Shown here piece by piece: positions 1-61,119 of a stretch of 61,119 nt of DNA. Positions within the stretch are counted from its first letter, which is position 1, and every line of letters begins with the position of its first letter. The DNA lies in the NCBI GenBank assembly GCA_020073085.1, contig JAIQFV010000021.1:1-61119 (forward strand), written 5' to 3'. The notes below the pieces were generated by a model. The model ran no database searches and had not been told where the DNA came from. It saw only the letters and a list, made by a program, of their open reading frames with translations. A program made the position numbers and the translations under genes. The stretch comes from Terriglobia bacterium. Lineage in GTDB: Bacteria; Acidobacteriota; Terriglobia; JAIQFV01.

Positions 1-90
1 CATGAGTCTCCTCACCTGCTCGTCTGTGGTAATCACCGGCCCTCCTTGCACTTAAAGGCCGTCAGATTACCAACTTCCGAGCTTCGGGAC

Positions 91-132
91 CCGGTCAATG
101 TAATTGTCGTTGCCGGTCAATGTAATTGTCGC
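91..132. repeat. two direct copies of a 19-bp repeat
   Basis: Two identical 19-bp copies (91-109 and 114-132, key core TCAATGTAATTGTC) lie 23 bp apart, 56 bp beyond the 3' end of the terminase-like gene. A related degenerate pair with the core TTGTCATGTAA sits on the other side of that gene at 748-774. Read in opposite directions, the two pairs resemble each other, as the multiple terminal repeats of some transposons do. No transposase is present, so this stays an inference. Confidence 0.5.
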
Positions 133-187
133 TGATCAGATGCTCCTCGCCGCCCGCCTGCAGTAAAGAAACCTCTTGCCAGAAACT

Positions 188-721
188 TCAAGGCTCATCG
201 CCCTTGCATTCTGACTCCTCCTCCGCTTTCAATTCCAGTACCACATCCTGTGCGCAGCGCTCGGGATCAGGTCTCCAGTTGGACGCTTCGAGGACGATCT
301 CTTCAAATGAATTGCGATCCGAACGATCGCCGCTCATGAATTGGTTGTTGTTGATCACAACTTGAGTGCGGTCATCCAGTTCCCGTCGCAGCCGCCCCAT
401 AAGCTCGATGATCTTCGTCAATTCCCGTACCGCCTGTAATGCCATTCTGAGATCCCCACTGCTTTCGGCCTGTTCTTTGATGCTCCTGGCGTCGGCCTCT
501 ATCGCTTCGATCTTCCCTAGTAGGTCATTGGCGTTTGCGACTTCCGACGCATCGTGGGAGCTTGCGAGGGTTTGGGGTATATGTTTCCTCTTGTGGCGAC
601 CCAGTGAGTCGGTCGAAACGCAGTATTTCGCGGCAATCGCAGGGAATGCGATACCGGTCACAAGTTGCTGATCGATCGCATTGTGATCGTCGTGCGTGCA
701 GATTAAGCAGGCCCTTGGCAT
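188..721 (-). CDS. terminase small-subunit-like / HTH protein of unknown function
   Basis: A 177-residue protein. Its N-terminus has a CxxCxH motif (residues 5-10), then a helix-turn-helix-like stretch (about 14-48, including AIAAKYCVSTDSLGRH) and a basic RKH tail. The middle (about 65-120) is helical and charged, the C-terminus acidic. This N-terminal layout is typical of small proteins found beside phage terminase large subunits and also as stand-alone genes; the family's function is not firmly known. An AGGAG ribosome site lies about 10 nt before the ATG. No terminase large subunit or other phage gene follows inside the window, so the gene is either at the edge of a mobile element or an orphan. 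The short direct repeats on both sides and the tRNA 3' fragment at 923-967 support a mobile origin. Confidence 0.6.
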   Translation of the reverse strand: MPRACLICTHDDHNAIDQQLVTGIAFPAIAAKYCVSTDSLGRHKRKHIPQTLASSHDASEVANANDLLGKIEAIEADARSIKEQAESSGDLRMALQAVRELTKIIELMGRLRRELDDRTQVVINNNQFMSGDRSDRNSFEEIVLEASNWRPDPERCAQDVVLELKAEEESECKGDEP

Positions 722-747
722 GGCAGCCCTACTCCTTCATGGAAAGG

Positions 748-774
748 ATTGTCATGTAAATTGTCATGTAATTC
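748..774. repeat. degenerate direct repeat upstream of the terminase-like gene
   Basis: Two adjacent copies of a TTGTCATGTAA-type unit lie just upstream of the 188-721 gene. They resemble, in inverted sense, the pair at 91-132. They could be the other end of a small mobile element or chance AT-rich repeats. Confidence 0.35.
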
Positions 775-922
775 TGAATTTCATAGTCATTCGACATCGG
801 ACAAGCTCATTCAAAGTCATTGCGTCCTTTTCTCTTTCGAGTATGTTTCTCGAGTATGTATCTCGAGGTTTTCCGCAGTGCTCATCGAAAGTGGGTCAAA
901 GTCGGAATGATGGGAAGGAGAA

Positions 923-967
923 CTGGCAGTCATGAGGTCGTGGGTTCGAGCCCCATCAGGTCCACCA
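923..967 (+). pseudogene. 3' fragment of a tRNA-Ala(GGC)-like gene
   Basis: The segment fits the 3' half of a tRNA: T-GGC-A as positions 33-37, an anticodon 3' stem TCATG, a five-base variable loop AGGTC, a T arm GTGGG-TTCGAGC-CCCAT, then the acceptor 3' strand CAGGTCC and ACCA. The matching 5' acceptor strand (GGACCTG) and anticodon 5' stem (CATGA) are absent upstream, so the gene is not intact. A tRNA 3' end without its 5' half is the classic footprint of integrase-mediated insertion (an att site). The phage-like gene at 188-721 lies on the side where the element would be. Confidence 0.65.
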
Positions 968-968
968 A

Positions 969-1115
969 TTAAAAGCAAAGTCCAAATTCCAAACCTCCAA
1001 AATTCAAACAAATTCCAAAATCCGAACCGCCAAATTCCAAATAAGTTCCAAAACTCCAAATTCCAAACAAATCTCAAACTCCAAACAAAACCCAAATTCC
1101 AAATCTCCATTTCGG
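969..1115. repeat. degenerate A-rich minisatellite (AATTCCAAA units)
   Basis: About 150 bp are made of irregular 8-14-bp units around AAATTCCAAA and AACTCCAAAC. The same type of sequence recurs just after the permease gene at 4391-4490. Units drift in length and no reading frame is conserved. It follows directly on the tRNA fragment. Confidence 0.75.
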
Positions 1116-1929
1116 ATTTGGCGCAGGAGACCACTCCGACGATCTTTTACCCCGAATCCATCTGCGTCATCCGCGAAATCTGTGGATGACACATATGGCG
1201 GATGTCGATGCATTACGCGAATAGCTTAGTCCGGCCTGATGCTGGGGCCCTTCCCACCTCACTGAACGCCCCCTGCGATGAAGTGATACCCTGCCTTACC
1301 CCAAACGACCAGCAGCCCGTTCGCCCTGGACACTCCGTCACGAATGAACCGTTGATCGTACTCAGGGGGAAAACTCGCCCGATGACATTTCATGCCGCTG
1401 AAATGGGGTTTGGAAAGAGACGACCCAATTGATGTTTGGAAAAGGGACTGAGTGTCATATGAAACTCCCGAGACAAGTCACGAGCTGTGATCAGCGGTTG
1501 GTCATTCGTGATAAGAGGCAATGAGTCTGGAAGAGTTTTTTTTAGCGGGTCTTTGTCGGGCTCTTGCTCATTGCCTTATGGTACGCCGCTCCAAGATCGC
1601 TGCACTCGTTCGATCTTTCCGCACGTTGCTCTGGCTCGAGCAACCTCTGACTTCCGACTTCTGACTTCCATATACCACATTCTTATCCGCAGGGGCCGAC
1701 AGACGTTGGCAAGCTCGAAGCGCTGTCCGCTTCTGGGATAGTCCAATCCCACAATCGGACGGAGGCGCTTCCCTCCCGGGGTTTGCCTCCATCTCTAAAT
1801 CCTGTCATTTCAATTCAAAACCCTTAATCCATCATTGGTGAGAAAGATGCTATCTGCAATGACTACGGACAGAGCGGAGGGGACGAATGCTCTCCCTTAA
1901 AGCGAGTACACTGGGACAGGAGGTGGAGG
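1116..1929. other. intergenic stretch, no supported gene
   Basis: This 814-bp stretch contains only short overlapping open frames without ribosome sites. A CATCCGCGAAATCTGTGGATG-like sequence (about 1161-1187) and a run of CTGACTTCC-type units (about 1647-1670) look like further dispersed intergenic repeats. No gene, RNA or promoter could be supported. Confidence 0.6.
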
Positions 1930-4389
1930 ATGGGAGACGTCATCACTGATTTTCGCCACGCGGTCCGGACGCTGCTGAACAATCCCGGCTTCACCCTGTT
2001 GGCGGTCCTCACCCTGGCGCTCGGCATCGGCGCGAACACCACGATCTTCAGTTGGATCAATTCGGCATTGCTCAATCCCGTTCCCGGACTGGCCCGCTCC
2101 AGCGAGGTGATGGCCATGACCGAGGGCATGTCCCGGGACAATCCCTTGGGTTTTTCATATCCGGATCTCGAAGCCATGCGCGACGGGCAACAGAGTTTTA
2201 CCGGCATCACGGCGTGCGGCTTCACGGCGATGAGCCTGACCGGCAAAGGTAAACCGGATCGCGTCTGGGGCATGGTCGCCACGGCGAATTATTTCGATGT
2301 CCTGGGCGTGCGGCCGATCCTGGGGCGCGGCTTTCTGCCCGCCGAGGACGAGAAGCCGGGAGGGGCGCCCGTGGCGGTGATCAGCTACCGGCTCTGGCAA
2401 AGGCATTTCGGCGGCAATCCGAACATTGTGGGCCAGACATTTGAAATCAACCAGCACCCCTACACCATCGTGGGCGTAACGCCGGCCCTGTTTCAGGGGA
2501 GCCAGACGGGCGTGCGAACCGAGATTTGGGTTCCGATCATGATGGAAGCGCAATTGAACCCGCTGGGCGACCTGCTTCATGACCATCACCAGTTCTGGCT
2601 GCTAGCGTTTGGACGGTTGAAGCCGGGCGTCGCGCTGACCCAGGCGCAGGAGGAAATGACGCTGCGACTGAAGCGGGAGGCAAAGAACTATCCCGAGGAG
2701 CACAAAGGGCACGACAGCGTGACGGTGTACCCGCTGTGGCGCAACCCCTACGGCATGAATTATTTTCTCTCGACGCTGCTTCCGGCGCTGATGTCGATCG
2801 CGGGCCTGGTGCTGCTGCTGGCCTGCACGAACGTGGCCAATCTGATGCTGGTACGGTCGGTGGGGCGGCGGCGCGAAATCGCGATTCGCATGTCGCTGGG
2901 TGCGAGCCGTTGGCGGCTGGTGCGGCAACTGCTGGTGGAAAGCCTGACGCTGGCGATGGCCGGAGGCGCGGTCGCGTTATTGATCACGATCTGGACGGCG
3001 GGAACCCTCATGAAGTTCGTGTCCGACGGGGGGGACGGGGGAGGCGGCTTCCCGATCTCGCTCATCGTCCGGGTGGACCGCACGGTGCTGCTGGCGACGC
3101 TGGTGATCTCGGTGCTCACGGGGGTGATCTTCGGGATTTTGCCGGCGCTGCGGGCTTCGGGCGAAGCGCCGGTGGCGGTACTGAAAGAGGACACGGGGAG
3201 CGCGTCGGGTGGGCTCCGGAAGGCGCGCCTCGCGAGCGGGCTGGTGGTCGCGCAAATCTCACTGTCGCTGCTGCTGCTGATCTGCGCAGGATTGTTCATT
3301 CGCAGCTTCCGGAGCGCGCAGCAAATCAATCCGGGTTTCAATCCCCATAATATCCTGAACGCCTCCTACGACCTGTTTACCGCGGGATATTCGGAGGCGA
3401 GCGGGGCGGAATTCAATCGCCAGCTCGTCGCGAAACTGGAAGCGCTGCCGGGCATACAGTCGGTGGCCCTCGCGGATCATGTGCCGCTGGAATTTGACAG
3501 TGGTTCGACCAGCGTGAAACCCGAGGGCTACGTCCCGCAGGCGAATGAATTGATGGAGACGCAAGTGACCAACATCACGCCAAATTATTTCCGAACCCTG
3601 CAGATTCCCCTGGTGAAGGGACGCGACTTCACGCTCGAGGAGACGAAGAGTTCGCAGCGCGCGGTGATTGTCAACGAAGCCTTTGTGAATCGCTACTGGC
3701 CGAATCAGGATGCGCTCGGCAAGCAGCTCAATTCCGACTTGACGCACGAATGGTTCACGGTGGTTGGCGTGGCTCGCGATAGCAAGATGACCGGCCTGAA
3801 TGAAAAGCCGACGCCCTTCGTGTTTCTGCCGTTGTACCAGGTTTACCGGCCGACCGTGACCCTGCTGGCGCGGACGGCGGGTGATCCGCTGATTCTCGGC
3901 AAGACGGTCGAGAAAACGATCCATGAATTGAATGCCGATCTGGTGGTTTTCGATGTGGGCTCGCTCGAATTGGGCGAGCAAATCGCCAGTTTCCCCCAAC
4001 GCATTGCGGGAGCCTTTGTGGGCGCCTTCGGGCTGCTCGCTCTAGTTCTGGCCGCGGTCGGAATTTACGGCGTCACGGCCTACACCACGCGACAGCGCAC
4101 CCATGAAATCGGCATCCGCATGGCGCTGGGCGCGAGCAAAGAGAACATCCTGCGACTGGTGCTCCGCCACGGGCTCCGGTTGACGTTCGTCGGGGCGGGG
4201 GTGGGCCTGGCAGCGTCCTTCATACTGACGCGCTACCTGAACAGCTTGCTGCTGGGCGTGACGAGCACCGATGCGCTGACGTTTTCCTCAGTGGCGGTTC
4301 TGCTCTGCGCCGTGGCGCTCTTCGCCTGCTTCATTCCTGCCCGCCGAGCCACTCGCGTGGATCCGGTGGTGGCGCTGAGATACGAATAG
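1930..4389 (+). CDS. ADOP-family ABC transporter permease (FtsX/MacB type)
   Basis: An 819-residue inner-membrane protein with two MacB periplasmic-core/FtsX units in tandem. The first membrane helix (about 21-48) carries the family signature LTLALGIGANTTIFSWIN. A periplasmic domain follows (about 50-270), then three helices (about 285-410), a linker helix (about 438-463), a second periplasmic domain (about 465-690), and three final helices ending in the ARRATRVDPVVALRYE signature. This duplicated form is the acidobacterial duplicated orphan permease. No ATPase gene lies beside it, as the 'orphan' name implies, so it must borrow one from elsewhere or act otherwise; substrates are unknown. A strong AGGAGGTGGAGG site directly precedes the ATG. 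It stands alone, with a hairpin terminator downstream facing the converging gene. Confidence 0.95.
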   Translation: MGDVITDFRHAVRTLLNNPGFTLLAVLTLALGIGANTTIFSWINSALLNPVPGLARSSEVMAMTEGMSRDNPLGFSYPDLEAMRDGQQSFTGITACGFTAMSLTGKGKPDRVWGMVATANYFDVLGVRPILGRGFLPAEDEKPGGAPVAVISYRLWQRHFGGNPNIVGQTFEINQHPYTIVGVTPALFQGSQTGVRTEIWVPIMMEAQLNPLGDLLHDHHQFWLLAFGRLKPGVALTQAQEEMTLRLKREAKNYPEEHKGHDSVTVYPLWRNPYGMNYFLSTLLPALMSIAGLVLLLACTNVANLMLVRSVGRRREIAIRMSLGASRWRLVRQLLVESLTLAMAGGAVALLITIWTAGTLMKFVSDGGDGGGGFPISLIVRVDRTVLLATLVISVLTGVIFGILPALRASGEAPVAVLKEDTGSASGGLRKARLASGLVVAQISLSLLLLICAGLFIRSFRSAQQINPGFNPHNILNASYDLFTAGYSEASGAEFNRQLVAKLEALPGIQSVALADHVPLEFDSGSTSVKPEGYVPQANELMETQVTNITPNYFRTLQIPLVKGRDFTLEETKSSQRAVIVNEAFVNRYWPNQDALGKQLNSDLTHEWFTVVGVARDSKMTGLNEKPTPFVFLPLYQVYRPTVTLLARTAGDPLILGKTVEKTIHELNADLVVFDVGSLELGEQIASFPQRIAGAFVGAFGLLALVLAAVGIYGVTAYTTRQRTHEIGIRMALGASKENILRLVLRHGLRLTFVGAGVGLAASFILTRYLNSLLLGVTSTDALTFSSVAVLLCAVALFACFIPARRATRVDPVVALRYE

Positions 4390-4390
4390 G

Positions 4391-4490
4391 AAGGGCAAAG
4401 TCCAAATTCCAAAATCCAAATTCCAAACAAAACCCAAACTCCAAACCTTCAAAATCCAACTAGATCTCAAGCTCCAAATCCGCAATCAAA
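4391..4490. repeat. degenerate A-rich minisatellite (AATTCCAAA units)
   Basis: About 100 bp of the same AAATTCCAAA-type irregular repeat seen at 969-1115 begin immediately after the permease stop codon. Confidence 0.75.
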
Positions 4491-4596
4491 CGGAATAAAG
4501 CTCTCCTCCAAGTTTCCGTGACCTCTTGCTCGATGGGGTGCCCCGGCAGTTTCGCAAGTGTTTTGCGATCCGCCATAGAATTGCAGTAATGCCCCA

Positions 4597-4640
4597 GGAA
4601 CTTCGGGACCGCCCCGAAGTTCCCAGGGCCCTGGGGTTTT
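4597..4640. terminator. bidirectional terminator-like double hairpin
   Basis: A perfect 11-bp stem (GGAACTTCGGG / CCCGAAGTTCC, 4597-4607 and 4613-4623) with a 5-nt loop is followed by a palindrome CCCAGGGCCCTGGG (4622-4635) and TTTT. It lies between the convergent permease and the secreted-protein gene, where a shared terminator would be expected. Confidence 0.65.
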
Positions 4641-4659
4641 CTTGAAGCGCAGATTTCCT

Positions 4660-7600
4660 TTATCGGCTGTCGCGAGTCCCCTTTCCGACAGGCAGTGGTA
4701 AGCCGTCATCGTCAAAGAAGCTGAGAGTTGTAGTTGCTGCCCCGGTGGTGCTCAAAAAAATGAATTGAGTCTGATATCCGCCCCCATCTGCAATCTGCGG
4801 GAAGATCAGGGGCGAAGGCGCGGGCCTGGTCGCATCGGCGATGGGGAAGGTCGTCAGCAGGAAATCGCCGCGCCCATTTGTGAGGGAGCGCAGGGTCAGG
4901 GCAGCAAAAGGAGACCCTGAACTGATGTCCAAGATTCCCCTGAATCCGGGAGGCAGACTTAAACTAAGTTCATCCGCAAATCTTGCCGTATGCCCGTAGC
5001 CGCCGAGCCAGAAGCTCGCAATTCCTACCAGCGTTGTCCCATCCATTTGGTAAGCGTTGATCAAGATCATCCGGGAACCGCCTGTGGTATCGGCAATCGC
5101 CAGTCCGGTGTTATGTCCACCCGATTTGTCGACAAAGACCCGGGCATGGGTGGTGGGCGTCGCGGAAGGTATTCCGGACTCAGTGACCAGGATGCCTCCC
5201 ACGGTGTAGCCAAAGACGCCTGCACCCACCGGTGCATTGGATCCCGCCTCCGGGATAATTTGAACAGATCCGGCCTTGACGCCGGAGCTGGAACCATCGG
5301 TTTGAACTCTCAGGTGCCCGCCAGGGGGGATCGTGTAGCCAATGCCGATGATGGCTTGACCAATTCCGACGAACTTAAGTTGCATTGCCGACCCATTGTC
5401 GTCATGAAACCACATCATCCCCGATTCGGTTGCAGCTGAGGTGTTCAGCAGGATCAAGGCCGTCTGGTAACCACCGCCATCAACAAGTTGCGGGAAGGAG
5501 ACCAACCCCGCGGGGGGACTTTGAGTCAGGTCGGCGATGGGTGTGCTGGTCAACAGCCCCTCCCCGCGTTGATTGGTGGTGAGCCGCAAGGCGACGACTG
5601 AGATCGGCTGATCACTGGTGACGTCTAGAGTCGCAAACCCTCCGGTCAACCCAAAGTTTGAGGGCATGACAAACTCCGGCGCCAATTGATCGATGAATTT
5701 CGCCGTGTGCGCCCCTGGAGCAAGCGTCGTGGACCCTTGGGCGAGGGGGACCCCGTTGGCGGAGCGCAACTGCAGAGACAAATGGGCGGTCCCATTGCCT
5801 CGGTTGACCGCGGCAAATCCCGTGTTGACGCTTATGACCCCTAATTCCTCAGAGTCTGACTTCGTCGAAACACTGGGGCGATAGTCCACGAAAAGCCGGG
5901 CTGCCGTGGTGGGGGGAGATACGGGGACGCCCACCTCGCTGACGACAAAGCCATTGGTTAAATAACTGAACACGGCGGTCCCGTAGGGCACCATCCCGGA
6001 ATTGATGTTGACCGTGGCATAGCCGGCGCGGACCGATCCCACCCCTCCTCGCGTCGAGTAGCTGCCAGCCCCCAGCGAGGGAAGCGTCATGTTCACTTGA
6101 GAACCAGGGGCATGTTTTGCCGTAAACGTCGCCGTGACGTTATGAGGCTCAGTCATGGTTAGGAGGCAAGGTCCGGTTCCGCTGTAGTCCTCGCCGCTCC
6201 AGCCGGCGAATTCGGAATTTGCATCGGCCCAGGCGGTGAGGGTGACCTGGGAATTGTATGGGAAGCTAAACGCGCAGCTGTTGCCGCAGTTGATCCCGGT
6301 CGGGGAACTGGTGACTGTCCCTGTGCCGGCTCCCATCTTTGTGACCGTGACAAGCTGATTCCCGATCAGGGTGAAGGTCGCTGCCACATTCCTGGCTTGG
6401 TCCATCGTCACAACACAGGTCCCCGTGCCGCTGCAGCCTTCCCCGCTCCAGCCGGCGAAGGTGGAATTGGCGCCTCCCTGTGCCGTCAGAGTGACCTGCT
6501 GGTTGTATGGAAAGCTGTAGGAGCAGTTGCTGCCGCAATTGATTCCGGGCGGTGAACTGGTGACTGTGCCCGTGCCACCTCCCGCTTTCGAGACCGTGAG
6601 CGTCTGGTTCCCGATCAGGGTGAACGTGGCGGCAACATTCCTAGCCTGGGTCATCATCACGGTACAGGACCCCGTGCCGCTGCATCCCTCCCCGCTCCAA
6701 CCGGCGAAGATCGAGTTTGCACCCGCCTGTGCGGTCAGGGTGACCTGCTGGTTGTAGGAGAAGCTAAAGGAGCAGGTGCTTCCACAGTTGATTCCGGGCG
6801 GCGAACTGGCGACTGTGCCGGTACCCGCGCCCGCTTTCGTCAGGGTGAGCGCTTGGGTAACGCCTCTTTGCGTGATGCGAAAGGAAAATGGGTATCCAAT
6901 TCCTTGAGTTCGATCACCGGCATCCGGATTTGCAGCCACGCCGTAATTGATCGTTCCATTCCCCACGTTATATCCGTAACCAAACGGTGCGGCGGTTGCA
7001 GTAACGCTGGTCAAAACCACCCAGGATGCACTCGTAATATTCCAAAAGCATGTGGTCGGCGTAGTCAGGGTATAGGATCCGGTGCCCGGGCTGGGGGAGA
7101 AGGTCGCGCTCGGAGGACTGAAGGTTGCCGTGCAACCTTGTCCGTTCTGAGCGATCAGAAAAGTGCTGCTGCTGAGAGCGTTGCCCACTATGGGATTGGA
7201 ATACCTCATCGCTGTTCCAGGATTCGCAGGGATCGTGAAATTGATGGTTCCGTTTCCACTTCCGCTGGCGCCGGAATTAATCGTCATCCAGGAAGGAATG
7301 CCGGTAACACTCCAATTGCAGCCCCTCAGAGTATAAACGTTTACACTGGTTGTCCATGCCACCCCCCAACCAGTAAAGAACGCGCCGGGGCTGAGCGTGA
7401 AAGCGCACTTAAACATGGCAAACTGTGCGCCATGTCTGGGCACAAGATATCTCTCGGTGCCAGTCACCTGCTCCCAATAGAAATCACTCCCTGGGTCCGA
7501 ATAGGTAGTCTCTGCCCCACCATCGAGATCGGCGGAAAATGTTCCTCTGATGACAAGCCCACTTCCCTGAGAGTACACAGTCCCACTGGCGTTTAATGTC

Positions 7601-7884
7601 CTCCACTGAATAGTGAGGTCATAGCCATACCCCAAAATCATCAGCTTGCCATACCTTCCCTCATTGGTTCTGTAAAGGACAATGGCAGCCGGAAAAAATT
7701 GATTTCCAGTGATCTGGCTTGAAGATAGGGGTGCGGCCTGGATCATCTGTAACGTGATGTCATCAAAAGGGTAGGTTTGGCCTCTTGCCTCAGATATAAA
7801 ACCGAAGAGGCACCCAACCAAAATCAAGAACTGGAACCAGCAGCCAAGCACTCCTCTTGGGCAATAAAATCTCGCGCGCAGCAT
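4660..7884 (-). CDS. secreted multidomain protein with BACON-like and InlB-like repeats and shared C-terminal module
   Basis: A 1074-residue secreted protein of unknown function. Hydrophobic residues 15-33 followed by SEARGQ form a signal peptide; GGGAGG lies 7 nt before the ATG. The N-terminal 180 residues are unrecognised. Two BACON-like segments follow (about 185-340; CNWSVTGIPSWM and CFWNITSASWV). Next are three roughly 80-residue divergent InlB-type repeats (about 345-590), each with a GTGTVxSxPxGINCG start, AGWSGE centre and VAATFT end; each has paired cysteines, although the third reads EDYSG for EGCSG and so lacks one. Residues 595-1074 form the module also present at the ends of the proteins at 16751-20092 and 20859-25313. 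The build suggests cell-surface adhesion or polymer binding. The repeats are known domain types; the C-terminal module is not one I can name. Confidence 0.9.
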   Translation of the reverse strand: MLRARFYCPRGVLGCWFQFLILVGCLFGFISEARGQTYPFDDITLQMIQAAPLSSSQITGNQFFPAAIVLYRTNEGRYGKLMILGYGYDLTIQWRTLNASGTVYSQGSGLVIRGTFSADLDGGAETTYSDPGSDFYWEQVTGTERYLVPRHGAQFAMFKCAFTLSPGAFFTGWGVAWTTSVNVYTLRGCNWSVTGIPSWMTINSGASGSGNGTINFTIPANPGTAMRYSNPIVGNALSSSTFLIAQNGQGCTATFSPPSATFSPSPGTGSYTLTTPTTCFWNITSASWVVLTSVTATAAPFGYGYNVGNGTINYGVAANPDAGDRTQGIGYPFSFRITQRGVTQALTLTKAGAGTGTVASSPPGINCGSTCSFSFSYNQQVTLTAQAGANSIFAGWSGEGCSGTGSCTVMMTQARNVAATFTLIGNQTLTVSKAGGGTGTVTSSPPGINCGSNCSYSFPYNQQVTLTAQGGANSTFAGWSGEGCSGTGTCVVTMDQARNVAATFTLIGNQLVTVTKMGAGTGTVTSSPTGINCGNSCAFSFPYNSQVTLTAWADANSEFAGWSGEDYSGTGPCLLTMTEPHNVTATFTAKHAPGSQVNMTLPSLGAGSYSTRGGVGSVRAGYATVNINSGMVPYGTAVFSYLTNGFVVSEVGVPVSPPTTAARLFVDYRPSVSTKSDSEELGVISVNTGFAAVNRGNGTAHLSLQLRSANGVPLAQGSTTLAPGAHTAKFIDQLAPEFVMPSNFGLTGGFATLDVTSDQPISVVALRLTTNQRGEGLLTSTPIADLTQSPPAGLVSFPQLVDGGGYQTALILLNTSAATESGMMWFHDDNGSAMQLKFVGIGQAIIGIGYTIPPGGHLRVQTDGSSSGVKAGSVQIIPEAGSNAPVGAGVFGYTVGGILVTESGIPSATPTTHARVFVDKSGGHNTGLAIADTTGGSRMILINAYQMDGTTLVGIASFWLGGYGHTARFADELSLSLPPGFRGILDISSGSPFAALTLRSLTNGRGDFLLTTFPIADATRPAPSPLIFPQIADGGGYQTQFIFLSTTGAATTTLSFFDDDGLPLPVGKGTRDSR

Positions 7885-8691
7885 AAATGCCTCCCTTCCA
7901 ATGAAATGAGCCGTAGGATCAGATTACTGAGAGACAATCCGTAGGCCACATTGGACAGCAACCACCCTTCCGCAACACTAATCCCTTTTATGATAGGAAC
8001 CACACTTAAGATTGCCTTGGATCGCACGACCAGAAATAAAAACCAAGCGCGGGGTATCCATAAGGAATGGGGTCTCCTAAGAGCACTTTTGGTAAGGCGT
8101 GATCTTGTGTCCTTGCGGTGTCTTACATCCTACTTAACGCGAATGCTTCAGGCGGGGAAAATTTAGGAGTTATGCATTGTCAAAGCGTACACGCGAACCG
8201 CTTTGTGCGAGTCAGGCGTTTCGCGGGAGCTACCCCCAGAATGCCGGCTCTTTTAACTATGTGAAGAATATCACAAGCAATGCTGAAATACAAGGAGTGG
8301 AGGATGCTTCATTCTCTACTGTCGAAATGGTAAAGAATAACGGGGTGGCATCCTGCGTCAACGGGAATCTGGCTGCGCCCTTTGACCACCTGCCTCTACC
8401 CACAAGGTGCCTGCATTCTGAAACCCGAATTCGAATTCTTGGCAGCCTCTGGGCAAACGGTTTTCCAAGGCAGAAGATCATTTTGGATTGCCTCTGGCCA
8501 AATCAGACTGGGAAGACTGAGCAGTGGGCTGCAAGGCGGTTCGCCAAACGATCGAATGGATTAGAGATCCTGCGGGCGATGATCCAAGCGCCCCCGCACC
8601 GCCTGGGTGAAGGACATGCTTGCTGAGGACGCGGGCCACTCCTTAAATCAAATCCCAAAAGTGGATTGTGGGGATGACACCCTCAAATATT
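7885..8691. other. intergenic stretch, no confident gene
   Basis: This spacer lies upstream of the secreted-protein gene. One open frame (8177-8626, TTG start after AGGAG) has an amino-acid composition unlike a real protein and no recognisable motif, so it is not called. No RNA or repeat was recognised. Confidence 0.5.
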
Positions 8692-8850
8692 TTATGGGCG
8701 CTGAAGGAGACGCTCGATCAAATCCAGTTTCATCTGTACCGCCAATTGTCCGGCGCGGATACGGTGTAGGATGACGAGCGCCCAGATGACCGCAGGAAGG
8801 ATAAAGACCATCAACAGGACAGCGAACAAATCAACTATACCGATGTTCAT
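8692..8850 (-). CDS. small single-pass membrane protein (52 aa)
   Basis: A 52-residue protein with one strong membrane helix (about 5-29, FAVLLMVFILPAVIWALVIL) and a basic, amphipathic C-terminal tail ending ERLLQRP. A GGGAG ribosome site stands about 5-8 nt before the ATG. The helix-then-charged-tail layout is common in small stress or regulatory membrane proteins, but no family is recognised. It lies 109 bp beyond the end of another membrane-protein gene on the same strand (8960-9382) and could share its transcript. Confidence 0.6.
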   Translation of the reverse strand: MNIGIVDLFAVLLMVFILPAVIWALVILHRIRAGQLAVQMKLDLIERLLQRP

Positions 8851-8959
8851 CGATCTCCCTTCCCATTCCAGACCGGCTTAACGGCCGGCTCATCGCCCGC
8901 CTGGACCGCTCTGGTTCTCTGCGGGCCCCCGCTTGCAAAGGTTAGACAGGTCCACGCTA

Positions 8960-9382
8960 TTAACCCCGGACGATTACAAACGCCACAACCGCGGCCGCAA
9001 CCAATGCAAAGACAAACAGAATTAGCTCTTGGCCCGTGAGCCAAGGGACGCCACGACCTGTCCTATCGTACTTGGCTCGACCCTCTCGCGAATAGAGACA
9101 GTAGTGACCTGCAATCATCAACGGAGTGAAACAGATAAACACGTACCCCACGCCGAGAACGGTCCGTGATATGACGCCAAAGGTGCCGCTTTGGAGCGGC
9201 AGCACAACGCATGCGAACAAGACAGCCAACATGAAAGTGAGGTTCACGAAGTCTGAGATCAAAAGCCACGTGCGGCCGCCCTGCTCTTCCACCGAAAGCT
9301 CTCTCGCGATTCGCCACCCGAATACAGCGAACTGGAGAGCCAGCAGCGCGGGGACCAGGGTGAAGGGATTCAGCGTTTGCAT
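8960..9382 (-). CDS. four-helix membrane protein of unknown function
   Basis: A 140-residue protein with about four membrane helices (residues 6-25, 38-60, 67-90 and 115-139) and short loops. A longer open frame begins upstream, but AGGAG 6 nt before the ATG at 9382 decides the start and gives a sensible hydrophobic N-terminus. No catalytic or binding motif is seen. The small membrane protein at 8692-8850 follows in the same direction. Confidence 0.7.
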   Translation of the reverse strand: MQTLNPFTLVPALLALQFAVFGWRIARELSVEEQGGRTWLLISDFVNLTFMLAVLFACVVLPLQSGTFGVISRTVLGVGYVFICFTPLMIAGHYCLYSREGRAKYDRTGRGVPWLTGQELILFVFALVAAAVVAFVIVRG

Positions 9383-9527
9383 TTTCAGCTCCTGCGGAGT
9401 CCGACGACCCCGCGACTCGCCTTGTGGCGCTCGACGGGTGCCTGTTACCCCAGGCGGCCCGGTCAAAACCGTGAGGGTTCTCGCGTGTTGAAGGCTCGAG
9501 GGTCAAAAAATGATGAATTCCGGAACA

Positions 9528-9767
9528 TCAAATCTTTAGCTTCTTCCCTTTCGGATTACACACCTTACAGGCTACAAAACCTGCTGCCTCGGCCTCTTTA
9601 GCTGTCTTGAAGGTAATCCTGCTCCCCAGCTTGATCATCTGTGCCCATTGGCAACTTGGCCGGTGATACTGGCTGGAATTCTTAGAACCGACAAATTGGG
9701 CGGGAAGCGTCGTCGAAAGCATGAAGAACAGGAACAGGACAGTGAGCGATTTGTGGAGTACTGACAT
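9528..9767 (-). CDS. secreted Ada-type zinc-binding-like small protein
   Basis: A 79-residue exported protein. A signal peptide (about 1-22, ending STTLPAQ) precedes a short domain with the pattern GSKNSSQYHRPSCQWA...GFVACKVCNP. That is the YHxxxC...CxxC arrangement of the Ada metal-binding fold, here used outside the cytoplasm. In the DNA-repair protein Ada the fold holds zinc through cysteines; small secreted versions are common and their role is not established. The frame is open further upstream, but the GGGGGCTCCC-ATG context and the signal peptide favour the start at 9767. Confidence 0.8.
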   Translation of the reverse strand: MSVLHKSLTVLFLFFMLSTTLPAQFVGSKNSSQYHRPSCQWAQMIKLGSRITFKTAKEAEAAGFVACKVCNPKGKKLKI

Positions 9768-10553
9768 GGGAGCCCCCTTGAACTCTACCGAAGGGTGATT
9801 CCTCGTCTCACAAAGGAGAATGCTGAGGCCAGCCGGTCGCTCGAATTTGATGGACCGACAATGGGGGAGGTGGCCTTCTAGAAGTCTAGAGCTTGACTGA
9901 TTTGATTGCAAGAGAAAACTTTCACATCTCCTGCTTTAAAAGAAAAATGAACGGGGTGACCGCTCTTCCAGTTGAAGAAGGAGGCGCGACGCTGAATTCA
10001 GCCGTTGTCTGACCTTTTTACACTGCAGCCCGGCTGGACAGAGAACACTTCATGGTTTGAATCGCCGACCAGATCCTTATATGGCGAAAACGCCGCAACT
10101 CCAAACACCAGGCTGGGAGCGCAAGTTCGAAGGAAGTAGGCCGAGAGCAGCGGGCCATCCATTTCCACCATTTTCTCCTTGCTTCTCAGCCTGATATGGC
10201 GGTAGCATAAAAAAGATAAGTCGAGAAAAGGGTGTAGTACTTGGACTCGGCCGTGCGGCCGTTGGGCAAATTGAGACTTGCGCAGCGCTCCCCAGGGTTG
10301 GAGCAAGCGGAATGACACACGTGACGGGTCTAGTATTGTCACGGTACCCGTTCAAGGGCCAGGAGACCGCTGGTCGGATCATGGTCATTTCGATGACAGC
10401 CAGACCTCTCGCCGGCTCAGGTATTGAATACGCACACGTATCCCGGCGCGACATGTACCCCATACCCCAGTTGAACTGAATGATTCCCGGCCTCCCCTCA
10501 TGGGGAGAGCCATGATATTGAAGCGGAATCGAAATCAATCTTGGTGATTTGAT
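9768..10553. other. intergenic stretch, no confident gene
   Basis: Several open frames on the minus strand overlap one another here (for example 10077-10658), but none has a ribosome site, a signal peptide or a recognisable domain. No RNA gene was seen. Confidence 0.5.
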
Positions 10554-10567
10554 CGGTCGGCCGACCG
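10554..10567. promoter_or_regulatory. 14-bp perfect palindrome, possible operator
   Basis: CGGTCGGCCGACCG is a perfect 14-bp palindrome 80 bp before the barrel-protein start and 16 bp before the leader hairpin. Its size and CG-rich symmetric form resemble TetR-type operators. No TetR gene is adjacent, so the assignment is an inference. Confidence 0.4.
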
Positions 10568-10583
10568 TTCGACTATCACCAGC

Positions 10584-10633
10584 GAAAGAGCCCGTTTCCA
10601 TCGCGATGGGTGGTGGCGGGCTCTTTCTTTTAA
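10584..10633 (+). terminator. terminator-like hairpin in the leader of the 10647 gene
   Basis: A perfect 11-bp stem, GAAAGAGCCCG (10584-10594) with CGGGCTCTTTC (10617-10627), is followed by TTTTAA. Its loop contains a second palindrome, CCATCGCGATGG. It ends about 10 nt before the ribosome site of the next gene, so it can only stop transcripts entering that gene: either as an attenuator in its leader or as a barrier to readthrough. Confidence 0.65.
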
Positions 10634-10646
10634 GGGAGGAGGATTC

Positions 10647-11321
10647 ATGGATGGACACCCAAGATCTGCATGGCTAACATTCCTTGTGGTCTCGATGCCA
10701 ATCGCTTTTCTAACCCTGCCTGCTCCGGAGATGAACGCACAGACGCCAACAAATTTTACGACGTCTTTCTCCATCGGAAAAGCAAGTAATCTGGGCTATA
10801 TCAATCCGCTGGTCGGGGGATACTTTCAAGGGGATTACCGAATTGACGATCGCTTTCTCGTGGGCGGCCAATTCAAGCTCGGCTGGGAGCGCAAGTATGT
10901 TGGCGATGGTCACGCCACCGCCGAAAACTCATATCTGCGGACCTATTTTCACCGGAACCTCTTTGCCGAGGTCGGCGAGTATAGCGGCAAGTATTTTACC
11001 TCACAATTCGATAAGGCATTTTTCTCGCCCAATATCGCCGCCGGCATCGATATCAAATCGGCGCGTTTGCCGGGCCATTCCCCCCTGCCCATGTTGATCA
11101 AGGTTTCTTACCTGTTCCCTGACGCCATCTCCCCAAATCGGACATCGGCATTCATCTATGAGCATGATGCCCTGGTTGGGAGGCCACGGAACCGGATGCG
11201 TCTGTTCCTCGGATTGGAATTGCAGTTTGTGCGCTACAACCAGTCGGCTCATCGAAACACGGGGGCGTCTGCTGCGCTGAAATTGGGTTTGCGGTACCAG
11301 AAGCCGCATATTTCAGAATGA
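10647..11321 (+). CDS. outer-membrane beta-barrel-like protein
   Basis: A 224-residue exported protein. Residues 1-32 are a signal peptide (hydrophobic 10-25, cleavage near MNAQ). The rest alternates aromatic and polar residues in short strands separated by GN/GD turns (FTTSFSIGKASN, YFQGDYRIDDRFLVGGQFKLGWER), and the last strand ALKLGLRYQKP resembles a barrel C-terminal strand. This fits a small 8-strand outer-membrane barrel, but the precise family is not recognised. GGGAGGAGG lies 6 nt before the ATG. A terminator-like hairpin and a palindrome in the leader suggest regulated expression. Confidence 0.75.
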   Translation: MDGHPRSAWLTFLVVSMPIAFLTLPAPEMNAQTPTNFTTSFSIGKASNLGYINPLVGGYFQGDYRIDDRFLVGGQFKLGWERKYVGDGHATAENSYLRTYFHRNLFAEVGEYSGKYFTSQFDKAFFSPNIAAGIDIKSARLPGHSPLPMLIKVSYLFPDAISPNRTSAFIYEHDALVGRPRNRMRLFLGLELQFVRYNQSAHRNTGASAALKLGLRYQKPHISE

Positions 11322-11549
11322 ATTTAACCTTGCTCATGACAGGGCGCTCAGGAGTCCCCATCGAACTCTCTAACCTGGAATCTTGAGTAGGAAATGCCGG
11401 AATGGGGGGCGATCCCGAATCCATTCCCGGACCGGGAGCCCGGGATTCACCGCGAGAGGCGCCGGGACTCAATCCTGCAGACGCGGGGCCGGTTCCCGAT
11501 GCGCCTGACCGGGCTTGACAAAGGCATCGGTTTCAAGGATTCTTCCCTC

Positions 11550-11756
11550 ATGGCCTATTCACATCGGAAGTTAACCGCAGGTTTTTTGATGCCTCTTTTG
11601 ATCGGGTTGATCGGGTTGTTCAACCTGATGCAGAGACCCCGCTTTGCCAGCTTTCACACCGTCGATGTTCTGCAGCTCATCGCCTCCGGCATGTGCTTTG
11701 GGGTCGCTCTGGCGGGTGTGTTCGCGCTGCTTCGAAGCGGGCAGGGCTCCTCCTAG
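11550..11756 (+). CDS. small two-helix membrane protein
   Basis: A 68-residue protein with two hydrophobic helices (about 9-28, FLMPLLIGLIGLFNLM, and about 40-62, LIASGMCFGVALAGVFALL) joined by a short basic loop. The open frame extends further upstream, but the region before 11550 has no protein-like character. AAGGAT lies about 12 nt before the ATG, so the start is only moderately supported. It converges on the sigma-factor gene, 71 bp away. Confidence 0.55.
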   Translation: MAYSHRKLTAGFLMPLLIGLIGLFNLMQRPRFASFHTVDVLQLIASGMCFGVALAGVFALLRSGQGSS

Positions 11757-11827
11757 GCCGGAGATGAAGGCCAGCCCCAGGCGTCAAACCCACGAGGCCC
11801 CCCGGCAGATTCGACGACGCATTCAAG

Positions 11828-13084
11828 TCAGGCGGTCGGTGGCTGCACTTCGCTGAGCCGCCGCTCGAGAAATCTCCGCTCGCTGTCATTGGTGACGAGG
11901 GCCAGCGCCTGTTTGTAGCTCTCCGCCGCTTCGAGTGAGGAGCCCAATCGGCGCAGCAGATCGGCGCGGGCGGCATGCAGCAGGTGATAGTGGTCGAGAT
12001 CGCCGGCCGCGGCAAGGGCGTCCATGATGGCGAGTGCCGGCCGGGGGCCCTGCACCATCGCGACGGCCACGGCACGGTTCAACATCACGATGGGAGAAGG
12101 TTGAACGCGCTCGAGAAGATCATACAGGCTCAGGATCCGAGGCCAGTCGGTGTCTTCCGCACGCGCTGCCTGACAATGCACGGCCGCGATTGCCGCCTGC
12201 AGGGCGTAGGCGCCGGGCCCTCCGCGGAACGCCTCCTCAACGAGCGGTAGCGCCTCGGCGATCTGCCGTTGATTCCAGCGGCGGCGATCCTGCTCTTCGA
12301 GAACGATAAGATCCCCGGCCTCATCGAGGCGAGCCTCGCGCCGGGCGTCATGAAGCAGCATGAGGGCGACGAGAGCCGTCGCTTCCGCCGGGGGCTGCGG
12401 AGATTCCAGCGACCTCACCAGACGCCCCAGCCGGATGGCTTCCGCACAGAGGTCCCTTCTCACCAGCGGCCCGCCCCGGGTTGCCGCATAGCCTTCATTA
12501 AAGATGAGATAAATCACAGTCAACACGGCGTCAAGCCGCGCCTTCATTTCCTTCGGTTCGGGCACGACATAGGGAATCCGGGCGTCGCGAATCTTACGCT
12601 TCGCGCGCACCAGCCGCTGCGCCATGGTCGGCGAGGGGACGAGAAAGGCCCGCGCGATCTCATCCGTCTCAAGGCCGCACAAGGTGCGCAGGGTGAGCGC
12701 CACCTGCGCCTCCGGGGCGAGCGCCGGGTGGCAGCAGGTGAAGATCAGCCGGAGGCGCTCATCGGGAATTTCGCTGGTGTCGTAATCCGGTTCTTCGATG
12801 TTGCGGACCGGCCCGCTGGTGGCGTAGGATTCAAGTTTTTCCTCGAACCGGGCCCTGCGCCGGATGCGGTCAATGGCCTTGTGCCGGGCCGTCTGGATGA
12901 TCCAGGCGCGCGGAAACTCCGGGACGCCGGAAACCGCCCATTGATCCACCGCGGCGGCAAAGGCTCCCTGCGCAGACTCTTCGGCCAAGTCGAAGTCACC
13001 GACGAGCCGAATCAGGGCTGCGACAATCCGGCCCCAATCGGAGCGATAGACGGTTTCAATGGCCTCAGCGACATTAAGCGGCAT
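11828..13084 (-). CDS. ECF42-type RNA polymerase sigma factor
   Basis: A 418-residue extracytoplasmic-function sigma factor. Region 2 (about 10-80) includes AEESAQGAFAAAVDQW and PRAWIIQTARHKAIDRIRRR. Region 4 (about 110-165) includes LTLRTLCGLETDEIARAFLVPSPTMAQRLVRAKRKI. A long C-terminal extension (about 185-415) rich in helical, TPR-like sequence (FNEGYAATRG, RDLCAEAIRLGRLV, ALQAAIAAVHCQA, YHLLHAARADLLRRLG) is the hallmark of group ECF42, which lacks an anti-sigma partner and is encoded next to DGPF proteins. The neighbours fit: two DGPF genes diverge from it, and each carries the same promoter-like motif. The extension is thought to control activity; the inducing signal is unknown. Confidence 0.93.
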   Translation of the reverse strand: MPLNVAEAIETVYRSDWGRIVAALIRLVGDFDLAEESAQGAFAAAVDQWAVSGVPEFPRAWIIQTARHKAIDRIRRRARFEEKLESYATSGPVRNIEEPDYDTSEIPDERLRLIFTCCHPALAPEAQVALTLRTLCGLETDEIARAFLVPSPTMAQRLVRAKRKIRDARIPYVVPEPKEMKARLDAVLTVIYLIFNEGYAATRGGPLVRRDLCAEAIRLGRLVRSLESPQPPAEATALVALMLLHDARREARLDEAGDLIVLEEQDRRRWNQRQIAEALPLVEEAFRGGPGAYALQAAIAAVHCQAARAEDTDWPRILSLYDLLERVQPSPIVMLNRAVAVAMVQGPRPALAIMDALAAAGDLDHYHLLHAARADLLRRLGSSLEAAESYKQALALVTNDSERRFLERRLSEVQPPTA

Positions 13085-13112
13085 GCCTGATTGTAAATTT
13101 TTTTTGCGGAGG

Positions 13113-13138
13113 TGTCGATTTCGATCCTCCGCGTTCGA
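13113..13138 (+). promoter_or_regulatory. candidate ECF42 promoter, first DGPF gene
   Basis: TGTCGA (13113-13118), a 16-bp spacer, then TCGA (13135-13138). The same TGTCGA-N16-TCGA pattern precedes the second DGPF gene. It matches the TGTCGA -35 and CGA-type -10 elements described for ECF42 sigma factors. The leader to the start codon would be about 170 nt. Confidence 0.6.
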
Positions 13139-13222
13139 TTTACGGATGGAAGCGCCTGAAAAAGGTGCCTCACATTAACACAAACATCCTTGAAGATTTT
13201 ACGAAATGGAGCTCGATTCAAT

Positions 13223-13250
13223 GTAGGGGCGTATAGCTATACGCCCCTAC
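13223..13250. repeat. 28-bp perfect palindrome (GTAGGGGCGTATA half-site)
   Basis: A 28-bp perfect palindrome with arms GTAGGGGCGTATAG / CTATACGCCCCTAC lies in the leader between the sigma factor and the first DGPF gene. It has no T-run, so it is more like a small palindromic repeat element than a terminator. Confidence 0.7.
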
Positions 13251-13317
13251 GGCAAAGATTCCGCAATTGTCAATTGTATCTTTAGTTCCCCGATGTGTAT
13301 TGGGAGGAGACTTAACC

Positions 13318-13743
13318 ATGCGATTCATGATTTTGATCAAGGCCAACAAAACTACAGAGGCAGGCGTTCTCCCGGATGAGAAGCTCCTTACGGAAATGGG
13401 AAAATTCAACGAAGAGCTGGTGAAAGCCGGCGTGCTGATCGCGGGCGAGGGGCTTCACCCCAGCTCGAAGGGTGCGCGCGTCAGGTTCGCCGGAGGGAAG
13501 CCGACCGTGATGGATGGGCCGTTTATCGAGACGAAGGAGCTGATCTGTGGATTCTGGTTGTGGCAGGTGAAGTCGAAGGAAGAGGCCATCGAATGGGTCA
13601 AGCGCTGCCCCAATCCCCATAACGAAGACACGGAGATCGAGATTCGTCAGGTGTTTGAGGCGGAGGATTTCGGGGACGCGCTCACGCCCGACCTCAGGGA
13701 GCAGGAGGCGTGTATGCGCCTGCAGGCGGCTGGGAAGAAATAG
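13318..13743 (+). CDS. DGPF/YCII-related protein (ECF42 partner 1)
   Basis: A 141-residue cytoplasmic protein with the MRFMILIKANK start, the VMDGPFIETKELICGFWLWQ core (DGPF box) and the IEIRQVFE end typical of DGPF/YCII-related proteins. These ferredoxin-like alpha/beta proteins are the standard genetic partners of ECF42 sigma factors; their biochemical role is not settled. GGGAGGAG 8 nt before the ATG fixes the start at 13318 rather than further upstream. It is preceded by the TGTCGA-N16-TCGA motif and diverges from the sigma-factor gene. Confidence 0.92.
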   Translation: MRFMILIKANKTTEAGVLPDEKLLTEMGKFNEELVKAGVLIAGEGLHPSSKGARVRFAGGKPTVMDGPFIETKELICGFWLWQVKSKEEAIEWVKRCPNPHNEDTEIEIRQVFEAEDFGDALTPDLREQEACMRLQAAGKK

Positions 13744-13841
13744 AAGTGGCGTCTGCAGGCGCTTTTGAAGCTACGAACAGCTTCGAATACCGAAACGTCA
13801 GCGAGCGTCGTGCTTCACTTCAAAACTTTTCTGGATTGCGG

Positions 13842-13867
13842 TGTCGATCAGGACACTTGCCATTCGA
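13842..13867 (+). promoter_or_regulatory. candidate ECF42 promoter, second DGPF gene
   Basis: TGTCGA (13842-13847), exactly 16 bp, then TCGA (13864-13867), 21 bp before the start codon. Spacing and both half-sites match the copy at 13113-13138, although the spacer sequences differ. Confidence 0.65.
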
Positions 13868-13888
13868 TTGACTCATGGAGACACGCTA

Positions 13889-14245
13889 ATGAAATATATG
13901 TTGCTGATTTATTCCGACGAGCAGGCCTGGACCGAACCCGAGCGAGTGCAGTGTTACGAGCAGTCGACACAAGTTGCGCATGAGATCAAATCGGAGGGAC
14001 ACTATCTGGCCGCCCACCCACTGCAGCCTGTTTCGACGGCAACCAGCGTCCAGGTGCGCGACGGCAAACGGCTTGTCACCGACGGTCCGTTTGCGGAGAC
14101 CCGCGAACAACTCGGCGGCTATTTCCTGGTGGAAGCGCGGGACCTTGACGCGGCGATCGACATTGCCGGGCGGATTCCGGGTGCGCGCAAGGGCACTGTC
14201 GAAATCCGGCCAGTCATGGAGATCCCGGACCTGCCCGTGAATTGA
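13889..14245 (+). CDS. DGPF/YCII-related protein (ECF42 partner 2)
   Basis: A 118-residue DGPF protein: MKYMLLIYSDEQAW start, VTDGPFAETREQLGGYFLVE core and VEIRPVMEI end. It is a diverged paralogue of the gene 145 bp upstream, and the two sequences differ at most positions outside the DGPF box. It has its own promoter-like motif 21 bp upstream, so it is probably transcribed directly by the ECF42 factor. The frame is open a little further upstream, but that part overlaps the motif, so the ATG at 13889 is preferred. A broken membrane-protein gene follows 11 bp downstream. Confidence 0.92.
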   Translation: MKYMLLIYSDEQAWTEPERVQCYEQSTQVAHEIKSEGHYLAAHPLQPVSTATSVQVRDGKRLVTDGPFAETREQLGGYFLVEARDLDAAIDIAGRIPGARKGTVEIRPVMEIPDLPVN

Positions 14246-14256
14246 TGGAGGGGGTC

Positions 14257-14397
14257 ATGACGGATACGCACCGTCCGCGACGTGTTGGTCGAAGCATCGG
14301 TGCCTTGCTCGCGAGCTTTCTTGGGGTGGTCATTCTCTCCATCGCCACCGACATGACCATGCACGTCATGGGTGTCTTCCCCTCTTTGGGCCAACCT
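14257..14397 (+). pseudogene. truncated membrane protein gene
   Basis: The first 47 codons read like the start of a small multi-helix membrane protein: a basic N-terminus, RSIGALLASFLGVVILSIATD, then MHVMGVFPSLGQP. After GQP the frame becomes repeat-like sequence with no further helices. Homologues I recall continue with more membrane segments after that point. A hairpin repeat (14406-14436) begins 9 bp after the break. The gene follows the second DGPF gene with an 11-bp gap and was probably part of the same transcript. Confidence 0.6.
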
Positions 14398-14405
14398 CGG
14401 GATTC

Positions 14406-14436
14406 CCGGGATGCTCCAGAGAGCAGAGCATCCCGG
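14406..14436. repeat. hairpin repeat at the break of the truncated gene
   Basis: An 11-bp perfect inverted repeat (CCGGGATGCTC / GAGCATCCCGG) with a 9-nt loop. It has no following T-run. It sits just after the point where the upstream membrane-protein gene loses homology. Confidence 0.6.
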
Positions 14437-14655
14437 CTACCGAAGCACGCTCTTGTGAGAAGCGGTCTTCGCCTCTATAATTTGTCACCTTCAAGAGATG
14501 GAGCGGTACGGGTTTCCCGCGAGGGGAGACCCTGTGGACGAAACGTCGTGCTGGAATGAGTTGTGAGAGATGGAGTGCAGATCGTTGAAGCGAGGGCACA
14601 CGTCTCTTGAGGCTCGAGATTTCATGACAACCTCAAAAGAAAGGAAGGAGTGCGA

Positions 14656-15834
14656 ATGAGCAAGGTACGAGTATTGGTAGGCACACGCAAGGGCGCATTC
14701 GTCCTGACGTCGGACGGCAAGCGCGAACAGTGGGAAGTCAGTGGTCCTCACTTTGTCGGCTGGGAGGTCTACCACCTCAAGGGATCACCCGCTGATCCCA
14801 ATCGGTTGTACGCGTCGCAGACCAGTGGCTGGTTCGGGCAAGTGATCCAGCGCTCCAATGACGGCGGCAAGACGTGGGAGGCGCCCGGGGGCGGGCCCAC
14901 GATGACGCCCGGCGGCATGCCCGCAGGCGAGAGCAATAAATTTGTCTACGACACAACGCCAGAAACCGGCAAACCTCTCACCACGCATCAGTTTTACGAC
15001 GGCACGCCCCACCCCTGGGTGTTCAAACGCGTCTGGCATCTTGAGCCCTCGCTGACGGATCCGGATACCGTCTACGCCGGGGTGGAGGACGCCGCCTTGT
15101 TCCGATCTACCGACGGCGGAAAGAGCTGGCAGGAACTCGCGGGTCTGCGCGGCCATGGCACCGGACCGCACTGGCAGCCCGGCGCGGGGGGCATGTGCCT
15201 GCACACGATCCTGCTCGACCCGGGCAACGCGCAGCGGATGTTCATCGCCATCTCGGCAGCGGGCGCCTTTCGCACCGACGACGCCGGCAAGACCTGGAAG
15301 CCGATCAACCGTGGACTGGTTTCCAGGTATATCCCCGACCCAACGGCCGAGGTCGGTCACTGCGTTCACCGCATTGCACTGCACCCGTCGCGGCCGAACG
15401 TGCTGTTCATGCAGAAGCATTGGGACGTCATGCGCAGCGACAACGCCGGAGACTTGTGGACGGAGGTCAGCGGAAACCTGCCGACCGACTTCGGATTTGT
15501 GATTGATGTGCATGCACACGAGCCGGAGACCATTTACGTCGTCCCCATCAAGAGCGATTCGGAGCACTTTCCGCTGGATGGGAAGCTGCGGGTCTACCGC
15601 AGCCGGACGGGCGGAAACGACTGGGAAGCGCTTACCAAAGGTCTGCCGCAACGCGACTGCTACGTCAACGTATTGCGCGACGCGATGGCCGTCGATTCGC
15701 TCGACAAATGCGGAATCTATTTCGGGACCACGGGCGGGCAGGTTTATGTATCGGCGGATGCCGGAGACAGTTGGGCCCCGATCGTCCGCGATCTTCCGGC
15801 CGTGGTTTCAGTCGAGGTCCAGACGCTGCCATGA
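14656..15834 (+). CDS. BNR/sialidase-like beta-propeller protein
   Basis: A 392-residue protein without a signal peptide, built from repeated BNR/Asp-box motifs: [65 protein letters not shown] and [12 protein letters not shown]. These S-x-D-x-G-x-x-W turns define sialidase-type propellers. No sialidase active-site arginine triad could be assigned, so an enzymatic role is doubtful and a binding scaffold is equally likely. AAGGAAGGAG precedes the ATG. The stop codon overlaps the next gene's start by 4 bp (ATGA), so the MoaD/ThiS-like protein is translationally coupled and probably a functional partner. Confidence 0.85.
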
Positions 15835-16127
15835 TCCGAGTCGTTCTCCCGCAACATCTGCGGACCCTGGCCCACGTCGGCAGCGAAGTGGAACTTGAGG
15901 TCAAGGGTCAAGTCACCCAGCGATCGGTCCTCGACGCACTCGAAGCTTGCTATCCGATGCTGTGCGGCACGATTCGCGACCACGTGACGCAACAGCGCCG
16001 TCCGTTCTTGCGTTTCTTCGCCTGCGAGCAGGACCTGTCCCATGAGTTGCCGGACGCCCCGCTGCCCGACGCGGTCGCGTCCGGCGCCGAGCCCTATCTG
16101 ATCGTGGGGGCCATTGCCGGCGGGTAG
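15831..16127 (+). CDS. MoaD/ThiS-family small sulfur-carrier-like protein
   Basis: A 98-residue ubiquitin-fold protein: [13 protein letters not shown] start, VEVEL-type strands, [14 protein letters not shown] helix and a C-terminal IVGAIAGG. The terminal Gly-Gly is the residue pair that is adenylated and thiocarboxylated in MoaD/ThiS carriers. It overlaps the preceding propeller gene by 4 bp, and no molybdopterin or thiamin gene is nearby. It therefore looks like a carrier dedicated to an unknown job with the propeller protein, not a cofactor-pathway subunit. Confidence 0.88.
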
Positions 16128-16222
16128 ACGCGCGGAAGGAATGGCTGGTCGTCGCCGGCGCCAGCCAGCAAAAACTTCATTGATGCCAAGCAACACACCA
16201 AACCTTGTTTCTGGAGGAATTT

Positions 16223-16474
16223 ATGAAACGAATTTTGACGCTTACCGTTCTTTCGCTTTGCCTCTTGATTTCCCTCGCCATCCCGGCCGCCTCTCAGACG
16301 CAACCATTCCGGGACTCCCATGAGCGCAAAGAGGCCATGAACCATTGCAAACACGAATACAAGGAGGCGATGGAGCGAGCGAAGCACAAGCGTGGCCATG
16401 AGCGGAAGGAGGCCGTGGAGCAGGCGAAGAGGAATCGCGACCGGTGCATGAATGAGGCCCGCCGAATGAGGTAG
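16223..16474 (+). CDS. small exported charged helical protein
   Basis: An 83-residue protein with a signal peptide (about 1-24, LTLTVLSLCLLISLAIPAASQ) and a mature part almost entirely Lys/Arg/Glu/His-rich helix (HERKEAMNHCKHEYKEAME, HERKEAVEQAKRNRDRC). The two HERKEA units suggest an internal duplication. Two or three cysteines might be paired or bind metal. TGGAGG lies 6 nt before the ATG at 16223. No family is recognised. Confidence 0.7.
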   Translation: MKRILTLTVLSLCLLISLAIPAASQTQPFRDSHERKEAMNHCKHEYKEAMERAKHKRGHERKEAVEQAKRNRDRCMNEARRMR

Positions 16475-16750
16475 GGGAAGACGACTTCCAGCAGGGCCGA
16501 GAAACGGTCGCGGCTCGTCCCCGCATGTCACGCCGAATCCGGGGAGCGGTTTCAGGATGAATTGACGGTCGTGAGTTCTTCTTGCCCGTCGACACCGGGC
16601 GTGGGACTGCGAGCGGGCCGGCGTGCCAAAGGCTTTGCAAAGCGCTTTATAGGTGGTATTTGTCGCCTTTTTCCCGCAGGCAAATCGCAATTCCCAAGGA
16701 AACCGCACGCATGCCGGCTGCGCATTTCTGCGCCCCCCCGCCTGAAGCAC
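16475..16750. other. intergenic stretch, nothing recognised
   Basis: A 276-bp spacer between the convergent helical-protein gene and the cytochrome gene. No hairpin with a T-run, repeat or RNA was recognised. Confidence 0.5.
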
Positions 16751-19700
16751 CTACTGCAGCAGCAGGTTCACCGGCAACCCGCTGTCGCTGAACAAATTCA
16801 ACTGAACCATTCCCCCCGTGGCGGCCGTATTCAAGAAGATGAATTGCGTCCTGTAGCCGCCCCCGTCCACAACTTGCGGGACGAACAGGGAGTTGGCGGG
16901 CGGATGATTCAGGTCCGCGACGGGCAGAGTCGAGAAGATGCTTTCCCCCCGCTGGTTCGTGGTCATTTGCAGGGTCAGTGGAGCGACGGGCAGACTGCTG
17001 GTCATCGTCAGAATCCCCTGGAAATTTGCGGGGAGCCCCGTGAATATCTGGGTAATGAATTTGGCGACGTGGCCATTGGCGGGCACAGACAGGGGGATGC
17101 TGCGCGTTGAGTTGTCGAACCCGACCAAGGTCAGTGTGAGCGCGACCGCGCTGGGATTCGGGTTCACGATCGCGATGCCGGTATCACGCGGCACGAGAGG
17201 GGGAGCCACTTGGACGTACATCCGGGACGAGGTGGTCAGGGGTGCGCTGAACACGCCGGCCTGGGAGACCAGGCTCGATCCGGCTTTTGTAGAGAAAACG
17301 CTGCTCCCCACGGGCAGTGATCCGCCGGTCGATGTGGCGATGGCATAGCCGGCCCGAAGGCTCCCCACCCCGGTGGTCGCGAACTTGACCATCCCGTTCG
17401 GGGGGATGCTGTAGTTGAGGGTGCTTTGAGCGCCAGCGCCGAAGTCGAGCGGCAACGTGGTCCCGCTTTCATCACACAAGTTGATCGTTCCCGTGCTCGT
17501 GGTCGATGACGAGGGATTCATCAGCAGGATCTCGGTCGGCGCACCCCCGCCATCGACAATTTGGGAAAAGATCAAGCGGGCCCCTGCGGGTGGATTGTTC
17601 AAATCGGCCAGCGGCAATGCCGTATAGATCGGCTCGCCATGCCCATTCGTGGCTGAGCGAAGATTGACAGCGGCGAAGGGAGAAGCGCTTGAAAGCGTCA
17701 GCGTGCCGAGGAAAGTGGCCGGGAGGTTCAATCCCATCTGGTCCACGAAAAGCGCCTTGTGGCTCCCTCGATCCATGGCGATGGTGGACTGAGAAACTTG
17801 CGCCCCGGTGCTGTCCCGGGCCTCTGCCAGGATTGAAAGGGCGCTTCCTCCCGGATTCACCAAAGCAACGCCGCTATTGGTCCCCGGGGCCAAATCGACA
17901 AACAGACGCCCGCTCGTGATCGGCGACGAAGCGGGGATGCCGACTTCGGTCACCAGGACTCCCCCCTGAGTCAGAGAATAATTGGCAAGAGCCACCGGAG
18001 CACTGGGCGTTTGGAAGGTGACCTGGCCGTACACCACCGTCAGTTCCCCCTGGCCCGAAGAAGCCACCGAAACACCGTGACTCGAAGGCAGCATGGCTTG
18101 GTACCCTGTCGGGCCACCGCCGCTCTTGGTCACGGTGACCGACACCGTGGCGAGGTTGGAATTGGTCGATCCATCCCACGCTGCAAAGGTGAAGGTGTCC
18201 ACCCCGCTGAAAGAGGGGTCAGAAAGATATGTTGCCTGCATCCCGCTAATCCCCGCCGTGCCGTGGGTGGGTTGGGTGTAAATGCTCACGGTCAGGGGGT
18301 TTCCATCCACATCGGACGCGCTTAAAGGAATGGTGACCGGTGTTCCGGCAACCGTCGACGCTGAGGCATTGTTGGCGACCGGCGCATGATTGGGATTGGC
18401 CGAATCGCTCTGGGGACCGTTGTGGCAGGTGTAACAGCCGATTTGAAAACCTCTCCAGAATTGCTTTGCCCCAAACTCCGTGGTGAGGGAGCGATCAGCC
18501 TGCGAGCGGGACAGAACCGTTCCCCGATAGTCGGCGCCATGACACGCCTGGCAGGGCGCCGGCCCCGTGGCGTTTCTGGCTGGGCGTTTGTTATCTCCCA
18601 CCACATCACTGTGGGCCCTCACCCAAGACGGCCCCACAGGATGCATCCCATGGGGGCCGCCTAAAGGACTGCTGGGCTGGACACCATGGCACGTAGTGCA
18701 ATCCGCCAGCATGCCCACATGGCCCTGAAGCTGCTGGCTTTGAATATTGTCGTTCCGGTGGGAGGTGGGATATTCGGCATGGGTAGATCCATGGCAGGCT
18801 TCGCACTGGAGCCCACCATGCCCTTGCGAGAATCGATAAAGCGACAATCCCGCGGCAGGTGTGTTCGCATTGGTGGCAAAGGTGGAGTCGGCGGGCTGGC
18901 GCAGTTGGCCGGCGACGCCAAAAGCTGAGGTGAAACGAATCTGGCCGCCGTTCACCACGGCCGTGCCAGTATGGCAGTTCTGGCAACTCGGTTCATTCAG
19001 CCACCCCGTGCGGTTCGGCGCTCCCACCGCGCTCATCGGGCCGTGACAGCTCTGACACTGCATTTCCATGCTCCCGTCCGCCGCCACCGCCTTGCCCATG
19101 GCGCCGCGCAAACAGAGCGTGGTCGAGCCCGGATGACATCGATAACAGGCCGAGCGGTTCTTCGATGCCTCGAGCGTCAATCCATTGGTGGGATCGGTCA
19201 CCCCGGAGTGATGGTCGTGAACCGAGCGGGTCAGAGGCGGTACTCCGGCGGCACCGCTGGTTCCCAAGGCTTCCGAGGAATGACACTTGGCGCAAAGGAT
19301 CGGTTGGCCGTCGTTCACCACGTTGACGTAGAGACCGCGGGTATTGTAGCCGGCAGTTGCGAGGGCGCGCTGGTAATTGGGATTGGCCGCATTGCGATCG
19401 TCGTGAAGTCGCAGGATGTTGAGACGAAAATCTCGGACCGGATCCGGATTGGAGACCCAGCCCGAAGGCGGTTGTGCCCCGCTCGTGGATCCCGAACTAT
19501 GACAGGCGCGGCAGTCCATCTCATCCGAAACCGGCAACACCACATCGGTCTGCGCCAGAGCATTTCCGGCCGCATCGCGGGCCACCAGATGCATCATGGG
19601 ATAATAGTTCTTCAGGTGATTGTCGTCATAGGGGGTGAGCGGAATGCCTTCTCCGATGAACCAGGATTGCGTAGCGTCATACGTCATGGCCTGAGGAGTA

Positions 19701-20092
19701 TTGGCGGCTCCGGGCATGCTCTTTCCCGCCAGGCCCGCATCGGGCGGCCGATTGGCCCCAAACAGCGCCAACACGTATTGCCAGAAATTCGTTTTCCCCA
19801 CCGAGGATTGGTTCATCGAACCGTCCGGATCAGCGATCGCCTGGTAAGTCACCGTGATCCCAGCGGGGTTCTTCACCAGTCGACCCGACGGGTCTACCAG
19901 TTGTGCGACCACAGTATTGTAGGGAGGCAGGATGGCAAAAACCGAAAAGTCGCTGTCCATGCAATGCATCCCCAGATTATTCCATCCGATCAGCGTCCAA
20001 CCTCCCCCCGCTGAACGCAACGGAACCACCATGAAGACAAGGATAAGGACCGCGAATAAGAAGGCCATCACAATGCTCTGGGTGCGCTTCAT
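16751..20092 (-). CDS. secreted nine-heme cytochrome c with Ig-like domain and shared C-terminal module
   Basis: A 1113-residue exported protein. A signal peptide occupies about 1-30 (MAFLFAVLILVFMVVPLRSA). Residues about 192-556 contain nine CxxCH heme sites: CRACH, CAKCH, CYRCH, CQSCH, CQNCH, CEACH, CTTCH, CQACH and CYTCH, with many extra histidines as axial ligands. Then comes a cadherin/Ig-like repeat (about 565-655, APVANNASASTVAGTPVTI...DTFTFAAWDG) and the module shared with 4660-7884 and 20859-25313 (about 660-1113). GAAAGAGG before the ATG at 20092 supports that start; the frame is open 50 codons further. Such a protein could carry electrons at or beyond the outer membrane. No porin or inner-membrane quinol partner is adjacent. 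It diverges from the M6 protease gene. Confidence 0.92.
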   Translation of the reverse strand: MKRTQSIVMAFLFAVLILVFMVVPLRSAGGGWTLIGWNNLGMHCMDSDFSVFAILPPYNTVVAQLVDPSGRLVKNPAGITVTYQAIADPDGSMNQSSVGKTNFWQYVLALFGANRPPDAGLAGKSMPGAANTPQAMTYDATQSWFIGEGIPLTPYDDNHLKNYYPMMHLVARDAAGNALAQTDVVLPVSDEMDCRACHSSGSTSGAQPPSGWVSNPDPVRDFRLNILRLHDDRNAANPNYQRALATAGYNTRGLYVNVVNDGQPILCAKCHSSEALGTSGAAGVPPLTRSVHDHHSGVTDPTNGLTLEASKNRSACYRCHPGSTTLCLRGAMGKAVAADGSMEMQCQSCHGPMSAVGAPNRTGWLNEPSCQNCHTGTAVVNGGQIRFTSAFGVAGQLRQPADSTFATNANTPAAGLSLYRFSQGHGGLQCEACHGSTHAEYPTSHRNDNIQSQQLQGHVGMLADCTTCHGVQPSSPLGGPHGMHPVGPSWVRAHSDVVGDNKRPARNATGPAPCQACHGADYRGTVLSRSQADRSLTTEFGAKQFWRGFQIGCYTCHNGPQSDSANPNHAPVANNASASTVAGTPVTIPLSASDVDGNPLTVSIYTQPTHGTAGISGMQATYLSDPSFSGVDTFTFAAWDGSTNSNLATVSVTVTKSGGGPTGYQAMLPSSHGVSVASSGQGELTVVYGQVTFQTPSAPVALANYSLTQGGVLVTEVGIPASSPITSGRLFVDLAPGTNSGVALVNPGGSALSILAEARDSTGAQVSQSTIAMDRGSHKALFVDQMGLNLPATFLGTLTLSSASPFAAVNLRSATNGHGEPIYTALPLADLNNPPAGARLIFSQIVDGGGAPTEILLMNPSSSTTSTGTINLCDESGTTLPLDFGAGAQSTLNYSIPPNGMVKFATTGVGSLRAGYAIATSTGGSLPVGSSVFSTKAGSSLVSQAGVFSAPLTTSSRMYVQVAPPLVPRDTGIAIVNPNPSAVALTLTLVGFDNSTRSIPLSVPANGHVAKFITQIFTGLPANFQGILTMTSSLPVAPLTLQMTTNQRGESIFSTLPVADLNHPPANSLFVPQVVDGGGYRTQFIFLNTAATGGMVQLNLFSDSGLPVNLLLQ

Positions 20093-20858
20093 GAGAACCT
20101 CTTTCCAGGCTGTATGAAATGAGCTCTTCCACTCTCGCTGTGAAATAGGAAAACGGTCTCTAATAGTATTGAAAGAAAACAGATCAGCGGGAGGATTCAG
20201 CTTCAGCCGCCGGATACAACGCCCAGCCTCAAGGCGATGCATCCCTCTCCGAACTATGTGATTATTTGCACAAACTCAGTTTTTCGCAAGGGAAAAATGG
20301 ACCATCCTGATGGGAAAAGGACCTGAGTTCCCTGCTGGCATGCCGCGTGAAAAACAGGGAAATTATTGGTCGGCCTAAGGCTTGATCGAGGGGTCCATGC
20401 GAGGTCGTTGGCCGCTGTGTTGCCGGCTTTCCTCACATCGAATTTTCTATCTTGGATCCCGATGATAGAAATTCACCTGCCGGGGTGACGATAAGAGAAA
20501 GCGCGCTCGGCCAACGTTTCAGAGCTCTACACGCTCGCGCCAAAATCAGACGTGAGGTTAGACAGATCCGGGATGCAATAATCCTGTAATAATCTGCTGT
20601 GATCATTCCATCGCACGTCGCGTAGCTCTATTTGTGCGCTGGATTTTTTACGGAGGCATCAGGTCAGTATCCCCGCGTAGTCCTTCAGTCCCCCGAACCA
20701 GCTCCAAGGCCCCCTATCACACAAGTTACGCAGCTCGACAGAGAGACTCAATTAAAAGAGCCGTTTGTGAAAGTGAACCCCGCGTTAGAACGGCATCAGC
20801 CGTTTTGGAGAAAGGGCCGCTTCAAACAACGAAACCGATGTACTCCTGGAGGAATAGA
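20093..20858. other. 766-bp divergent spacer between cytochrome and M6 protease genes
   Basis: The spacer separates two divergent genes for secreted proteins that share a C-terminal module. Short open frames exist but none has a ribosome site. No palindrome of note was recognised; promoters for both genes must lie here. Confidence 0.5.
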
Positions 20859-23800
20859 ATGAATTTGAATTTTTGCGCACGGCACTTTGGCGCACTTCGG
20901 CTGCCTTTCAAATCAGCTTCCCTTCGCCGCTCGATGCGTTGCCTTATGTTGGCGGCAGCTATGTTCGCAGCCGCTTCTCTCGCCAATGCCGCGTTGCTGA
21001 AGGACGTACCGGTCACGCTGAGACAGCCCGATGGCACGCTGGTTCAATGTTTTGCCACTGGTGACGAATATCAGAATTTTCTGCACGATCAAGAAGGGTA
21101 CGTTGCTGTCCAAAACCCCAAGACCAAGTCTTGGGTATATGCTCAGGAAATCGATGGCCGAATCAGGCCCACCGAATATCTGATTGGACACGGACGACCG
21201 GATCTGCCCGGGCTATCCAAGGGGAAGGCGCTGCTCCCTCCAGGATCCCCCACCCGTTTCTATGATTCCAAATCTGCCCGACCTGCCAATGCCTCCGGCA
21301 ATCCGAGGCTAGCGAATTCCAACCCCCCTACGAATTCCTCAGCAGTTTTCATGGCAGCCCCCAATAAGGGCACATTAAACAACATCACTATTTTTGTTCG
21401 CTTTGCTGACGATCCAGAATTTACTCATCCTCTCTCCGATTATTCGTCTCTTTTCAATGCGTCCGGTGACGGGGTTGTCTCTCTTTATAGCTATTTCAAG
21501 GAGGCTTCGTACAATCAGTTGTCGGTCAGCACCTCGTTCTATCCGACGGCGGGAGCCAAAACGGCTTCTTACGTGGACAATCACCCTCGAGGGTTCTATC
21601 AAGTTTACGATGCGGGTGCAAATCCCTTGGGTTATAGAAACGCGGAGGACTATGTGGCCCGCGAACACGCGCTTCTCGATAGGGCCGTGGCGGCCGTAGG
21701 CGATCAAGTCCCGTCCTCAATTAATGTCGATATCAACGGGGACGGGTTTATTGATAATGTCTGCCTCATCATCCGTGGCAATCCGGATGGCTGGTCTTCC
21801 CTTTTATGGCCGCATCAATCGGTGGACTCAGGCTCGACGGCCGCGATCCATGGCAGCAGAGTAGGCGCCTACAACATCCAAATCGAGTCGCTGCTGTTAC
21901 CGGACTTTGTCGGCGTTCTCTGTCATGAGTTCTTCCACTCCCTGGGCGCGCCCGACCTGTACCGTTACTCGCAGGAGGGCTCGCAGGACAGGGTGGGAGA
22001 CTGGTTCAGCTCCGTAGGTCCTTGGGATCTTATGGCTGATACCCCCAAAGTGCCGCAACATATGAGCGCTTATCTAAAATACCGATATGGCGGATGGCTC
22101 CCGTCGCCGGCCCTGATCTCCCAGAACGGCACCTATTCATTGCACTCCTTGACGAGCAGCACCAACAATGCGTACTGGATCCCTTCTCCGTACTCGCAAA
22201 CGGAGTGGTTCCTGCTCGAATACAGAAAGAAAGTCGGAGCGTTCGAGCAGTCCCTGCCGGGGGAAGGACTTCTGGTGTACCGCATCAACACAGCGCAAGA
22301 TGGGCTTGGGGATGCCTTCGGCCCTCCCGATGAGGTTTATATCTACCGCCCTGGGGGGACGCCTTTCGCGGATGGTTCCCTGGAGAGCGCCTTTTTCTCT
22401 TCAAGCGCCGGGAGGACGGGGATTTCGGATTCCAGCGAGCCCCCCGCGTTCCTCTCCGACGGAAGTTCCGGCGGTCTGGTCGTCTCCGACGTTGGCTTGC
22501 CCGCTGACCAGATCTCCTTCCATGTCACCCTCCCTTCGGCGGGTCCGGTCGTTCCGACACCTTCCAAGCCTGCCGGGCCAATTCTTGGTGATTCCAACAC
22601 GCCGTACCATTTCACCACCACGGGGACGGTCGATTCCCGGGGAGGCGCCCTCCAATATCGATTTTATTGGGATGACGGGGGGTTTTCGGATTGGTCCTCC
22701 AATCCCTCTGCCGACTACTCATTCTTCGGAAGCAAGACCTACAATGTCAGGGCCCAGGCGCGCAGCGCGGCTTCCCCGGCCTCGTATTCCCCCTGGTCTA
22801 ACCCTCTTCTGGTGAGTATAAACTTTGCGACGCCATCGCCATTCCAATTGAAACAGCGTGTGCCCCCTCCTACAGATTCCAGAATGATGATCTACAGCAT
22901 GGTCACGGGTGACATAGACGGCGATGGGAGTCCGGAAGTGATCGTGATGTATTGCTACCTGCCCGACAACAACCCCAGTAATCGATTCCAGGATCTGGTG
23001 GTTTACGGCTGGCAGGACGGCCAACTCCAGAAGAAGTGGAATCGATACGGGTCTTCCCTCACCTACCCGGAGGGGTGGTGGCTTTCGGTGGGCGACGTGG
23101 ATGGGGATGGGCGAGTTGAAGTACTGAAAAATAGTGAGATGATCAAGTTCTCGGCCGGAAAATATAGTTCCACACCCCTGAATTTTATGCCGCTCGCTGT
23201 CGGAGACGCCAACAACGATGGAATCCTCGAAGCCGTTTCATTCGACGGCACGCTGTATCAATACCAGAGCGGCCGTTGGGTTTCCATCGGCCAACTCGAT
23301 GTTCCCGCCAACATCTCCAAAGTGGCAATCGGAGATACCGATGGGGACGGCTTCAACGAAGTGGTCGTTACCGGAGGGAACGGTTGGAATACCGGTTCGG
23401 TGACCATCTACCGCTACACCTCCGGAGGGAAGTTCTCCGTCCTCTGGCAAAAAAGCCAATGGATGAACCATTTCACTGATTGCAAAATCGCCGACTGGGA
23501 CTCGGACGGGAAAAACGAGATCATCCTCGCCAACGACGACTCTTCCTCCGTTCGAATCCTCAAATTCGCAAACTCAACCTACTCTGAAGTGTGGTCTCAC
23601 ATCTTTGGCGGCTATACCGGAATGGGTTGGGTACCCGCGCTGGCGCTGGGCAGAGTCAATCCGGCCAGCACCGGATCGGATCTGGTCATCGGTTTGGGGG
23701 GGCACTGTGCTCAACCCAAGGAGGGCAGTGGCGTGTATATGGAAAACGTGGGGATGCTCCTCCACGATGCAGACACGAGCATGGGTGTCGGCAGCCTGCT

Positions 23801-25313
23801 GGTCATCGACAGTGGCCACAACGGCCTTCAGGATATTGTGGCCGGGTCGACCGACGGTCTCATCTACGTCATATCGGTTTCGCCCAATGCGCCGCCCAGG
23901 CCGACATTGATTCCCCCCTCAGGCACAGCAAGCTTCTCCACACGGGGCTCCAGCGGTCAAGTGGTTTCGGGGTATGTTGAAGTCACCGTCAACGATGGAA
24001 GCGCTCCCTATGGGACTGCCGTGTTCAGCTATACCCAGGAGGGTGTCGTCGTCAGCGAAGTGGGCGTTCCGGTCTCACCTCCCACTCAGGCGGCGCGATT
24101 CTTTGTCGACACACGAACCCATGTGAGTGCCGGATCCGTCAACGGGACGATTGATGTTCTGACCGGGTTTGCTGCCGTCAATCCAAACAGGGCGATGGCA
24201 CGGCTCACCCTGAAGCTTCGGGACAGCACCGCGGCGCTGCTGGCAGAAGGCAATATCCAACTGGCCCCGGGTGAACACGTGGCCAAGTTTCTCGATCAAC
24301 TGCTTCCTGATCTCGTCCTGCCCGCGGGCTTTATCGACAATGGTCTCGGTTCTCTGGAAGTGACCAGCGATCAGCCGGTGTCGGTTCTTGCGCTCAGGTT
24401 GACGACCAATCAGCACGGAAGGCTCTTGCTGACCAGCACGCCGGTCGCGGATCTTGCCAAACCAATCCCTGCCGGACAAGTCTCTTTCCCGCAGATCGCC
24501 GATGGAGGCGGCTACCAGACGACTCTGATTTTCATGAACACCTCGAATTCAACCGAGACAGGAATGCTCCGGTTCTATGGAAACAACGGTTCGTCACTCC
24601 CCTTCCGGCTGATGGGCGTAGGCACGATCGACGCGGCGTTCCCATACTCCGTACCCGCGGGAGGGTTCCTGCGTCTCGTCTCCGACGGATCGGCGTCGAC
24701 TGCGAACGTCGGCTGGGCACAGCTGGTGCCGGATTCTGGAAAAACATCTCCAGTGAGTGCCGCGATTTTGAGTCTGACGCAGAACGGAGTGCTCGTGACG
24801 GAGTCGGGGATTCCGGCGAGCGGCGGCACGACGCACGCGAGAATCTATGTGGACAAGTCGGGTGGGCATGACACCGGCCTCGCCGTATCGAATCCCGGCG
24901 GCACCGGCCTCCAGATTACTGCCAGCGCTTATCAATCGGATGGAAGCACACCCGCAGGGACCGGGACGAACACATTGGACCTGGCGCCGATGGGCCATGA
25001 CGCGCGTTTTGTGGGGCAACTCATTGCCGGATTGCCCGATGGATTCACTGGAATGTTGGACCTCTCCTCTTCATCGCCTTTCACCGCTTTGACCCTGCGG
25101 TCCCTGACGAATGGACGAGGGGATTTCCTCCTCACTACGCTTCCCGTCGTGGACGTGAATCAACCTCCTCCGACTCCTCTCATCTTTCCTCAGATCGCCA
25201 ACGGTGGAGGCTACCAAACCCAGATCATCTTGATGGGCGCGAGCGGCGCGACTTCCACGGTCACCTTGAGTTACCTGGGCAATGACGGGGCACCGATCCT
25301 TGTCGGCAGGTAA
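20859..25313 (+). CDS. secreted M6-family metalloprotease with VCBS repeats and shared C-terminal module
   Basis: A 1484-residue exported protein. GGAGG 7 nt before the ATG fixes the start; a long signal peptide ends near SLANA (about residue 45). The peptidase domain (about 50-560) has HEFFHSLGAPDLY at about residue 356: HExxH zinc ligands with the downstream GxPD of M6 (immune-inhibitor-A type) enzymes. A fibronectin-like segment follows (about 565-650), then five FG-GAP/VCBS repeats (about 664-1005) such as GDIDGDGSPEVIV and GDTDGDGFNEVVV, whose DxDxDG loops bind calcium. The last 475 residues (about 1010-1484) are the module shared with 4660-7884 and 16751-20092. A probable role is digestion of extracellular protein. 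A perfect hairpin terminator follows the stop codon. Confidence 0.93.
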   Translation: MNLNFCARHFGALRLPFKSASLRRSMRCLMLAAAMFAAASLANAALLKDVPVTLRQPDGTLVQCFATGDEYQNFLHDQEGYVAVQNPKTKSWVYAQEIDGRIRPTEYLIGHGRPDLPGLSKGKALLPPGSPTRFYDSKSARPANASGNPRLANSNPPTNSSAVFMAAPNKGTLNNITIFVRFADDPEFTHPLSDYSSLFNASGDGVVSLYSYFKEASYNQLSVSTSFYPTAGAKTASYVDNHPRGFYQVYDAGANPLGYRNAEDYVAREHALLDRAVAAVGDQVPSSINVDINGDGFIDNVCLIIRGNPDGWSSLLWPHQSVDSGSTAAIHGSRVGAYNIQIESLLLPDFVGVLCHEFFHSLGAPDLYRYSQEGSQDRVGDWFSSVGPWDLMADTPKVPQHMSAYLKYRYGGWLPSPALISQNGTYSLHSLTSSTNNAYWIPSPYSQTEWFLLEYRKKVGAFEQSLPGEGLLVYRINTAQDGLGDAFGPPDEVYIYRPGGTPFADGSLESAFFSSSAGRTGISDSSEPPAFLSDGSSGGLVVSDVGLPADQISFHVTLPSAGPVVPTPSKPAGPILGDSNTPYHFTTTGTVDSRGGALQYRFYWDDGGFSDWSSNPSADYSFFGSKTYNVRAQARSAASPASYSPWSNPLLVSINFATPSPFQLKQRVPPPTDSRMMIYSMVTGDIDGDGSPEVIVMYCYLPDNNPSNRFQDLVVYGWQDGQLQKKWNRYGSSLTYPEGWWLSVGDVDGDGRVEVLKNSEMIKFSAGKYSSTPLNFMPLAVGDANNDGILEAVSFDGTLYQYQSGRWVSIGQLDVPANISKVAIGDTDGDGFNEVVVTGGNGWNTGSVTIYRYTSGGKFSVLWQKSQWMNHFTDCKIADWDSDGKNEIILANDDSSSVRILKFANSTYSEVWSHIFGGYTGMGWVPALALGRVNPASTGSDLVIGLGGHCAQPKEGSGVYMENVGMLLHDADTSMGVGSLLVIDSGHNGLQDIVAGSTDGLIYVISVSPNAPPRPTLIPPSGTASFSTRGSSGQVVSGYVEVTVNDGSAPYGTAVFSYTQEGVVVSEVGVPVSPPTQAARFFVDTRTHVSAGSVNGTIDVLTGFAAVNPNRAMARLTLKLRDSTAALLAEGNIQLAPGEHVAKFLDQLLPDLVLPAGFIDNGLGSLEVTSDQPVSVLALRLTTNQHGRLLLTSTPVADLAKPIPAGQVSFPQIADGGGYQTTLIFMNTSNSTETGMLRFYGNNGSSLPFRLMGVGTIDAAFPYSVPAGGFLRLVSDGSASTANVGWAQLVPDSGKTSPVSAAILSLTQNGVLVTESGIPASGGTTHARIYVDKSGGHDTGLAVSNPGGTGLQITASAYQSDGSTPAGTGTNTLDLAPMGHDARFVGQLIAGLPDGFTGMLDLSSSSPFTALTLRSLTNGRGDFLLTTLPVVDVNQPPPTPLIFPQIANGGGYQTQIILMGASGATSTVTLSYLGNDGAPILVGR

Positions 25314-25326
25314 TTCTATATTCCGA

Positions 25327-25353
25327 GGGACTGTCCCCAGGGACAGTCCCTTT
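25327..25353 (+). terminator. intrinsic terminator after the M6 protease gene
   Basis: A perfect 11-bp stem, GGGACTGTCCC (25327-25337) with GGGACAGTCCC (25340-25350), has a 2-nt loop and is followed by TTT. It lies 14 bp after the protease stop. Its sequence is reminiscent of the GGGGACAG repeat family found elsewhere in the window. Confidence 0.7.
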
Positions 25354-25389
25354 CTAAGAGAGGATCAGAAATCAAGGAGGCACTTCAAT

Positions 25390-25914
25390 ATGAAATGGAA
25401 ATGTTTCTTAGGTCTGGGTCTGCTCCTGGTGGTTTGCCCTGCATTCCCCCAAAGTTCAGGGTCGAATGGGGTCTATGGCGGGTACGTCGGCAGCGCTCGT
25501 TGGTTTGAGGTGATGCGCCAATCGGCGGCGAATAGCGCGATGTTGCGCTCCCTGGGAAGGACTGAGAGCCGGCCTGTTGTTCCACCCGACTTTGTTGAAG
25601 TGGCAGGGGTATTTGCCTTCATTCACGGCAACCCGTTTCCCAAAGGGCGGATTCCCAATCTGCGCATTCGCTGTGCGAACCCGAGCGCCGACAACGTCGA
25701 GCGCAGTCCGTTCATCAGTCAAACCGAGGGGGAAGCTCCAGCCTTCTACACCGTTTTCAAGAAAGGCGAGACTTACAATTTTTCCTGGATGTATTACTTC
25801 GGCAGCAAGGAGCAATTCGCCTCATTCTCCATACCGGCCGACGCGGCGAAACAAATGCAGGTCACAATCTCTGTCGACCCCAAGGGAAAGGGCCGGATTC
25901 TTTTGGCGCGCTAG
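25390..25914 (+). CDS. exported protein of unknown function
   Basis: A 174-residue protein with a signal peptide (about 1-20, FLGLGLLLVVCPAFPQ) and a mature part rich in aromatic residues and beta-type sequence (YGGYVGSARWFEVM, RIPNLRIRC, FYTVFKKGETYNFSWMYYF). No family is recognised; the length and make-up fit a small carboxypeptidase-regulatory-like or Ig-like beta-sandwich. AAGGAGG lies about 10 nt before the ATG at 25390. It is separated from the M6 protease by a terminator, so it probably has its own promoter. Confidence 0.7.
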   Translation: MKWKCFLGLGLLLVVCPAFPQSSGSNGVYGGYVGSARWFEVMRQSAANSAMLRSLGRTESRPVVPPDFVEVAGVFAFIHGNPFPKGRIPNLRIRCANPSADNVERSPFISQTEGEAPAFYTVFKKGETYNFSWMYYFGSKEQFASFSIPADAAKQMQVTISVDPKGKGRILLAR

Positions 25915-25930
25915 CCTCCCCCGAATTTTC

Positions 25931-25946
25931 GTTTGACGAATCAAAC
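25931..25946. promoter_or_regulatory. inverted repeat, possible MarR operator
   Basis: GTTTGA (25931-25936) and TCAAAC (25941-25946) form an inverted repeat with a 4-bp centre, 22 bp before the ATG of the MarR gene. The 16-bp size suits a MarR dimer and suggests autoregulation. It also argues against the TTG start at 25933, which would lie inside it. Confidence 0.5.
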
Positions 25947-25968
25947 CATTTTAGATCTTAATGGCTCT

Positions 25969-26433
25969 ATGTTGGGACTGCAAGTTCGTCGACTCATGGA
26001 TGCATACCCTGTGATTTTCCTGGCGTGCCATCGGCGGCATGTCCGCGACGACGAAACGGGAAAAAGCGTGAGCGAAAACCAGGCTGGCATTCTCGATCAC
26101 CTGGACGTGACCCGTCCCACCACGCTGTCGAAGCTGGCCGAGCACCTGGGCGTGAGCCGCTCCACCATGAGCATCACCGTCGAGAGGCTCGTGAAGGCCG
26201 GGTTCATCCGGCGCACTCGTGGAAAGACCGACCGCCGGTGCGTCGCGCTGACGCTGACCACGGCAGGGGCGCGGATCAAAGAACACAACACCATCCTCGA
26301 TCCGGAGCTCGTGGAAGAAATGTTCAGTCGAATGCGGGATCCGGAACTCGAAAATGCGCTGCGGGGAATCGAATGCCTTGCGAAACACGCCGGCATTGTA
26401 CTCCGCCAGCGAAGCAGGGAGCGCAAGCGATGA
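25969..26433 (+). CDS. MarR-family transcriptional regulator
   Basis: A 154-residue winged-helix repressor. N-terminal dimer helices precede the HTH (about 65-90, TLSKLAEHLGVSRSTMSITVERLVKAGF) and the wing RRTRGKTDRRCVALTLTTAG, followed by the C-terminal dimer helices. The frame opens at a TTG at 25933, but the ATG at 25969 gives the usual family length and leaves the inverted repeat 25931-25946 free as operator. The stop overlaps the next start by 4 bp, so the SRPBCC protein is co-expressed and is the likely regulated function. Confidence 0.88.
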   Translation: MLGLQVRRLMDAYPVIFLACHRRHVRDDETGKSVSENQAGILDHLDVTRPTTLSKLAEHLGVSRSTMSITVERLVKAGFIRRTRGKTDRRCVALTLTTAGARIKEHNTILDPELVEEMFSRMRDPELENALRGIECLAKHAGIVLRQRSRERKR

Positions 26434-26942
26434 GAATTTTCATTGCAGTGATTGGCGGGTTCGTCCTCTTGGTGCTCTGTGTCGTGGTCATCGGTGCACT
26501 GCTTCCGAAGCGGCACGTCGCTTCCCGCCGCGCCTCGTACCACGCGACGCCGGAACGCCTCTTTTCCTTGATCGCGGGCTCACAAGACTGGCGCCCCGAC
26601 GTTGTGCGATACGAAGTCATTTCTCGCGAAGGAAACCGGGAAGTCGTTCGCGAAACAACACGGAACAAGGAGACAATCACCTACGAGGTGCTCGATCCGG
26701 TGGCGCCGAGCTCCCTCAAGCGGCGGATTGCTACAGAGAAGCTTCCTTACTCCGGCACATGGAGCTATACGCTGGAGCCCCGGGGCGAGACAACGATTGT
26801 CCGGATCACGGAAGACGGCGAGGTCTATAACCCGGTGTTCCGGTTCGTCTCGAAGGTGATCCTGGGACACACGCGCACCATCGATGCCTATCTTCGAGCC
26901 CTGGGGAAAGCGACCGGACAGGAGGTCCGGATCGAGGACTGA
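26430..26942 (+). CDS. membrane-anchored SRPBCC (polyketide-cyclase-like) protein
   Basis: A 170-residue protein. One N-terminal membrane helix (about 3-26, VIGGFVLLVLCVVVIGALL) anchors an SRPBCC/START-like domain (about 35-160): YHATPERLFSLIAGSQDWRPDV, then YEVLDPVAPSSLKRRI and TWSYTLEPRGETTIVRITEDGEV. The fold has a deep cavity for hydrophobic ligands. It is translated from an ATGA overlap with the MarR gene, suggesting MarR-controlled handling of a small hydrophobic molecule; the ligand is unknown. Confidence 0.82.
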   Translation: MRIFIAVIGGFVLLVLCVVVIGALLPKRHVASRRASYHATPERLFSLIAGSQDWRPDVVRYEVISREGNREVVRETTRNKETITYEVLDPVAPSSLKRRIATEKLPYSGTWSYTLEPRGETTIVRITEDGEVYNPVFRFVSKVILGHTRTIDAYLRALGKATGQEVRIED

Positions 26943-27165
26943 TTTCGTCACTATAGAGGTAGGCCTGGAGCTCGTGTTACGGGGGCCCTCTGCAATCTTT
27001 GGCAAGCCGGTAATCCGCACAAGTTGATCGGCCGAGGTGCCTGCGTCATCGGTTTGACGGATCCTTGGGTGTTGCTCCCTTTTCACCCAGGCTCAAGTGA
27101 AAATTTCAAATGGAGACCTGACGCTGGCGTGCTTGAAGAGCCGGCGTCTATTCAAGAGCGATCAC

Positions 27166-27657
27166 TCAATTGGTCGTCGCTGAGAACTTCACACCGGTGA
27201 GGGGGGTTCCAACCTCGCCGGAGATGTCATGGAGAAGCGGGCATTCCGCCGTCCCTTCCACCTCCGTCGGGGTCGCCTTGGTGAGAGTAATCGTGCATTT
27301 GCTCTTCCCCTTGGTGTACCTGCTGACTGAACTGCCCCAAAACATGGATATGCCGGAAAGGCTGAATGGGCCTTCCAAATCGACCTTTCCCGGGGCCTGG
27401 TACATCAGGACGATATTCAGATGGGCGTTCTCCTTGGGCTTGGGCTCGGACTTGAATACCAGCGTGGCCGTCGTGAAGCCCTGGGTCTGCTTGAAACCAC
27501 CCTCCACAAAATTGTAGGTGAGCACCCGCGAGCCATACTTGAATGAGGCGTGCCCGGTTTTGGCCGGCACCCCCTCAAACTTCTGCGCCAGCGCAGGCAT
27601 GGCGCAAGCCAGGAAGACAACCGCGAGACTGAGCATCAGTAGAACTTTGTGTTTCAT
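27166..27657 (-). CDS. exported protein of unknown function
   Basis: A 163-residue protein with a clear signal peptide (about 1-25, VLLMLSLAVVFLACAMPALAQ). The mature part is beta-rich (FKYGSRVLTYNFVEGGF, TATLVFKSEPKP, HLNIVLMYQAPGKVDL) and ends GTPLTGVKFSATTN. The single cysteine pair (SKCTITL, AECPLL) may be disulfide-linked. AGGAGG about 9 nt before the ATG at 27657 fixes the start. No family is recognised. Confidence 0.7.
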   Translation of the reverse strand: MKHKVLLMLSLAVVFLACAMPALAQKFEGVPAKTGHASFKYGSRVLTYNFVEGGFKQTQGFTTATLVFKSEPKPKENAHLNIVLMYQAPGKVDLEGPFSLSGISMFWGSSVSRYTKGKSKCTITLTKATPTEVEGTAECPLLHDISGEVGTPLTGVKFSATTN

Positions 27658-27851
27658 CGGGAAGGGCCTCCTGTGTAAGTGAACAGCCAATTCTATCGAA
27701 TCGAGGCTTCCCTCGATCCGGGAGGAGGATACCACGGATAGGCAGCAAATGAATGCACCCAGGACACGCCCTTCCGGGGCACCACCCCGTCATGTGCAAT
27801 ATCCATGGCGCGCGACAGTGGCCGCTAGTTTTGTCAGGATCATGGATCGAT

Positions 27852-27920
27852 GGGGACAGACGCCCGTTCTTAGGAAATTTGAAAGAGGACTGCTCAGGGG
27901 TGTCTCTCCCCCTTTTTTTT
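27852..27920. repeat. GGGGACAGAC/GTCTCTCCCC inverted-repeat element
   Basis: A roughly 69-bp element with ends GGGGACAGACGCC and GGGTGTCTCTCCCCC followed by a T-run. It belongs to the repeat family seen at 32763, 33665-34107, 38658 and 47590. It could also act as a terminator through the T8 run. Confidence 0.75.
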
Positions 27921-28031
27921 GAATAAGTGCGTGCCAATAGAAAATGCAGAAATTTGAGTCAGGCCTGCTCTCCCATCTGGCGCCATCCCGGCCAGGATAA
28001 GAATCCCCATGTCCACTAAAATGCACCTCAT

Positions 28032-29216
28032 CTACGGGCGGGCCGGGACAAGCTGTTTCAATTTTTGTTCGGCGCTGTCGCGAATGGCATTCCGCCGCGG
28101 TTGCGGGTAGGTTGTGTCCTTCGCGAGCAGTTCGAGAGCTTTCTTTGCGTTCTCGATCGCCAAATCCTTCTGACCATCCGCCACGTAGGCGTCCGAAAGG
28201 CTGTCATACACGTTGGGGGAGTTCGGAAATGCCGTGACATTCAGTTTCATTATCTCGACCGCCCCCTTTGCATCCCCCAGCTGGAGATGCTCGTAACCGA
28301 GCAGGTTGACGATGCGTTCGGGGAACAGGTTGGCTTTGGGATCGCGCTCGCGCGCCTCCGCCAGCATCTTCGCGGCTCTGCTGGCGCCCCCGGGCTGATC
28401 GATCACTTCCAACGTTTTGAGCAGTCGCGGCTCCAGCGGGGATCCGTTCGTTCTTGGAACGCTTTCCGGCCTCTTCATCAGGACGGCCCCCCACCACTCC
28501 GCGATCAGTCCCGGCAGCTCCGTGTGAACCGCGAACATTTCCGCGCCATGCCCTCCCTTTGCATAGGACTCAAAGCGGCTGGCCGGGCTGGCAGACAGGC
28601 TGAACTGCCACCGCATGGTTTCCGTGAAACTGCCAAACAAATCATCCTCCGCCGCTGCGGTGAAGACCGGCAGATTCTTCGATGATTGCAGGAACCGTCG
28701 TCCCTCGCGATCGGTGCTGCCGGAGAGCAACACGAGCGACTTCACCTCCGGGTGCCGCCGGGCCAGCCGGATGGAGTTGTTGACCCCGCAACTGGCTCCC
28801 CCGGCGCCAATCACGTCGCGGGCGACCCCCGGCTGGGACACGAGATACTGATAAGCCACGTCGATATCGCCGGGCCAGGTCTCTGTGATGATCTTGTTTT
28901 GTTCTTGGGGGGTCAGCTTGTCAAAAGGAGTGCCCCCACTCTCTCCAAACCCCCGGTAGTCCATGGTCAGAACGTTGATTCCCGAGGCGGCGAGGCGTTC
29001 GGCGAGCACGTCCCATAATTTCCGTTGTTGGTTGCATTGATGAAGCAGCAGGACCCCAGGACCCGGCTTGGCCGCAGCAAAATACGTCGCCTTGAGAAGG
29101 ATCCCGTCGGGCGCAGTCAGAGTGACGGTTTGCACCGCGAGCATCGGCGTTGCCGCAATGCTCAGCGGGAGTAGAAACGCTAAAAAAGCCCACGACAAAA
29201 CTTGTCTGGTTCGCAT
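28032..29216 (-). CDS. exported alpha/beta hydrolase with C-terminal TPR-like region
   Basis: A 394-residue protein. A signal peptide (about 1-27, WAFLAFLLPLSIAATPMLA) is followed by a dienelactone-hydrolase-type alpha/beta hydrolase domain (about 30-265) with GxSxG-like nucleophile GASCG, preceded by MDYRGFGESGG. Residues about 285-390 are helical and TPR-like (PERIVNLLGYEHLQLGDAKGAVEIM, SPNVYDSLSDAYVADGQKDLAIENAKKAL). Such a combination of hydrolase and TPR units occurs in secreted acidobacterial proteins; the substrate is unknown. GGAGG 5 nt before the ATG at 29216 decides the start. It follows the methyltransferase after 74 bp, so it may or may not share its transcript. Confidence 0.85.
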   Translation of the reverse strand: MRTRQVLSWAFLAFLLPLSIAATPMLAVQTVTLTAPDGILLKATYFAAAKPGPGVLLLHQCNQQRKLWDVLAERLAASGINVLTMDYRGFGESGGTPFDKLTPQEQNKIITETWPGDIDVAYQYLVSQPGVARDVIGAGGASCGVNNSIRLARRHPEVKSLVLLSGSTDREGRRFLQSSKNLPVFTAAAEDDLFGSFTETMRWQFSLSASPASRFESYAKGGHGAEMFAVHTELPGLIAEWWGAVLMKRPESVPRTNGSPLEPRLLKTLEVIDQPGGASRAAKMLAEARERDPKANLFPERIVNLLGYEHLQLGDAKGAVEIMKLNVTAFPNSPNVYDSLSDAYVADGQKDLAIENAKKALELLAKDTTYPQPRRNAIRDSAEQKLKQLVPARP

Positions 29217-29290
29217 GATCACCTCCATACACGATTGTAGGGTTAATTCGGTTAAAGGAAAGAAGAATGGCTCGACCCGGCCGTGGATTT

Positions 29291-30055
29291 CTAAAATGGC
29301 GCCTTCTGTGCCGTGATGATGAAGTTCCTTGCGAGCCAGCGGCTATATCTGCGACGGCCGAGTCGTTCCAGTTTTTTCGCCATGCGGGAGGGCGGTATCA
29401 GCCAGTTTCCCGCGTGGAGAACAAAGTTATAAAAATCCACTCGAAGGACTTTAAAACCAAGCTGCTCCAAACCTTCAATCACCTGAGTGTCGCGGTACAA
29501 GCGGATGTCCTGACGATTGCTCATCCTGGACCTCAGGTCGGTGAGACGGGCGGGGAGGGAATTCAGCATGAGCAGTCCGCTGGACTGATTGGTAAAGGTC
29601 ATCACGGCGTGTCCAGCGTGACGCAGCACCCTGCGCGCTTCAGCAAAGAAATCCTGGGGAGAAGTAAGGCACCCCATCACGGAAGTGGCGATCAGGCCAT
29701 CAATTGTAGCATCGTCAAAGGGAAGCCTTTCGGCCTGTGCAACAATGAAACGAAGGTTTCGACACAGCGGAGTGTCCGCCGATCTCTGACGGGCGAACTC
29801 CACCATGCGGACGTCATGATCGGCCCCGATGAGGGAGGCGCCCTGATCGCTGCATGCGCGCATCAGATGGCCTGTCCCGCATCCCAGGTCGACCCATCGC
29901 TGTCCGGGGAGCATGATCTCGCCGCAGATTCCCAGGGCCAGTTCACTGGCCCGCCTGAAAATGAAACTCCTGCCGGAGGCCCGGGGTCCATCGTACATGC
30001 GGTCCCACTCCTCGGGCTCAAATTTACCGGCGGGGAGCCGGGGTGGCAGAGACAT
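29291..30055 (-). CDS. class I SAM-dependent methyltransferase
   Basis: A 254-residue cytoplasmic methyltransferase with motif I VDLGCGTGHLMRACS (about residues 54-68), acidic motif II end IGADHDVRM, motif post-I LPFDDATIDGLIAT and HAVMTFTN. The C-terminal third is variable and basic (KKLERLGRRRYSRW). GGAG precedes the ATG. Its first 32 bp overlap the end of the adenylate-forming enzyme gene, a sign of coupled translation. Together with that gene and the NMT1-like gene it forms a three-gene cassette; the methyl acceptor is unknown. Confidence 0.9.
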   Translation of the reverse strand: MSLPPRLPAGKFEPEEWDRMYDGPRASGRSFIFRRASELALGICGEIMLPGQRWVDLGCGTGHLMRACSDQGASLIGADHDVRMVEFARQRSADTPLCRNLRFIVAQAERLPFDDATIDGLIATSVMGCLTSPQDFFAEARRVLRHAGHAVMTFTNQSSGLLMLNSLPARLTDLRSRMSNRQDIRLYRDTQVIEGLEQLGFKVLRVDFYNFVLHAGNWLIPPSRMAKKLERLGRRRYSRWLARNFIITAQKAPF

Positions 30056-31658
30056 GATTCTCCTCGATTGACGAAGGTTCCCGCCTTTTGAGAGCCGGCA
30101 ACAGCTTTTGCCATTCGGTCAGTCTCGGTCGTTCCCGAATTACTCGAAACACCCCGGCCTGGTTCCAAAATCTGGAAGCCAGCGCAGTCCGCGGGTTGGC
30201 ACGCCGGAGCTTCTCCAGGATGGCGCCGATGAGTCTATCTTCATCCAGATGTTTTACGTCGGGGCTCACCGCGATGACCACCCGACTCAAACCCTCGTGC
30301 TCCTGCATTTCCCAGAACTGGTAGCAGTCGGGAGGGGCCCCCATTTCTTCGAGAGAAGCGCTGATCATGCTGTCGAGTTCCGAAGTCAACAGCGACATTC
30401 CCTCCACCGTCAGCTTTTCATAACTGTGGACGTTTGAAAGGTGCACGTCAAATCCGATCTCGCCAAAAAGGCAGCCGCACCGTTGGGTATTCAGCCGACC
30501 ACAGTCTCCCAGCTCGGTATTCAGCATGATCCTGGCCGTGTGAGCAGACAGCGTTGTAAATAGAAAGCGTTCCACTTGTCCTTCCCTTGTCCCGGCCTCT
30601 TGGCCCAGAGGGATCAAAGCAACCCGGTCCGTATACAAATGCATGTCGTCCACAACGGAGCGGTGGGGGCAGGCGGCGCCGATCAAGCCGGTTTCGGTCG
30701 CCACGTAACGCGGGTACGCCTTCAATCCGGCGGACTCGATGAAACGCCTCCGGCTCTCCGTCAGCGGCTCCCCTCCCGTGAAGATCACGCTGCCTTCCAG
30801 ATCAGTTCCCTTCTCCAAGGCTGCCTGTGCAATTCGCACGGCGGAACTTCCGTAGGTCCTCACGACGCTGAGGCCGTTTGTCTTTCGAGCCCCCTCCATC
30901 CATTCCACGATCCTGCGAGCGCCAGACAGGTCCACATATTCGGGCCGTGGCACCGGGAGGCCGCACGCCCTGCCGCCCCAATAAAGGAACTCCAGAGTCA
31001 GACGGGTTTCCAGTGAAACGTCAGCGAAGCGGGTGGGCAGGTGCGAAAACCATTTCTCCGGAACGACCCCGAGCTTCAGGTTCATGAAGAGGTTGTGAAT
31101 CCCCGCGACGCCCGGCAGGACCGGATACCAGAGGGCCAGAGGGGCCTGCAGCACGCCATGCAGGGTGTAAAGCAACAACTCGTGGGCACTCTCTTCGGCA
31201 ATGAAATCCCAATCGTATACCGCCCGGGTGCTCTTTCCTCGACTTCCGCTCGACGAGCCTTCGATGCGCCGGCCCATCAGAAAAGGATTTTCAAAATCAG
31301 TCCCCCGGGTGTGCAGGGTTAGACCGGGTCGGCAGATCGGAGTGAGCGACTTGAACTCCTCGAGGGTCAGGTAGACGCCTTCATCCCGGAGACCTTCCAG
31401 GGTTTTCTCAATCCCGTGCGATCTGACGTTCGCCTGAAGATCGCTGAATTCGCACCCGGCCCAAACCAGCAGCCGGCGCAAGGGACTGCCGGGAATGTCG
31501 TACATCAATCGTTTCGCAAAATCGATGAAATGATTTTCTCGATTGGCCAACCGTTGGGTGAGTTCATGAACGGCCTGAGGGTAGGTGACCGGGTTCTGGA
31601 CGAAATCCCGAAATCCGCTGGCCAGAAGTGCCAGTTGTTTGATCCGCGAAAGTCTCAT
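30024..31658 (-). CDS. PaaK/CoF-synthetase-like adenylate-forming enzyme
   Basis: A 544-residue cytoplasmic enzyme related to phenylacetate-CoA ligase. Seen: EGSSSGSRGKST (about 133-144, the phosphate-binding loop), RTYGSSAV (about 268), IFTGGEPLTESRR (about 292-304), YVATETGLIGAACP (about 318-331, the Y-x-x-TE adenine motif) and YTDRVALIP (about 342). A C-terminal domain has YEKLTVEGMSLL. This family activates a carboxylic acid as acyl-AMP and passes it to CoA or another acceptor. The start is the ATG overlapping the preceding stop by 4 bp; the longer open frame upstream is a shadow of the NMT1-like gene. The N-terminal 130 residues are longer than in simple PaaK enzymes. Confidence 0.85.
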   Translation of the reverse strand: MRLSRIKQLALLASGFRDFVQNPVTYPQAVHELTQRLANRENHFIDFAKRLMYDIPGSPLRRLLVWAGCEFSDLQANVRSHGIEKTLEGLRDEGVYLTLEEFKSLTPICRPGLTLHTRGTDFENPFLMGRRIEGSSSGSRGKSTRAVYDWDFIAEESAHELLLYTLHGVLQAPLALWYPVLPGVAGIHNLFMNLKLGVVPEKWFSHLPTRFADVSLETRLTLEFLYWGGRACGLPVPRPEYVDLSGARRIVEWMEGARKTNGLSVVRTYGSSAVRIAQAALEKGTDLEGSVIFTGGEPLTESRRRFIESAGLKAYPRYVATETGLIGAACPHRSVVDDMHLYTDRVALIPLGQEAGTREGQVERFLFTTLSAHTARIMLNTELGDCGRLNTQRCGCLFGEIGFDVHLSNVHSYEKLTVEGMSLLTSELDSMISASLEEMGAPPDCYQFWEMQEHEGLSRVVIAVSPDVKHLDEDRLIGAILEKLRRANPRTALASRFWNQAGVFRVIRERPRLTEWQKLLPALKRREPSSIEENHVSATPAPRR

Positions 31659-32518
31659 CTCGTGGGTAAAAGGCTGGTCGCAATCTTGTCCAGGAAGGTC
31701 AGGTCCATATAGTTCGACGGAACCCCATTGATGTATCCCAATTCCAGCATGAGGTGCAGGATCCCTTCCATGGCCTTCTCGTTGCGCAAGGCGTCCACAT
31801 TGGGTTGATTTCTCCGGAGGGCCTCGCGGATGAACCGACGATTCACGCCGATGTACCGGGAGGCGATCTCGGAGGCTTCCTCCGGATTCTGGGCCACAAA
31901 GGCCGCGCCGAAAGCGAAGGCCCGAACCATTCCTTGAACCACCTCGGGCGCTTGATTCTTGAATCCGAGCGTGGTGGTCAGGGAGCAACCGGGGGCTCCT
32001 TTCCAAAGGTCTCCAGTCCTTCGAATGACTTTCCCCACTCCCAAAGCCTCCATCATGGTCGCGTAGGGCTCGACCATCGAAGCGGCATCCGCTCCCTGCC
32101 CAAAAAATGCAATGATGGCGCCATCCCCCGAAGGTTGCCTCATCAATTCAATGTCGGCCCACCCGAGCGACTTGATCAGTCCCATGGCGGTGAGGTCTTT
32201 AATTCCGCCGCGTTGCGGGATGACGACTTTCCGGACCTCCGCCAGGGTGATGCCCGTTCGCATGACGATGGCAGCCTCATCACATCCCGAGCCAGCCAAC
32301 AAGACTAGGCGGGGATTTTCCGCGGACACGACTCGCGTCCAAGGCATGACCGCAAATTGACATTCGCCGCTCGCAAGCTTGTGGGGAACCAGCCATGCGG
32401 TCGCCGCGATTTCCAGTTCCGCTTCCAGCCCCTCCGCTTTCAAGAACCCCTTTTCATAAGCAGCATAGGCCGGCATTTGGCAGATGCCGCGCAACAATGA
32501 AATCTTTATCTTAGTCAT
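31655..32518 (-). CDS. NMT1/THI5-like binding protein without signal peptide
   Basis: A 287-residue protein with the fold pattern of NMT1/THI5/SsuA periplasmic binding proteins: MPAYAAYEKGFLKAEGLEAE at the start (residues about 15-34), ECQFAVMPWTRVV (about 52), and a C-terminal AFAFGAAFVAQNPEEASEIA. It lacks any signal peptide or lipobox and begins at MTKIKISLLRG, so it should stay in the cytoplasm. Cytoplasmic members of this fold can be enzymes (THI5, MqnA-type) or sensors. No transporter gene is nearby. Its stop overlaps the adenylate-forming enzyme's start by 4 bp. No ribosome site is evident. The fold is well supported; the role is an open question. Confidence 0.8.
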   Translation of the reverse strand: MTKIKISLLRGICQMPAYAAYEKGFLKAEGLEAELEIAATAWLVPHKLASGECQFAVMPWTRVVSAENPRLVLLAGSGCDEAAIVMRTGITLAEVRKVVIPQRGGIKDLTAMGLIKSLGWADIELMRQPSGDGAIIAFFGQGADAASMVEPYATMMEALGVGKVIRRTGDLWKGAPGCSLTTTLGFKNQAPEVVQGMVRAFAFGAAFVAQNPEEASEIASRYIGVNRRFIREALRRNQPNVDALRNEKAMEGILHLMLELGYINGVPSNYMDLTFLDKIATSLLPTR

Positions 32519-32762
32519 AGGCTTTGATTATCGGGTTTGCTTTCGTTTACAGTCAGGGAAGGCAGTTGCGAGTGGCTAAAACGTCGCCATCTTTTCACTT
32601 AGAATCGCCGACATTATATGCGGACGGCAACTATCGAACAACAGGAAAGAACAAAGGGATTCCCCGTCGAGACAATGGGGGAAGGGTGGGAGATTTAGAG
32701 TATAGAATTGAATCACCCGCATGAAGGGGCCCGTACCCGTGCAATCTTCACTTGGATCGGAC

Positions 32763-32827
32763 GGGGACAGACGCCTGTTCTCAGAGAAATGTGAAGCTTG
32801 CTTGAAATTGGGTGTCTGTCCCCTTCT
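32763..32827. repeat. GGGGACAGAC/GTCTGTCCCC inverted-repeat element
   Basis: A 65-bp element with ends GGGGACAGACGCCTGTTCTC and TTGGGTGTCTGTCCCC, followed by TTCTT. It lies 32 bp past the 3' end of the exported protein gene 32860-33453 and upstream of the NMT1-like gene. Confidence 0.8.
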
Positions 32828-32859
32828 TCAGTTGGGATATGCGACCCGTTCCTCTTCGG

Positions 32860-33453
32860 TCATCTTCCGGAACGCAAGGTATCCAGTTGGATTCTGCCTT
32901 GTTCGATGAATCCGCGAAGCTGGACCAACTGATCCCGCGAAAGCAGGACGGTGGTTTCCTTCAAGCGGCACGTTCGGATGGCAAATTCGATCGGGCTGGT
33001 CCGCTGTCGGGCCAGAGCCGCGACCCGGAAGGAATTCTTCATGGTGTAAACGGCGTCAAAGGATTTCAGAGAGGTGGCCGACCAGTCGAGTTTGTTCAAG
33101 TAGTCGATGGCATTGAGCAACGGCGCGATCTCTTCATAATCGACCAGGACCCCTTCGTGAGGGTGACCGCCCTCCACGACGCCGATGGCGATCCCATACT
33201 CCCGCCGCTCACTTCCGACATCGGTAACTTCGCGGGACCGGACCGTGACACTTCCTGTTCCCGAAGCGGCTCGGGCTGAAATGCTCCCGATTGGAGTAGT
33301 GCCCCGGATGATGACCGTTCCCGGGATGTTCTCCAGACCTTCCAGTTTTGTTTCCGGAGTCGGGGGGCAGGCACTGATCGTTTGAGCCACAACGGGTGCA
33401 GCCAGAAGCAAACTTCCAAGAACAGCCCAAAGCATGGCCTTGATTTGACCCAT
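32860..33453 (-). CDS. exported protein of unknown function
   Basis: A 197-residue protein with a signal peptide (about 1-24, MLWAVLGSLLLAAPVVAQ). The mature part has a beta-type N-terminal half (TVIIRGTTPIGSI, GSVTVRSREVTDV) and a helical half (PLLNAIDYLNKLDWSATSL, LSRDQLVQLRGFIEQGRI). TTGGAGG 9 nt before the ATG at 33453 fixes the start. No family is recognised. It stands alone between two repeat regions. Confidence 0.7.
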   Translation of the reverse strand: MGQIKAMLWAVLGSLLLAAPVVAQTISACPPTPETKLEGLENIPGTVIIRGTTPIGSISARAASGTGSVTVRSREVTDVGSERREYGIAIGVVEGGHPHEGVLVDYEEIAPLLNAIDYLNKLDWSATSLKSFDAVYTMKNSFRVAALARQRTSPIEFAIRTCRLKETTVLLSRDQLVQLRGFIEQGRIQLDTLRSGR

Positions 33454-33664
33454 GACATTTTCCTCCAAAAATAGGCGGGTTTAGATCCACCCTGTGAATC
33501 GTTCAGAAAGAATCGTGACAGCCCCGATTGCCTCCGGGATTCAAGCGAAGAAACAGGTGGTTGTCATTATTTGTTCGAGGCCGAGTTCCCATGGTCTGGC
33601 CGATAGGCATTCGGTGTGAAGGGGGATGGTATCACATTAATTCACGCGGGAATGGGGTTGATGA

Positions 33665-34107
33665 TCGGATGGGGACTGACACCTGTTCTTAAAGAAACTT
33701 GAAGATTGTCTGCAAGAAGGTGTCTGTCCCCTTTTTTCCTGTGGGATGCGGGTGCCGCAGGCATGTGTTCTTTGCATGCCTGCGTCTGGTCGGATGGGGA
33801 CTGACACCTGTTCTTAAAGAAACTTGAAGATTGTCTGCAAGAAGGTGTCTGTCCCCTTTTTCCTGTGGGAGGCGGGTGCCGCAGGCATGTATTCTTTGCA
33901 TGCCTGCGTCTGATCGGATGGGGACTGACACCTGTTCTTAGAAAAACTTGAAGATTGTCTGCAAGAAGGTGTCTGTCCCCTTTTTCCTGTGGGAGGCGGG
34001 TGCCGCAGGCATGTGTTCTTTGCATGCCTGCGTCTGGTCGGATGGGGACTGACACCTGTTCTTAAAAAAACTTGAAAGCGGCTTGGAACCCGGTGTCAGT
34101 CCCCAAA
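33665..34107. repeat. composite tandem array, unit about 124 bp, 3.5 copies
   Basis: Units begin at 33665, 33790, 33914 and 34038. Each unit joins two elements: a 65-bp GGGGACTGACACC...GGTGTCTGTCCCC inverted repeat and a palindrome GCAGGCATG...GCATGCCTGC with short flanks. The fourth unit stops after the first element, 3 bp before the S15 hydrolase stop codon. Copies are over 95% alike by eye. Both component elements occur singly elsewhere in the window, so the array arose by amplification of a junction between them. Confidence 0.9.
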
Positions 34108-34110
34108 ATT

Positions 34111-36726
34111 CTACGGCATCTTGAACTTGGCATCGTCGATCGGAATATTGTGCCTCATTTCAAGCTCCCGGTATGTGGTGAAGGACCGGCCTGATTTGGA
34201 ATTCATTAGAAACGGCACCTTTACCCCATCGACCTCTCGATAGTCATCGAAGTAGTTGTCGACCTCGACCAGGGCGATCTTCGATTGCCGCGATCCGTCC
34301 TTACCAACGCTGATTTGCAGGGCTCTTGTTTTCCCGTCTCTGCGAAGAAGAAGTCGCGTGCGCGTATCGAAAAACAGCTTGGCCGCGTTGCCGCCAGTGT
34401 CGGTGCATTCGACGACGTAGGCCTCCCGGTCCCCCACCCGGTCCTTGCCCCTGAGCTTCATCTGGGGATAGAGTTCGTGCAAATGGACCGCGCTGTGCAG
34501 ACTCGAGGAATTGCCAAAGGCGGCCGATTGTGGACCCTCTAGAACATGCGCTGCCTCGCCCGGGTTCTGAGACCAAGTCACTGTTCCATCCGACCCCCAT
34601 GCCCACCGGCCTGCCCCTGTCCGAATGGTCAACCTTTTGTCCGGTTCCTTGGAATAGGTTTCGATCCATTCGCTGACTCCATCAGGACTGATCCTTACCC
34701 CTTTCGTCACTCGGGTCGCCAATTTCTCAATGGCTTCGCGCCCGCCAAGCGCTTGAATGTATCCATCGATGATCTGGGGCACCGTAGGATAAGGAGTGAC
34801 CGCCCCGGATGAAGCAGACTCGGCTTCTACCGCAAGATCTTTCCCCTGACCTGGCCTGTTCCCTCCGGGTGCTGGCCAGGGATCCCAGGGAGCGACTGTT
34901 GGATTTCCGCGGGGGATGACGGGCAATAGAATAGAAGAGGCATAAAGTTTGTTTCTGGCGACGGAGATCACCGGAGGACCATTAGACGGGATTCGGGCAA
35001 AGGTATCTTTATCGGCCCCTGCAAGGGCGACACGGATGCGGTGACCCTTTCTGATCAGGATCGACGTCGAGAGCAATCCAAACTTCAGTTCCGCCACTTG
35101 CCCCGGGACCAGCGGCATCCCGTCCTTCCGCATAAACGTGTGATAGGGCTTCAGCAATTTATACGGCGGTTGGTCGTCCGATATCTTTCGGTGAATGGCC
35201 CGTAATTCGCCTTCGGTCAGATAGGTGACTTTCCCGTTTTCATCGACGTCCTCGAGATAGACGAAGAAGGCGCCATCCGTGTGGGTCGAGGTTACATACA
35301 AGGTGACCATCGGAGCACCCGTGATCTCGATGTTATCGGACAGGGGCGCACTTGTGTACGAGAGCAAGCGGCGGTCCTCCTCGGCGCGGTCCGGATAAAT
35401 GACCGGACCGCCGCCCACTTCGGTATGCCAGCGGTTCTCGGCCCCCGTGGTCGCTTCATAATCGATCTTGTAGGTGTCGGCGCCTGAATCGGCCTGGGGA
35501 GGCGCCGGGGAAAGCGTGTGATCTTCGGCCAGATACCATTTCTGAGGGGCGCTCCCGGCAGGAGGCCAGACCTTCGTTGACTTCCACCGTTCCTCGCCCA
35601 TCGTATAATAGATGATCTCTCTCTCCGACCCGGCTCCGGCGTCGATCCCTTTCAGGTAGTGGTCGAAAAAACGCAAACACTCCGCCAACTGTGGAGAATT
35701 AGGGGTCAAAGGAGACAGGTACGGGTCGGCGTTCTGAGATCCGCCGTGATTCCAGGTGCCGATCATGACCCTTTGGGGATTGGTGAAGGTCGTGAAGCGG
35801 CGCAGGACTCCATCGGCCGTCGCGGCGTCCAGCCAGCTCCCCCATCCGTAAATGGCCGCCTTCGACTGCTCGATTTCCCTCTGATAGGTGTGAATGCTGA
35901 AGTCGTCTATGGAGAGGCCCGATTCGCGATCATCGCGATACGTGATCGCCTTGGCCGCTTGAAAGAGATCGACATTCCCGGAGTGCTCCTTCACGGCCGC
36001 CCTCAACATCTTTAGGTTACTGTCTCCGTCAACCGGCTTGACTCCCAGGTTATTGTCCAGCTGGTGATTGGCCTCGTTCCAGGTCTTCAGGATCCATTCC
36101 GCAAACACGCCGCCCGGATAGGCGATATCGCTGTAGTTGTCGAACTCCTCGAACCGGGGGATAACGGCCTTGACCGCAGCATGACCGGAGACTGCAACAA
36201 GTTGAGCTGTTCCTCCCTCGTAGGAAGTGCCCAAGGCCCCGACTTTGCCGTTGGACCAGGGTTGACTGACAATCCAGTCGATAATCTCGCGGTCATCCAG
36301 GATCTCTTCGCGCGAGAAGGGAATTCGCCAGGTGCCAAAGGAAGCGCCGGTCCCCCGGACATCGACCAGAACCATCGCATAGCCATGGCTGATGAAGAAT
36401 AACTTATCCGGGCCGGGGCCTTGTACACCCCGCGCGCGCCAATAGCGGGTGAGATTCAGCAACGCGGGAATTCTCTCACCCTCCGGCAGGCCCTTGGGCA
36501 AGGCGACATCAACGGCAATCTTCACTCCATCTCGCATCGTGATGTAAAGGGAGTGCGTGCTGGCAGTGTTGTAGAGCCTTTCAGAATTGATGCTCGACGA
36601 GGGAGTAGACTCGCTCGTAGGAGGGGTCGATGGACCAGCCTTTTCGGCATGTGGCAGAAACGCCGCTGGAGAGCTCCCCAGAAGGAGGAAAATACTCAGA
36701 GAAAATGCCAGCAACCTCGAGCGCAT
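34111..36726 (-). CDS. exported CocE/NonD-type S15 hydrolase fused to a LolA-like C-terminal domain
   Basis: An 871-residue protein. Signal peptide about 1-22 (LLAFSLSIFLLLGSSPAAF); AGGAGG 5 nt before the ATG at 36726. The S15 catalytic domain (about 45-400) has VLVDVRGTGAS, the nucleophile motif GTSYEGG (Ser about 175), GWGSWLDA (likely Asp) and GTWNHGG (likely His). A PepX C-terminal jelly-roll domain follows (about 400-600). Residues about 650-871 form an extra domain beginning PQIIDGYIQALGGREAIEKL and ending VDGVKVPFLMNSKSG, resembling lipoprotein-carrier-like beta domains common in acidobacterial secreted proteins. The enzyme probably cleaves ester or amide bonds (X-Pro peptides or cocaine-esterase-like substrates). 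It diverges from an AraC regulator gene. Confidence 0.9.
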   Translation of the reverse strand: MRSRLLAFSLSIFLLLGSSPAAFLPHAEKAGPSTPPTSESTPSSSINSERLYNTASTHSLYITMRDGVKIAVDVALPKGLPEGERIPALLNLTRYWRARGVQGPGPDKLFFISHGYAMVLVDVRGTGASFGTWRIPFSREEILDDREIIDWIVSQPWSNGKVGALGTSYEGGTAQLVAVSGHAAVKAVIPRFEEFDNYSDIAYPGGVFAEWILKTWNEANHQLDNNLGVKPVDGDSNLKMLRAAVKEHSGNVDLFQAAKAITYRDDRESGLSIDDFSIHTYQREIEQSKAAIYGWGSWLDAATADGVLRRFTTFTNPQRVMIGTWNHGGSQNADPYLSPLTPNSPQLAECLRFFDHYLKGIDAGAGSEREIIYYTMGEERWKSTKVWPPAGSAPQKWYLAEDHTLSPAPPQADSGADTYKIDYEATTGAENRWHTEVGGGPVIYPDRAEEDRRLLSYTSAPLSDNIEITGAPMVTLYVTSTHTDGAFFVYLEDVDENGKVTYLTEGELRAIHRKISDDQPPYKLLKPYHTFMRKDGMPLVPGQVAELKFGLLSTSILIRKGHRIRVALAGADKDTFARIPSNGPPVISVARNKLYASSILLPVIPRGNPTVAPWDPWPAPGGNRPGQGKDLAVEAESASSGAVTPYPTVPQIIDGYIQALGGREAIEKLATRVTKGVRISPDGVSEWIETYSKEPDKRLTIRTGAGRWAWGSDGTVTWSQNPGEAAHVLEGPQSAAFGNSSSLHSAVHLHELYPQMKLRGKDRVGDREAYVVECTDTGGNAAKLFFDTRTRLLLRRDGKTRALQISVGKDGSRQSKIALVEVDNYFDDYREVDGVKVPFLMNSKSGRSFTTYRELEMRHNIPIDDAKFKMP

Positions 36727-37050
36727 GCTGCCTCCTGGCCCCCTGACGCGCGGCCCCAAGGGGTTGGCGAAAGATCATCTCCCCAAAGAGAGCTGGGGCT
36801 GTCGACATGGAACCGTTCACTCTTGATTGAGAAACCGCATCGCGTACTCGCGGGAAAAAATAAACTCTACAACTGGAGTCGTTGAAAGGGAATGACGGTT
36901 GCCGCCAATTCATTGACCCCGGACGACACGCGGGCTGCTCGTTCACCGAATCCCTCCTCGCGGTCTCTCAAGCCCCTCCAGACTCAGCTTTACAGTGCGG
37001 CGATGGAACATTAATATGGCGTGTTCAATTTCAAGCCGTCGGGATTCGTT

Positions 37051-38064
37051 ATGCCTGAGTGTACCATCCAAGCAAGAGCCGTCCTCAAGATCCTTGATGC
37101 CGTTCGAAGGGCGGAGGTTCGCTCCGGCGAGCTTTTCGACACCGTGAAACTCGATACGAGCGCGTTGGACGACCCCGAGGCGCGGATACCCTACCATACG
37201 CTGGTCACCCTTTATGAACAGGGTTCACGCCTGACGGGCGACGATGCGTTTGGTCTTCATCTTGCCGAACGGATCACCCCTCAGATGTTCGATGTGGTGG
37301 GTTACGCAGCGATGAACAGTCCCACCCTGGGGGAAGCCCTGATGAGAGTCATCCGTTACGATCGGATTTGGACCGATGGCTCAAAATACCGCCTCGAGCG
37401 AGAGGGACCCATCGTTCGCATTCTTTATGAGTATACGAGTCCTGATCCCAAGAACTGTCGGCAAGAATGTGAAGCCAGTTTGGCCGGCCTCGTGTGCGTC
37501 GGCCGCTCGCTCACAGGGGTCCGATGGACGCCCCTCGAGGTCAATTTCAAACACCCTTGCCCCGGGGATACCAGCGAGCATGGGAGGATTTTCGGAGCGC
37601 CGGTCCGATTCCTAATGCCGGCGAACGAAATGGTCCTCGACCGGCAGTTGCTGGATCAACCCTTGGTCAAGGCCGACTTGGGCCTTTGCGCAGTCCTCGA
37701 CAGGCACGCCACCGAGATGTTAGACGGACTTCCACGGCAGGTCGATCTTATTGCACGCCTCCGCCGGACCTTGGCTCAGTCTCTGCGCGGGGGTAGCCCT
37801 GGCGTTGAAGCCCTGGCCCGGGAATTGGGAATGAGCACACGGACGCTCCAAAGAAGGCTGAGTGAGGAAGGAACTTCGTATCATCGCTTGCTTGAGGACT
37901 TGCGCCACGACCTTTCCAGGAAGTACCTTCTGGAACCGGGATTAGCGACCGGGGAAGTGGCTTACCTGCTCGGTTTCTCGGAGCCGAGTGCGTTTCATCG
38001 GGCCTTCCGACAGTGGACCGGGATGACACCAGGAGATTACCGCCAGCGAACTCGCCGGACGTGA
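37051..38064 (+). CDS. AraC-family transcriptional regulator
   Basis: A 337-residue regulator. The N-terminal ligand-binding domain of the OruR/ArgR-like type occupies about 25-200 (YHTLVTLYEQGSRLTGDDAFGLHLAERI, YAAMNSPTLGEALMRVIRYDRIW). The C-terminal double HTH occupies about 240-335, with ALARELGMSTRTLQRRLSEEG and EVAYLLGFSEPSAFHRAFRQWTG. A GTG start at 37021 is also possible, adding ten residues; no clear ribosome site separates the two. It diverges from the S15 hydrolase gene over 294-324 bp and is the obvious candidate regulator of that gene. Confidence 0.88.
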   Translation: MPECTIQARAVLKILDAVRRAEVRSGELFDTVKLDTSALDDPEARIPYHTLVTLYEQGSRLTGDDAFGLHLAERITPQMFDVVGYAAMNSPTLGEALMRVIRYDRIWTDGSKYRLEREGPIVRILYEYTSPDPKNCRQECEASLAGLVCVGRSLTGVRWTPLEVNFKHPCPGDTSEHGRIFGAPVRFLMPANEMVLDRQLLDQPLVKADLGLCAVLDRHATEMLDGLPRQVDLIARLRRTLAQSLRGGSPGVEALARELGMSTRTLQRRLSEEGTSYHRLLEDLRHDLSRKYLLEPGLATGEVAYLLGFSEPSAFHRAFRQWTGMTPGDYRQRTRRT

Positions 38065-38180
38065 TGGCGGGTGGGTCCATGGGAGTGGCACGACCTCAAG
38101 ACAGCAACAAGGAACCTAGGGTCAGCCTTCAAGGGGGTTGATGCCGAAATCCATACAGACCAGGAAGGCGTCCGAACTGG

Positions 38181-38660
38181 CGGGGTGCCGCAGGCATGCG
38201 TTTTGTGCATGCCTGCGTCTGCTGGAATCCTGAAGACCATCTGTACTCAGGGGCTGATGGCGGGGTGCCGCAGGCATGCGTTTTGTGCATACCTGCGTCT
38301 GCTGGAATCCTGAAGACCATCCGCACCCCGGGGTTGATGGCGGGGTGCCGCAGGCATGCGTTTTATGCATGCCTGCGTCTGCTGGAATCCTGAAGACCAT
38401 CCGGACCCAGGGGTTGATGGCGGGGTGCCGCAGGCATGCGTTTTGTACATGCCTGCGCCTGCTGGAATCCTGAAGACCATCCGCACCCCGGGGTTGATGG
38501 CGGGGTGCCGCAGGCATGCGTTTTATGCATGCCTGCGCCTGCTGGAATCCTGAAGACCATCCGTACCCAGGGGTTGATGGCGGGGTGCCGCAGGCATGCG
38601 TTTTGTACATGCCTGCGTCTGGTGGAATCCTGAAGACCATCCGTACCCAGGGGTTGATGG
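38181..38660. repeat. 80-bp-period palindromic array, six copies
   Basis: Six consecutive 80-bp units. Each contains GCAGGCATGC, a 7-nt loop and GCATGCCTGC (a 10-bp hairpin, with one-base variants), followed by CTGCTGGAATCCTGAAGACC and a short GGGGTTGATGG link. Units differ at only a few positions, often within the hairpin loop or the link. Whole units, not just the hairpin, are conserved, so there are no unique spacers. The region is followed directly by another GGGGAC-type element. Confidence 0.93.
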
Positions 38661-38727
38661 GGACTCACACCTGGCCTTAAAGAGATCTGAGAATTGCCTT
38701 GAACCAGGTCTCTGTCTCCTTCTCCCC
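38658..38727. repeat. degenerate GGGGACTCAC/GTCTCTGTCTCC element
   Basis: A 70-bp diverged copy of the GGGGACAGAC inverted-repeat family joined to the end of the 80-bp array, the same pairing of elements seen inside the 33665-34107 array. Confidence 0.65.
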
Positions 38728-39026
38728 ATAACGGTCCTCAAAGGGAACAACCAAGCGCTTGAGATTGACAAATATTCCCGTCTTTCTCGCCAACCCTGCC
38801 ATTCGTCAAGCATCTAAAAAAGGGTCTAAGGCAGGCTGGACGAGCATTGAACCTTTGAAATTCGGGCCAGTCACGAATTACTGAATTGTCCCTCGGAACT
38901 TTGAACTTGAAACTTTAAACTCTTCCTCCCTACCACCTATCACCCACCACTTAATAATCCACTCCCTGGCACCTGACCCCTGACACCTGGCACCTTCCTT
39001 GTCCCGGCCATTAAGCCCCATCTCGC
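38728..39026. other. intergenic stretch with low-complexity repeats
   Basis: It holds runs of short related units (GAACTTTGAACTTGAAACTTTAA near 38897, and CACCTGACCCCTGACACC near 38970). These resemble the drifting minisatellites at 969 and 4391. No gene was seen. Confidence 0.55.
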
Positions 39027-40577
39027 TCAGGCGTGAGCCAGGCGGAGGTGGCGGGCGGCAAGGGCCGTGGTGAGCGCTACCGCGGCGATGGCGAGGTAAA
39101 GCGCCGGGCGGGCAGAGGCATCCGTCACGCCGATGAAATCGAAGCCGGGGATAGCGTGCACGGGGCCGATGTACCACCAGACGGTGTAAATCGCTTCGAA
39201 TAGCCTGCTGTTCCCTGTCATCGTCCCGCAGGCCAATGCCAATGCCGGCACGAACAGCGAGCCGGCGATGATGGAACTGGCGGCTTTCAGGTTCGACCCT
39301 GACAGCATCCTCACCACGACACCCGAACTCAGCAGCAGCGGCACGAGGGCGCCGGCCAGCCAGGCGGCCGAGAGCTGGCCCCTAACGGCATGCGCCGAGG
39401 AGAAAATCAGCGCCGTGGTAGAAAAGAGTTCCTCGCGCGCGCCGAGCGGCGACCACAGCAGCACCGGCCACAGCCACGCCGCGACAAGCACGCCGAAACG
39501 GGCGGCCGCTAGCGGAGCGGCGAATCCGGCGACGACAAATCCCAGAGTGATGACGTACCACCACCAGCGCCTCCGGAGCAGCAGCCGCAATTCGGACGCG
39601 AGCAATTGCATGATCCGCGAATCGCGCCGCGCGCCGGAGAGAGGCGATAGGTGGGCGTCCGCAGGGGCGACGGCCGCAGAGACATCCTCGGCTGCGGCGT
39701 CGCTATCGCGGCGGTCACGTATCCTGAGGCGCTCACGAGCGGGGTCGAAGCGGTGGAACATGACCGCCGCTAACAGCGCGATGCCAACGGCCACCAAAAC
39801 CCACAGCAGGCGTTCGGCCACGAGCGCCATGCCCCAGTGGAGACCGGTCCATACGAAGGTCTTCGACGGCATGGCCTGCCCGATGTTGATCTGCAGGGCA
39901 AAGGATTGCTTGAAAGCGGGATTGATGGCGCGGACTGCCGCCGTCATTTCATGAAAGAAGACGCCTATCCCGGTGGGGTCGATGCGGCCAAACTGTATGA
40001 CTGCGATCGACGTCGACCAGACAAACGGGTAAATCACGTTCCCCGCACCCGTGCGCAAAACGGGGGTCGTCTCGAACAACACGGCCACGGCGGCAGTCAG
40101 CGCCGTAGCGGGCAGGGCGATGAACAGGAAGGGCGAAAGCAGCGGCCAGAGCTCAATGTGCCGCGACTCGCCGCGCATCGCCTGAAAGACGAGCGCCGCC
40201 AGGGCCATCACAGCGACCATGGCGGCGAGCACGGCAAAGTTGCTGATGGATTTTGCCAGCGTGTACGCGGTTTTCGTCATCGGGGTGGCTGCCAGGATCC
40301 GTCCCACCCGCGTCTGCTCATCGCGTGCCACCGAGTTGCGCACGATGTAGAAACCGACCAGCGACAACACCGTGCAGCTCACTAAGGCCATCAATGACCC
40401 GATCCAGGCGGAGTTCAGGATGCCGCGATACTCGCCGAGACTCAGGAGAAGTTTGCCGGTGGCAGTGGCCAGACCGACGTAAACGGTGAAGGCGAGCGTC
40501 ACCAGGAAGCTATAGCGGCGCACGCGCTCCCGAAAGTCGGCGCGCGCCATGTGGTAAATCGCGTGTGTGGCGCTCAT
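39027..40577 (-). CDS. ABC-2-type transporter permease
   Basis: A 516-residue inner-membrane protein with about twelve hydrophobic helices in two halves separated by a charged cytoplasmic stretch (about 300-345, RIRDRRDSDAAAED). Its start MSATHAIYHMARADFRERVRR and long first half match ABC-2 permeases that pair with a GldA-like ATPase. The ATG overlaps the ATPase stop by 4 bp (ATGA); the frame further upstream is a shadow of the ATPase. The pair probably exports or flips a substrate that the sequence does not reveal. Confidence 0.9.
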   Translation of the reverse strand: MSATHAIYHMARADFRERVRRYSFLVTLAFTVYVGLATATGKLLLSLGEYRGILNSAWIGSLMALVSCTVLSLVGFYIVRNSVARDEQTRVGRILAATPMTKTAYTLAKSISNFAVLAAMVAVMALAALVFQAMRGESRHIELWPLLSPFLFIALPATALTAAVAVLFETTPVLRTGAGNVIYPFVWSTSIAVIQFGRIDPTGIGVFFHEMTAAVRAINPAFKQSFALQINIGQAMPSKTFVWTGLHWGMALVAERLLWVLVAVGIALLAAVMFHRFDPARERLRIRDRRDSDAAAEDVSAAVAPADAHLSPLSGARRDSRIMQLLASELRLLLRRRWWWYVITLGFVVAGFAAPLAAARFGVLVAAWLWPVLLWSPLGAREELFSTTALIFSSAHAVRGQLSAAWLAGALVPLLLSSGVVVRMLSGSNLKAASSIIAGSLFVPALALACGTMTGNSRLFEAIYTVWWYIGPVHAIPGFDFIGVTDASARPALYLAIAAVALTTALAARHLRLAHA

Positions 40578-41455
40578 GCGTGCGTCTCCTGGGACCGGGT
40601 GGACATGGCCAGCAGGTAGGCGTCTTCCAGGGTGGGCGCAGCGGCGGTGGCGCGCTCGGGCGGATGCGGGGCCACGATGCGCACCCTTACTCCGTCGCTG
40701 CGGCGCGTGGTTCCCCCCACAATGTACCTCTGCTTGAGCGCAGGCAGGTCCGCGCTCGCCACGACACATTCCCAGACTTTGCCTTCCACAGTGGCGAGCA
40801 ACTGCTCAGGCGAGAGATGGGACAGCAGGCGGCCCTGCAAGATGAGTGCAATGTGCGTCGCCGAAGCTTCAACGTCGGAGACGATATGAGTCGAAAGCAG
40901 CACGATGCGCTCGCCCGAGAGTTCGGCCAGCAGGCCGCGGAAGCGCACGCGCTCTTCAGGATCGAGGCCCGCGGTAGGTTCGTCGACGATGAGCAGTTGC
41001 GGATCGTTGAGCAACGCCTGAGCGATGCCGACGCGCTGCTTCATGCCGCCGGAAAAGCCTCCCAGCATCCGTTTGCGAACCTGGTGCAGGTTCAAAAGCG
41101 AAAGCAGTTCGTCGATGCGACGGCGAGCGGCCCGGGTGTCGAGGCCTTTGACAGCGGCCAGGTACTCCAGAAATTCGACCGCGTTCAGGTTGGGATAAAC
41201 GCCGAAATCCTGCGGCAGGTAGCCGAGCACGCGGCGAAGGGCGTCGGGATCGCGCGCGAGATCGATGCCGTTCCAGTTGACCACGCCTTCGGTGGGACGG
41301 CTGATGGTGGCGAGAATGTTCATCAGCGTGGTCTTACCGGCGCCGTTGGGCCCGAGCAGCGCGTGGACGCCGGGACCGAGATCGAGGGTGAAATCACGCA
41401 AGGCCCATATGCTGCGGCCGTACCGTTTACTGACGCGATCGATGGCGAGGCGCAA
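40574..41455 (-). CDS. ABC transporter ATP-binding protein
   Basis: A 293-residue ATPase. Seen: Walker A LLGPNGAGKTTLM (about 29-42), Q-loop GYLPQDFGVYP, signature LGGFSGGMKQRVG, Walker B LLIVDEPTAGLDPEE, and H-loop LLSTHIVSD. A TTG start at 41455 with AGGAG 6 nt upstream places the family's usual first residues (LRLAIDRVSKRYG) at the N-terminus; an ATG at 41503 in the same frame has only a weak site. The C-terminal 70 residues match the regulatory end of ABC-2 ATPases. Translation is coupled to the permease gene. Confidence 0.92.
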   Translation of the reverse strand: MRLAIDRVSKRYGRSIWALRDFTLDLGPGVHALLGPNGAGKTTLMNILATISRPTEGVVNWNGIDLARDPDALRRVLGYLPQDFGVYPNLNAVEFLEYLAAVKGLDTRAARRRIDELLSLLNLHQVRKRMLGGFSGGMKQRVGIAQALLNDPQLLIVDEPTAGLDPEERVRFRGLLAELSGERIVLLSTHIVSDVEASATHIALILQGRLLSHLSPEQLLATVEGKVWECVVASADLPALKQRYIVGGTTRRSDGVRVRIVAPHPPERATAAAPTLEDAYLLAMSTRSQETHA

Positions 41456-41751
41456 GGGATTCTCCTGTGGCACGGCAGTATACAGCGAGCCGCGGTCAGC
41501 CATCAATTCAGACGTCCACCTTATTGTTCTAAAGAGAAGAGCAACCGGGGTGGCCCACTCAAAACCGGCAAGAGCGACACAGCATGCCGTGTCCCCAAAA
41601 TGGAGACGGGGGGGATGCGGCCCCGACATGCCTTGGGCCCCGCGTCCTTGGCGCGGTTATGCTTGGTTCTTCGGAGATTCCTGACTCTAAAATTCGACCC
41701 CAATCTTCCGGCCTCGGCCCCGATCCTCTGGCCCGGGGGATTCAATTGTAA

Positions 41752-42621
41752 TACAATGCACTGCGCTCTGCCGGGGATACGGATAGTTCCAGGATCCGCC
41801 GGAGTGGTCGGCGGGCTTGGGTCTGGTCCGACTGGCAGCGGGGATCGATTTTCCCCAACCTCACCACCCTTCCCAAAAACTTCACCTACGAAGCCGAGAT
41901 CAAGGCGGACGCGACGAACCGCGCCATTACTATCCTGATCCTGGTCTCGAAGGGCAAACAGGTTCTGCAATTGGGTACGACGGCCTCGCCGAATCGGGTG
42001 TACTTGGTGGCCTCGCTGAGAGATCCGTATCAGGAGTTAGGGCGCAAACAAGCGACCGTGAGTTGGGACCAACCGGTCAAGCTGGCCCTCTGGGTGCAGA
42101 ATGGGCGGATCCGGGTCTTCACCAACGGCGAGAAGCAGCTCGACTTCAATCAGGTGAATCTGCCGCCGATCGACAGCGTCGAGCTCGCCCACGATTTCTA
42201 CGGCAGCAACCAGGCGATCAGCTACCGCATGGTTCGGTTCGCTGAGTCCACGCCCGATTTCAGTCAGGTCATCGCCTCCTCGGGCCGATATGTCACTCAC
42301 GGGATTCTGTTCGACACCGACAGCGACCACCTCAAGCCGGAGTCGGCCCCGGTCATTCAAAGTATTGCGCGCGGTCTCGAGACCAATCCGAACTTGAAGC
42401 TGCTGATCGAAGGACATACCGACTCGGTCGGTAATGCGGCCCAGAACCTGGAATTGTCCAAGCGGCGCGCCGAAGCCGTCAAGACCGTGCTCGTCTCGCA
42501 ATTCCAAGTGGACTCGGAGCGCCTGACGACCACCGGCTTGGGATCGACAAAGCCGATCGACTCCAACGATACCCCCCAGGGACGTGCGCAAAATCGACGG
42601 GTGGAATTCGTCAAACAGTAG
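41752..42621 (+). pseudogene. 5'-truncated OmpA-family protein
   Basis: The C-terminal half is an intact OmpA peptidoglycan-binding domain: GILFDTDSDHLKPES, LLIEGHTDSVGNAAQNLELSKRRAEAV and GRAQNRRVEFVKQ. Upstream, FPNLTTLPKNFTYEAEIKADAT matches the middle of a longer acidobacterial OmpA-type protein. Before that the frame degrades (SSRIRRSGRRAWVWSDWQ) and closes at a TAA at 41749, with no signal peptide. A TTG at 41971 could still start a 216-residue remnant, but without export signal it would not reach peptidoglycan. Confidence 0.65.
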
Positions 42622-42681
42622 GCCGGAGAGGTACGGGACGTCCACAAATTCCCCCTGCGGGGATTCGAGTCCGGGTGTGAC

Positions 42682-42893
42682 GGGGTGCCGCAGGCATGTG
42701 TTCTGTGCATGCCTGCGTCGCCCAGTGCCCAGCTAACCGCCCGTGGAAGGTGACCCGATGCGACCCTGCAGACTGCCTCGCCGGCAGGAGTAGCGGTGTC
42801 ATGAGCCCATCCTCGCAGGCATGTCCGACGCGGCGGACATGCCTGCGGCACCCGCTGTTTTTCTGGATTGGAAACTGAATGGTCTGACCCAAA
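42682..42893. repeat. composite repeat about 210 bp (GCAGGCATG palindromes to GGTCTGACC)
   Basis: The element starts with a GCAGGCATG...GCATGCCTGC palindrome (about 42690-42718). It continues through TGCCTCGCC...GGAGTAGCGGTGTCATG, then holds a second perfect 13-bp inverted repeat, GCAGGCATGTCCG / CGGACATGCCTGC (about 42814-42845), and ends with ATGGTCTGACCC. A second copy with the same order of parts lies at 53408-53612. The rest of the gap to 43209 holds nothing recognised. Confidence 0.75.
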
Positions 42894-43209
42894 AAATCCT
42901 CGTGATCGCCTGACCCCGACATTCTCGACAATTTGCAAATCTTTACAATCTTCTTCGGCCAAAGGTAGGACAATCATTCCTTTCAGAAATTAGGCGTCTT
43001 TTTCGAAATCCGGAACGGGTCAGGATGCTCCGTGTAAACCTCAATCGCATTCTACTCCCCCTCCATGTGGATCTCTGAGGAGCTTTGTCTACCCACCCGG
43101 ACAACGGCGGTGCCTCGCGCTCCGATTGAAATTCAGAACTGTGCCGAATTTGAGGCAGGATTTAATAGGATCGATCGAATACACAATTCAGGTTGAACCG
43201 GAGGAGATT

Positions 43210-43740
43210 GTGAAAATTTCCTGGCGATGGGTAGTTCTATTTCTGGGCGTGGTGATTCTTTGCCTGGCGATGGCAGGGGTACTGCGTTTTGCCCAGACGA
43301 GGAAACGAGGTTCTGCCGAGGTGACGATTAACGGGAAAACCGTTTCCATCAATTATGGACACCCGCGCCTCAAAGGCCGGAATGTGTTCGCATTGGCAGA
43401 GACCGGAGACGTGTGGCGGCTGGGAATGAATCAAGCCACCGAAATCACTTCGTCCGGCGACCTCGTGGTCGGCGGGAAAGAGTTGAAGGCCGGAAAATAT
43501 TCTTTGTGGGCCAGGAAGACCGACGCGGACAGTTGGGTCCTGGCGTTTCATCCCAAGACTGGGATCTGGGGCGAGCCGGCGATGACCCATGGTTTCGTTG
43601 CCGAGACACCCTTGAAAACGGAACCCGCCTCCGACTCCGCTGAACTGCTGCTGATCTCGCTGGCAGAGGTGAATGGCCAACCCCAGATTACGATTCATTG
43701 GGGGAAGGCATCTTTGGTCGGAAGTTTCGGAGTGAAATAG
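43210..43740 (+). CDS. DUF2911-family membrane-anchored protein
   Basis: A 176-residue protein. An N-terminal helix (about 5-25, VVLFLGVVILCLAMAGVL) is followed by a beta domain with the DUF2911 pattern: AEVTINGKTVSINYGHPRLKGR, DVWRLGMNQATEITSSGDL and LKAGKYSLWA. DUF2911 proteins are exported and their function is unknown. GGAGG 5 nt before the GTG at 43210 supports that start over the longer open frame. Repeat elements lie on both sides of the gene. Confidence 0.8.
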   Translation: MKISWRWVVLFLGVVILCLAMAGVLRFAQTRKRGSAEVTINGKTVSINYGHPRLKGRNVFALAETGDVWRLGMNQATEITSSGDLVVGGKELKAGKYSLWARKTDADSWVLAFHPKTGIWGEPAMTHGFVAETPLKTEPASDSAELLLISLAEVNGQPQITIHWGKASLVGSFGVK

Positions 43741-43756
43741 TTCCGTCGGGGGCCGG

Positions 43757-43798
43757 TCTTCGCAGGCATGCACAGAACGCATGCTTGCGGCATCCGCC
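43757..43798. repeat. single GCAGGCATG palindrome
   Basis: A solitary copy (GCAGGCATGC...GCATGCTTGCGGCA) in reverse orientation relative to the 38181 array lies 16 bp after the DUF2911 stop codon. Confidence 0.75.
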
Positions 43799-43872
43799 GA
43801 CGAGGCTTATGAGTTGGGGATGGAGAACGGCCGGGTGAAGGCCGCGAAGCAGCGCGACCCTTCCGAATTTCC

Positions 43873-44178
43873 TTATTTCTTCTTAGAGGGCAAAACCGAA
43901 TCTCTGGCGGCCTTGGCCACACGGAATTTCACGACCTGCTTGGCGGGAATCTTGATCGCTTCACCGGTAGCAGGGTTGCGCCCCATTCGCGCCTTCCGAC
44001 TGACCTTCACCAGTTTTCCAAGACCCGGAATCACAAACTGACCGGATCGCTTCACTTCTCGAATGGCGATGCTGGCCAGGGAGTCCAGCATGACCTTGGC
44101 CGACTTGTTGTTGACTCCGCTCGCCTTGGCCAGTGCCTGGACCAGCTGAGTCTTGGAGTGGATGAAATCGTTGCTCAA
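43873..44178 (-). CDS. HU-family DNA-binding protein
   Basis: A 101-residue histone-like protein. Residues 6-45 form the helical dimer part (IHSKTQLVQALAKASGVNNKSAKVMLDSL). FVIPGLGKLVKVSRKARMGRNPATGE covers the strands and the DNA-binding arm, and IPAKQVVKFRVAKAARDSV closes the fold. TTG at 44178 has a GGAGG site at a 6-nt distance; GTG one codon earlier is only 3 nt away, so TTG is preferred. The gene follows a membrane-protein gene by 15 bp. Confidence 0.92.
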   Translation of the reverse strand: MSNDFIHSKTQLVQALAKASGVNNKSAKVMLDSLASIAIREVKRSGQFVIPGLGKLVKVSRKARMGRNPATGEAIKIPAKQVVKFRVAKAARDSVLPSKKK

Positions 44179-44193
44179 CACACACCTCCATAA

Positions 44194-44739
44194 TCAGGAA
44201 TCGAAAGCTTTATTTACCGCGTTTGCATAACGCTGGAGTGAGTCGCGCCCGGAAAAAAAGAGCACCACTAAGAGCGAGGTTATTAGCGCCCAATCATACC
44301 ATGGCAGCTTTGGGCGATCGGAGAAGGCGTGGGAAAATGCCCAAAATAGCAGCGCCACGAGCGTATTTGAATAGAACTGGTAATGGCGAAAAAAAGCGTC
44401 CCGGATGGTGATTAAGATGGATAAATTCTCGCTGTCGATTTGAGACCAATCCAGCTGGACCTTCGGCACCACAAGGCCTCGCAATACGAAGCGGAACCGC
44501 AGCAGGTTGTCGATCGCAAGCGCGCGGACCCCGCTCACCACCAGGCCCATGGACAGAGAAGCAAGCAGAACGAAAAGAAACAGTCCGACGGTCTGTTCCT
44601 TGTCAGAGGCCGCAGCCATCCAAGCCCGGACCGTTGAAAAATGGTAGGAGGCTGCTTGCAGGGCGACGAAACCCGGCGCTATAAAGGCAATAACAATGCC
44701 GAAGTCAAGGCCGGACATCTTAACGTTTTCTGATTCCAT
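44194..44739 (-). CDS. four-helix membrane protein of unknown function
   Basis: A 181-residue inner-membrane protein. Helices are at about 10-30 (FGIVIAFIAPGFVALQAASY), 47-70 (TVGLFLFVLLASLSMGLVVSGV), 128-145 (YSNTLVALLFWAFSHAF) and 150-170 (WYDWALITSLLVVLFFSG), with a cytoplasmic loop between the second and third. GGGAGG about 8 nt before the ATG at 44739 decides the start. HU follows after 15 bp; the link to HU is probably only positional. No family is recognised. Confidence 0.7.
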   Translation of the reverse strand: MESENVKMSGLDFGIVIAFIAPGFVALQAASYHFSTVRAWMAAASDKEQTVGLFLFVLLASLSMGLVVSGVRALAIDNLLRFRFVLRGLVVPKVQLDWSQIDSENLSILITIRDAFFRHYQFYSNTLVALLFWAFSHAFSDRPKLPWYDWALITSLLVVLFFSGRDSLQRYANAVNKAFDS

Positions 44740-44991
44740 TAGTCTGTCCTCCCGGCAATCGATGGATGCCGCAGGTGCGAGATCCCAAAGATCAACGAGC
44801 CTTGCATTAACGGCATGGAGGATCCGCCGCGGCGCTTCATCCTTTCCAGCCCGATCCAGGAAGCGACGGACCGCCATGCCCACCACCGCATCATCCTTCC
44901 CTCCCGCGAGTCCCTCCACACGCCTCAGTTTCAAACCACCATGCTGACGCGCCAGTCTGCCGCGGGTGGGGCAAGGTAAACGTCCCAGCCG

Positions 44992-45774
44992 CTATTTGTA
45001 CGTGGCGTTGGTCCAATCCAAATCATCCCGGTGGTCGGTGAAATCCACCATCGAGACGAATGCCGGGCCACCCAGCGGGTTCATCTTCTGCACTTCGCGA
45101 AAGGCGGCGTTGTATTTGTCCAAAGCCTCCGCGTTGGGCGCAATAAAGACAACCCAGAACATCTGGGCCGATTCCGTGTGGATCGCTTCGCCGTCAATCT
45201 CATATTCGAGGATCGTGCCGTCGGCCAGCAACTTCTCTAAGAACGGCACAAAGAGATTCTTGCTGAGCGTCCCCAGCGCATCGTCCGGCGCATCGGCCTT
45301 TAATCTGTACGACGACACCCGCGTATACGCTCCCTTATGTGAGCCCGAGCGCCAATTGTAATACCGGCTGACATAGATATTGTCCCAGTGCTTCGTGGCA
45401 CTGGCCAGGGCGGGAGAAGTGGCGCTGCCGTTCTTGTAAAACTGGCCCAACACGTTCAACACTCCGGCCATGGACATCGCCGACCACCACTGGTCATGCG
45501 TGGACCCCTCCGGCCGGTGCACCAGGCTGGTGTCGTCGCCGTAGCCCACGATCGTTCCATCGGCCAGCGCCTTCGCGAGGACCGTCTCATCGGCGGCGGT
45601 GGCCTTCTCCATTTGCCCCCACTGTGCTCGGGGAATGGTCCAGTTCCCCACGTAACTGTACAGGGGCGGCTTTTCCTTCGGCCCCTCCTGCGCGCGTGCC
45701 GGCGCGGCCCAGACGGCCAACATCGCAAGCGCACACACACCTGCTACCCTTCTCCACATTTTCATGTTCATCAT
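44992..45774 (-). CDS. exported protein of unknown function
   Basis: A 260-residue protein with a signal peptide (about 1-28, VCALAMLAVWAAPARAQ). The mature part looks like two related alpha/beta repeats: SYVGNWTIPRAQWGQMEKATAADETVLAKALADGTIVGYGD and, later, VPFLEKLLADGTILEYEIDGEAI, each with a K-x-LADGTI element. This resembles a duplicated ferredoxin-like fold. AGGGAG lies 5 nt before the ATG at 45774; other ATGs a few codons on are possible. No function is known. Confidence 0.75.
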   Translation of the reverse strand: MMNMKMWRRVAGVCALAMLAVWAAPARAQEGPKEKPPLYSYVGNWTIPRAQWGQMEKATAADETVLAKALADGTIVGYGDDTSLVHRPEGSTHDQWWSAMSMAGVLNVLGQFYKNGSATSPALASATKHWDNIYVSRYYNWRSGSHKGAYTRVSSYRLKADAPDDALGTLSKNLFVPFLEKLLADGTILEYEIDGEAIHTESAQMFWVVFIAPNAEALDKYNAAFREVQKMNPLGGPAFVSMVDFTDHRDDLDWTNATYK

Positions 45775-46107
45775 TTTTTCTCCCTGTGAGTTCACCGGCC
45801 GGTGCGGCAGTGCCGGTGTCGTGCTGATCCCCGGAACACACCTGGCTCCATGTTCTCTTGGTGGCAGACGAAAGCTGTGGGCCCGGGTTTGGACAAGGCA
45901 ACCCGCGATGTCCAAATTGTTGTTTGGTGCGATTGCTTGGATACAAAAGATGCTAGGGTTGAGGAAGAACGTTTGTCAATGAGTTTCCAATTTGTGAAGA
46001 ATATTTCAAGACCCCGCTGCCGGGGAGCTGAGCGCCCTCCGCTCCCCTGCGGTGTGTCCTCCGTTCAAGCCTCGATAAGACCTGGCCGGCGCCACTGTTT
46101 CCTTATC
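45775..46107. other. intergenic stretch, nothing recognised
   Basis: A 333-bp spacer between two minus-strand genes. The open frames in it are short and lack ribosome sites. No repeat-family member or hairpin terminator was recognised. Confidence 0.5.
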
Positions 46108-47562
46108 CTACACCGCCTTAGATTGGTCCGACCCGTTGCTTATCCTATTCGCACGAAGCGACAGGACACCAGGTTCAGAAACCACATCGAGGATAATGAG
46201 TGTGAGATCGTCATCCAACGACGTTCCGTGTGATCTGCCCGACCACTTCGAAAGATGTTCGATGAATTGGTCCGCCGCGCGGTCGGCTGAATCAGAGGAA
46301 CAGTCTTTGATAAGCGCCTCCAGGCGATCCTGTCCGAACAATTCTCCCGTCTTGCTGCTTGTTTCAGTGATTCCGTCGGTATAGAGGACTAACCGGTCGC
46401 CCTTAACAATGTCCAGTGCGGTGTTCTCGTAAATGGCGTTTGGAAATGGACCCAAGATCAGACCCCCCTGCGAAAGTCGACTGATCTCCCTCGTCGATTT
46501 TCTCCACAAGACCGGTGGCGGATGTCCTGCACTGGCGTACCATATCTTTCCGTTGGTGATATCCACGAAAAGGAAACACGCGGTGACGAAGGATTGTTCC
46601 AGCTTCCCCTGGAGAATGCGGTTAATCTCCGTAAGCACTCTTGCTGGATTGGAAATGGACTCTTCCTGGGAGGCGAACGCGATCTTCAGCATCGAGCCAA
46701 TCAGAGCCGCGCCTACGCCATGTCCGGAGACATCGGCGATCAGGAGACCCACCCCGGTTTCTTCTTTGATCTTGATATCGTAGAAATCTCCCGCGACTGT
46801 CGACATGGGAGCATACTTTGCCGCGATCTCGACGCCACCGGGAGAACGGAGATTGACAGGGAGGTTGGCATGCTGGATCCGCCGGGCGATTTCGACTTCC
46901 TGTTCGATGGCCAGCAATTTTCTTTCGTTGGAAAAGAAGTGGTGCACTGCGACATATCCCAGGCCGACACACAACACAAGAAAGCCTGGGTGCTCGAGGT
47001 GTACTCCCCAGGGAAGGGCGCTTCTCTTCACGAGATTATCAATGGCTACAGACACCAGGGTCGTCAAAAACACGATCCGCAATACACGCAATTCGGCATC
47101 CCGCTCTTTTCCAACGAAGAGGACGTTCACAATCCATACAAAACACCACAGAACCACCAGGGTCGAGTTGATCGAGACGTCCGACAGAGGCCCCGGGCGG
47201 ACCAGGTCATACGCGATGGCGGCGACGGTATAGACGATCGTGGAGCGGAAGACCCACCGCATCGAGTCGTACAAGCCGCGCCCGAAGATGTCGACGAGAA
47301 AGGCGGAAAACGGGATCACGAGCGCATAGGTGAGCAGGCCGTGGAAATATGGAAAGGTGAACGGGAAGCCGACCAACGTCTTCATCGTCGGGGTCTCGAC
47401 CAACCATCGGATCCCATTGAGAGAGCAGAAGAGGCCGAAGTTGAGGAGCGAGAAATCCTTGCGTCTCAGGCGAAAGAGAGAAATGACGACTGCAATCAGC
47501 CCGAGAGACGAGACAAACAATCCGGCCGCAATATCCCCAAAATCGAGCCTGAGAGTGTCCAT
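46108..47562 (-). CDS. membrane-bound SpoIIE/PP2C-type serine phosphatase
   Basis: A 484-residue protein. About seven membrane helices fill residues 8-215. A short coiled linker (SNERKLLAIEQEVEIARRIQHANLP, about 218-242) leads to a PP2C/SpoIIE phosphatase domain (about 250-460) with metal-binding motifs VAGDFYD and IADVSGHGVGAAL, then YASAGHPPPVL, YTDGITE and DDDLTLIIL. All key acidic residues are present, so it should be active. Such RsbU-like phosphatases act on anti-sigma-factor antagonists in partner-switching systems; no such partner is adjacent. The start is uncertain: the ATG at 47562 lacks a clear ribosome site, and a GGGGACAG repeat lies just upstream. Confidence 0.88.
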   Translation of the reverse strand: MDTLRLDFGDIAAGLFVSSLGLIAVVISLFRLRRKDFSLLNFGLFCSLNGIRWLVETPTMKTLVGFPFTFPYFHGLLTYALVIPFSAFLVDIFGRGLYDSMRWVFRSTIVYTVAAIAYDLVRPGPLSDVSINSTLVVLWCFVWIVNVLFVGKERDAELRVLRIVFLTTLVSVAIDNLVKRSALPWGVHLEHPGFLVLCVGLGYVAVHHFFSNERKLLAIEQEVEIARRIQHANLPVNLRSPGGVEIAAKYAPMSTVAGDFYDIKIKEETGVGLLIADVSGHGVGAALIGSMLKIAFASQEESISNPARVLTEINRILQGKLEQSFVTACFLFVDITNGKIWYASAGHPPPVLWRKSTREISRLSQGGLILGPFPNAIYENTALDIVKGDRLVLYTDGITETSSKTGELFGQDRLEALIKDCSSDSADRAADQFIEHLSKWSGRSHGTSLDDDLTLIILDVVSEPGVLSLRANRISNGSDQSKAV

Positions 47563-47589
47563 AGTTGCGTCCAATGATCGTGGAAGCCT

Positions 47590-47656
47590 GGGGACAGACA
47601 CCTGTTCTCATGAAAAATGTGAAAATTGTCAGGAAATAGGTGTCTGTCCCCTTCTT
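47590..47656. repeat. GGGGACAGACACC/GGTGTCTGTCCCC element
   Basis: A 67-bp member with the best-preserved ends (GGGGACAGACACCTGTTCTC and AGGTGTCTGTCCCCTTCTT). It abuts the 3' end of the membrane-protein gene at 47658 and precedes the phosphatase gene, so it could serve as terminator of the redox operon. Confidence 0.85.
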
Positions 47657-47657
47657 A

Positions 47658-48179
47658 TTATTGTCCCTGTTTGTTGACAAACACGTGGTACGTGACGGCA
47701 TCCCAGGCGTTGTGAATGCCGGTGAAGAGGAGCAGGAGCGCCGCCGCCCCAACGCCAAAAAGTGCCCCGCCAACATTCAAGCGAGTCGCGTATGCCGATC
47801 CAGCCAGCGTTGCGTATGCGGCCAAGGGCAGCAGAACATGAAACAGCCGGTCCTCGAATTGGGGCATGTAGGCGGTTTGTACTCGCATACGTCGGGCCAC
47901 GATGAGCACGTACGCGATCCCAACCAGGCCCAGCACTCCCCAGAAAATCGCCGTGGCGGCGATTCCGTGCCACGGGGCGCTGAGAACCGTTGATAGCAGC
48001 AGCACAGCTGCAAAATGAACGATGGTCGGTGTTGCAAACGCGCTGCTGGCGCGTTCCACATCTCTTACGATCGGACGGTCGGCGATGAGAGTGATGACAA
48101 CGAACTGCAATCCGATCAACGCACCGGCAGATGACCCGACGATCACGTAGAAGTTTTCCCATCCGGTAAGTGCAGGCAT
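47658..48179 (-). CDS. five-helix membrane protein, last gene of redox operon
   Basis: A 173-residue inner-membrane protein with about five helices (about 8-32, 48-68, 74-95, 115-133 and 138-158). It starts MPALTGWENFYVIVGSSAGALIGLQFVVITL, a pattern common in uncharacterised acidobacterial membrane proteins. Its ATG lies 4 bp after the preceding gene's stop codon, with GAGGTG inside that gene's end as ribosome site. It is therefore the fifth gene of the operon beginning at 51423. Function unknown. Confidence 0.82.
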   Translation of the reverse strand: MPALTGWENFYVIVGSSAGALIGLQFVVITLIADRPIVRDVERASSAFATPTIVHFAAVLLLSTVLSAPWHGIAATAIFWGVLGLVGIAYVLIVARRMRVQTAYMPQFEDRLFHVLLPLAAYATLAGSAYATRLNVGGALFGVGAAALLLLFTGIHNAWDAVTYHVFVNKQGQ

Positions 48180-48183
48180 GCTG

Positions 48184-48840
48184 TCACCTCATCTTCTGTT
48201 TTCCAAACCGCTCAAACCGATACGCCAGTTCCGGTCCGCCTTCCCCCTCGTATGCAAGTTGCGCGACAAGGAGCGCGAACGGCTCCGTGTAACGCGCGAT
48301 CTGTAAAGGCCCGGCATCGATGGGATCGAATCCCGCGTCGCGAATCAACTCAGCGGCCACAGTTTTGCCGCTCTCCTCATCGCCGCAGTACACGAGACTC
48401 GGTCGGCTCGTCTTGCGCCGCGGTTCGTACACGTCGAAGAGCACTTCGCTGGGCACCGTGTTGAATGCGGAGACGATCCGAGCCTTGGGGATCTTCTTTG
48501 CAAGTTCTTCCGCTCCCGACGGGGTGTTCGCGACGATGAGTTTCGTGTTGCCGGTATCCATCGGCAGTGAGCAGGTTACGATCACCTTCCCGGACAAATC
48601 GCCTGCCTGCTTTACCACGTCGTTGATCCGCGACCAGTGCACGGCCAGCAGTAGGACGTCCGCTTCCTTCGCGGCTTCGGCCGGCGTACCCGCGAGTGCA
48701 TTGCCTGGAGCATCGCGCGCCAGCCTCTTGAGTTTGTCGTTGCTTCGCGCGTAGCTGAATACGACGTCATGACCAGCTCGTGCGAAAATCGTTCCGAGCT
48801 TGCCACCCATCAATCCCGAACCCAAGATGCCAATTCGCAT
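48184..48840 (-). CDS. F420/NADP-type oxidoreductase (Rossmann coenzyme-binding protein)
   Basis: A 218-residue protein with an N-terminal Rossmann motif GILGSGLMGGKLG (residues 4-16), then VVFSYARSNDKL, ADVLLLAVHWSRINDV, VIVTCSLPMDTGN and ARIVSAFNTVPSEVLFD. This matches the NADPH-dependent F420 reductase-like/NADP-oxidoreductase coenzyme-binding family. These enzymes move hydride between NADP and another carrier or reduce small ketones and acids. GGGAG precedes the ATG. It lies 36 bp after the aldo/keto reductase and 4 bp before the membrane protein in one operon. Confidence 0.88.
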   Translation of the reverse strand: MRIGILGSGLMGGKLGTIFARAGHDVVFSYARSNDKLKRLARDAPGNALAGTPAEAAKEADVLLLAVHWSRINDVVKQAGDLSGKVIVTCSLPMDTGNTKLIVANTPSGAEELAKKIPKARIVSAFNTVPSEVLFDVYEPRRKTSRPSLVYCGDEESGKTVAAELIRDAGFDPIDAGPLQIARYTEPFALLVAQLAYEGEGGPELAYRFERFGKQKMR

Positions 48841-48876
48841 ACAGCTCTCCCTCGGCGTTCGTTGCTCAACTGCCGG

Positions 48877-50387
<1,511 letters not shown>

Positions 50388-50391
50388 CGGT

Positions 50392-51423
50392 TCACTCGGA
50401 TTTGAGAGATGCCATGTCGATCGAGAAGCGGTACTTTACATCGGACTTGAGCAGTCTCTCGTAAGCTTCATTGACCTTCTGGATGGGGATGACTTCGACA
50501 TCCGCGGTGATGTTGTGCTTCCCGCAGAAGTCGAGCATCTCCTGGGTTTCGGCGATGCCGCCGATGGGCGAGCCGGAGAGACTGCGGCGGCCCATGATCA
50601 GGCCGAATGCCGTAACCGCGAGGGGCTTCTCCGGCGCGCCGACCAGGGTGAGGTTGCCATCGCGGCGCAGCAGATTGAGGTAAGCATTGATGTCGTGATC
50701 CGCGGAGACAGCATCGAGAATGAAGTCAAAGCTGCCACCATGCTTCTGCATCTCGTCTGCCCCGAGGCGGATGGCATCTTCCTTCTTGCTCGGTGAAGTC
50801 GTGAAGACCACAACGTGCGCTCCGAGCGCATGTGCAAACTTCACGCCCATGTGACCGAGGCCACCGAGTCCGACCACACCCACTTTCTTGCCCGGGGTGA
50901 CGCCCCAATGGCGCATCGGCGAGTAAGTGGTGATTCCGGCGCAAAGCAAAGGAGCCGCTCCGGCGAGTTTGAGGTTCGAGGGAACGCGGAGAACGAACCG
51001 CTGATCGACAACGATGCTCTCGGAGTAGCCGCCGTACGTCACGCCTCCCAGATGCTTGTCGGGAAGGTTGTAGGTGTAGATTACGTTCGGGCAGAACTGT
51101 TCGAGTCCTGCCAGGCACTCGGGGCAGGTGCCGTCCGAGTCCACCATGCAGCCGACTGCGGCCAGGTCGCCAGGCTTGAACTTGGTGACCGCGGAGCCGA
51201 CGCGGGTGACGCGGCCGACGATTTCGTGGCCGGGGACGCAGGGGTAGACGGTGGGCAGGAATCCGCTCCACTCGTTGCGGACTTGATGGAGGTCGGAGTG
51301 GCAGATACCGCAGAAAAGGATTTCGATCTGTACGTCGTGTTCAGTTGAATCGCGCCGCCCGATCGTGGTGAGGGCCAGCGGCGATGCCGCACTTGTGGCG
51401 GCGTAAGCTTTTGTGGTGTACAT
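50392..51423 (-). CDS. zinc-dependent alcohol dehydrogenase (YahK/CAD type)
   Basis: A 343-residue medium-chain dehydrogenase. Catalytic zinc ligands are in GICHSDLH and GHEIVG. A cysteine cluster VGCMVDSDGTCPECLAGLEQ binds the structural zinc, followed by FCPNVIYTYN, which matches the YahK/cinnamyl-alcohol type. The NADP-binding motif is VGLGGLGHMG (about residue 180). Substrate and cofactor domains are of normal length. An ATG five codons earlier (51438) is possible, but relatives start MYTTKAYAA. It is the first gene of the operon with the shortened AraC protein, aldo/keto reductase and F420/NADP-type oxidoreductase, all for aldehyde/alcohol redox. Confidence 0.94.
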   Translation of the reverse strand: MYTTKAYAATSAASPLALTTIGRRDSTEHDVQIEILFCGICHSDLHQVRNEWSGFLPTVYPCVPGHEIVGRVTRVGSAVTKFKPGDLAAVGCMVDSDGTCPECLAGLEQFCPNVIYTYNLPDKHLGGVTYGGYSESIVVDQRFVLRVPSNLKLAGAAPLLCAGITTYSPMRHWGVTPGKKVGVVGLGGLGHMGVKFAHALGAHVVVFTTSPSKKEDAIRLGADEMQKHGGSFDFILDAVSADHDINAYLNLLRRDGNLTLVGAPEKPLAVTAFGLIMGRRSLSGSPIGGIAETQEMLDFCGKHNITADVEVIPIQKVNEAYERLLKSDVKYRFSIDMASLKSE

Positions 51424-51569
51424 GTGTCTGGTGTCCATAAGTCTAAATTTAAACGCTCGGCGCGCACTCTGATATGCAAATCACGCCATTGTACCTGCAA
51501 AATACGCCAATTTCATAGATCAGGCTGCTCACATCGGCGAGCCTCGCGAGTAGGGAAGGAAATTTCGGG

Positions 51570-51806
51570 TCAAACTTCCACATTCCATAAGGTGCAGACG
51601 GCCTGAGCACAGCGTGCAGCCAAGTCCGCATTCCTCTCCATCTGCTGCTGAAACCGCCGCACCGCCTCGCTAACCGTAGTCAGCCGGAGTCCCCCGCCAC
51701 CTCGCCCAACTCCTTCAGGGTGAGGCCGTAGCACTTCCGTACGCAGTAATACACGAGTGGAAAGTGCCAGTCCCCCTCCCCGAGCACCGAGGCTTCTTTT
51801 ACCGAC
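51570..51806 (-). pseudogene. RAYT-like transposase tail (frameshifted remnant)
   Basis: Read on the minus strand, two frames together give a coherent C-terminus: VKEASVLGEGDWHFPLVYYC then RKCYGLTLKELGEVAGDSG, a one-base shift near 51687, then LTTVSEAVRRFQQQMERNAD and LAARCAQA before a stop. This is the helix-turn-helix end seen in REP-associated tyrosine (Y1) transposases. The catalytic HUH part is absent. GGTCTGACC-type repeat pieces lie at both ends. The tail alone cannot act, but it is a trace of a transposase able to move the palindromes found here. Confidence 0.5.
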
Positions 51807-52092
51807 CGGCTGTAATTGTGGAATTGTGGATCTGACCCCAGAAATTACAGCCCGCGGAGACCCTCGCCATTACCCAAATCGAGCCCCCTACTTTCCTGTT
51901 GAAAACCCATCCTTTTTGGCCTAAGCTGTGCGTCGTTTGAATTCCTCGTTTTCCAGGCCCTCCTCTTTTATAGCGGTTGCTCTTATTCGTTCTGGAATTT
52001 GTTTCAAAGCAGTCCCCCAACCCCGGGTTGCATTTGCATAGGCTGTAACTCGAACCAACCAAATCCACGCATGGCTCAAAAGGAGGGCACCA
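51807..52092. other. intergenic stretch with repeat pieces
   Basis: Around 51815-51873 are fragments of the GGTCTGACC family (ATCTGACCCCAGAAATT) and of the GGAGACC family (GCGGAGACCCTCGCC). The rest, leading to the S53 peptidase, holds nothing recognised beyond the AGGAGGG ribosome site at its end. Confidence 0.5.
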
Positions 52093-53298
52093 GTGAAATC
52101 CCGAATTCTGTTTTTGTTGACGCTTGCACTGTTCTTGTTGGGAACCGCTCCACTCCCCGGCCAAGAGCCGATCGAGAGAGTAGCGGCACGGATCCATATC
52201 CCCGACTCCAGCCTGGAGCGGGCGGAAGATGCTGGCATGAGGGCCCACACCAATCACATCGTCGTGCTCAACGCTGAGACGGCCGCCAAGCGTTTCGCCG
52301 CGTCCCTGCCCGCCGGGGAAAATCCTGCATCCCTTCGCCCCGTTTATGGGCTGCCCTCGACCGGGGGCTCCCATGTGATTGCGATTGTCGATGCCTTCGA
52401 CTACCCCACTGCCGAAAACGACCTCGGTGTCTTTTCCAGCACCTTTGGTCTACCTCCCTGTACAACCTCCAACGGATGTTTTCAGAAGGTCTTCGCGGGG
52501 GGCCGCCGGCCCCGAAGCAATTGCGGCTGGGCGCAGGAAGCCGCCCTCGATATTGAATGGGCCCACGCCATGGCCCCCAGCGCTCGCATCATCCTGGTGG
52601 AGGCGCGCTCCAGTTCGTTTGCGGACTTGTTCCAGGCGGTGGATGTCGCCAGCAACCTGGTCAGCCCCAATGGCACCGGGTTGGGCGAGGTCTCCATGAG
52701 CTGGGGCGGCAGTGAGTTCTCGACCGAGGCCAGCAATGACTCTCACTTCACCCGGGTGGGAATTGTCTACTTCGCCGCCAGCGGCGATACCGGCGGAGTC
52801 AGGATCTATCCGGGAGTTTCCCCCAATGTGGTTTCAGCCGGAGGCACGCGCATTAATCGAGATGCGGCCGGCAACTTTGTCAGCGAGACGGGCTGGAGCG
52901 GCAGTGGCGGGGGTCCCAGCGCGTTTGAGCCTCGTCCCGGATATCAAAATGGAATTGGAACCATCGTCGGGTCCAAGCGGGGCGCTCCGGATTACTCCTT
53001 TGATGCGGACCCAAACTCCGGCGTGGCGGTCTATGACAGCACCTCCTGCCAGGGTCTGGTCGGGTGGCTGGTTTTTGGGGGAACCAGCGTGGCGTCTCCT
53101 TCGCTGGCGGGCATCGTAAATCTGGCGGGTCACTTTTTCAGCAACTCAAACGCCGAACTGACGACCATGTACACGGATCCGCTCCAATCCGCCGACTTCC
53201 GTGACATCCTGAGCGGCACGGCCGGAAGCTTCAGTGCAAAGGCCGGATGGGACTTTGTGACCGGGATCGGAAGCAACCAGGGAACGTTGGGGAAGTAG
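52093..53298 (+). CDS. S53-family (sedolisin-like) peptidase without large pro-domain
   Basis: A 401-residue exported protein starting at GTG with AGGAGGG upstream. Signal peptide about 1-24. The S53 catalytic set is visible: Glu and Asp in QEAALDIEWAHAMAP (ExxxD, about 149-153), oxyanion Asp in SGDTGG (about 233) and Ser in FGGTSVASPSLAG (about 338). The DFRDILSG motif near the end binds calcium. Only about 60 residues lie between signal peptide and catalytic domain, far shorter than the usual 180-residue pro-domain, so autoactivation would differ from kumamolisin. It is probably an acid-active secreted endopeptidase. A terminator-like hairpin follows at 53384. Confidence 0.9.
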   Translation: MKSRILFLLTLALFLLGTAPLPGQEPIERVAARIHIPDSSLERAEDAGMRAHTNHIVVLNAETAAKRFAASLPAGENPASLRPVYGLPSTGGSHVIAIVDAFDYPTAENDLGVFSSTFGLPPCTTSNGCFQKVFAGGRRPRSNCGWAQEAALDIEWAHAMAPSARIILVEARSSSFADLFQAVDVASNLVSPNGTGLGEVSMSWGGSEFSTEASNDSHFTRVGIVYFAASGDTGGVRIYPGVSPNVVSAGGTRINRDAAGNFVSETGWSGSGGGPSAFEPRPGYQNGIGTIVGSKRGAPDYSFDADPNSGVAVYDSTSCQGLVGWLVFGGTSVASPSLAGIVNLAGHFFSNSNAELTTMYTDPLQSADFRDILSGTAGSFSAKAGWDFVTGIGSNQGTLGK

Positions 53299-53383
53299 CC
53301 TCAGCACCAGATTTTGAAGGCTCCCTCCCACATCCTCCGCGATCGCGATGGCCTGAGCGGGGGGTAGGCTGTACTTGAATCAT

Positions 53384-53403
53384 CCCCCACCTCCCGGTGG
53401 GGG
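53384..53403 (+). terminator. terminator-like hairpin after the S53 peptidase gene
   Basis: CCCCCACC and GGTGGGGG form a perfect 8-bp stem with a 4-nt loop, followed by AATTTCT. It starts 85 bp after the peptidase stop. The weak T-run makes it a moderate call. Confidence 0.5.
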
Positions 53404-53407
53404 AATT

Positions 53408-53612
53408 TCTCCGGGTGCCGCAGGCATGTGTTCCTTACATGCCTGCGCCAGCTACAATCCTGAAATCAAATCGTGGCTGTGACCGCTGTGGGACCCGCCG
53501 CTGCCTCGCCGAGGGGAGTAACAGTGTGATGGACCGCTCTGCGCGGACATGTGTACGGCCTCCACGGCCCGTCGATTTTCCCAAATTGGAAATTGGAAAG
53601 GTCTGACCCGAA
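53408..53612. repeat. composite repeat about 205 bp, second copy
   Basis: It has the same order of parts as 42682-42893: GCAGGCATG...CATGCCTGCG, then GTGACCG...TGCCTCGCCGAGGGGAGTA, CGCGGACATGTGT, and TTGGAAAGGTCTGACCCG at the end. Sequence between the parts has diverged. It lies 93 bp after the S53 peptidase gene's end. Confidence 0.7.
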
Positions 53613-53838
53613 AATTGTGCTCAGGAATTTGGGCGCTGATAGTCGGTTTTCCTGGTGTTTTTGCTTCTAGTTGGGTTCAGCAACGAGCGACTTCCAATAC
53701 GGGGATTTTGGAAATGCTCGTCAGCCCCTGTTGATGAACCGGCCAAGACTGGTCATCGATGCTGGGCATCGCCAAAAATCGCTCCCCTGAGGGCAGTTTG
53801 AAAGCCGCAAACAACACTTGTGGGATGAAAAGGATGAG

Positions 53839-53915
<77 letters not shown>

Positions 53916-54063
53916 ACAGGCGGGCTGTCAAACCAAAACGGCCAAGAAAAATAGCACAGAATCGGATTTTTTTGAAGAGTTCGTTCGTCAGTTTGAGGGA
54001 CAACTTCGATCTGACGACTCCCGCAGGAAGACCAAGACAACAATCGACGGGATCAGAGCTTTT

Positions 54064-54122
54064 CATTTTATGGGTCAGACCTTCCCATTCTCCATTCGCA
54101 AATGAAAATTGGAAAGGTCTGA
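54064..54122. repeat. GGTCTGACC element with inverted ends
   Basis: GGGTCAGACCTTCC at 54072-54085 and GGAAAGGTCTGACAC at 54111-54125 face each other across a short centre containing CATTCGCAAATGAAAATT. It lies exactly at the 5' end of the truncated S41 peptidase frame. Confidence 0.75.
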
Positions 54123-55311
54123 CACCACGAATCGCATTGTGAAGTACAACTTCGTTTTCCCCGAACGGCTCGCCCGGATCGATTGGGACAATCTCTACCT
54201 GCAATACATTCCCAAGGTCCTGGCGACGAAAGCGACTTACGATTACTACCGGGTACTCGCGGAACTCTGCGCCCACCTGCGAGACTCGCACACGAACGTC
54301 TATCCCGCCCCGGAGTTGCTCGGATCGGTGGGTCTGCAGACTCGCCTCATCGAGGGCAGGTTGATGGTACTTCAAGTTTGGGACCCGGAATTGCACCCCC
54401 AGGGCGTCGAGCCGGGAATGGAACTCGTGGAGATCGATGGCGAACCGTTTCGCGAGTACGCGGCCCGGAACGTGGCTCCCTACCAAAGCGCCTCGACCCC
54501 CCAGGACCTGGAGGTGCGCACGTTTGAATACTTCCTTCTCTTCGGTGCGCCCGGCCAGCCGGTCCAACTGACTTTGCAGAACGCCGCGGGACAGCGCCTC
54601 ACCCGCACGGTTCGCCGCAAGTCTTACAAGGTCCTCGGCCCCTTGTCGCCCAAGCCGCCCGGCTTCGAATTCCGGGTTCTGCCGGGAAGCATTGGCTATG
54701 TGGCGTTGAATTCCTTTGAGGACAATGCTGTCGCCGATCAGTTCATGGCGGCGTTCGACCGGATCGCCAACACGAGCACCCTGATCCTCGACTTGAGAAA
54801 CAACGGCGGCGGGAATTCGGTGGTTGGCATGCGGATCCTCGCCACACTCATCGACAAACCCGTTTCGCTTGAATTCTGGCAGACCCGGGATTACAGGCCC
54901 ATCTTCCGCGCATGGGGCCGGCCCATGGTGATGCTCTCGCTACCCGGCGGCGACGTCCCGCCCGATCCCGCACATCACTACTCGAAGCCCATCCTCCTGT
55001 TGACCAGTCCGCGCACGTTCTCCGCGGCCGAGGACTTCCTCGTGGCTTTTGACCAGAGTGGTCGGGGGACGATCATGGGCCAGCGGAGCGCCGGGAGCAC
55101 CGGGCAGCCTCTGAACTTCAAGATGCCCGGCGGCGGCTCCGGCCGCGTCTGTACATGGCGTGGGACTTACCCCGATGGAAAACAGTTCCTCGACATCGGC
55201 GTGCAACCTCAAACCGTGGTATCGCCAACCCTCGAGGATCTTCGGGCGGGCAGGGATACGGTTCTCGACATGGCCGTCGCGCAACTGAACGGGCGCAGTA
55301 ACAAAAAGTAG
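54109..55311 (+). CDS. 5'-truncated S41-family C-terminal processing-like peptidase
   Basis: A 400-residue frame. From IVKYNFVFPERLARIDWDNLY (about residue 10) to the end it reads as an S41 peptidase: helical N-domain with RDSHTNVYPAP, a PDZ-like region (about 75-175; GMELVEIDGEPFREYA) and the catalytic part with LILDLRNNGGGN, LLTSPRTFSAAEDFLVAF (catalytic Ser), GQRSAGSTGQPL and IGVQPQTVV. The expected signal peptide and first helix are missing: the codons before residue 10 are translation of a GGTCTGAC repeat. With a TTG start in the repeat or GTG at 54139 it might still be made, but in the cytoplasm. Probably inactivated by the repeat. Confidence 0.75.
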   Translation: MERSDTTNRIVKYNFVFPERLARIDWDNLYLQYIPKVLATKATYDYYRVLAELCAHLRDSHTNVYPAPELLGSVGLQTRLIEGRLMVLQVWDPELHPQGVEPGMELVEIDGEPFREYAARNVAPYQSASTPQDLEVRTFEYFLLFGAPGQPVQLTLQNAAGQRLTRTVRRKSYKVLGPLSPKPPGFEFRVLPGSIGYVALNSFEDNAVADQFMAAFDRIANTSTLILDLRNNGGGNSVVGMRILATLIDKPVSLEFWQTRDYRPIFRAWGRPMVMLSLPGGDVPPDPAHHYSKPILLLTSPRTFSAAEDFLVAFDQSGRGTIMGQRSAGSTGQPLNFKMPGGGSGRVCTWRGTYPDGKQFLDIGVQPQTVVSPTLEDLRAGRDTVLDMAVAQLNGRSNKK

Positions 55312-55439
55312 AACGCCGCGACGCTGAACCAGCCATGTGCTCCGCTCTCGTCCAGCCCACATAATCGGGAGGGTCGGGCCTCCGCAATCTGCGGTTGAGG
55401 AGGCAACTCCGCATTTTTTCCACCCACGACCTTCAACTA

Positions 55440-55486
55440 ACCTCCATGCTGGCACTCCCCCGCCAGGAATTGAAGATTGCGGAGAC
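55440..55486. repeat. TGGCACTCCCCCGCCA/GATTGCGGAGACC element
   Basis: A palindrome-like TGGCAC...GCCAGG head is joined to AATTGAAGATTGCGGAGACC. Related copies lie at 57340-57383 (reverse) and 58086-58124, with fragments near 51853 and 57425-57480. Confidence 0.65.
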
Positions 55487-55570
55487 CTGTGACCCTCGCC
55501 ACTCAAAGCCGGGTGCGATGATTCCGGTTTGAGCCTTGTTCCCCTCCGGAGAGCCTGATAAAATGGACGC

Positions 55571-55798
55571 ATGAAAGACCCGGAGAATGCATTGCCCGAT
55601 TCCGAACTCGCGACTCGCGTCGCTAAGCTGTGGCCGCACAGAGAACACGAGTCCAACGGCGTGCTGGGTTTACTCTGCTCGGTTGGTTTCCACCGCTGGC
55701 GGCGCTTGGACCTTGCAACGCTCATGCCGGACAAGGACATTCTCCATTGCTTCTGGTGCTCAAAGGTCAAGGTTGATGGAATCGTCTACGACCCTTAA
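55571..55798 (+). CDS. small soluble protein with HCFWC motif
   Basis: A 75-residue protein: acidic helical N-terminus, then GVLGLLCSVGFHRWRRLDLA and DILHCFWCSKVKVDG. The cysteine and histidine spacing (C...H...HCxxC) could bind zinc. Similar short proteins occur in acidobacteria as I remember them, without known function. No ribosome site is evident before the ATG, so the start is moderately uncertain. Confidence 0.5.
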   Translation: MKDPENALPDSELATRVAKLWPHREHESNGVLGLLCSVGFHRWRRLDLATLMPDKDILHCFWCSKVKVDGIVYDP

Positions 55799-55824
55799 GC
55801 GTCAGTACAACAGCAGGAAATAGG

Positions 55825-55864
55825 AAATAGGGTCAAGTCTAAATTTTCAATTTTGATGTTTGTG
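55825..55864. repeat. AGGGTCAAGTCTAAATTT repeat, solitary arm
   Basis: Forty bp that match 57731-57770 at all but one position (core AATAGGGTCAAGTCTAA then TTTCAATTTTGATG). The matching inverted arm present at 57785-57803 is missing here. Confidence 0.8.
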
Positions 55865-55920
55865 TTTGTTCCCGACCCCATTATTCATTATTCATTGATT
55901 CAAGTTCAAACACCGAGTGC

Positions 55921-56466
55921 TCAGGGTTTGGCTCCACTTGGTTTCGGCCTGGGGCTCTCGACGACAAAGGTGTTGCCGTAAAGATCCTCAAACTGCGCCT
56001 CCGTGACACCCCAGGGTTGATCGACCGGCACCGCGGGGAACTTTACGCCGCGCTTCGAGAGCAATTCATAGAACCTGTGGCAGTCCTTGACTTCGAAGAC
56101 CCACCTCGTCTCTTTACCGACGCGGTTTTTGTAATCGCGAATCTTGTCATCGGGAGAGACCGGCTGCGCCAGCTCCAGCACGATGCCGAACTCCTTCTGA
56201 CCGTGCGGCGCAACGACAATCCAGCGGAGTTTGCCGGTGGTTGCCAGGGATCCACTGGGTCCTGGTCCGAAAGATCCCTCTTCCACTTTTTCAAGGCCGA
56301 GAACGTCCGTGTACCAGCGCAGGGCCTCATCGTAATTGGGGACCACGATCGTGGCATAGCGCAGTCGCACAATATCTGGGTTCTCCGCCTTTGACTGCGG
56401 GAAGACGGTCGACGATAGCAGTGTGGCGAACAACAGTGCCGCCATCAGGCCTAGTTGACGTTTCAT
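55921..56466 (-). CDS. exported glyoxalase-fold (VOC) protein
   Basis: A 181-residue protein with a signal peptide (about 1-24, LMAALLFATLLSSTVFPQ). A single VOC/glyoxalase domain (about 35-170) has RYATIVVPNYDEALRWYTDVLGLEKVEE, RWVFEVKDCHRFYELLSKRGVKFP and QFEDLYGNTFVVESP. VOC enzymes bind a metal and act on small molecules such as methylglyoxal adducts or antibiotics; an exported member suggests extracellular substrates. AGGAGG precedes the ATG. The gene starts 11 bp after the stop of the cytoplasmic VOC gene, so the two are co-transcribed paralogues. Confidence 0.88.
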   Translation of the reverse strand: MKRQLGLMAALLFATLLSSTVFPQSKAENPDIVRLRYATIVVPNYDEALRWYTDVLGLEKVEEGSFGPGPSGSLATTGKLRWIVVAPHGQKEFGIVLELAQPVSPDDKIRDYKNRVGKETRWVFEVKDCHRFYELLSKRGVKFPAVPVDQPWGVTEAQFEDLYGNTFVVESPRPKPSGAKP

Positions 56467-56477
56467 GGTGTTCCTCC

Positions 56478-56843
56478 TTACCGGCTGGAAAGTACGAACT
56501 GATTGCCGTCAGGGTCCTTGAAGATTCCCATGGTTCCCCAGACTTCGGTCTTCGGCTCCTGCGCGAATTCCACGCCTTTGGATTTTAAGATCTTGGCGGT
56601 GGCTGAGACATCGTCGCACCAAAACGTCATGGGCTGAAAACCACCAATGCGATTCTCATGACCTGGTGGCGTGAAGAGCGCCAGCCGGGTTTCCGCGCCT
56701 GGAATGAGGAGTTCGATCCAACGTTGCTTGTCCGTATACGGCTGGTCGGTGACGACCTTGAATCCGAGCACTTCGGTGTAGAACTTCAGTGAAGCATCCT
56801 GGTTGCGGACGGGAATGCTGGCGATCCTGATGCCGCGAATCAT
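56478..56843 (-). CDS. cytoplasmic glyoxalase-fold (VOC) protein
   Basis: A 121-residue single-domain VOC protein: IRIASIPVRNQDASLKFYTEVLGFKVVTD, then RWIELLIPGA, FWCDDVSATAKILKSKGVEFAQEP and GIFKDPDGNQFVL. The last motif carries the usual C-terminal metal-site glutamate position, here Gln-Phe, so metal binding is uncertain. AAGGAGAG precedes the ATG. It is the upstream partner of the exported VOC gene, giving one protein for each side of the membrane. Confidence 0.9.
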   Translation of the reverse strand: MIRGIRIASIPVRNQDASLKFYTEVLGFKVVTDQPYTDKQRWIELLIPGAETRLALFTPPGHENRIGGFQPMTFWCDDVSATAKILKSKGVEFAQEPKTEVWGTMGIFKDPDGNQFVLSSR

Positions 56844-56948
56844 TTTTCTCTCCTTGTTGAAATTGATCAGAACCTATTCAGAACATATCATGTGGCCCCA
56901 GACAGTTTCAATCAGCCAGGAGTTGGTATATTATCTGTTGATATAGCG

Positions 56949-57269
56949 ATGCTTTCCATTGACGATTACGTTGTTGAGGTGCTTTTGCGCGACTTGGTCG
57001 GCCATGACAGACGACCGGTCTGCTTCCTGGTATACCTATGGCTGGCAGCCGAACAGCAGAGGAGAAATGGTGTGGTGCGGGTCGGCTATCGGGAACTCGC
57101 GGAATGCATTGGCGTTTCGAAGAGTTCCGTCCAAGCCGCCGTGAGTTGGTTGATCCGGAGGAAACTGCTCGCCGCCCGCAAGGACAACGCGACAGCGATA
57201 CCGTGCTACACGGTGCTGAGTCCCTGGAGAGAGGCCGGGCGCCCCGCTCGCGGTCGTGGCCACAAATGA
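56949..57269 (+). CDS. small winged-HTH DNA-binding protein
   Basis: A 106-residue protein. N-terminal helix DYVVEVLLRDLVGHDRRPVCFLVYLWLAAE, then a clear HTH (GYRELAECIGVSKSSVQAAVSWLIRRKL, about 48-76) and a basic tail GRPARGRGHK. It resembles replication-initiator-like or GntR-like winged helices found in short acidobacterial regulators. A GTG at 56892 in the same frame could add 19 residues; neither has a clear ribosome site. It diverges from the VOC pair by about 100 bp and may regulate it. Confidence 0.65.
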   Translation: MLSIDDYVVEVLLRDLVGHDRRPVCFLVYLWLAAEQQRRNGVVRVGYRELAECIGVSKSSVQAAVSWLIRRKLLAARKDNATAIPCYTVLSPWREAGRPARGRGHK

Positions 57270-57339
57270 AAAGGCACAGTCCCCGGGGACAATTTAGTTT
57301 TTATTGAATGTTTGGGGTCAGTAATAATGGCCTGGCTCA

Positions 57340-57480
57340 GGTCTCCGCAATCTTCAATGCTGGCGGGCGAGTGCCAGCACGGGGGCTAGTTAAGGATCGC
57401 GGATGGAAAGAATGCGGGTGTGCGTCCTCAATTGAAAATTCCGGAGACCTGCATCCTCAATTGAAAATTCCGGAGACCTG
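57340..57480. repeat. GGAGACC-family copies with a 29-bp tandem duplication
   Basis: Positions 57340-57383 hold a reverse copy of the 55440-55486 element (GGTCTCCGCAATC...TGGCGGGCGAGTGCCA). At 57425-57480 a 29-bp unit (core AATTGAAAATTCCGGAGACC) occurs twice in tandem with no mismatch. Confidence 0.75.
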
Positions 57481-57495
57481 ATCCCCAACATTCCT

Positions 57496-57732
57496 TTAAT
57501 ATTCCCCATAAAGGCCCTTCACCGAATCGAGCAGCTTCTTGGTGTCGTACCCGACGCCATCCTTGAAGACGATTTCGACGTTTTCGATATCCGTGATGCG
57601 AGAGGCTGGATCACCTTTCATCACCACGAGGTCGGCGTTCTTCCCCGCCGCAATCGAGCCGATCTGATCCTGGCGACCGAGAAAAATCGCACCATTCAAA
57701 GTCGCAATCCGAATCGCTTGGACTATATCAAA
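57496..57732 (-). pseudogene. amidohydrolase C-terminal remnant
   Basis: About 79 codons reading DIVQAIRIATLNGAIFLG, IGSIAAGKNADLVVMKGDP and VEIVFKDGVGYDTKKLLDSV. These are the C-terminal lobe and final strands of amidohydrolase-superfamily enzymes (imidazolonepropionase/D-aminoacylase-like). All metal ligands of the barrel are missing. Homology ends at 57732, precisely where the AGGGTCAAGTC repeat begins, so a rearrangement at the repeat removed the rest. Confidence 0.75.
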
Positions 57733-57803
57733 ATAGGGTCAAGTCTAAGTTTTCAATTTTGATGTTTGTGGAGGAGAACTATTCAAAATTTAGACTTGAC
57801 CCT
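57731..57803. repeat. AGGGTCAAGTCTAAA element with both inverted arms
   Basis: AGGGTCAAGTCTAAGTTT near 57736 and AAAATTTAGACTTGACCCT at 57785-57803 are inverted arms around a 30-bp centre. This is the more complete copy of the family, about 70 bp long, at the break point of the amidohydrolase remnant. Confidence 0.8.
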
Positions 57804-58345
57804 AAAATGCGAGATAATGCCTCCATTCTGATGGGCCCTCCCTTGTGCGAAAAGAGAATCTGTCGGAGACCTATGAAATCCCTTCAGCCGAGCTCCTGCC
57901 TTGCCAACTGGATGCCCCCCGACCGTTGGCACAACGGGTTAACCCTCTCGGCCGACTGTGTCAACCGACCGCTGGGTAGAGCCAATGATTTGGAGGGGCG
58001 CCTGACCGATCAAAAGTGTAGAACCTGCCCCGTGCCAATTCAAGGAGAATTCGGAGGCGAAGAAATGAATGGGGCGTATTCTAATGGCCAGCACTCGCCC
58101 GCCACCAATTGAAGATTGCGGAGAGCCTCGCAATTATCCGCCCTTTGTGCCTTTGTGGTGAATTCGAATTACAATTGTGGAAGCCTGAGTTCAAGAATTT
58201 TAAGCCCCGGAGGGACTCTAGAATGTAGCCCCGCCTGATGCCCGTCCCGCACTCTTTGCAGGGCGGAGCAAGGGCGGGGTACCGGTTCCCTCCAATGACA
58301 TCCCAGCCCCGCTTGCGGGGCGACAGAATCAACTCACGTGAGAAA
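57804..58345. other. intergenic stretch with repeat copies
   Basis: A GGAGACC-family copy lies at 58086-58124 (CCAGCACTCGCCCGCCA...GATTGCGGAGA). Around 58215-58315 are inverted CCCCGC stretches with TGCAGGGCGGAGCAAGG, a further possible palindromic repeat. One open frame (57759-58112) begins inside a repeat and has no protein-like features. Confidence 0.5.
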
Positions 58346-60328
58346 TTAACTATTGGAATGGAAAATTGGAAAGGTCTGACCCGTAAATTCGTGTTCATCA
58401 GAGCATTGTTCCTTAATCAGGCGGATGGACTCGTGAATCTCCAGAAAGGCCTCAACGATGTCCGGGTCGAATAGGGATCCGCGCCCGTCGGCAATGACCT
58501 GGACCGCCTCTTCATGTTTCATTCCTTCCTTGTAGACTCGCCTGCTGACCGAAGCGTCATAGACGTCGGCCACCGCCAATAGCCTTCCGGCGATGGGGAT
58601 GTTGTCTCCACGGAGCCCTTGGGGGTACCCGGTCCCATCCCAACGCTCATGATGCGTGTGAACGATCTCACCAGCCAGCTTCATCGTGGTTGCGTCCTGG
58701 ATATGGGATTGGAAGCTTGCGGTTTGAATCACTTTCAAGCCCTGTTCTGTGTGGGTCTTCATTATCTCGAACTCTTCCGGCGTCAGACGGCCCGGTTTCC
58801 GCAAAACGTGGTCCGGGATGGCCACTTTTCCGATGTCATGTATGGGTGCTAGTTTCACGATCAGCGCGATCGTTTTCGAGGTGAGGAAACGGCGGAAACG
58901 TGGGTGACGGGCGATGGCCTTGCAAAGAAGTTCAGTATAACTTTGCACCCGTAAAACGTGCGCCCCCGTTTCCACGTCCCGAATCGTTGTCATCGCGGTC
59001 AGGGCGGTCAACATAAATATCCTGGCACTTTCCAATTGCCGGTCCGCCCGTCGCTTTTCAGCGGAAATCCTCCAGAAGGTCAGACAAGCATGGTTGCCGA
59101 CCAATACCGCGGTCACCGGAAGAGGAGAAAGATAGACCCCGGTCCTGGAAAAGAGCAAACCTGAGGCCATCCACGCGGCGAATACGAGGCAAACAGCAAT
59201 CGGCGCGACCCAAGTCAGCGAAACGCTGGCGAGCAGTACGCCGGAGGCCAGGCCCACTATCAACATCAATACCAGCTCCCATACTAAGGCTCCCGTTGGC
59301 CGGCGGAAGGAATCGTGTTGCAGCAGGTTGTCGATGACCGTGGCATGCACTTCAACGCCCGGAAAGTTGCTGTCGGCCGAAGTGGTGACCACATCCTGCA
59401 GCCCGACCGCACTGAGGCCGACGATCACGATTTTGTCATCGAGCGCCATGGCGGGCACGCGCCCGGCCAACACATCCACTGCCGGGACGTAGGGGAAAGT
59501 CCCACCGGCCCCGCGGAATCGCAAAAGCACATTACTTTTTGTATCGACCGGGATCGTCACATCGTTTAAGCGCAATCGAACGGCGCCTCGCGAGGAGGTT
59601 GTTAGCCGGGCCGTGGGATTGCGCTTATCCGCCATGAAAGAGGCGAGGCCGAGACTGGGATAAACCTCTTCGCCATAGCCGATGAGCAGTGGGGCACGTC
59701 TGAAAACCCCGTCACTTTCCGCCGTCCCATTCAGAAAACCGGAGCCGGAAGCTGCTCGTGAAATCTCCTGAACACTGCAAACAGCGCTGGAGGCCCGGAA
59801 GAACGCTTGACCCCGGGTCGTCTCCGTGTCAACGATTGCCAGCGGAAAGGGATGGAGGAAACAGGAGGATGGACGAGCTGGCTCGGCCCCGAACTGCAGT
59901 TGGTATCCTACAATCACCCGCCCGGTGCCCAAAGATTCCGCCAGGAAATCGTCGGCGGTTTGGGGGGGGTGAGTGTTCATGGAGTCTGAAGCCGGCCTGG
60001 CAGTGGCTGCTTTCGCGGGTGAACTGAGGGTGGGTGCCCGCACATCCGGTTCGGGAAACATCATGTCGAGGGCGACCGTGCTGGCGCCATCCTCAAAAAT
60101 CCTCCGGACCAGCATACCCAGCAGGTCGCGAGGCCAAGGCCAACGGCCATACTGAGCGAGGCTGTTCTCATCAATCGGGACAATGACAACGCGTCCGGAG
60201 GGTCTGCCGGGGTCAACCCGGCGGGTCATCATGTCGTATGCCTTTTGATCGAGGTTTGCGACGAATTGTGGCTGAAGGAGGATAACAAGGACCACGCCAA
60301 CCAAAACGCCCACACCGATGATTCTCAT
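58346..60328 (-). CDS. CHASE2 sensor with HD-GYP phosphodiesterase domain
   Basis: A 660-residue membrane sensor enzyme. One N-terminal helix (about 4-22), a periplasmic CHASE2 domain (about 25-345; VVIVPIDENSLAQYGRWPWPR, DGASTVALDMMFPEPD, DDKIVIVGLSAVGLQD), three helices (about 350-425) and an HD-GYP domain (about 455-640). Catalytic motifs are complete: HDIGKVAIPDHVL, HHERWDGTGYP and ADVYDA. HD-GYP domains hydrolyse cyclic di-GMP. The last dozen residues (TGQTFPIFHSNS) are the translation of a GGTCTGACC repeat, which also supplies the stop. It follows the OmpA lipoprotein gene by 15 bp. Confidence 0.93.
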   Translation of the reverse strand: MRIIGVGVLVGVVLVILLQPQFVANLDQKAYDMMTRRVDPGRPSGRVVIVPIDENSLAQYGRWPWPRDLLGMLVRRIFEDGASTVALDMMFPEPDVRAPTLSSPAKAATARPASDSMNTHPPQTADDFLAESLGTGRVIVGYQLQFGAEPARPSSCFLHPFPLAIVDTETTRGQAFFRASSAVCSVQEISRAASGSGFLNGTAESDGVFRRAPLLIGYGEEVYPSLGLASFMADKRNPTARLTTSSRGAVRLRLNDVTIPVDTKSNVLLRFRGAGGTFPYVPAVDVLAGRVPAMALDDKIVIVGLSAVGLQDVVTTSADSNFPGVEVHATVIDNLLQHDSFRRPTGALVWELVLMLIVGLASGVLLASVSLTWVAPIAVCLVFAAWMASGLLFSRTGVYLSPLPVTAVLVGNHACLTFWRISAEKRRADRQLESARIFMLTALTAMTTIRDVETGAHVLRVQSYTELLCKAIARHPRFRRFLTSKTIALIVKLAPIHDIGKVAIPDHVLRKPGRLTPEEFEIMKTHTEQGLKVIQTASFQSHIQDATTMKLAGEIVHTHHERWDGTGYPQGLRGDNIPIAGRLLAVADVYDASVSRRVYKEGMKHEEAVQVIADGRGSLFDPDIVEAFLEIHESIRLIKEQCSDEHEFTGQTFPIFHSNS

Positions 60329-60343
60329 CTGCGTGAGCCTCCT

Positions 60344-60991
60344 CTACCGGACGATGACTTCGACCCGGCGATTCCTGGGTTCGGGAACACCTTTCGGAGT
60401 GGGCACCAGAAGATCGCTCTCTCCATGGGAGGTCACCGACATGTTCGCGGGGTCCATTCCCCTGGAACGAAGGAGCTCAGCCACCGCTTGAGCCCTCCTC
60501 ATCCCCAGTTCGATATTGGACTCCGCAGTCCCCGTGGTATCGGTATGTCCGATCACCTCAATGTCGGTGGAATGGCGCTCTTGAATGGCTTTGAAGATAG
60601 CGGGCAGCTGTGCTTCGGACTCCGGGGTCATCGTGGGGCTGTCTAACAAAAAGTACAAAGTGAAGGACGCTTCGGCGGCAGGGAGTACATCGATGGAACT
60701 TCCGAAAACGCGCTTCACCTCGACCGGGTCGACCTGGAACGGGGTCCCGGGAGGGGCATCCGGCCGCTCCACACGAAGTCCCGAATAGCTTTCCACGAGT
60801 TCGCGAGTGACCCCTGAGTTAGTCACCGTCACTTTGCCGACCGTGCCGTCGTCGTCGGGTAGCAAGACGATCAGGTTCTGCGTGGCAGGGGGCTGCAGAA
60901 CCGGCGGCACGGGCGCCCGCTTGGGCGCACAGCCCGTGGCCAGAAGCAGTCCCAATCCCAGGGCGGCCAAACTTCTGACATGAGCGGTCAT
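60344..60991 (-). CDS. OmpA-family lipoprotein
   Basis: A 215-residue lipoprotein: signal peptide with lipobox LLATGC (Cys 21), a beta-rich middle (about 35-105; LIVLLPDDDGTVGKVTVTNSG), then an OmpA peptidoglycan-binding domain (about 110-215) with FLLDSPTMTPESEAQLPAI, VIGHTDTTGTAESNIELGMRRAQAV and RNRRVEVIV. Both conserved residues for meso-diaminopimelate binding (Asp in GHTDT, Arg in RNRR) are present. It overlaps the FecR-like gene's stop by 4 bp and precedes the CHASE2/HD-GYP gene by 15 bp. Confidence 0.93.
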   Translation of the reverse strand: MTAHVRSLAALGLGLLLATGCAPKRAPVPPVLQPPATQNLIVLLPDDDGTVGKVTVTNSGVTRELVESYSGLRVERPDAPPGTPFQVDPVEVKRVFGSSIDVLPAAEASFTLYFLLDSPTMTPESEAQLPAIFKAIQERHSTDIEVIGHTDTTGTAESNIELGMRRAQAVAELLRSRGMDPANMSVTSHGESDLLVPTPKGVPEPRNRRVEVIVR

Positions 60992-61119
60992 GGGGAGCCT
61001 CGCGGGGCGTCGAGTGCCACGGCAAAGCGCGTCCCCCGCACGCCGATGATTCCTACCGGGGTCTGGAGTTTTACCGATTCCGGCGAGAATTTGGCGATCT
61101 TTCCCGAAACGTAGGCAAC
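60988..61119 (-). CDS. FecR-domain protein, C-terminal end only
   Basis: Forty-three codons cut by the window edge. GKIAKFSPESVKLQTPVGII then GVRGTRFAVAL is the end of a FecR domain (strand, VGIIGVRGT turn, strand). Its TGA overlaps the OmpA ATG. FecR domains sit in the periplasm as signal relays or adaptors. This is the first visible gene of a FecR-OmpA-CHASE2 operon. Confidence 0.8.
   Translation of the reverse strand, partial: VAYVSGKIAKFSPESVKLQTPVGIIGVRGTRFAVALDAPRGSP

Follow-up and report, generated by a model that had tools for sequence, protein, structure and literature searches.

A cytosolic NMT1-like protein paired with a PaaK-like adenylate-forming ligase in an acidobacterial genome and in Nitrospirota, and relatives of the ligase in ABC-importer operons

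Overlapping genes and their surroundings

Analysis of the window, by which we mean the whole stretch of 61,119 nucleotides from a Terriglobia bacterium (contig JAIQFV010000021.1), showed three overlapping genes on the minus strand at 29291-32518, of which the first encodes an NMT1-like protein, the second an adenylate-forming ligase, and the third a methyltransferase. The NMT1-like and ligase genes overlap by 4 bp (ATGA), and the ligase and methyltransferase genes by 32 bp; the coordinates and both overlaps agree with those given in the first-pass annotation of this DNA. The features of the locus, from upstream to downstream, are as follows.

32519..32859, minus strand: intergenic region 5' of the NMT1-like gene, which must hold the promoter of the cassette; contains one repeat copy at 32755-32837
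31655..32518, minus strand: cytosolic NMT1-like protein, 287 aa; solute-binding-protein fold by homology
30024..31658, minus strand: PaaK-like adenylate-forming ligase, 544 aa, counted from the ATG at 31658
29291..30055, minus strand: class I SAM-dependent methyltransferase, 254 aa; Methyltransf_11 domain and DLGCGTG motif
28032-29228: alpha/beta hydrolase with a signal-like N-terminus

The ligase reading frame stays open farther 5' of the ATG at 31658; this ATG was taken as the start because the homologue in Nitrospirae MAG Kmv42 (locus L013) aligns from its first residue. The simple gene caller used here misplaced some starts, and the NMT1-like genes of the window and of one related locus (L017, below) were added by hand. 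The hydrolase had initially been considered a possible partner of the three genes; its signal-like N-terminus and the lack of a counterpart beside the orthologous pairs speak against this, and the hydrolase probably lies outside the module. The window genome has a single NMT1-like gene of this kind and one close copy of the methyltransferase; elsewhere it encodes one paralogue of the ligase (36% identical), which lies beside a flippase-like gene.

The next gene upstream on the minus strand ends at 32860. A promoter scan of the intergenic region (32519..32859) gave one weak sigma-70-like match, at 32556-32527 and at chance level, and an Rfam scan upstream of the cassette gave nothing above threshold. 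The repeat copy at 32755-32837, with the ends GGGGACNGACACC...GGTGTCTGTCCCC, is diverged; the same repeat forms a tandem array with units of ~124 bp at 33604-34118 of the window and is possibly a palindromic repeat of the mobile-element-like kind. Plasmid searches found no match, and the sole PADLOC match was to a generic methyltransferase domain.

Families, motifs, and cellular location of the encoded proteins

The ligase matches no Pfam family. Its similarity to the NCBIfam model paak_haloarch (E 1.6e-7) lies far under the cut-off of that model, its score against the equivalog for phenylacetate-CoA ligase proper (PaaK) is 30.3 bits (cut-off, 700), and PaaK-like ligases of the PDB are matched at E 7e-7; entries matched in the PDB include 6siw, 6wuq, and 9s3l. 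The core motifs of PaaK-like adenylate-forming enzymes are intact (GEPLT, RYVATE, and LNTELGD), as is the catalytic lysine near the C terminus (Lys518). A profile search, together with the loci already collected, yielded 29 usable homologues, and Glu297, Asp385, and Lys518 are invariant in all of them. The same is true of Cys330, His340, Cys394, and Cys396, a set that is also seen in the alignment with AjiA1 and is likely a metal site. An enzyme with these motifs is expected to convert a carboxylic acid to its acyl-AMP. It thus shares the core motifs, the Cys-His-Cys-Cys set, and the C-terminal lysine with phenylacetate-CoA ligase, AjiA1, and BagE/FevW, but differs from these PaaK-like ligases in being about 100 residues longer, in its linkage to an NMT1-like gene, in the absence of a Pfam match, and in NCBIfam scores far below the cut-offs. 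The PaaK-like assignment made in the first-pass annotation is therefore borne out by NCBIfam and PDB, whereas the N-terminus that it described as unusually long aligns with those of the homologues and is conserved throughout the family.

The third gene had been read as a SAM methyltransferase, and its product indeed belongs to class I of these enzymes, with the DLGCGTG motif and a Methyltransf_11 score of 73.8 bits (E 2e-20; cut-off, 21.2).

The product of the first gene belongs to the NMT1/THI5-like superfamily (PF09084 and PF13379), with scores above the curated cut-offs for both NMT1_2 (E 3e-12; 47.2 bits versus 24.7) and NMT1 (E 2e-7; 31.4 bits versus 20.5). Only 3 codons separate its ATG from the upstream in-frame stop, its relatives described below have room for 9-21 codons, and all of these proteins start directly at the first predicted strand, so that a normal signal peptide is lacking in the window protein and its orthologues. 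The window protein carries neither the export signal nor the lipobox of solute-binding proteins, and the earlier description of a binding-protein fold (by homology) without a signal peptide stands. AlphaFold models of the NMT1-like protein and the ligase reached a mean pLDDT of only 46, from 2-3 input sequences.

MqnA and MqnD are cytosolic enzymes with a binding-protein fold and are a precedent for catalysis by that fold. The window protein has the same cytosolic location and broad fold as these enzymes and as THI5/THI13, but it differs from all of them in having no conserved histidine and an unrelated gene context, and it matched no MqnA or MqnD model of Pfam or NCBIfam at E 0.1. Its similarity to AF1704 is weak (E 0.07). 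A THI5/THI13-type single-turnover pyrimidine synthase, unrelated in function to the other two genes, would fit the shared Pfam family and the cytosolic location, and a profile of the NMT1-like proteins found in importer operons (see below) matches the THI5 and THI13 structures at E about 2e-7. THI5, however, needs the active-site residues His66 and Lys62 and consumes its own His66 (PMC10848271). The five cytosolic NMT1-like proteins have no histidine in common; of their His and Cys positions, Cys13 and Cys178 alone are invariant, and the genes are linked to a ligase rather than to thiamin genes. These findings contradict the THI5 analogy drawn in the first-pass annotation and make such chemistry very improbable here.

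Conservation of the gene pair across genomes

The NMT1-like and ligase genes are also neighbors in two genomes of the Nitrospirota, Nitrospirae MAG Kmv42 (L013) and G774 (L021), and in G315 (L017), from another lineage of the window's phylum. Identities to the window proteins are 67% (NMT1-like) and 51% (ligase) in L013, 63% and 51% in L021, and 59% and 43% in L017; at all three loci the NMT1-like gene comes first and 1-7 bp separate it from the ligase gene. Counting the window, all but one of the five known cytosolic members adjoin a ligase; the orthologues of the pair are therefore not scattered without linkage, a pattern that the first-pass annotation had named as one that would count against its reading. 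The fifth relative, in G882 (L036; about 51% identical), has no adjoining ligase, its neighbors being a glycosyltransferase-like gene and a HemN-like radical-SAM gene; conversely, a ligase from Deferrisomatales (L014; 44%) lies near a HemN-like gene and has no NMT1-like gene. The two HemN-like radical-SAM genes (L014:8046-9359, minus strand; L036:11892-13184, plus strand) encode proteins about 30% identical to each other, which may contribute a further reaction to this chemistry.

The three-gene extent originally proposed for the cassette holds across phyla for the NMT1-like and ligase genes but not for the methyltransferase gene, which accompanies two of the pairs and is missing from the other two. 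In L017 its orthologue (43% identical) occupies the same place, overlaps the ligase gene by 4 bp, and is directly followed by a second methyltransferase gene; no orthologue was found in the Nitrospirota genomes. The methyltransferase is best read as a lineage-specific tailoring step. In three genomes, genes of the ligase family also have nearby a methyltransferase of a second family, which carries the motif LLKTDLFEEAYG (L014:3961-4761, L017:12571-13533, and L076:290-1072).

Across the family, an NMT1-like gene is directly adjacent in 9 of the 29 ligase homologues, and the NMT1-linked ligases fall into three separate clades, each with full support. NMT1-family genes are scarce (36 matches in 107 Mb of the genomes concerned), and about 0.0015-0.0019 adjacent genes per locus would be expected by chance. 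The crude chance probability of nine adjacent genes among 29 is ~3e-19 to 3e-18, a figure that treats as independent loci that are in fact related to each other; if only three independent events are allowed, one per clade, it is about 1e-5. Mere chance neighbors, or decaying genes without a joint function, would be in keeping with the rarity of the cassette, the NMT1-like gene of which was found in 2 of 396 genomes of the window's phylum and as strong matches in 2 of 345 genomes of the Nitrospirota set. The conserved gene order, the overlaps, the high sequence conservation across phyla, the intact motifs, and an adjacency far above expectation leave this explanation with hardly any probability.

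Two further matches, in G737 and G779 (24%), proved to be exported binding proteins of the ordinary type, each with a signal peptide and ABC genes nearby, and served as outgroups only. Exported binding proteins at L023:7709-8752 and L024:8771-9706 show the motifs HH and HPCC in place of the CQ and APGC of the cytosolic proteins, and the one in L023 adjoins corrinoid-protein and methyltransferase genes.

Importer operons of related ligases and a possible internalised module

At five of the loci (L012, L046, L069, L071, and L076), the NMT1-like gene adjacent to the ligase is of another, lipoprotein-type solute-binding kind. These importer-group proteins are Pfam NMT1 proteins with an invariant lipobox cysteine, which is confined to this group. 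The L012 ligase, one of the five more distant members, is 29% identical to that of the window. The operons of L012, L069, and L076 also encode an ABC ATPase together with a binding-protein-dependent permease, and that of L071 the ATPase; in L069 a methyltransferase gene sits between those of the binding protein and the ATPase, and in L076 a TonB-type receptor gene lies 6 bp behind the permease gene. In these genomes, then, the ligase is a component of an uptake system, sharing an operon with a binding protein, an ATPase, and a permease. No ATPase or permease gene adjoins the window cassette. The first-pass statement that no transporter is adjacent is accordingly correct for the window and does not extend to the distant members of the ligase family, whose ABC-importer operons point to an origin from uptake. 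In L012, a single reading frame (4086-7922, minus strand) comprises an ABC-importer permease domain and a complete TonB-type outer-membrane receptor; a genuine fusion spanning both membranes would be surprising, and the frame may result from a stop that is missing or from an error in sequencing or assembly.

Profiles of the cytosolic and lipoprotein groups align over almost their entire length (274 columns) with a probability of 98%; sequence identity between the groups is no more than about 17-22%. The groups also differ in how fast they evolve relative to their partner enzymes: within the cytosolic pairs, conservation is higher for the NMT1-like protein than for the ligase in six of six comparisons (mean, 64% versus 49%), whereas in the importer group it is lower in 10 of 10 (31% versus 41%), the comparisons being pairwise and the independent ones fewer than the pairs. 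As far as sequences can tell, such a reversal would be expected had the protein acquired a function under tighter constraint, for example in catalysis or in obligate complex formation. SsuA/TauA-type solute-binding proteins of SsuBC/TauBC-type importers share their Pfam family and, as judged by homology, their fold with the window protein, and the other NMT1 partners of the ligase family are of this type, with an ATPase and a permease in the operon. The window protein differs from them in having no signal peptide, lipobox, or adjacent transporter and in evolving more slowly than its partner enzyme.

Our combined results give an even chance, in our judgement, that the NMT1-like/ligase pair is a module for substrate import and activation that has become internalised. 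In the transporter-linked form, a small polar molecule would enter by way of the lipoprotein binding protein and an importer of the SsuABC/TauABC type, to be activated by the PaaK-like ligase of the same operon. In the form seen in the window, the binding protein, having neither export signal nor transporter, would stay in the cytosol and serve the same ligand as the ligase; the adjacency of the two genes makes it most likely that both proteins handle the same molecule, presumably a carboxylic acid. The NMT1-like protein might either convert a precursor into the acid, much as MqnA, MqnD, and THI5, with their related fold, act on other compounds, or capture the acid and hand it over to the ligase, which would form the acyl-AMP and pass the acyl group to CoA or to an amine or hydroxyl acceptor, perhaps one on a precursor of an envelope glycan. 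The methyltransferase would then cap the product in two of the lineages. Two observations weigh against internalisation, namely, the NMT1-like gene of G882 without a ligase and the L014 ligase without an NMT1-like gene. With identity between the two NMT1-like groups so low, the link to the ligase may also have arisen repeatedly by recruitment instead of from a single internalised ancestor.

A different role for the NMT1-like protein would be that of a cytosolic sensor that controls the ligase in response to a bound metabolite, in the way that the cytosolic NrtA/CmpA-like C-terminal domains of NrtC and CmpC control the respective transporters. The profile of the cytosolic group matches the C-terminal regulatory domain of CmpC in the PDB at E 9e-6, and both proteins are cytosolic members of the same solute-binding superfamily; a domain of this type senses nitrate inside the cell (PMC13249358). 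The window protein, however, is a stand-alone 287-aa reading frame, neither fused to an ABC ATPase nor beside a transporter, and its partner is an enzyme that is less conserved than its supposed regulator. We consider a sensor unlikely.

It has also to be asked whether the pair, with the methyltransferase, decorates an envelope polysaccharide through acyl or amide groups, with the ligase as a CapK-like enzyme of glycan modification and the NMT1-like protein as an accessory of the export system rather than a relic of import. Ligase homologues do occur among glycosyltransferases, flippases, Wzm/Wzt-type exporters, and CapK-like ligases (L010-L014, L069, L072, L078, L079, and others), and a heptosyltransferase-family gene lies near the L017 pair. 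No glycan gene was found near the window cassette or the G774 pair, and the linked transporters are binding-protein-dependent importers, so that this scheme as a whole seems improbable to us. It nevertheless overlaps with internalised import and activation as to end use, and the frequent position of the ligase family among glycan and export genes makes envelope-glycan decoration plausible in that respect.

If the pair is indeed internalised, a more tentative and somewhat doubtful extension is that the cytosolic NMT1-like proteins are a new enzyme class derived from the binding protein of an ABC importer, making the acid for the ligase (perhaps with Cys13/Cys178) in an undescribed pathway of at least two phyla, with the importer-linked relatives keeping the earlier state. 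Each protein falls within a known fold or superfamily; a new class is possible. No described pathway with the NMT1-like/ligase pair was found in family libraries or in the accessible part of the literature. Together with the linkage across phyla, this upholds the first-pass view of an unrecognised functional cassette, though without the hydrolase and with the third gene in two lineages only. If true, the internalisation would show a transport protein turning into a cytosolic pathway component, with the importer-linked and internalised states both surviving beside one ligase family, itself one that Pfam does not recognise; and since simple binding assays can identify what the partner protein binds, the substrate of the ligase, otherwise impossible to guess, becomes testable.

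At two of the glycan-type loci (L010 and L011, about 7900-15400), the ligase-family gene lies between an exopolysaccharide locus, with flippase, glycosyltransferase, and FemAB-like genes, and genes resembling hemB, hemA, and the gene of a UbiD-like decarboxylase.
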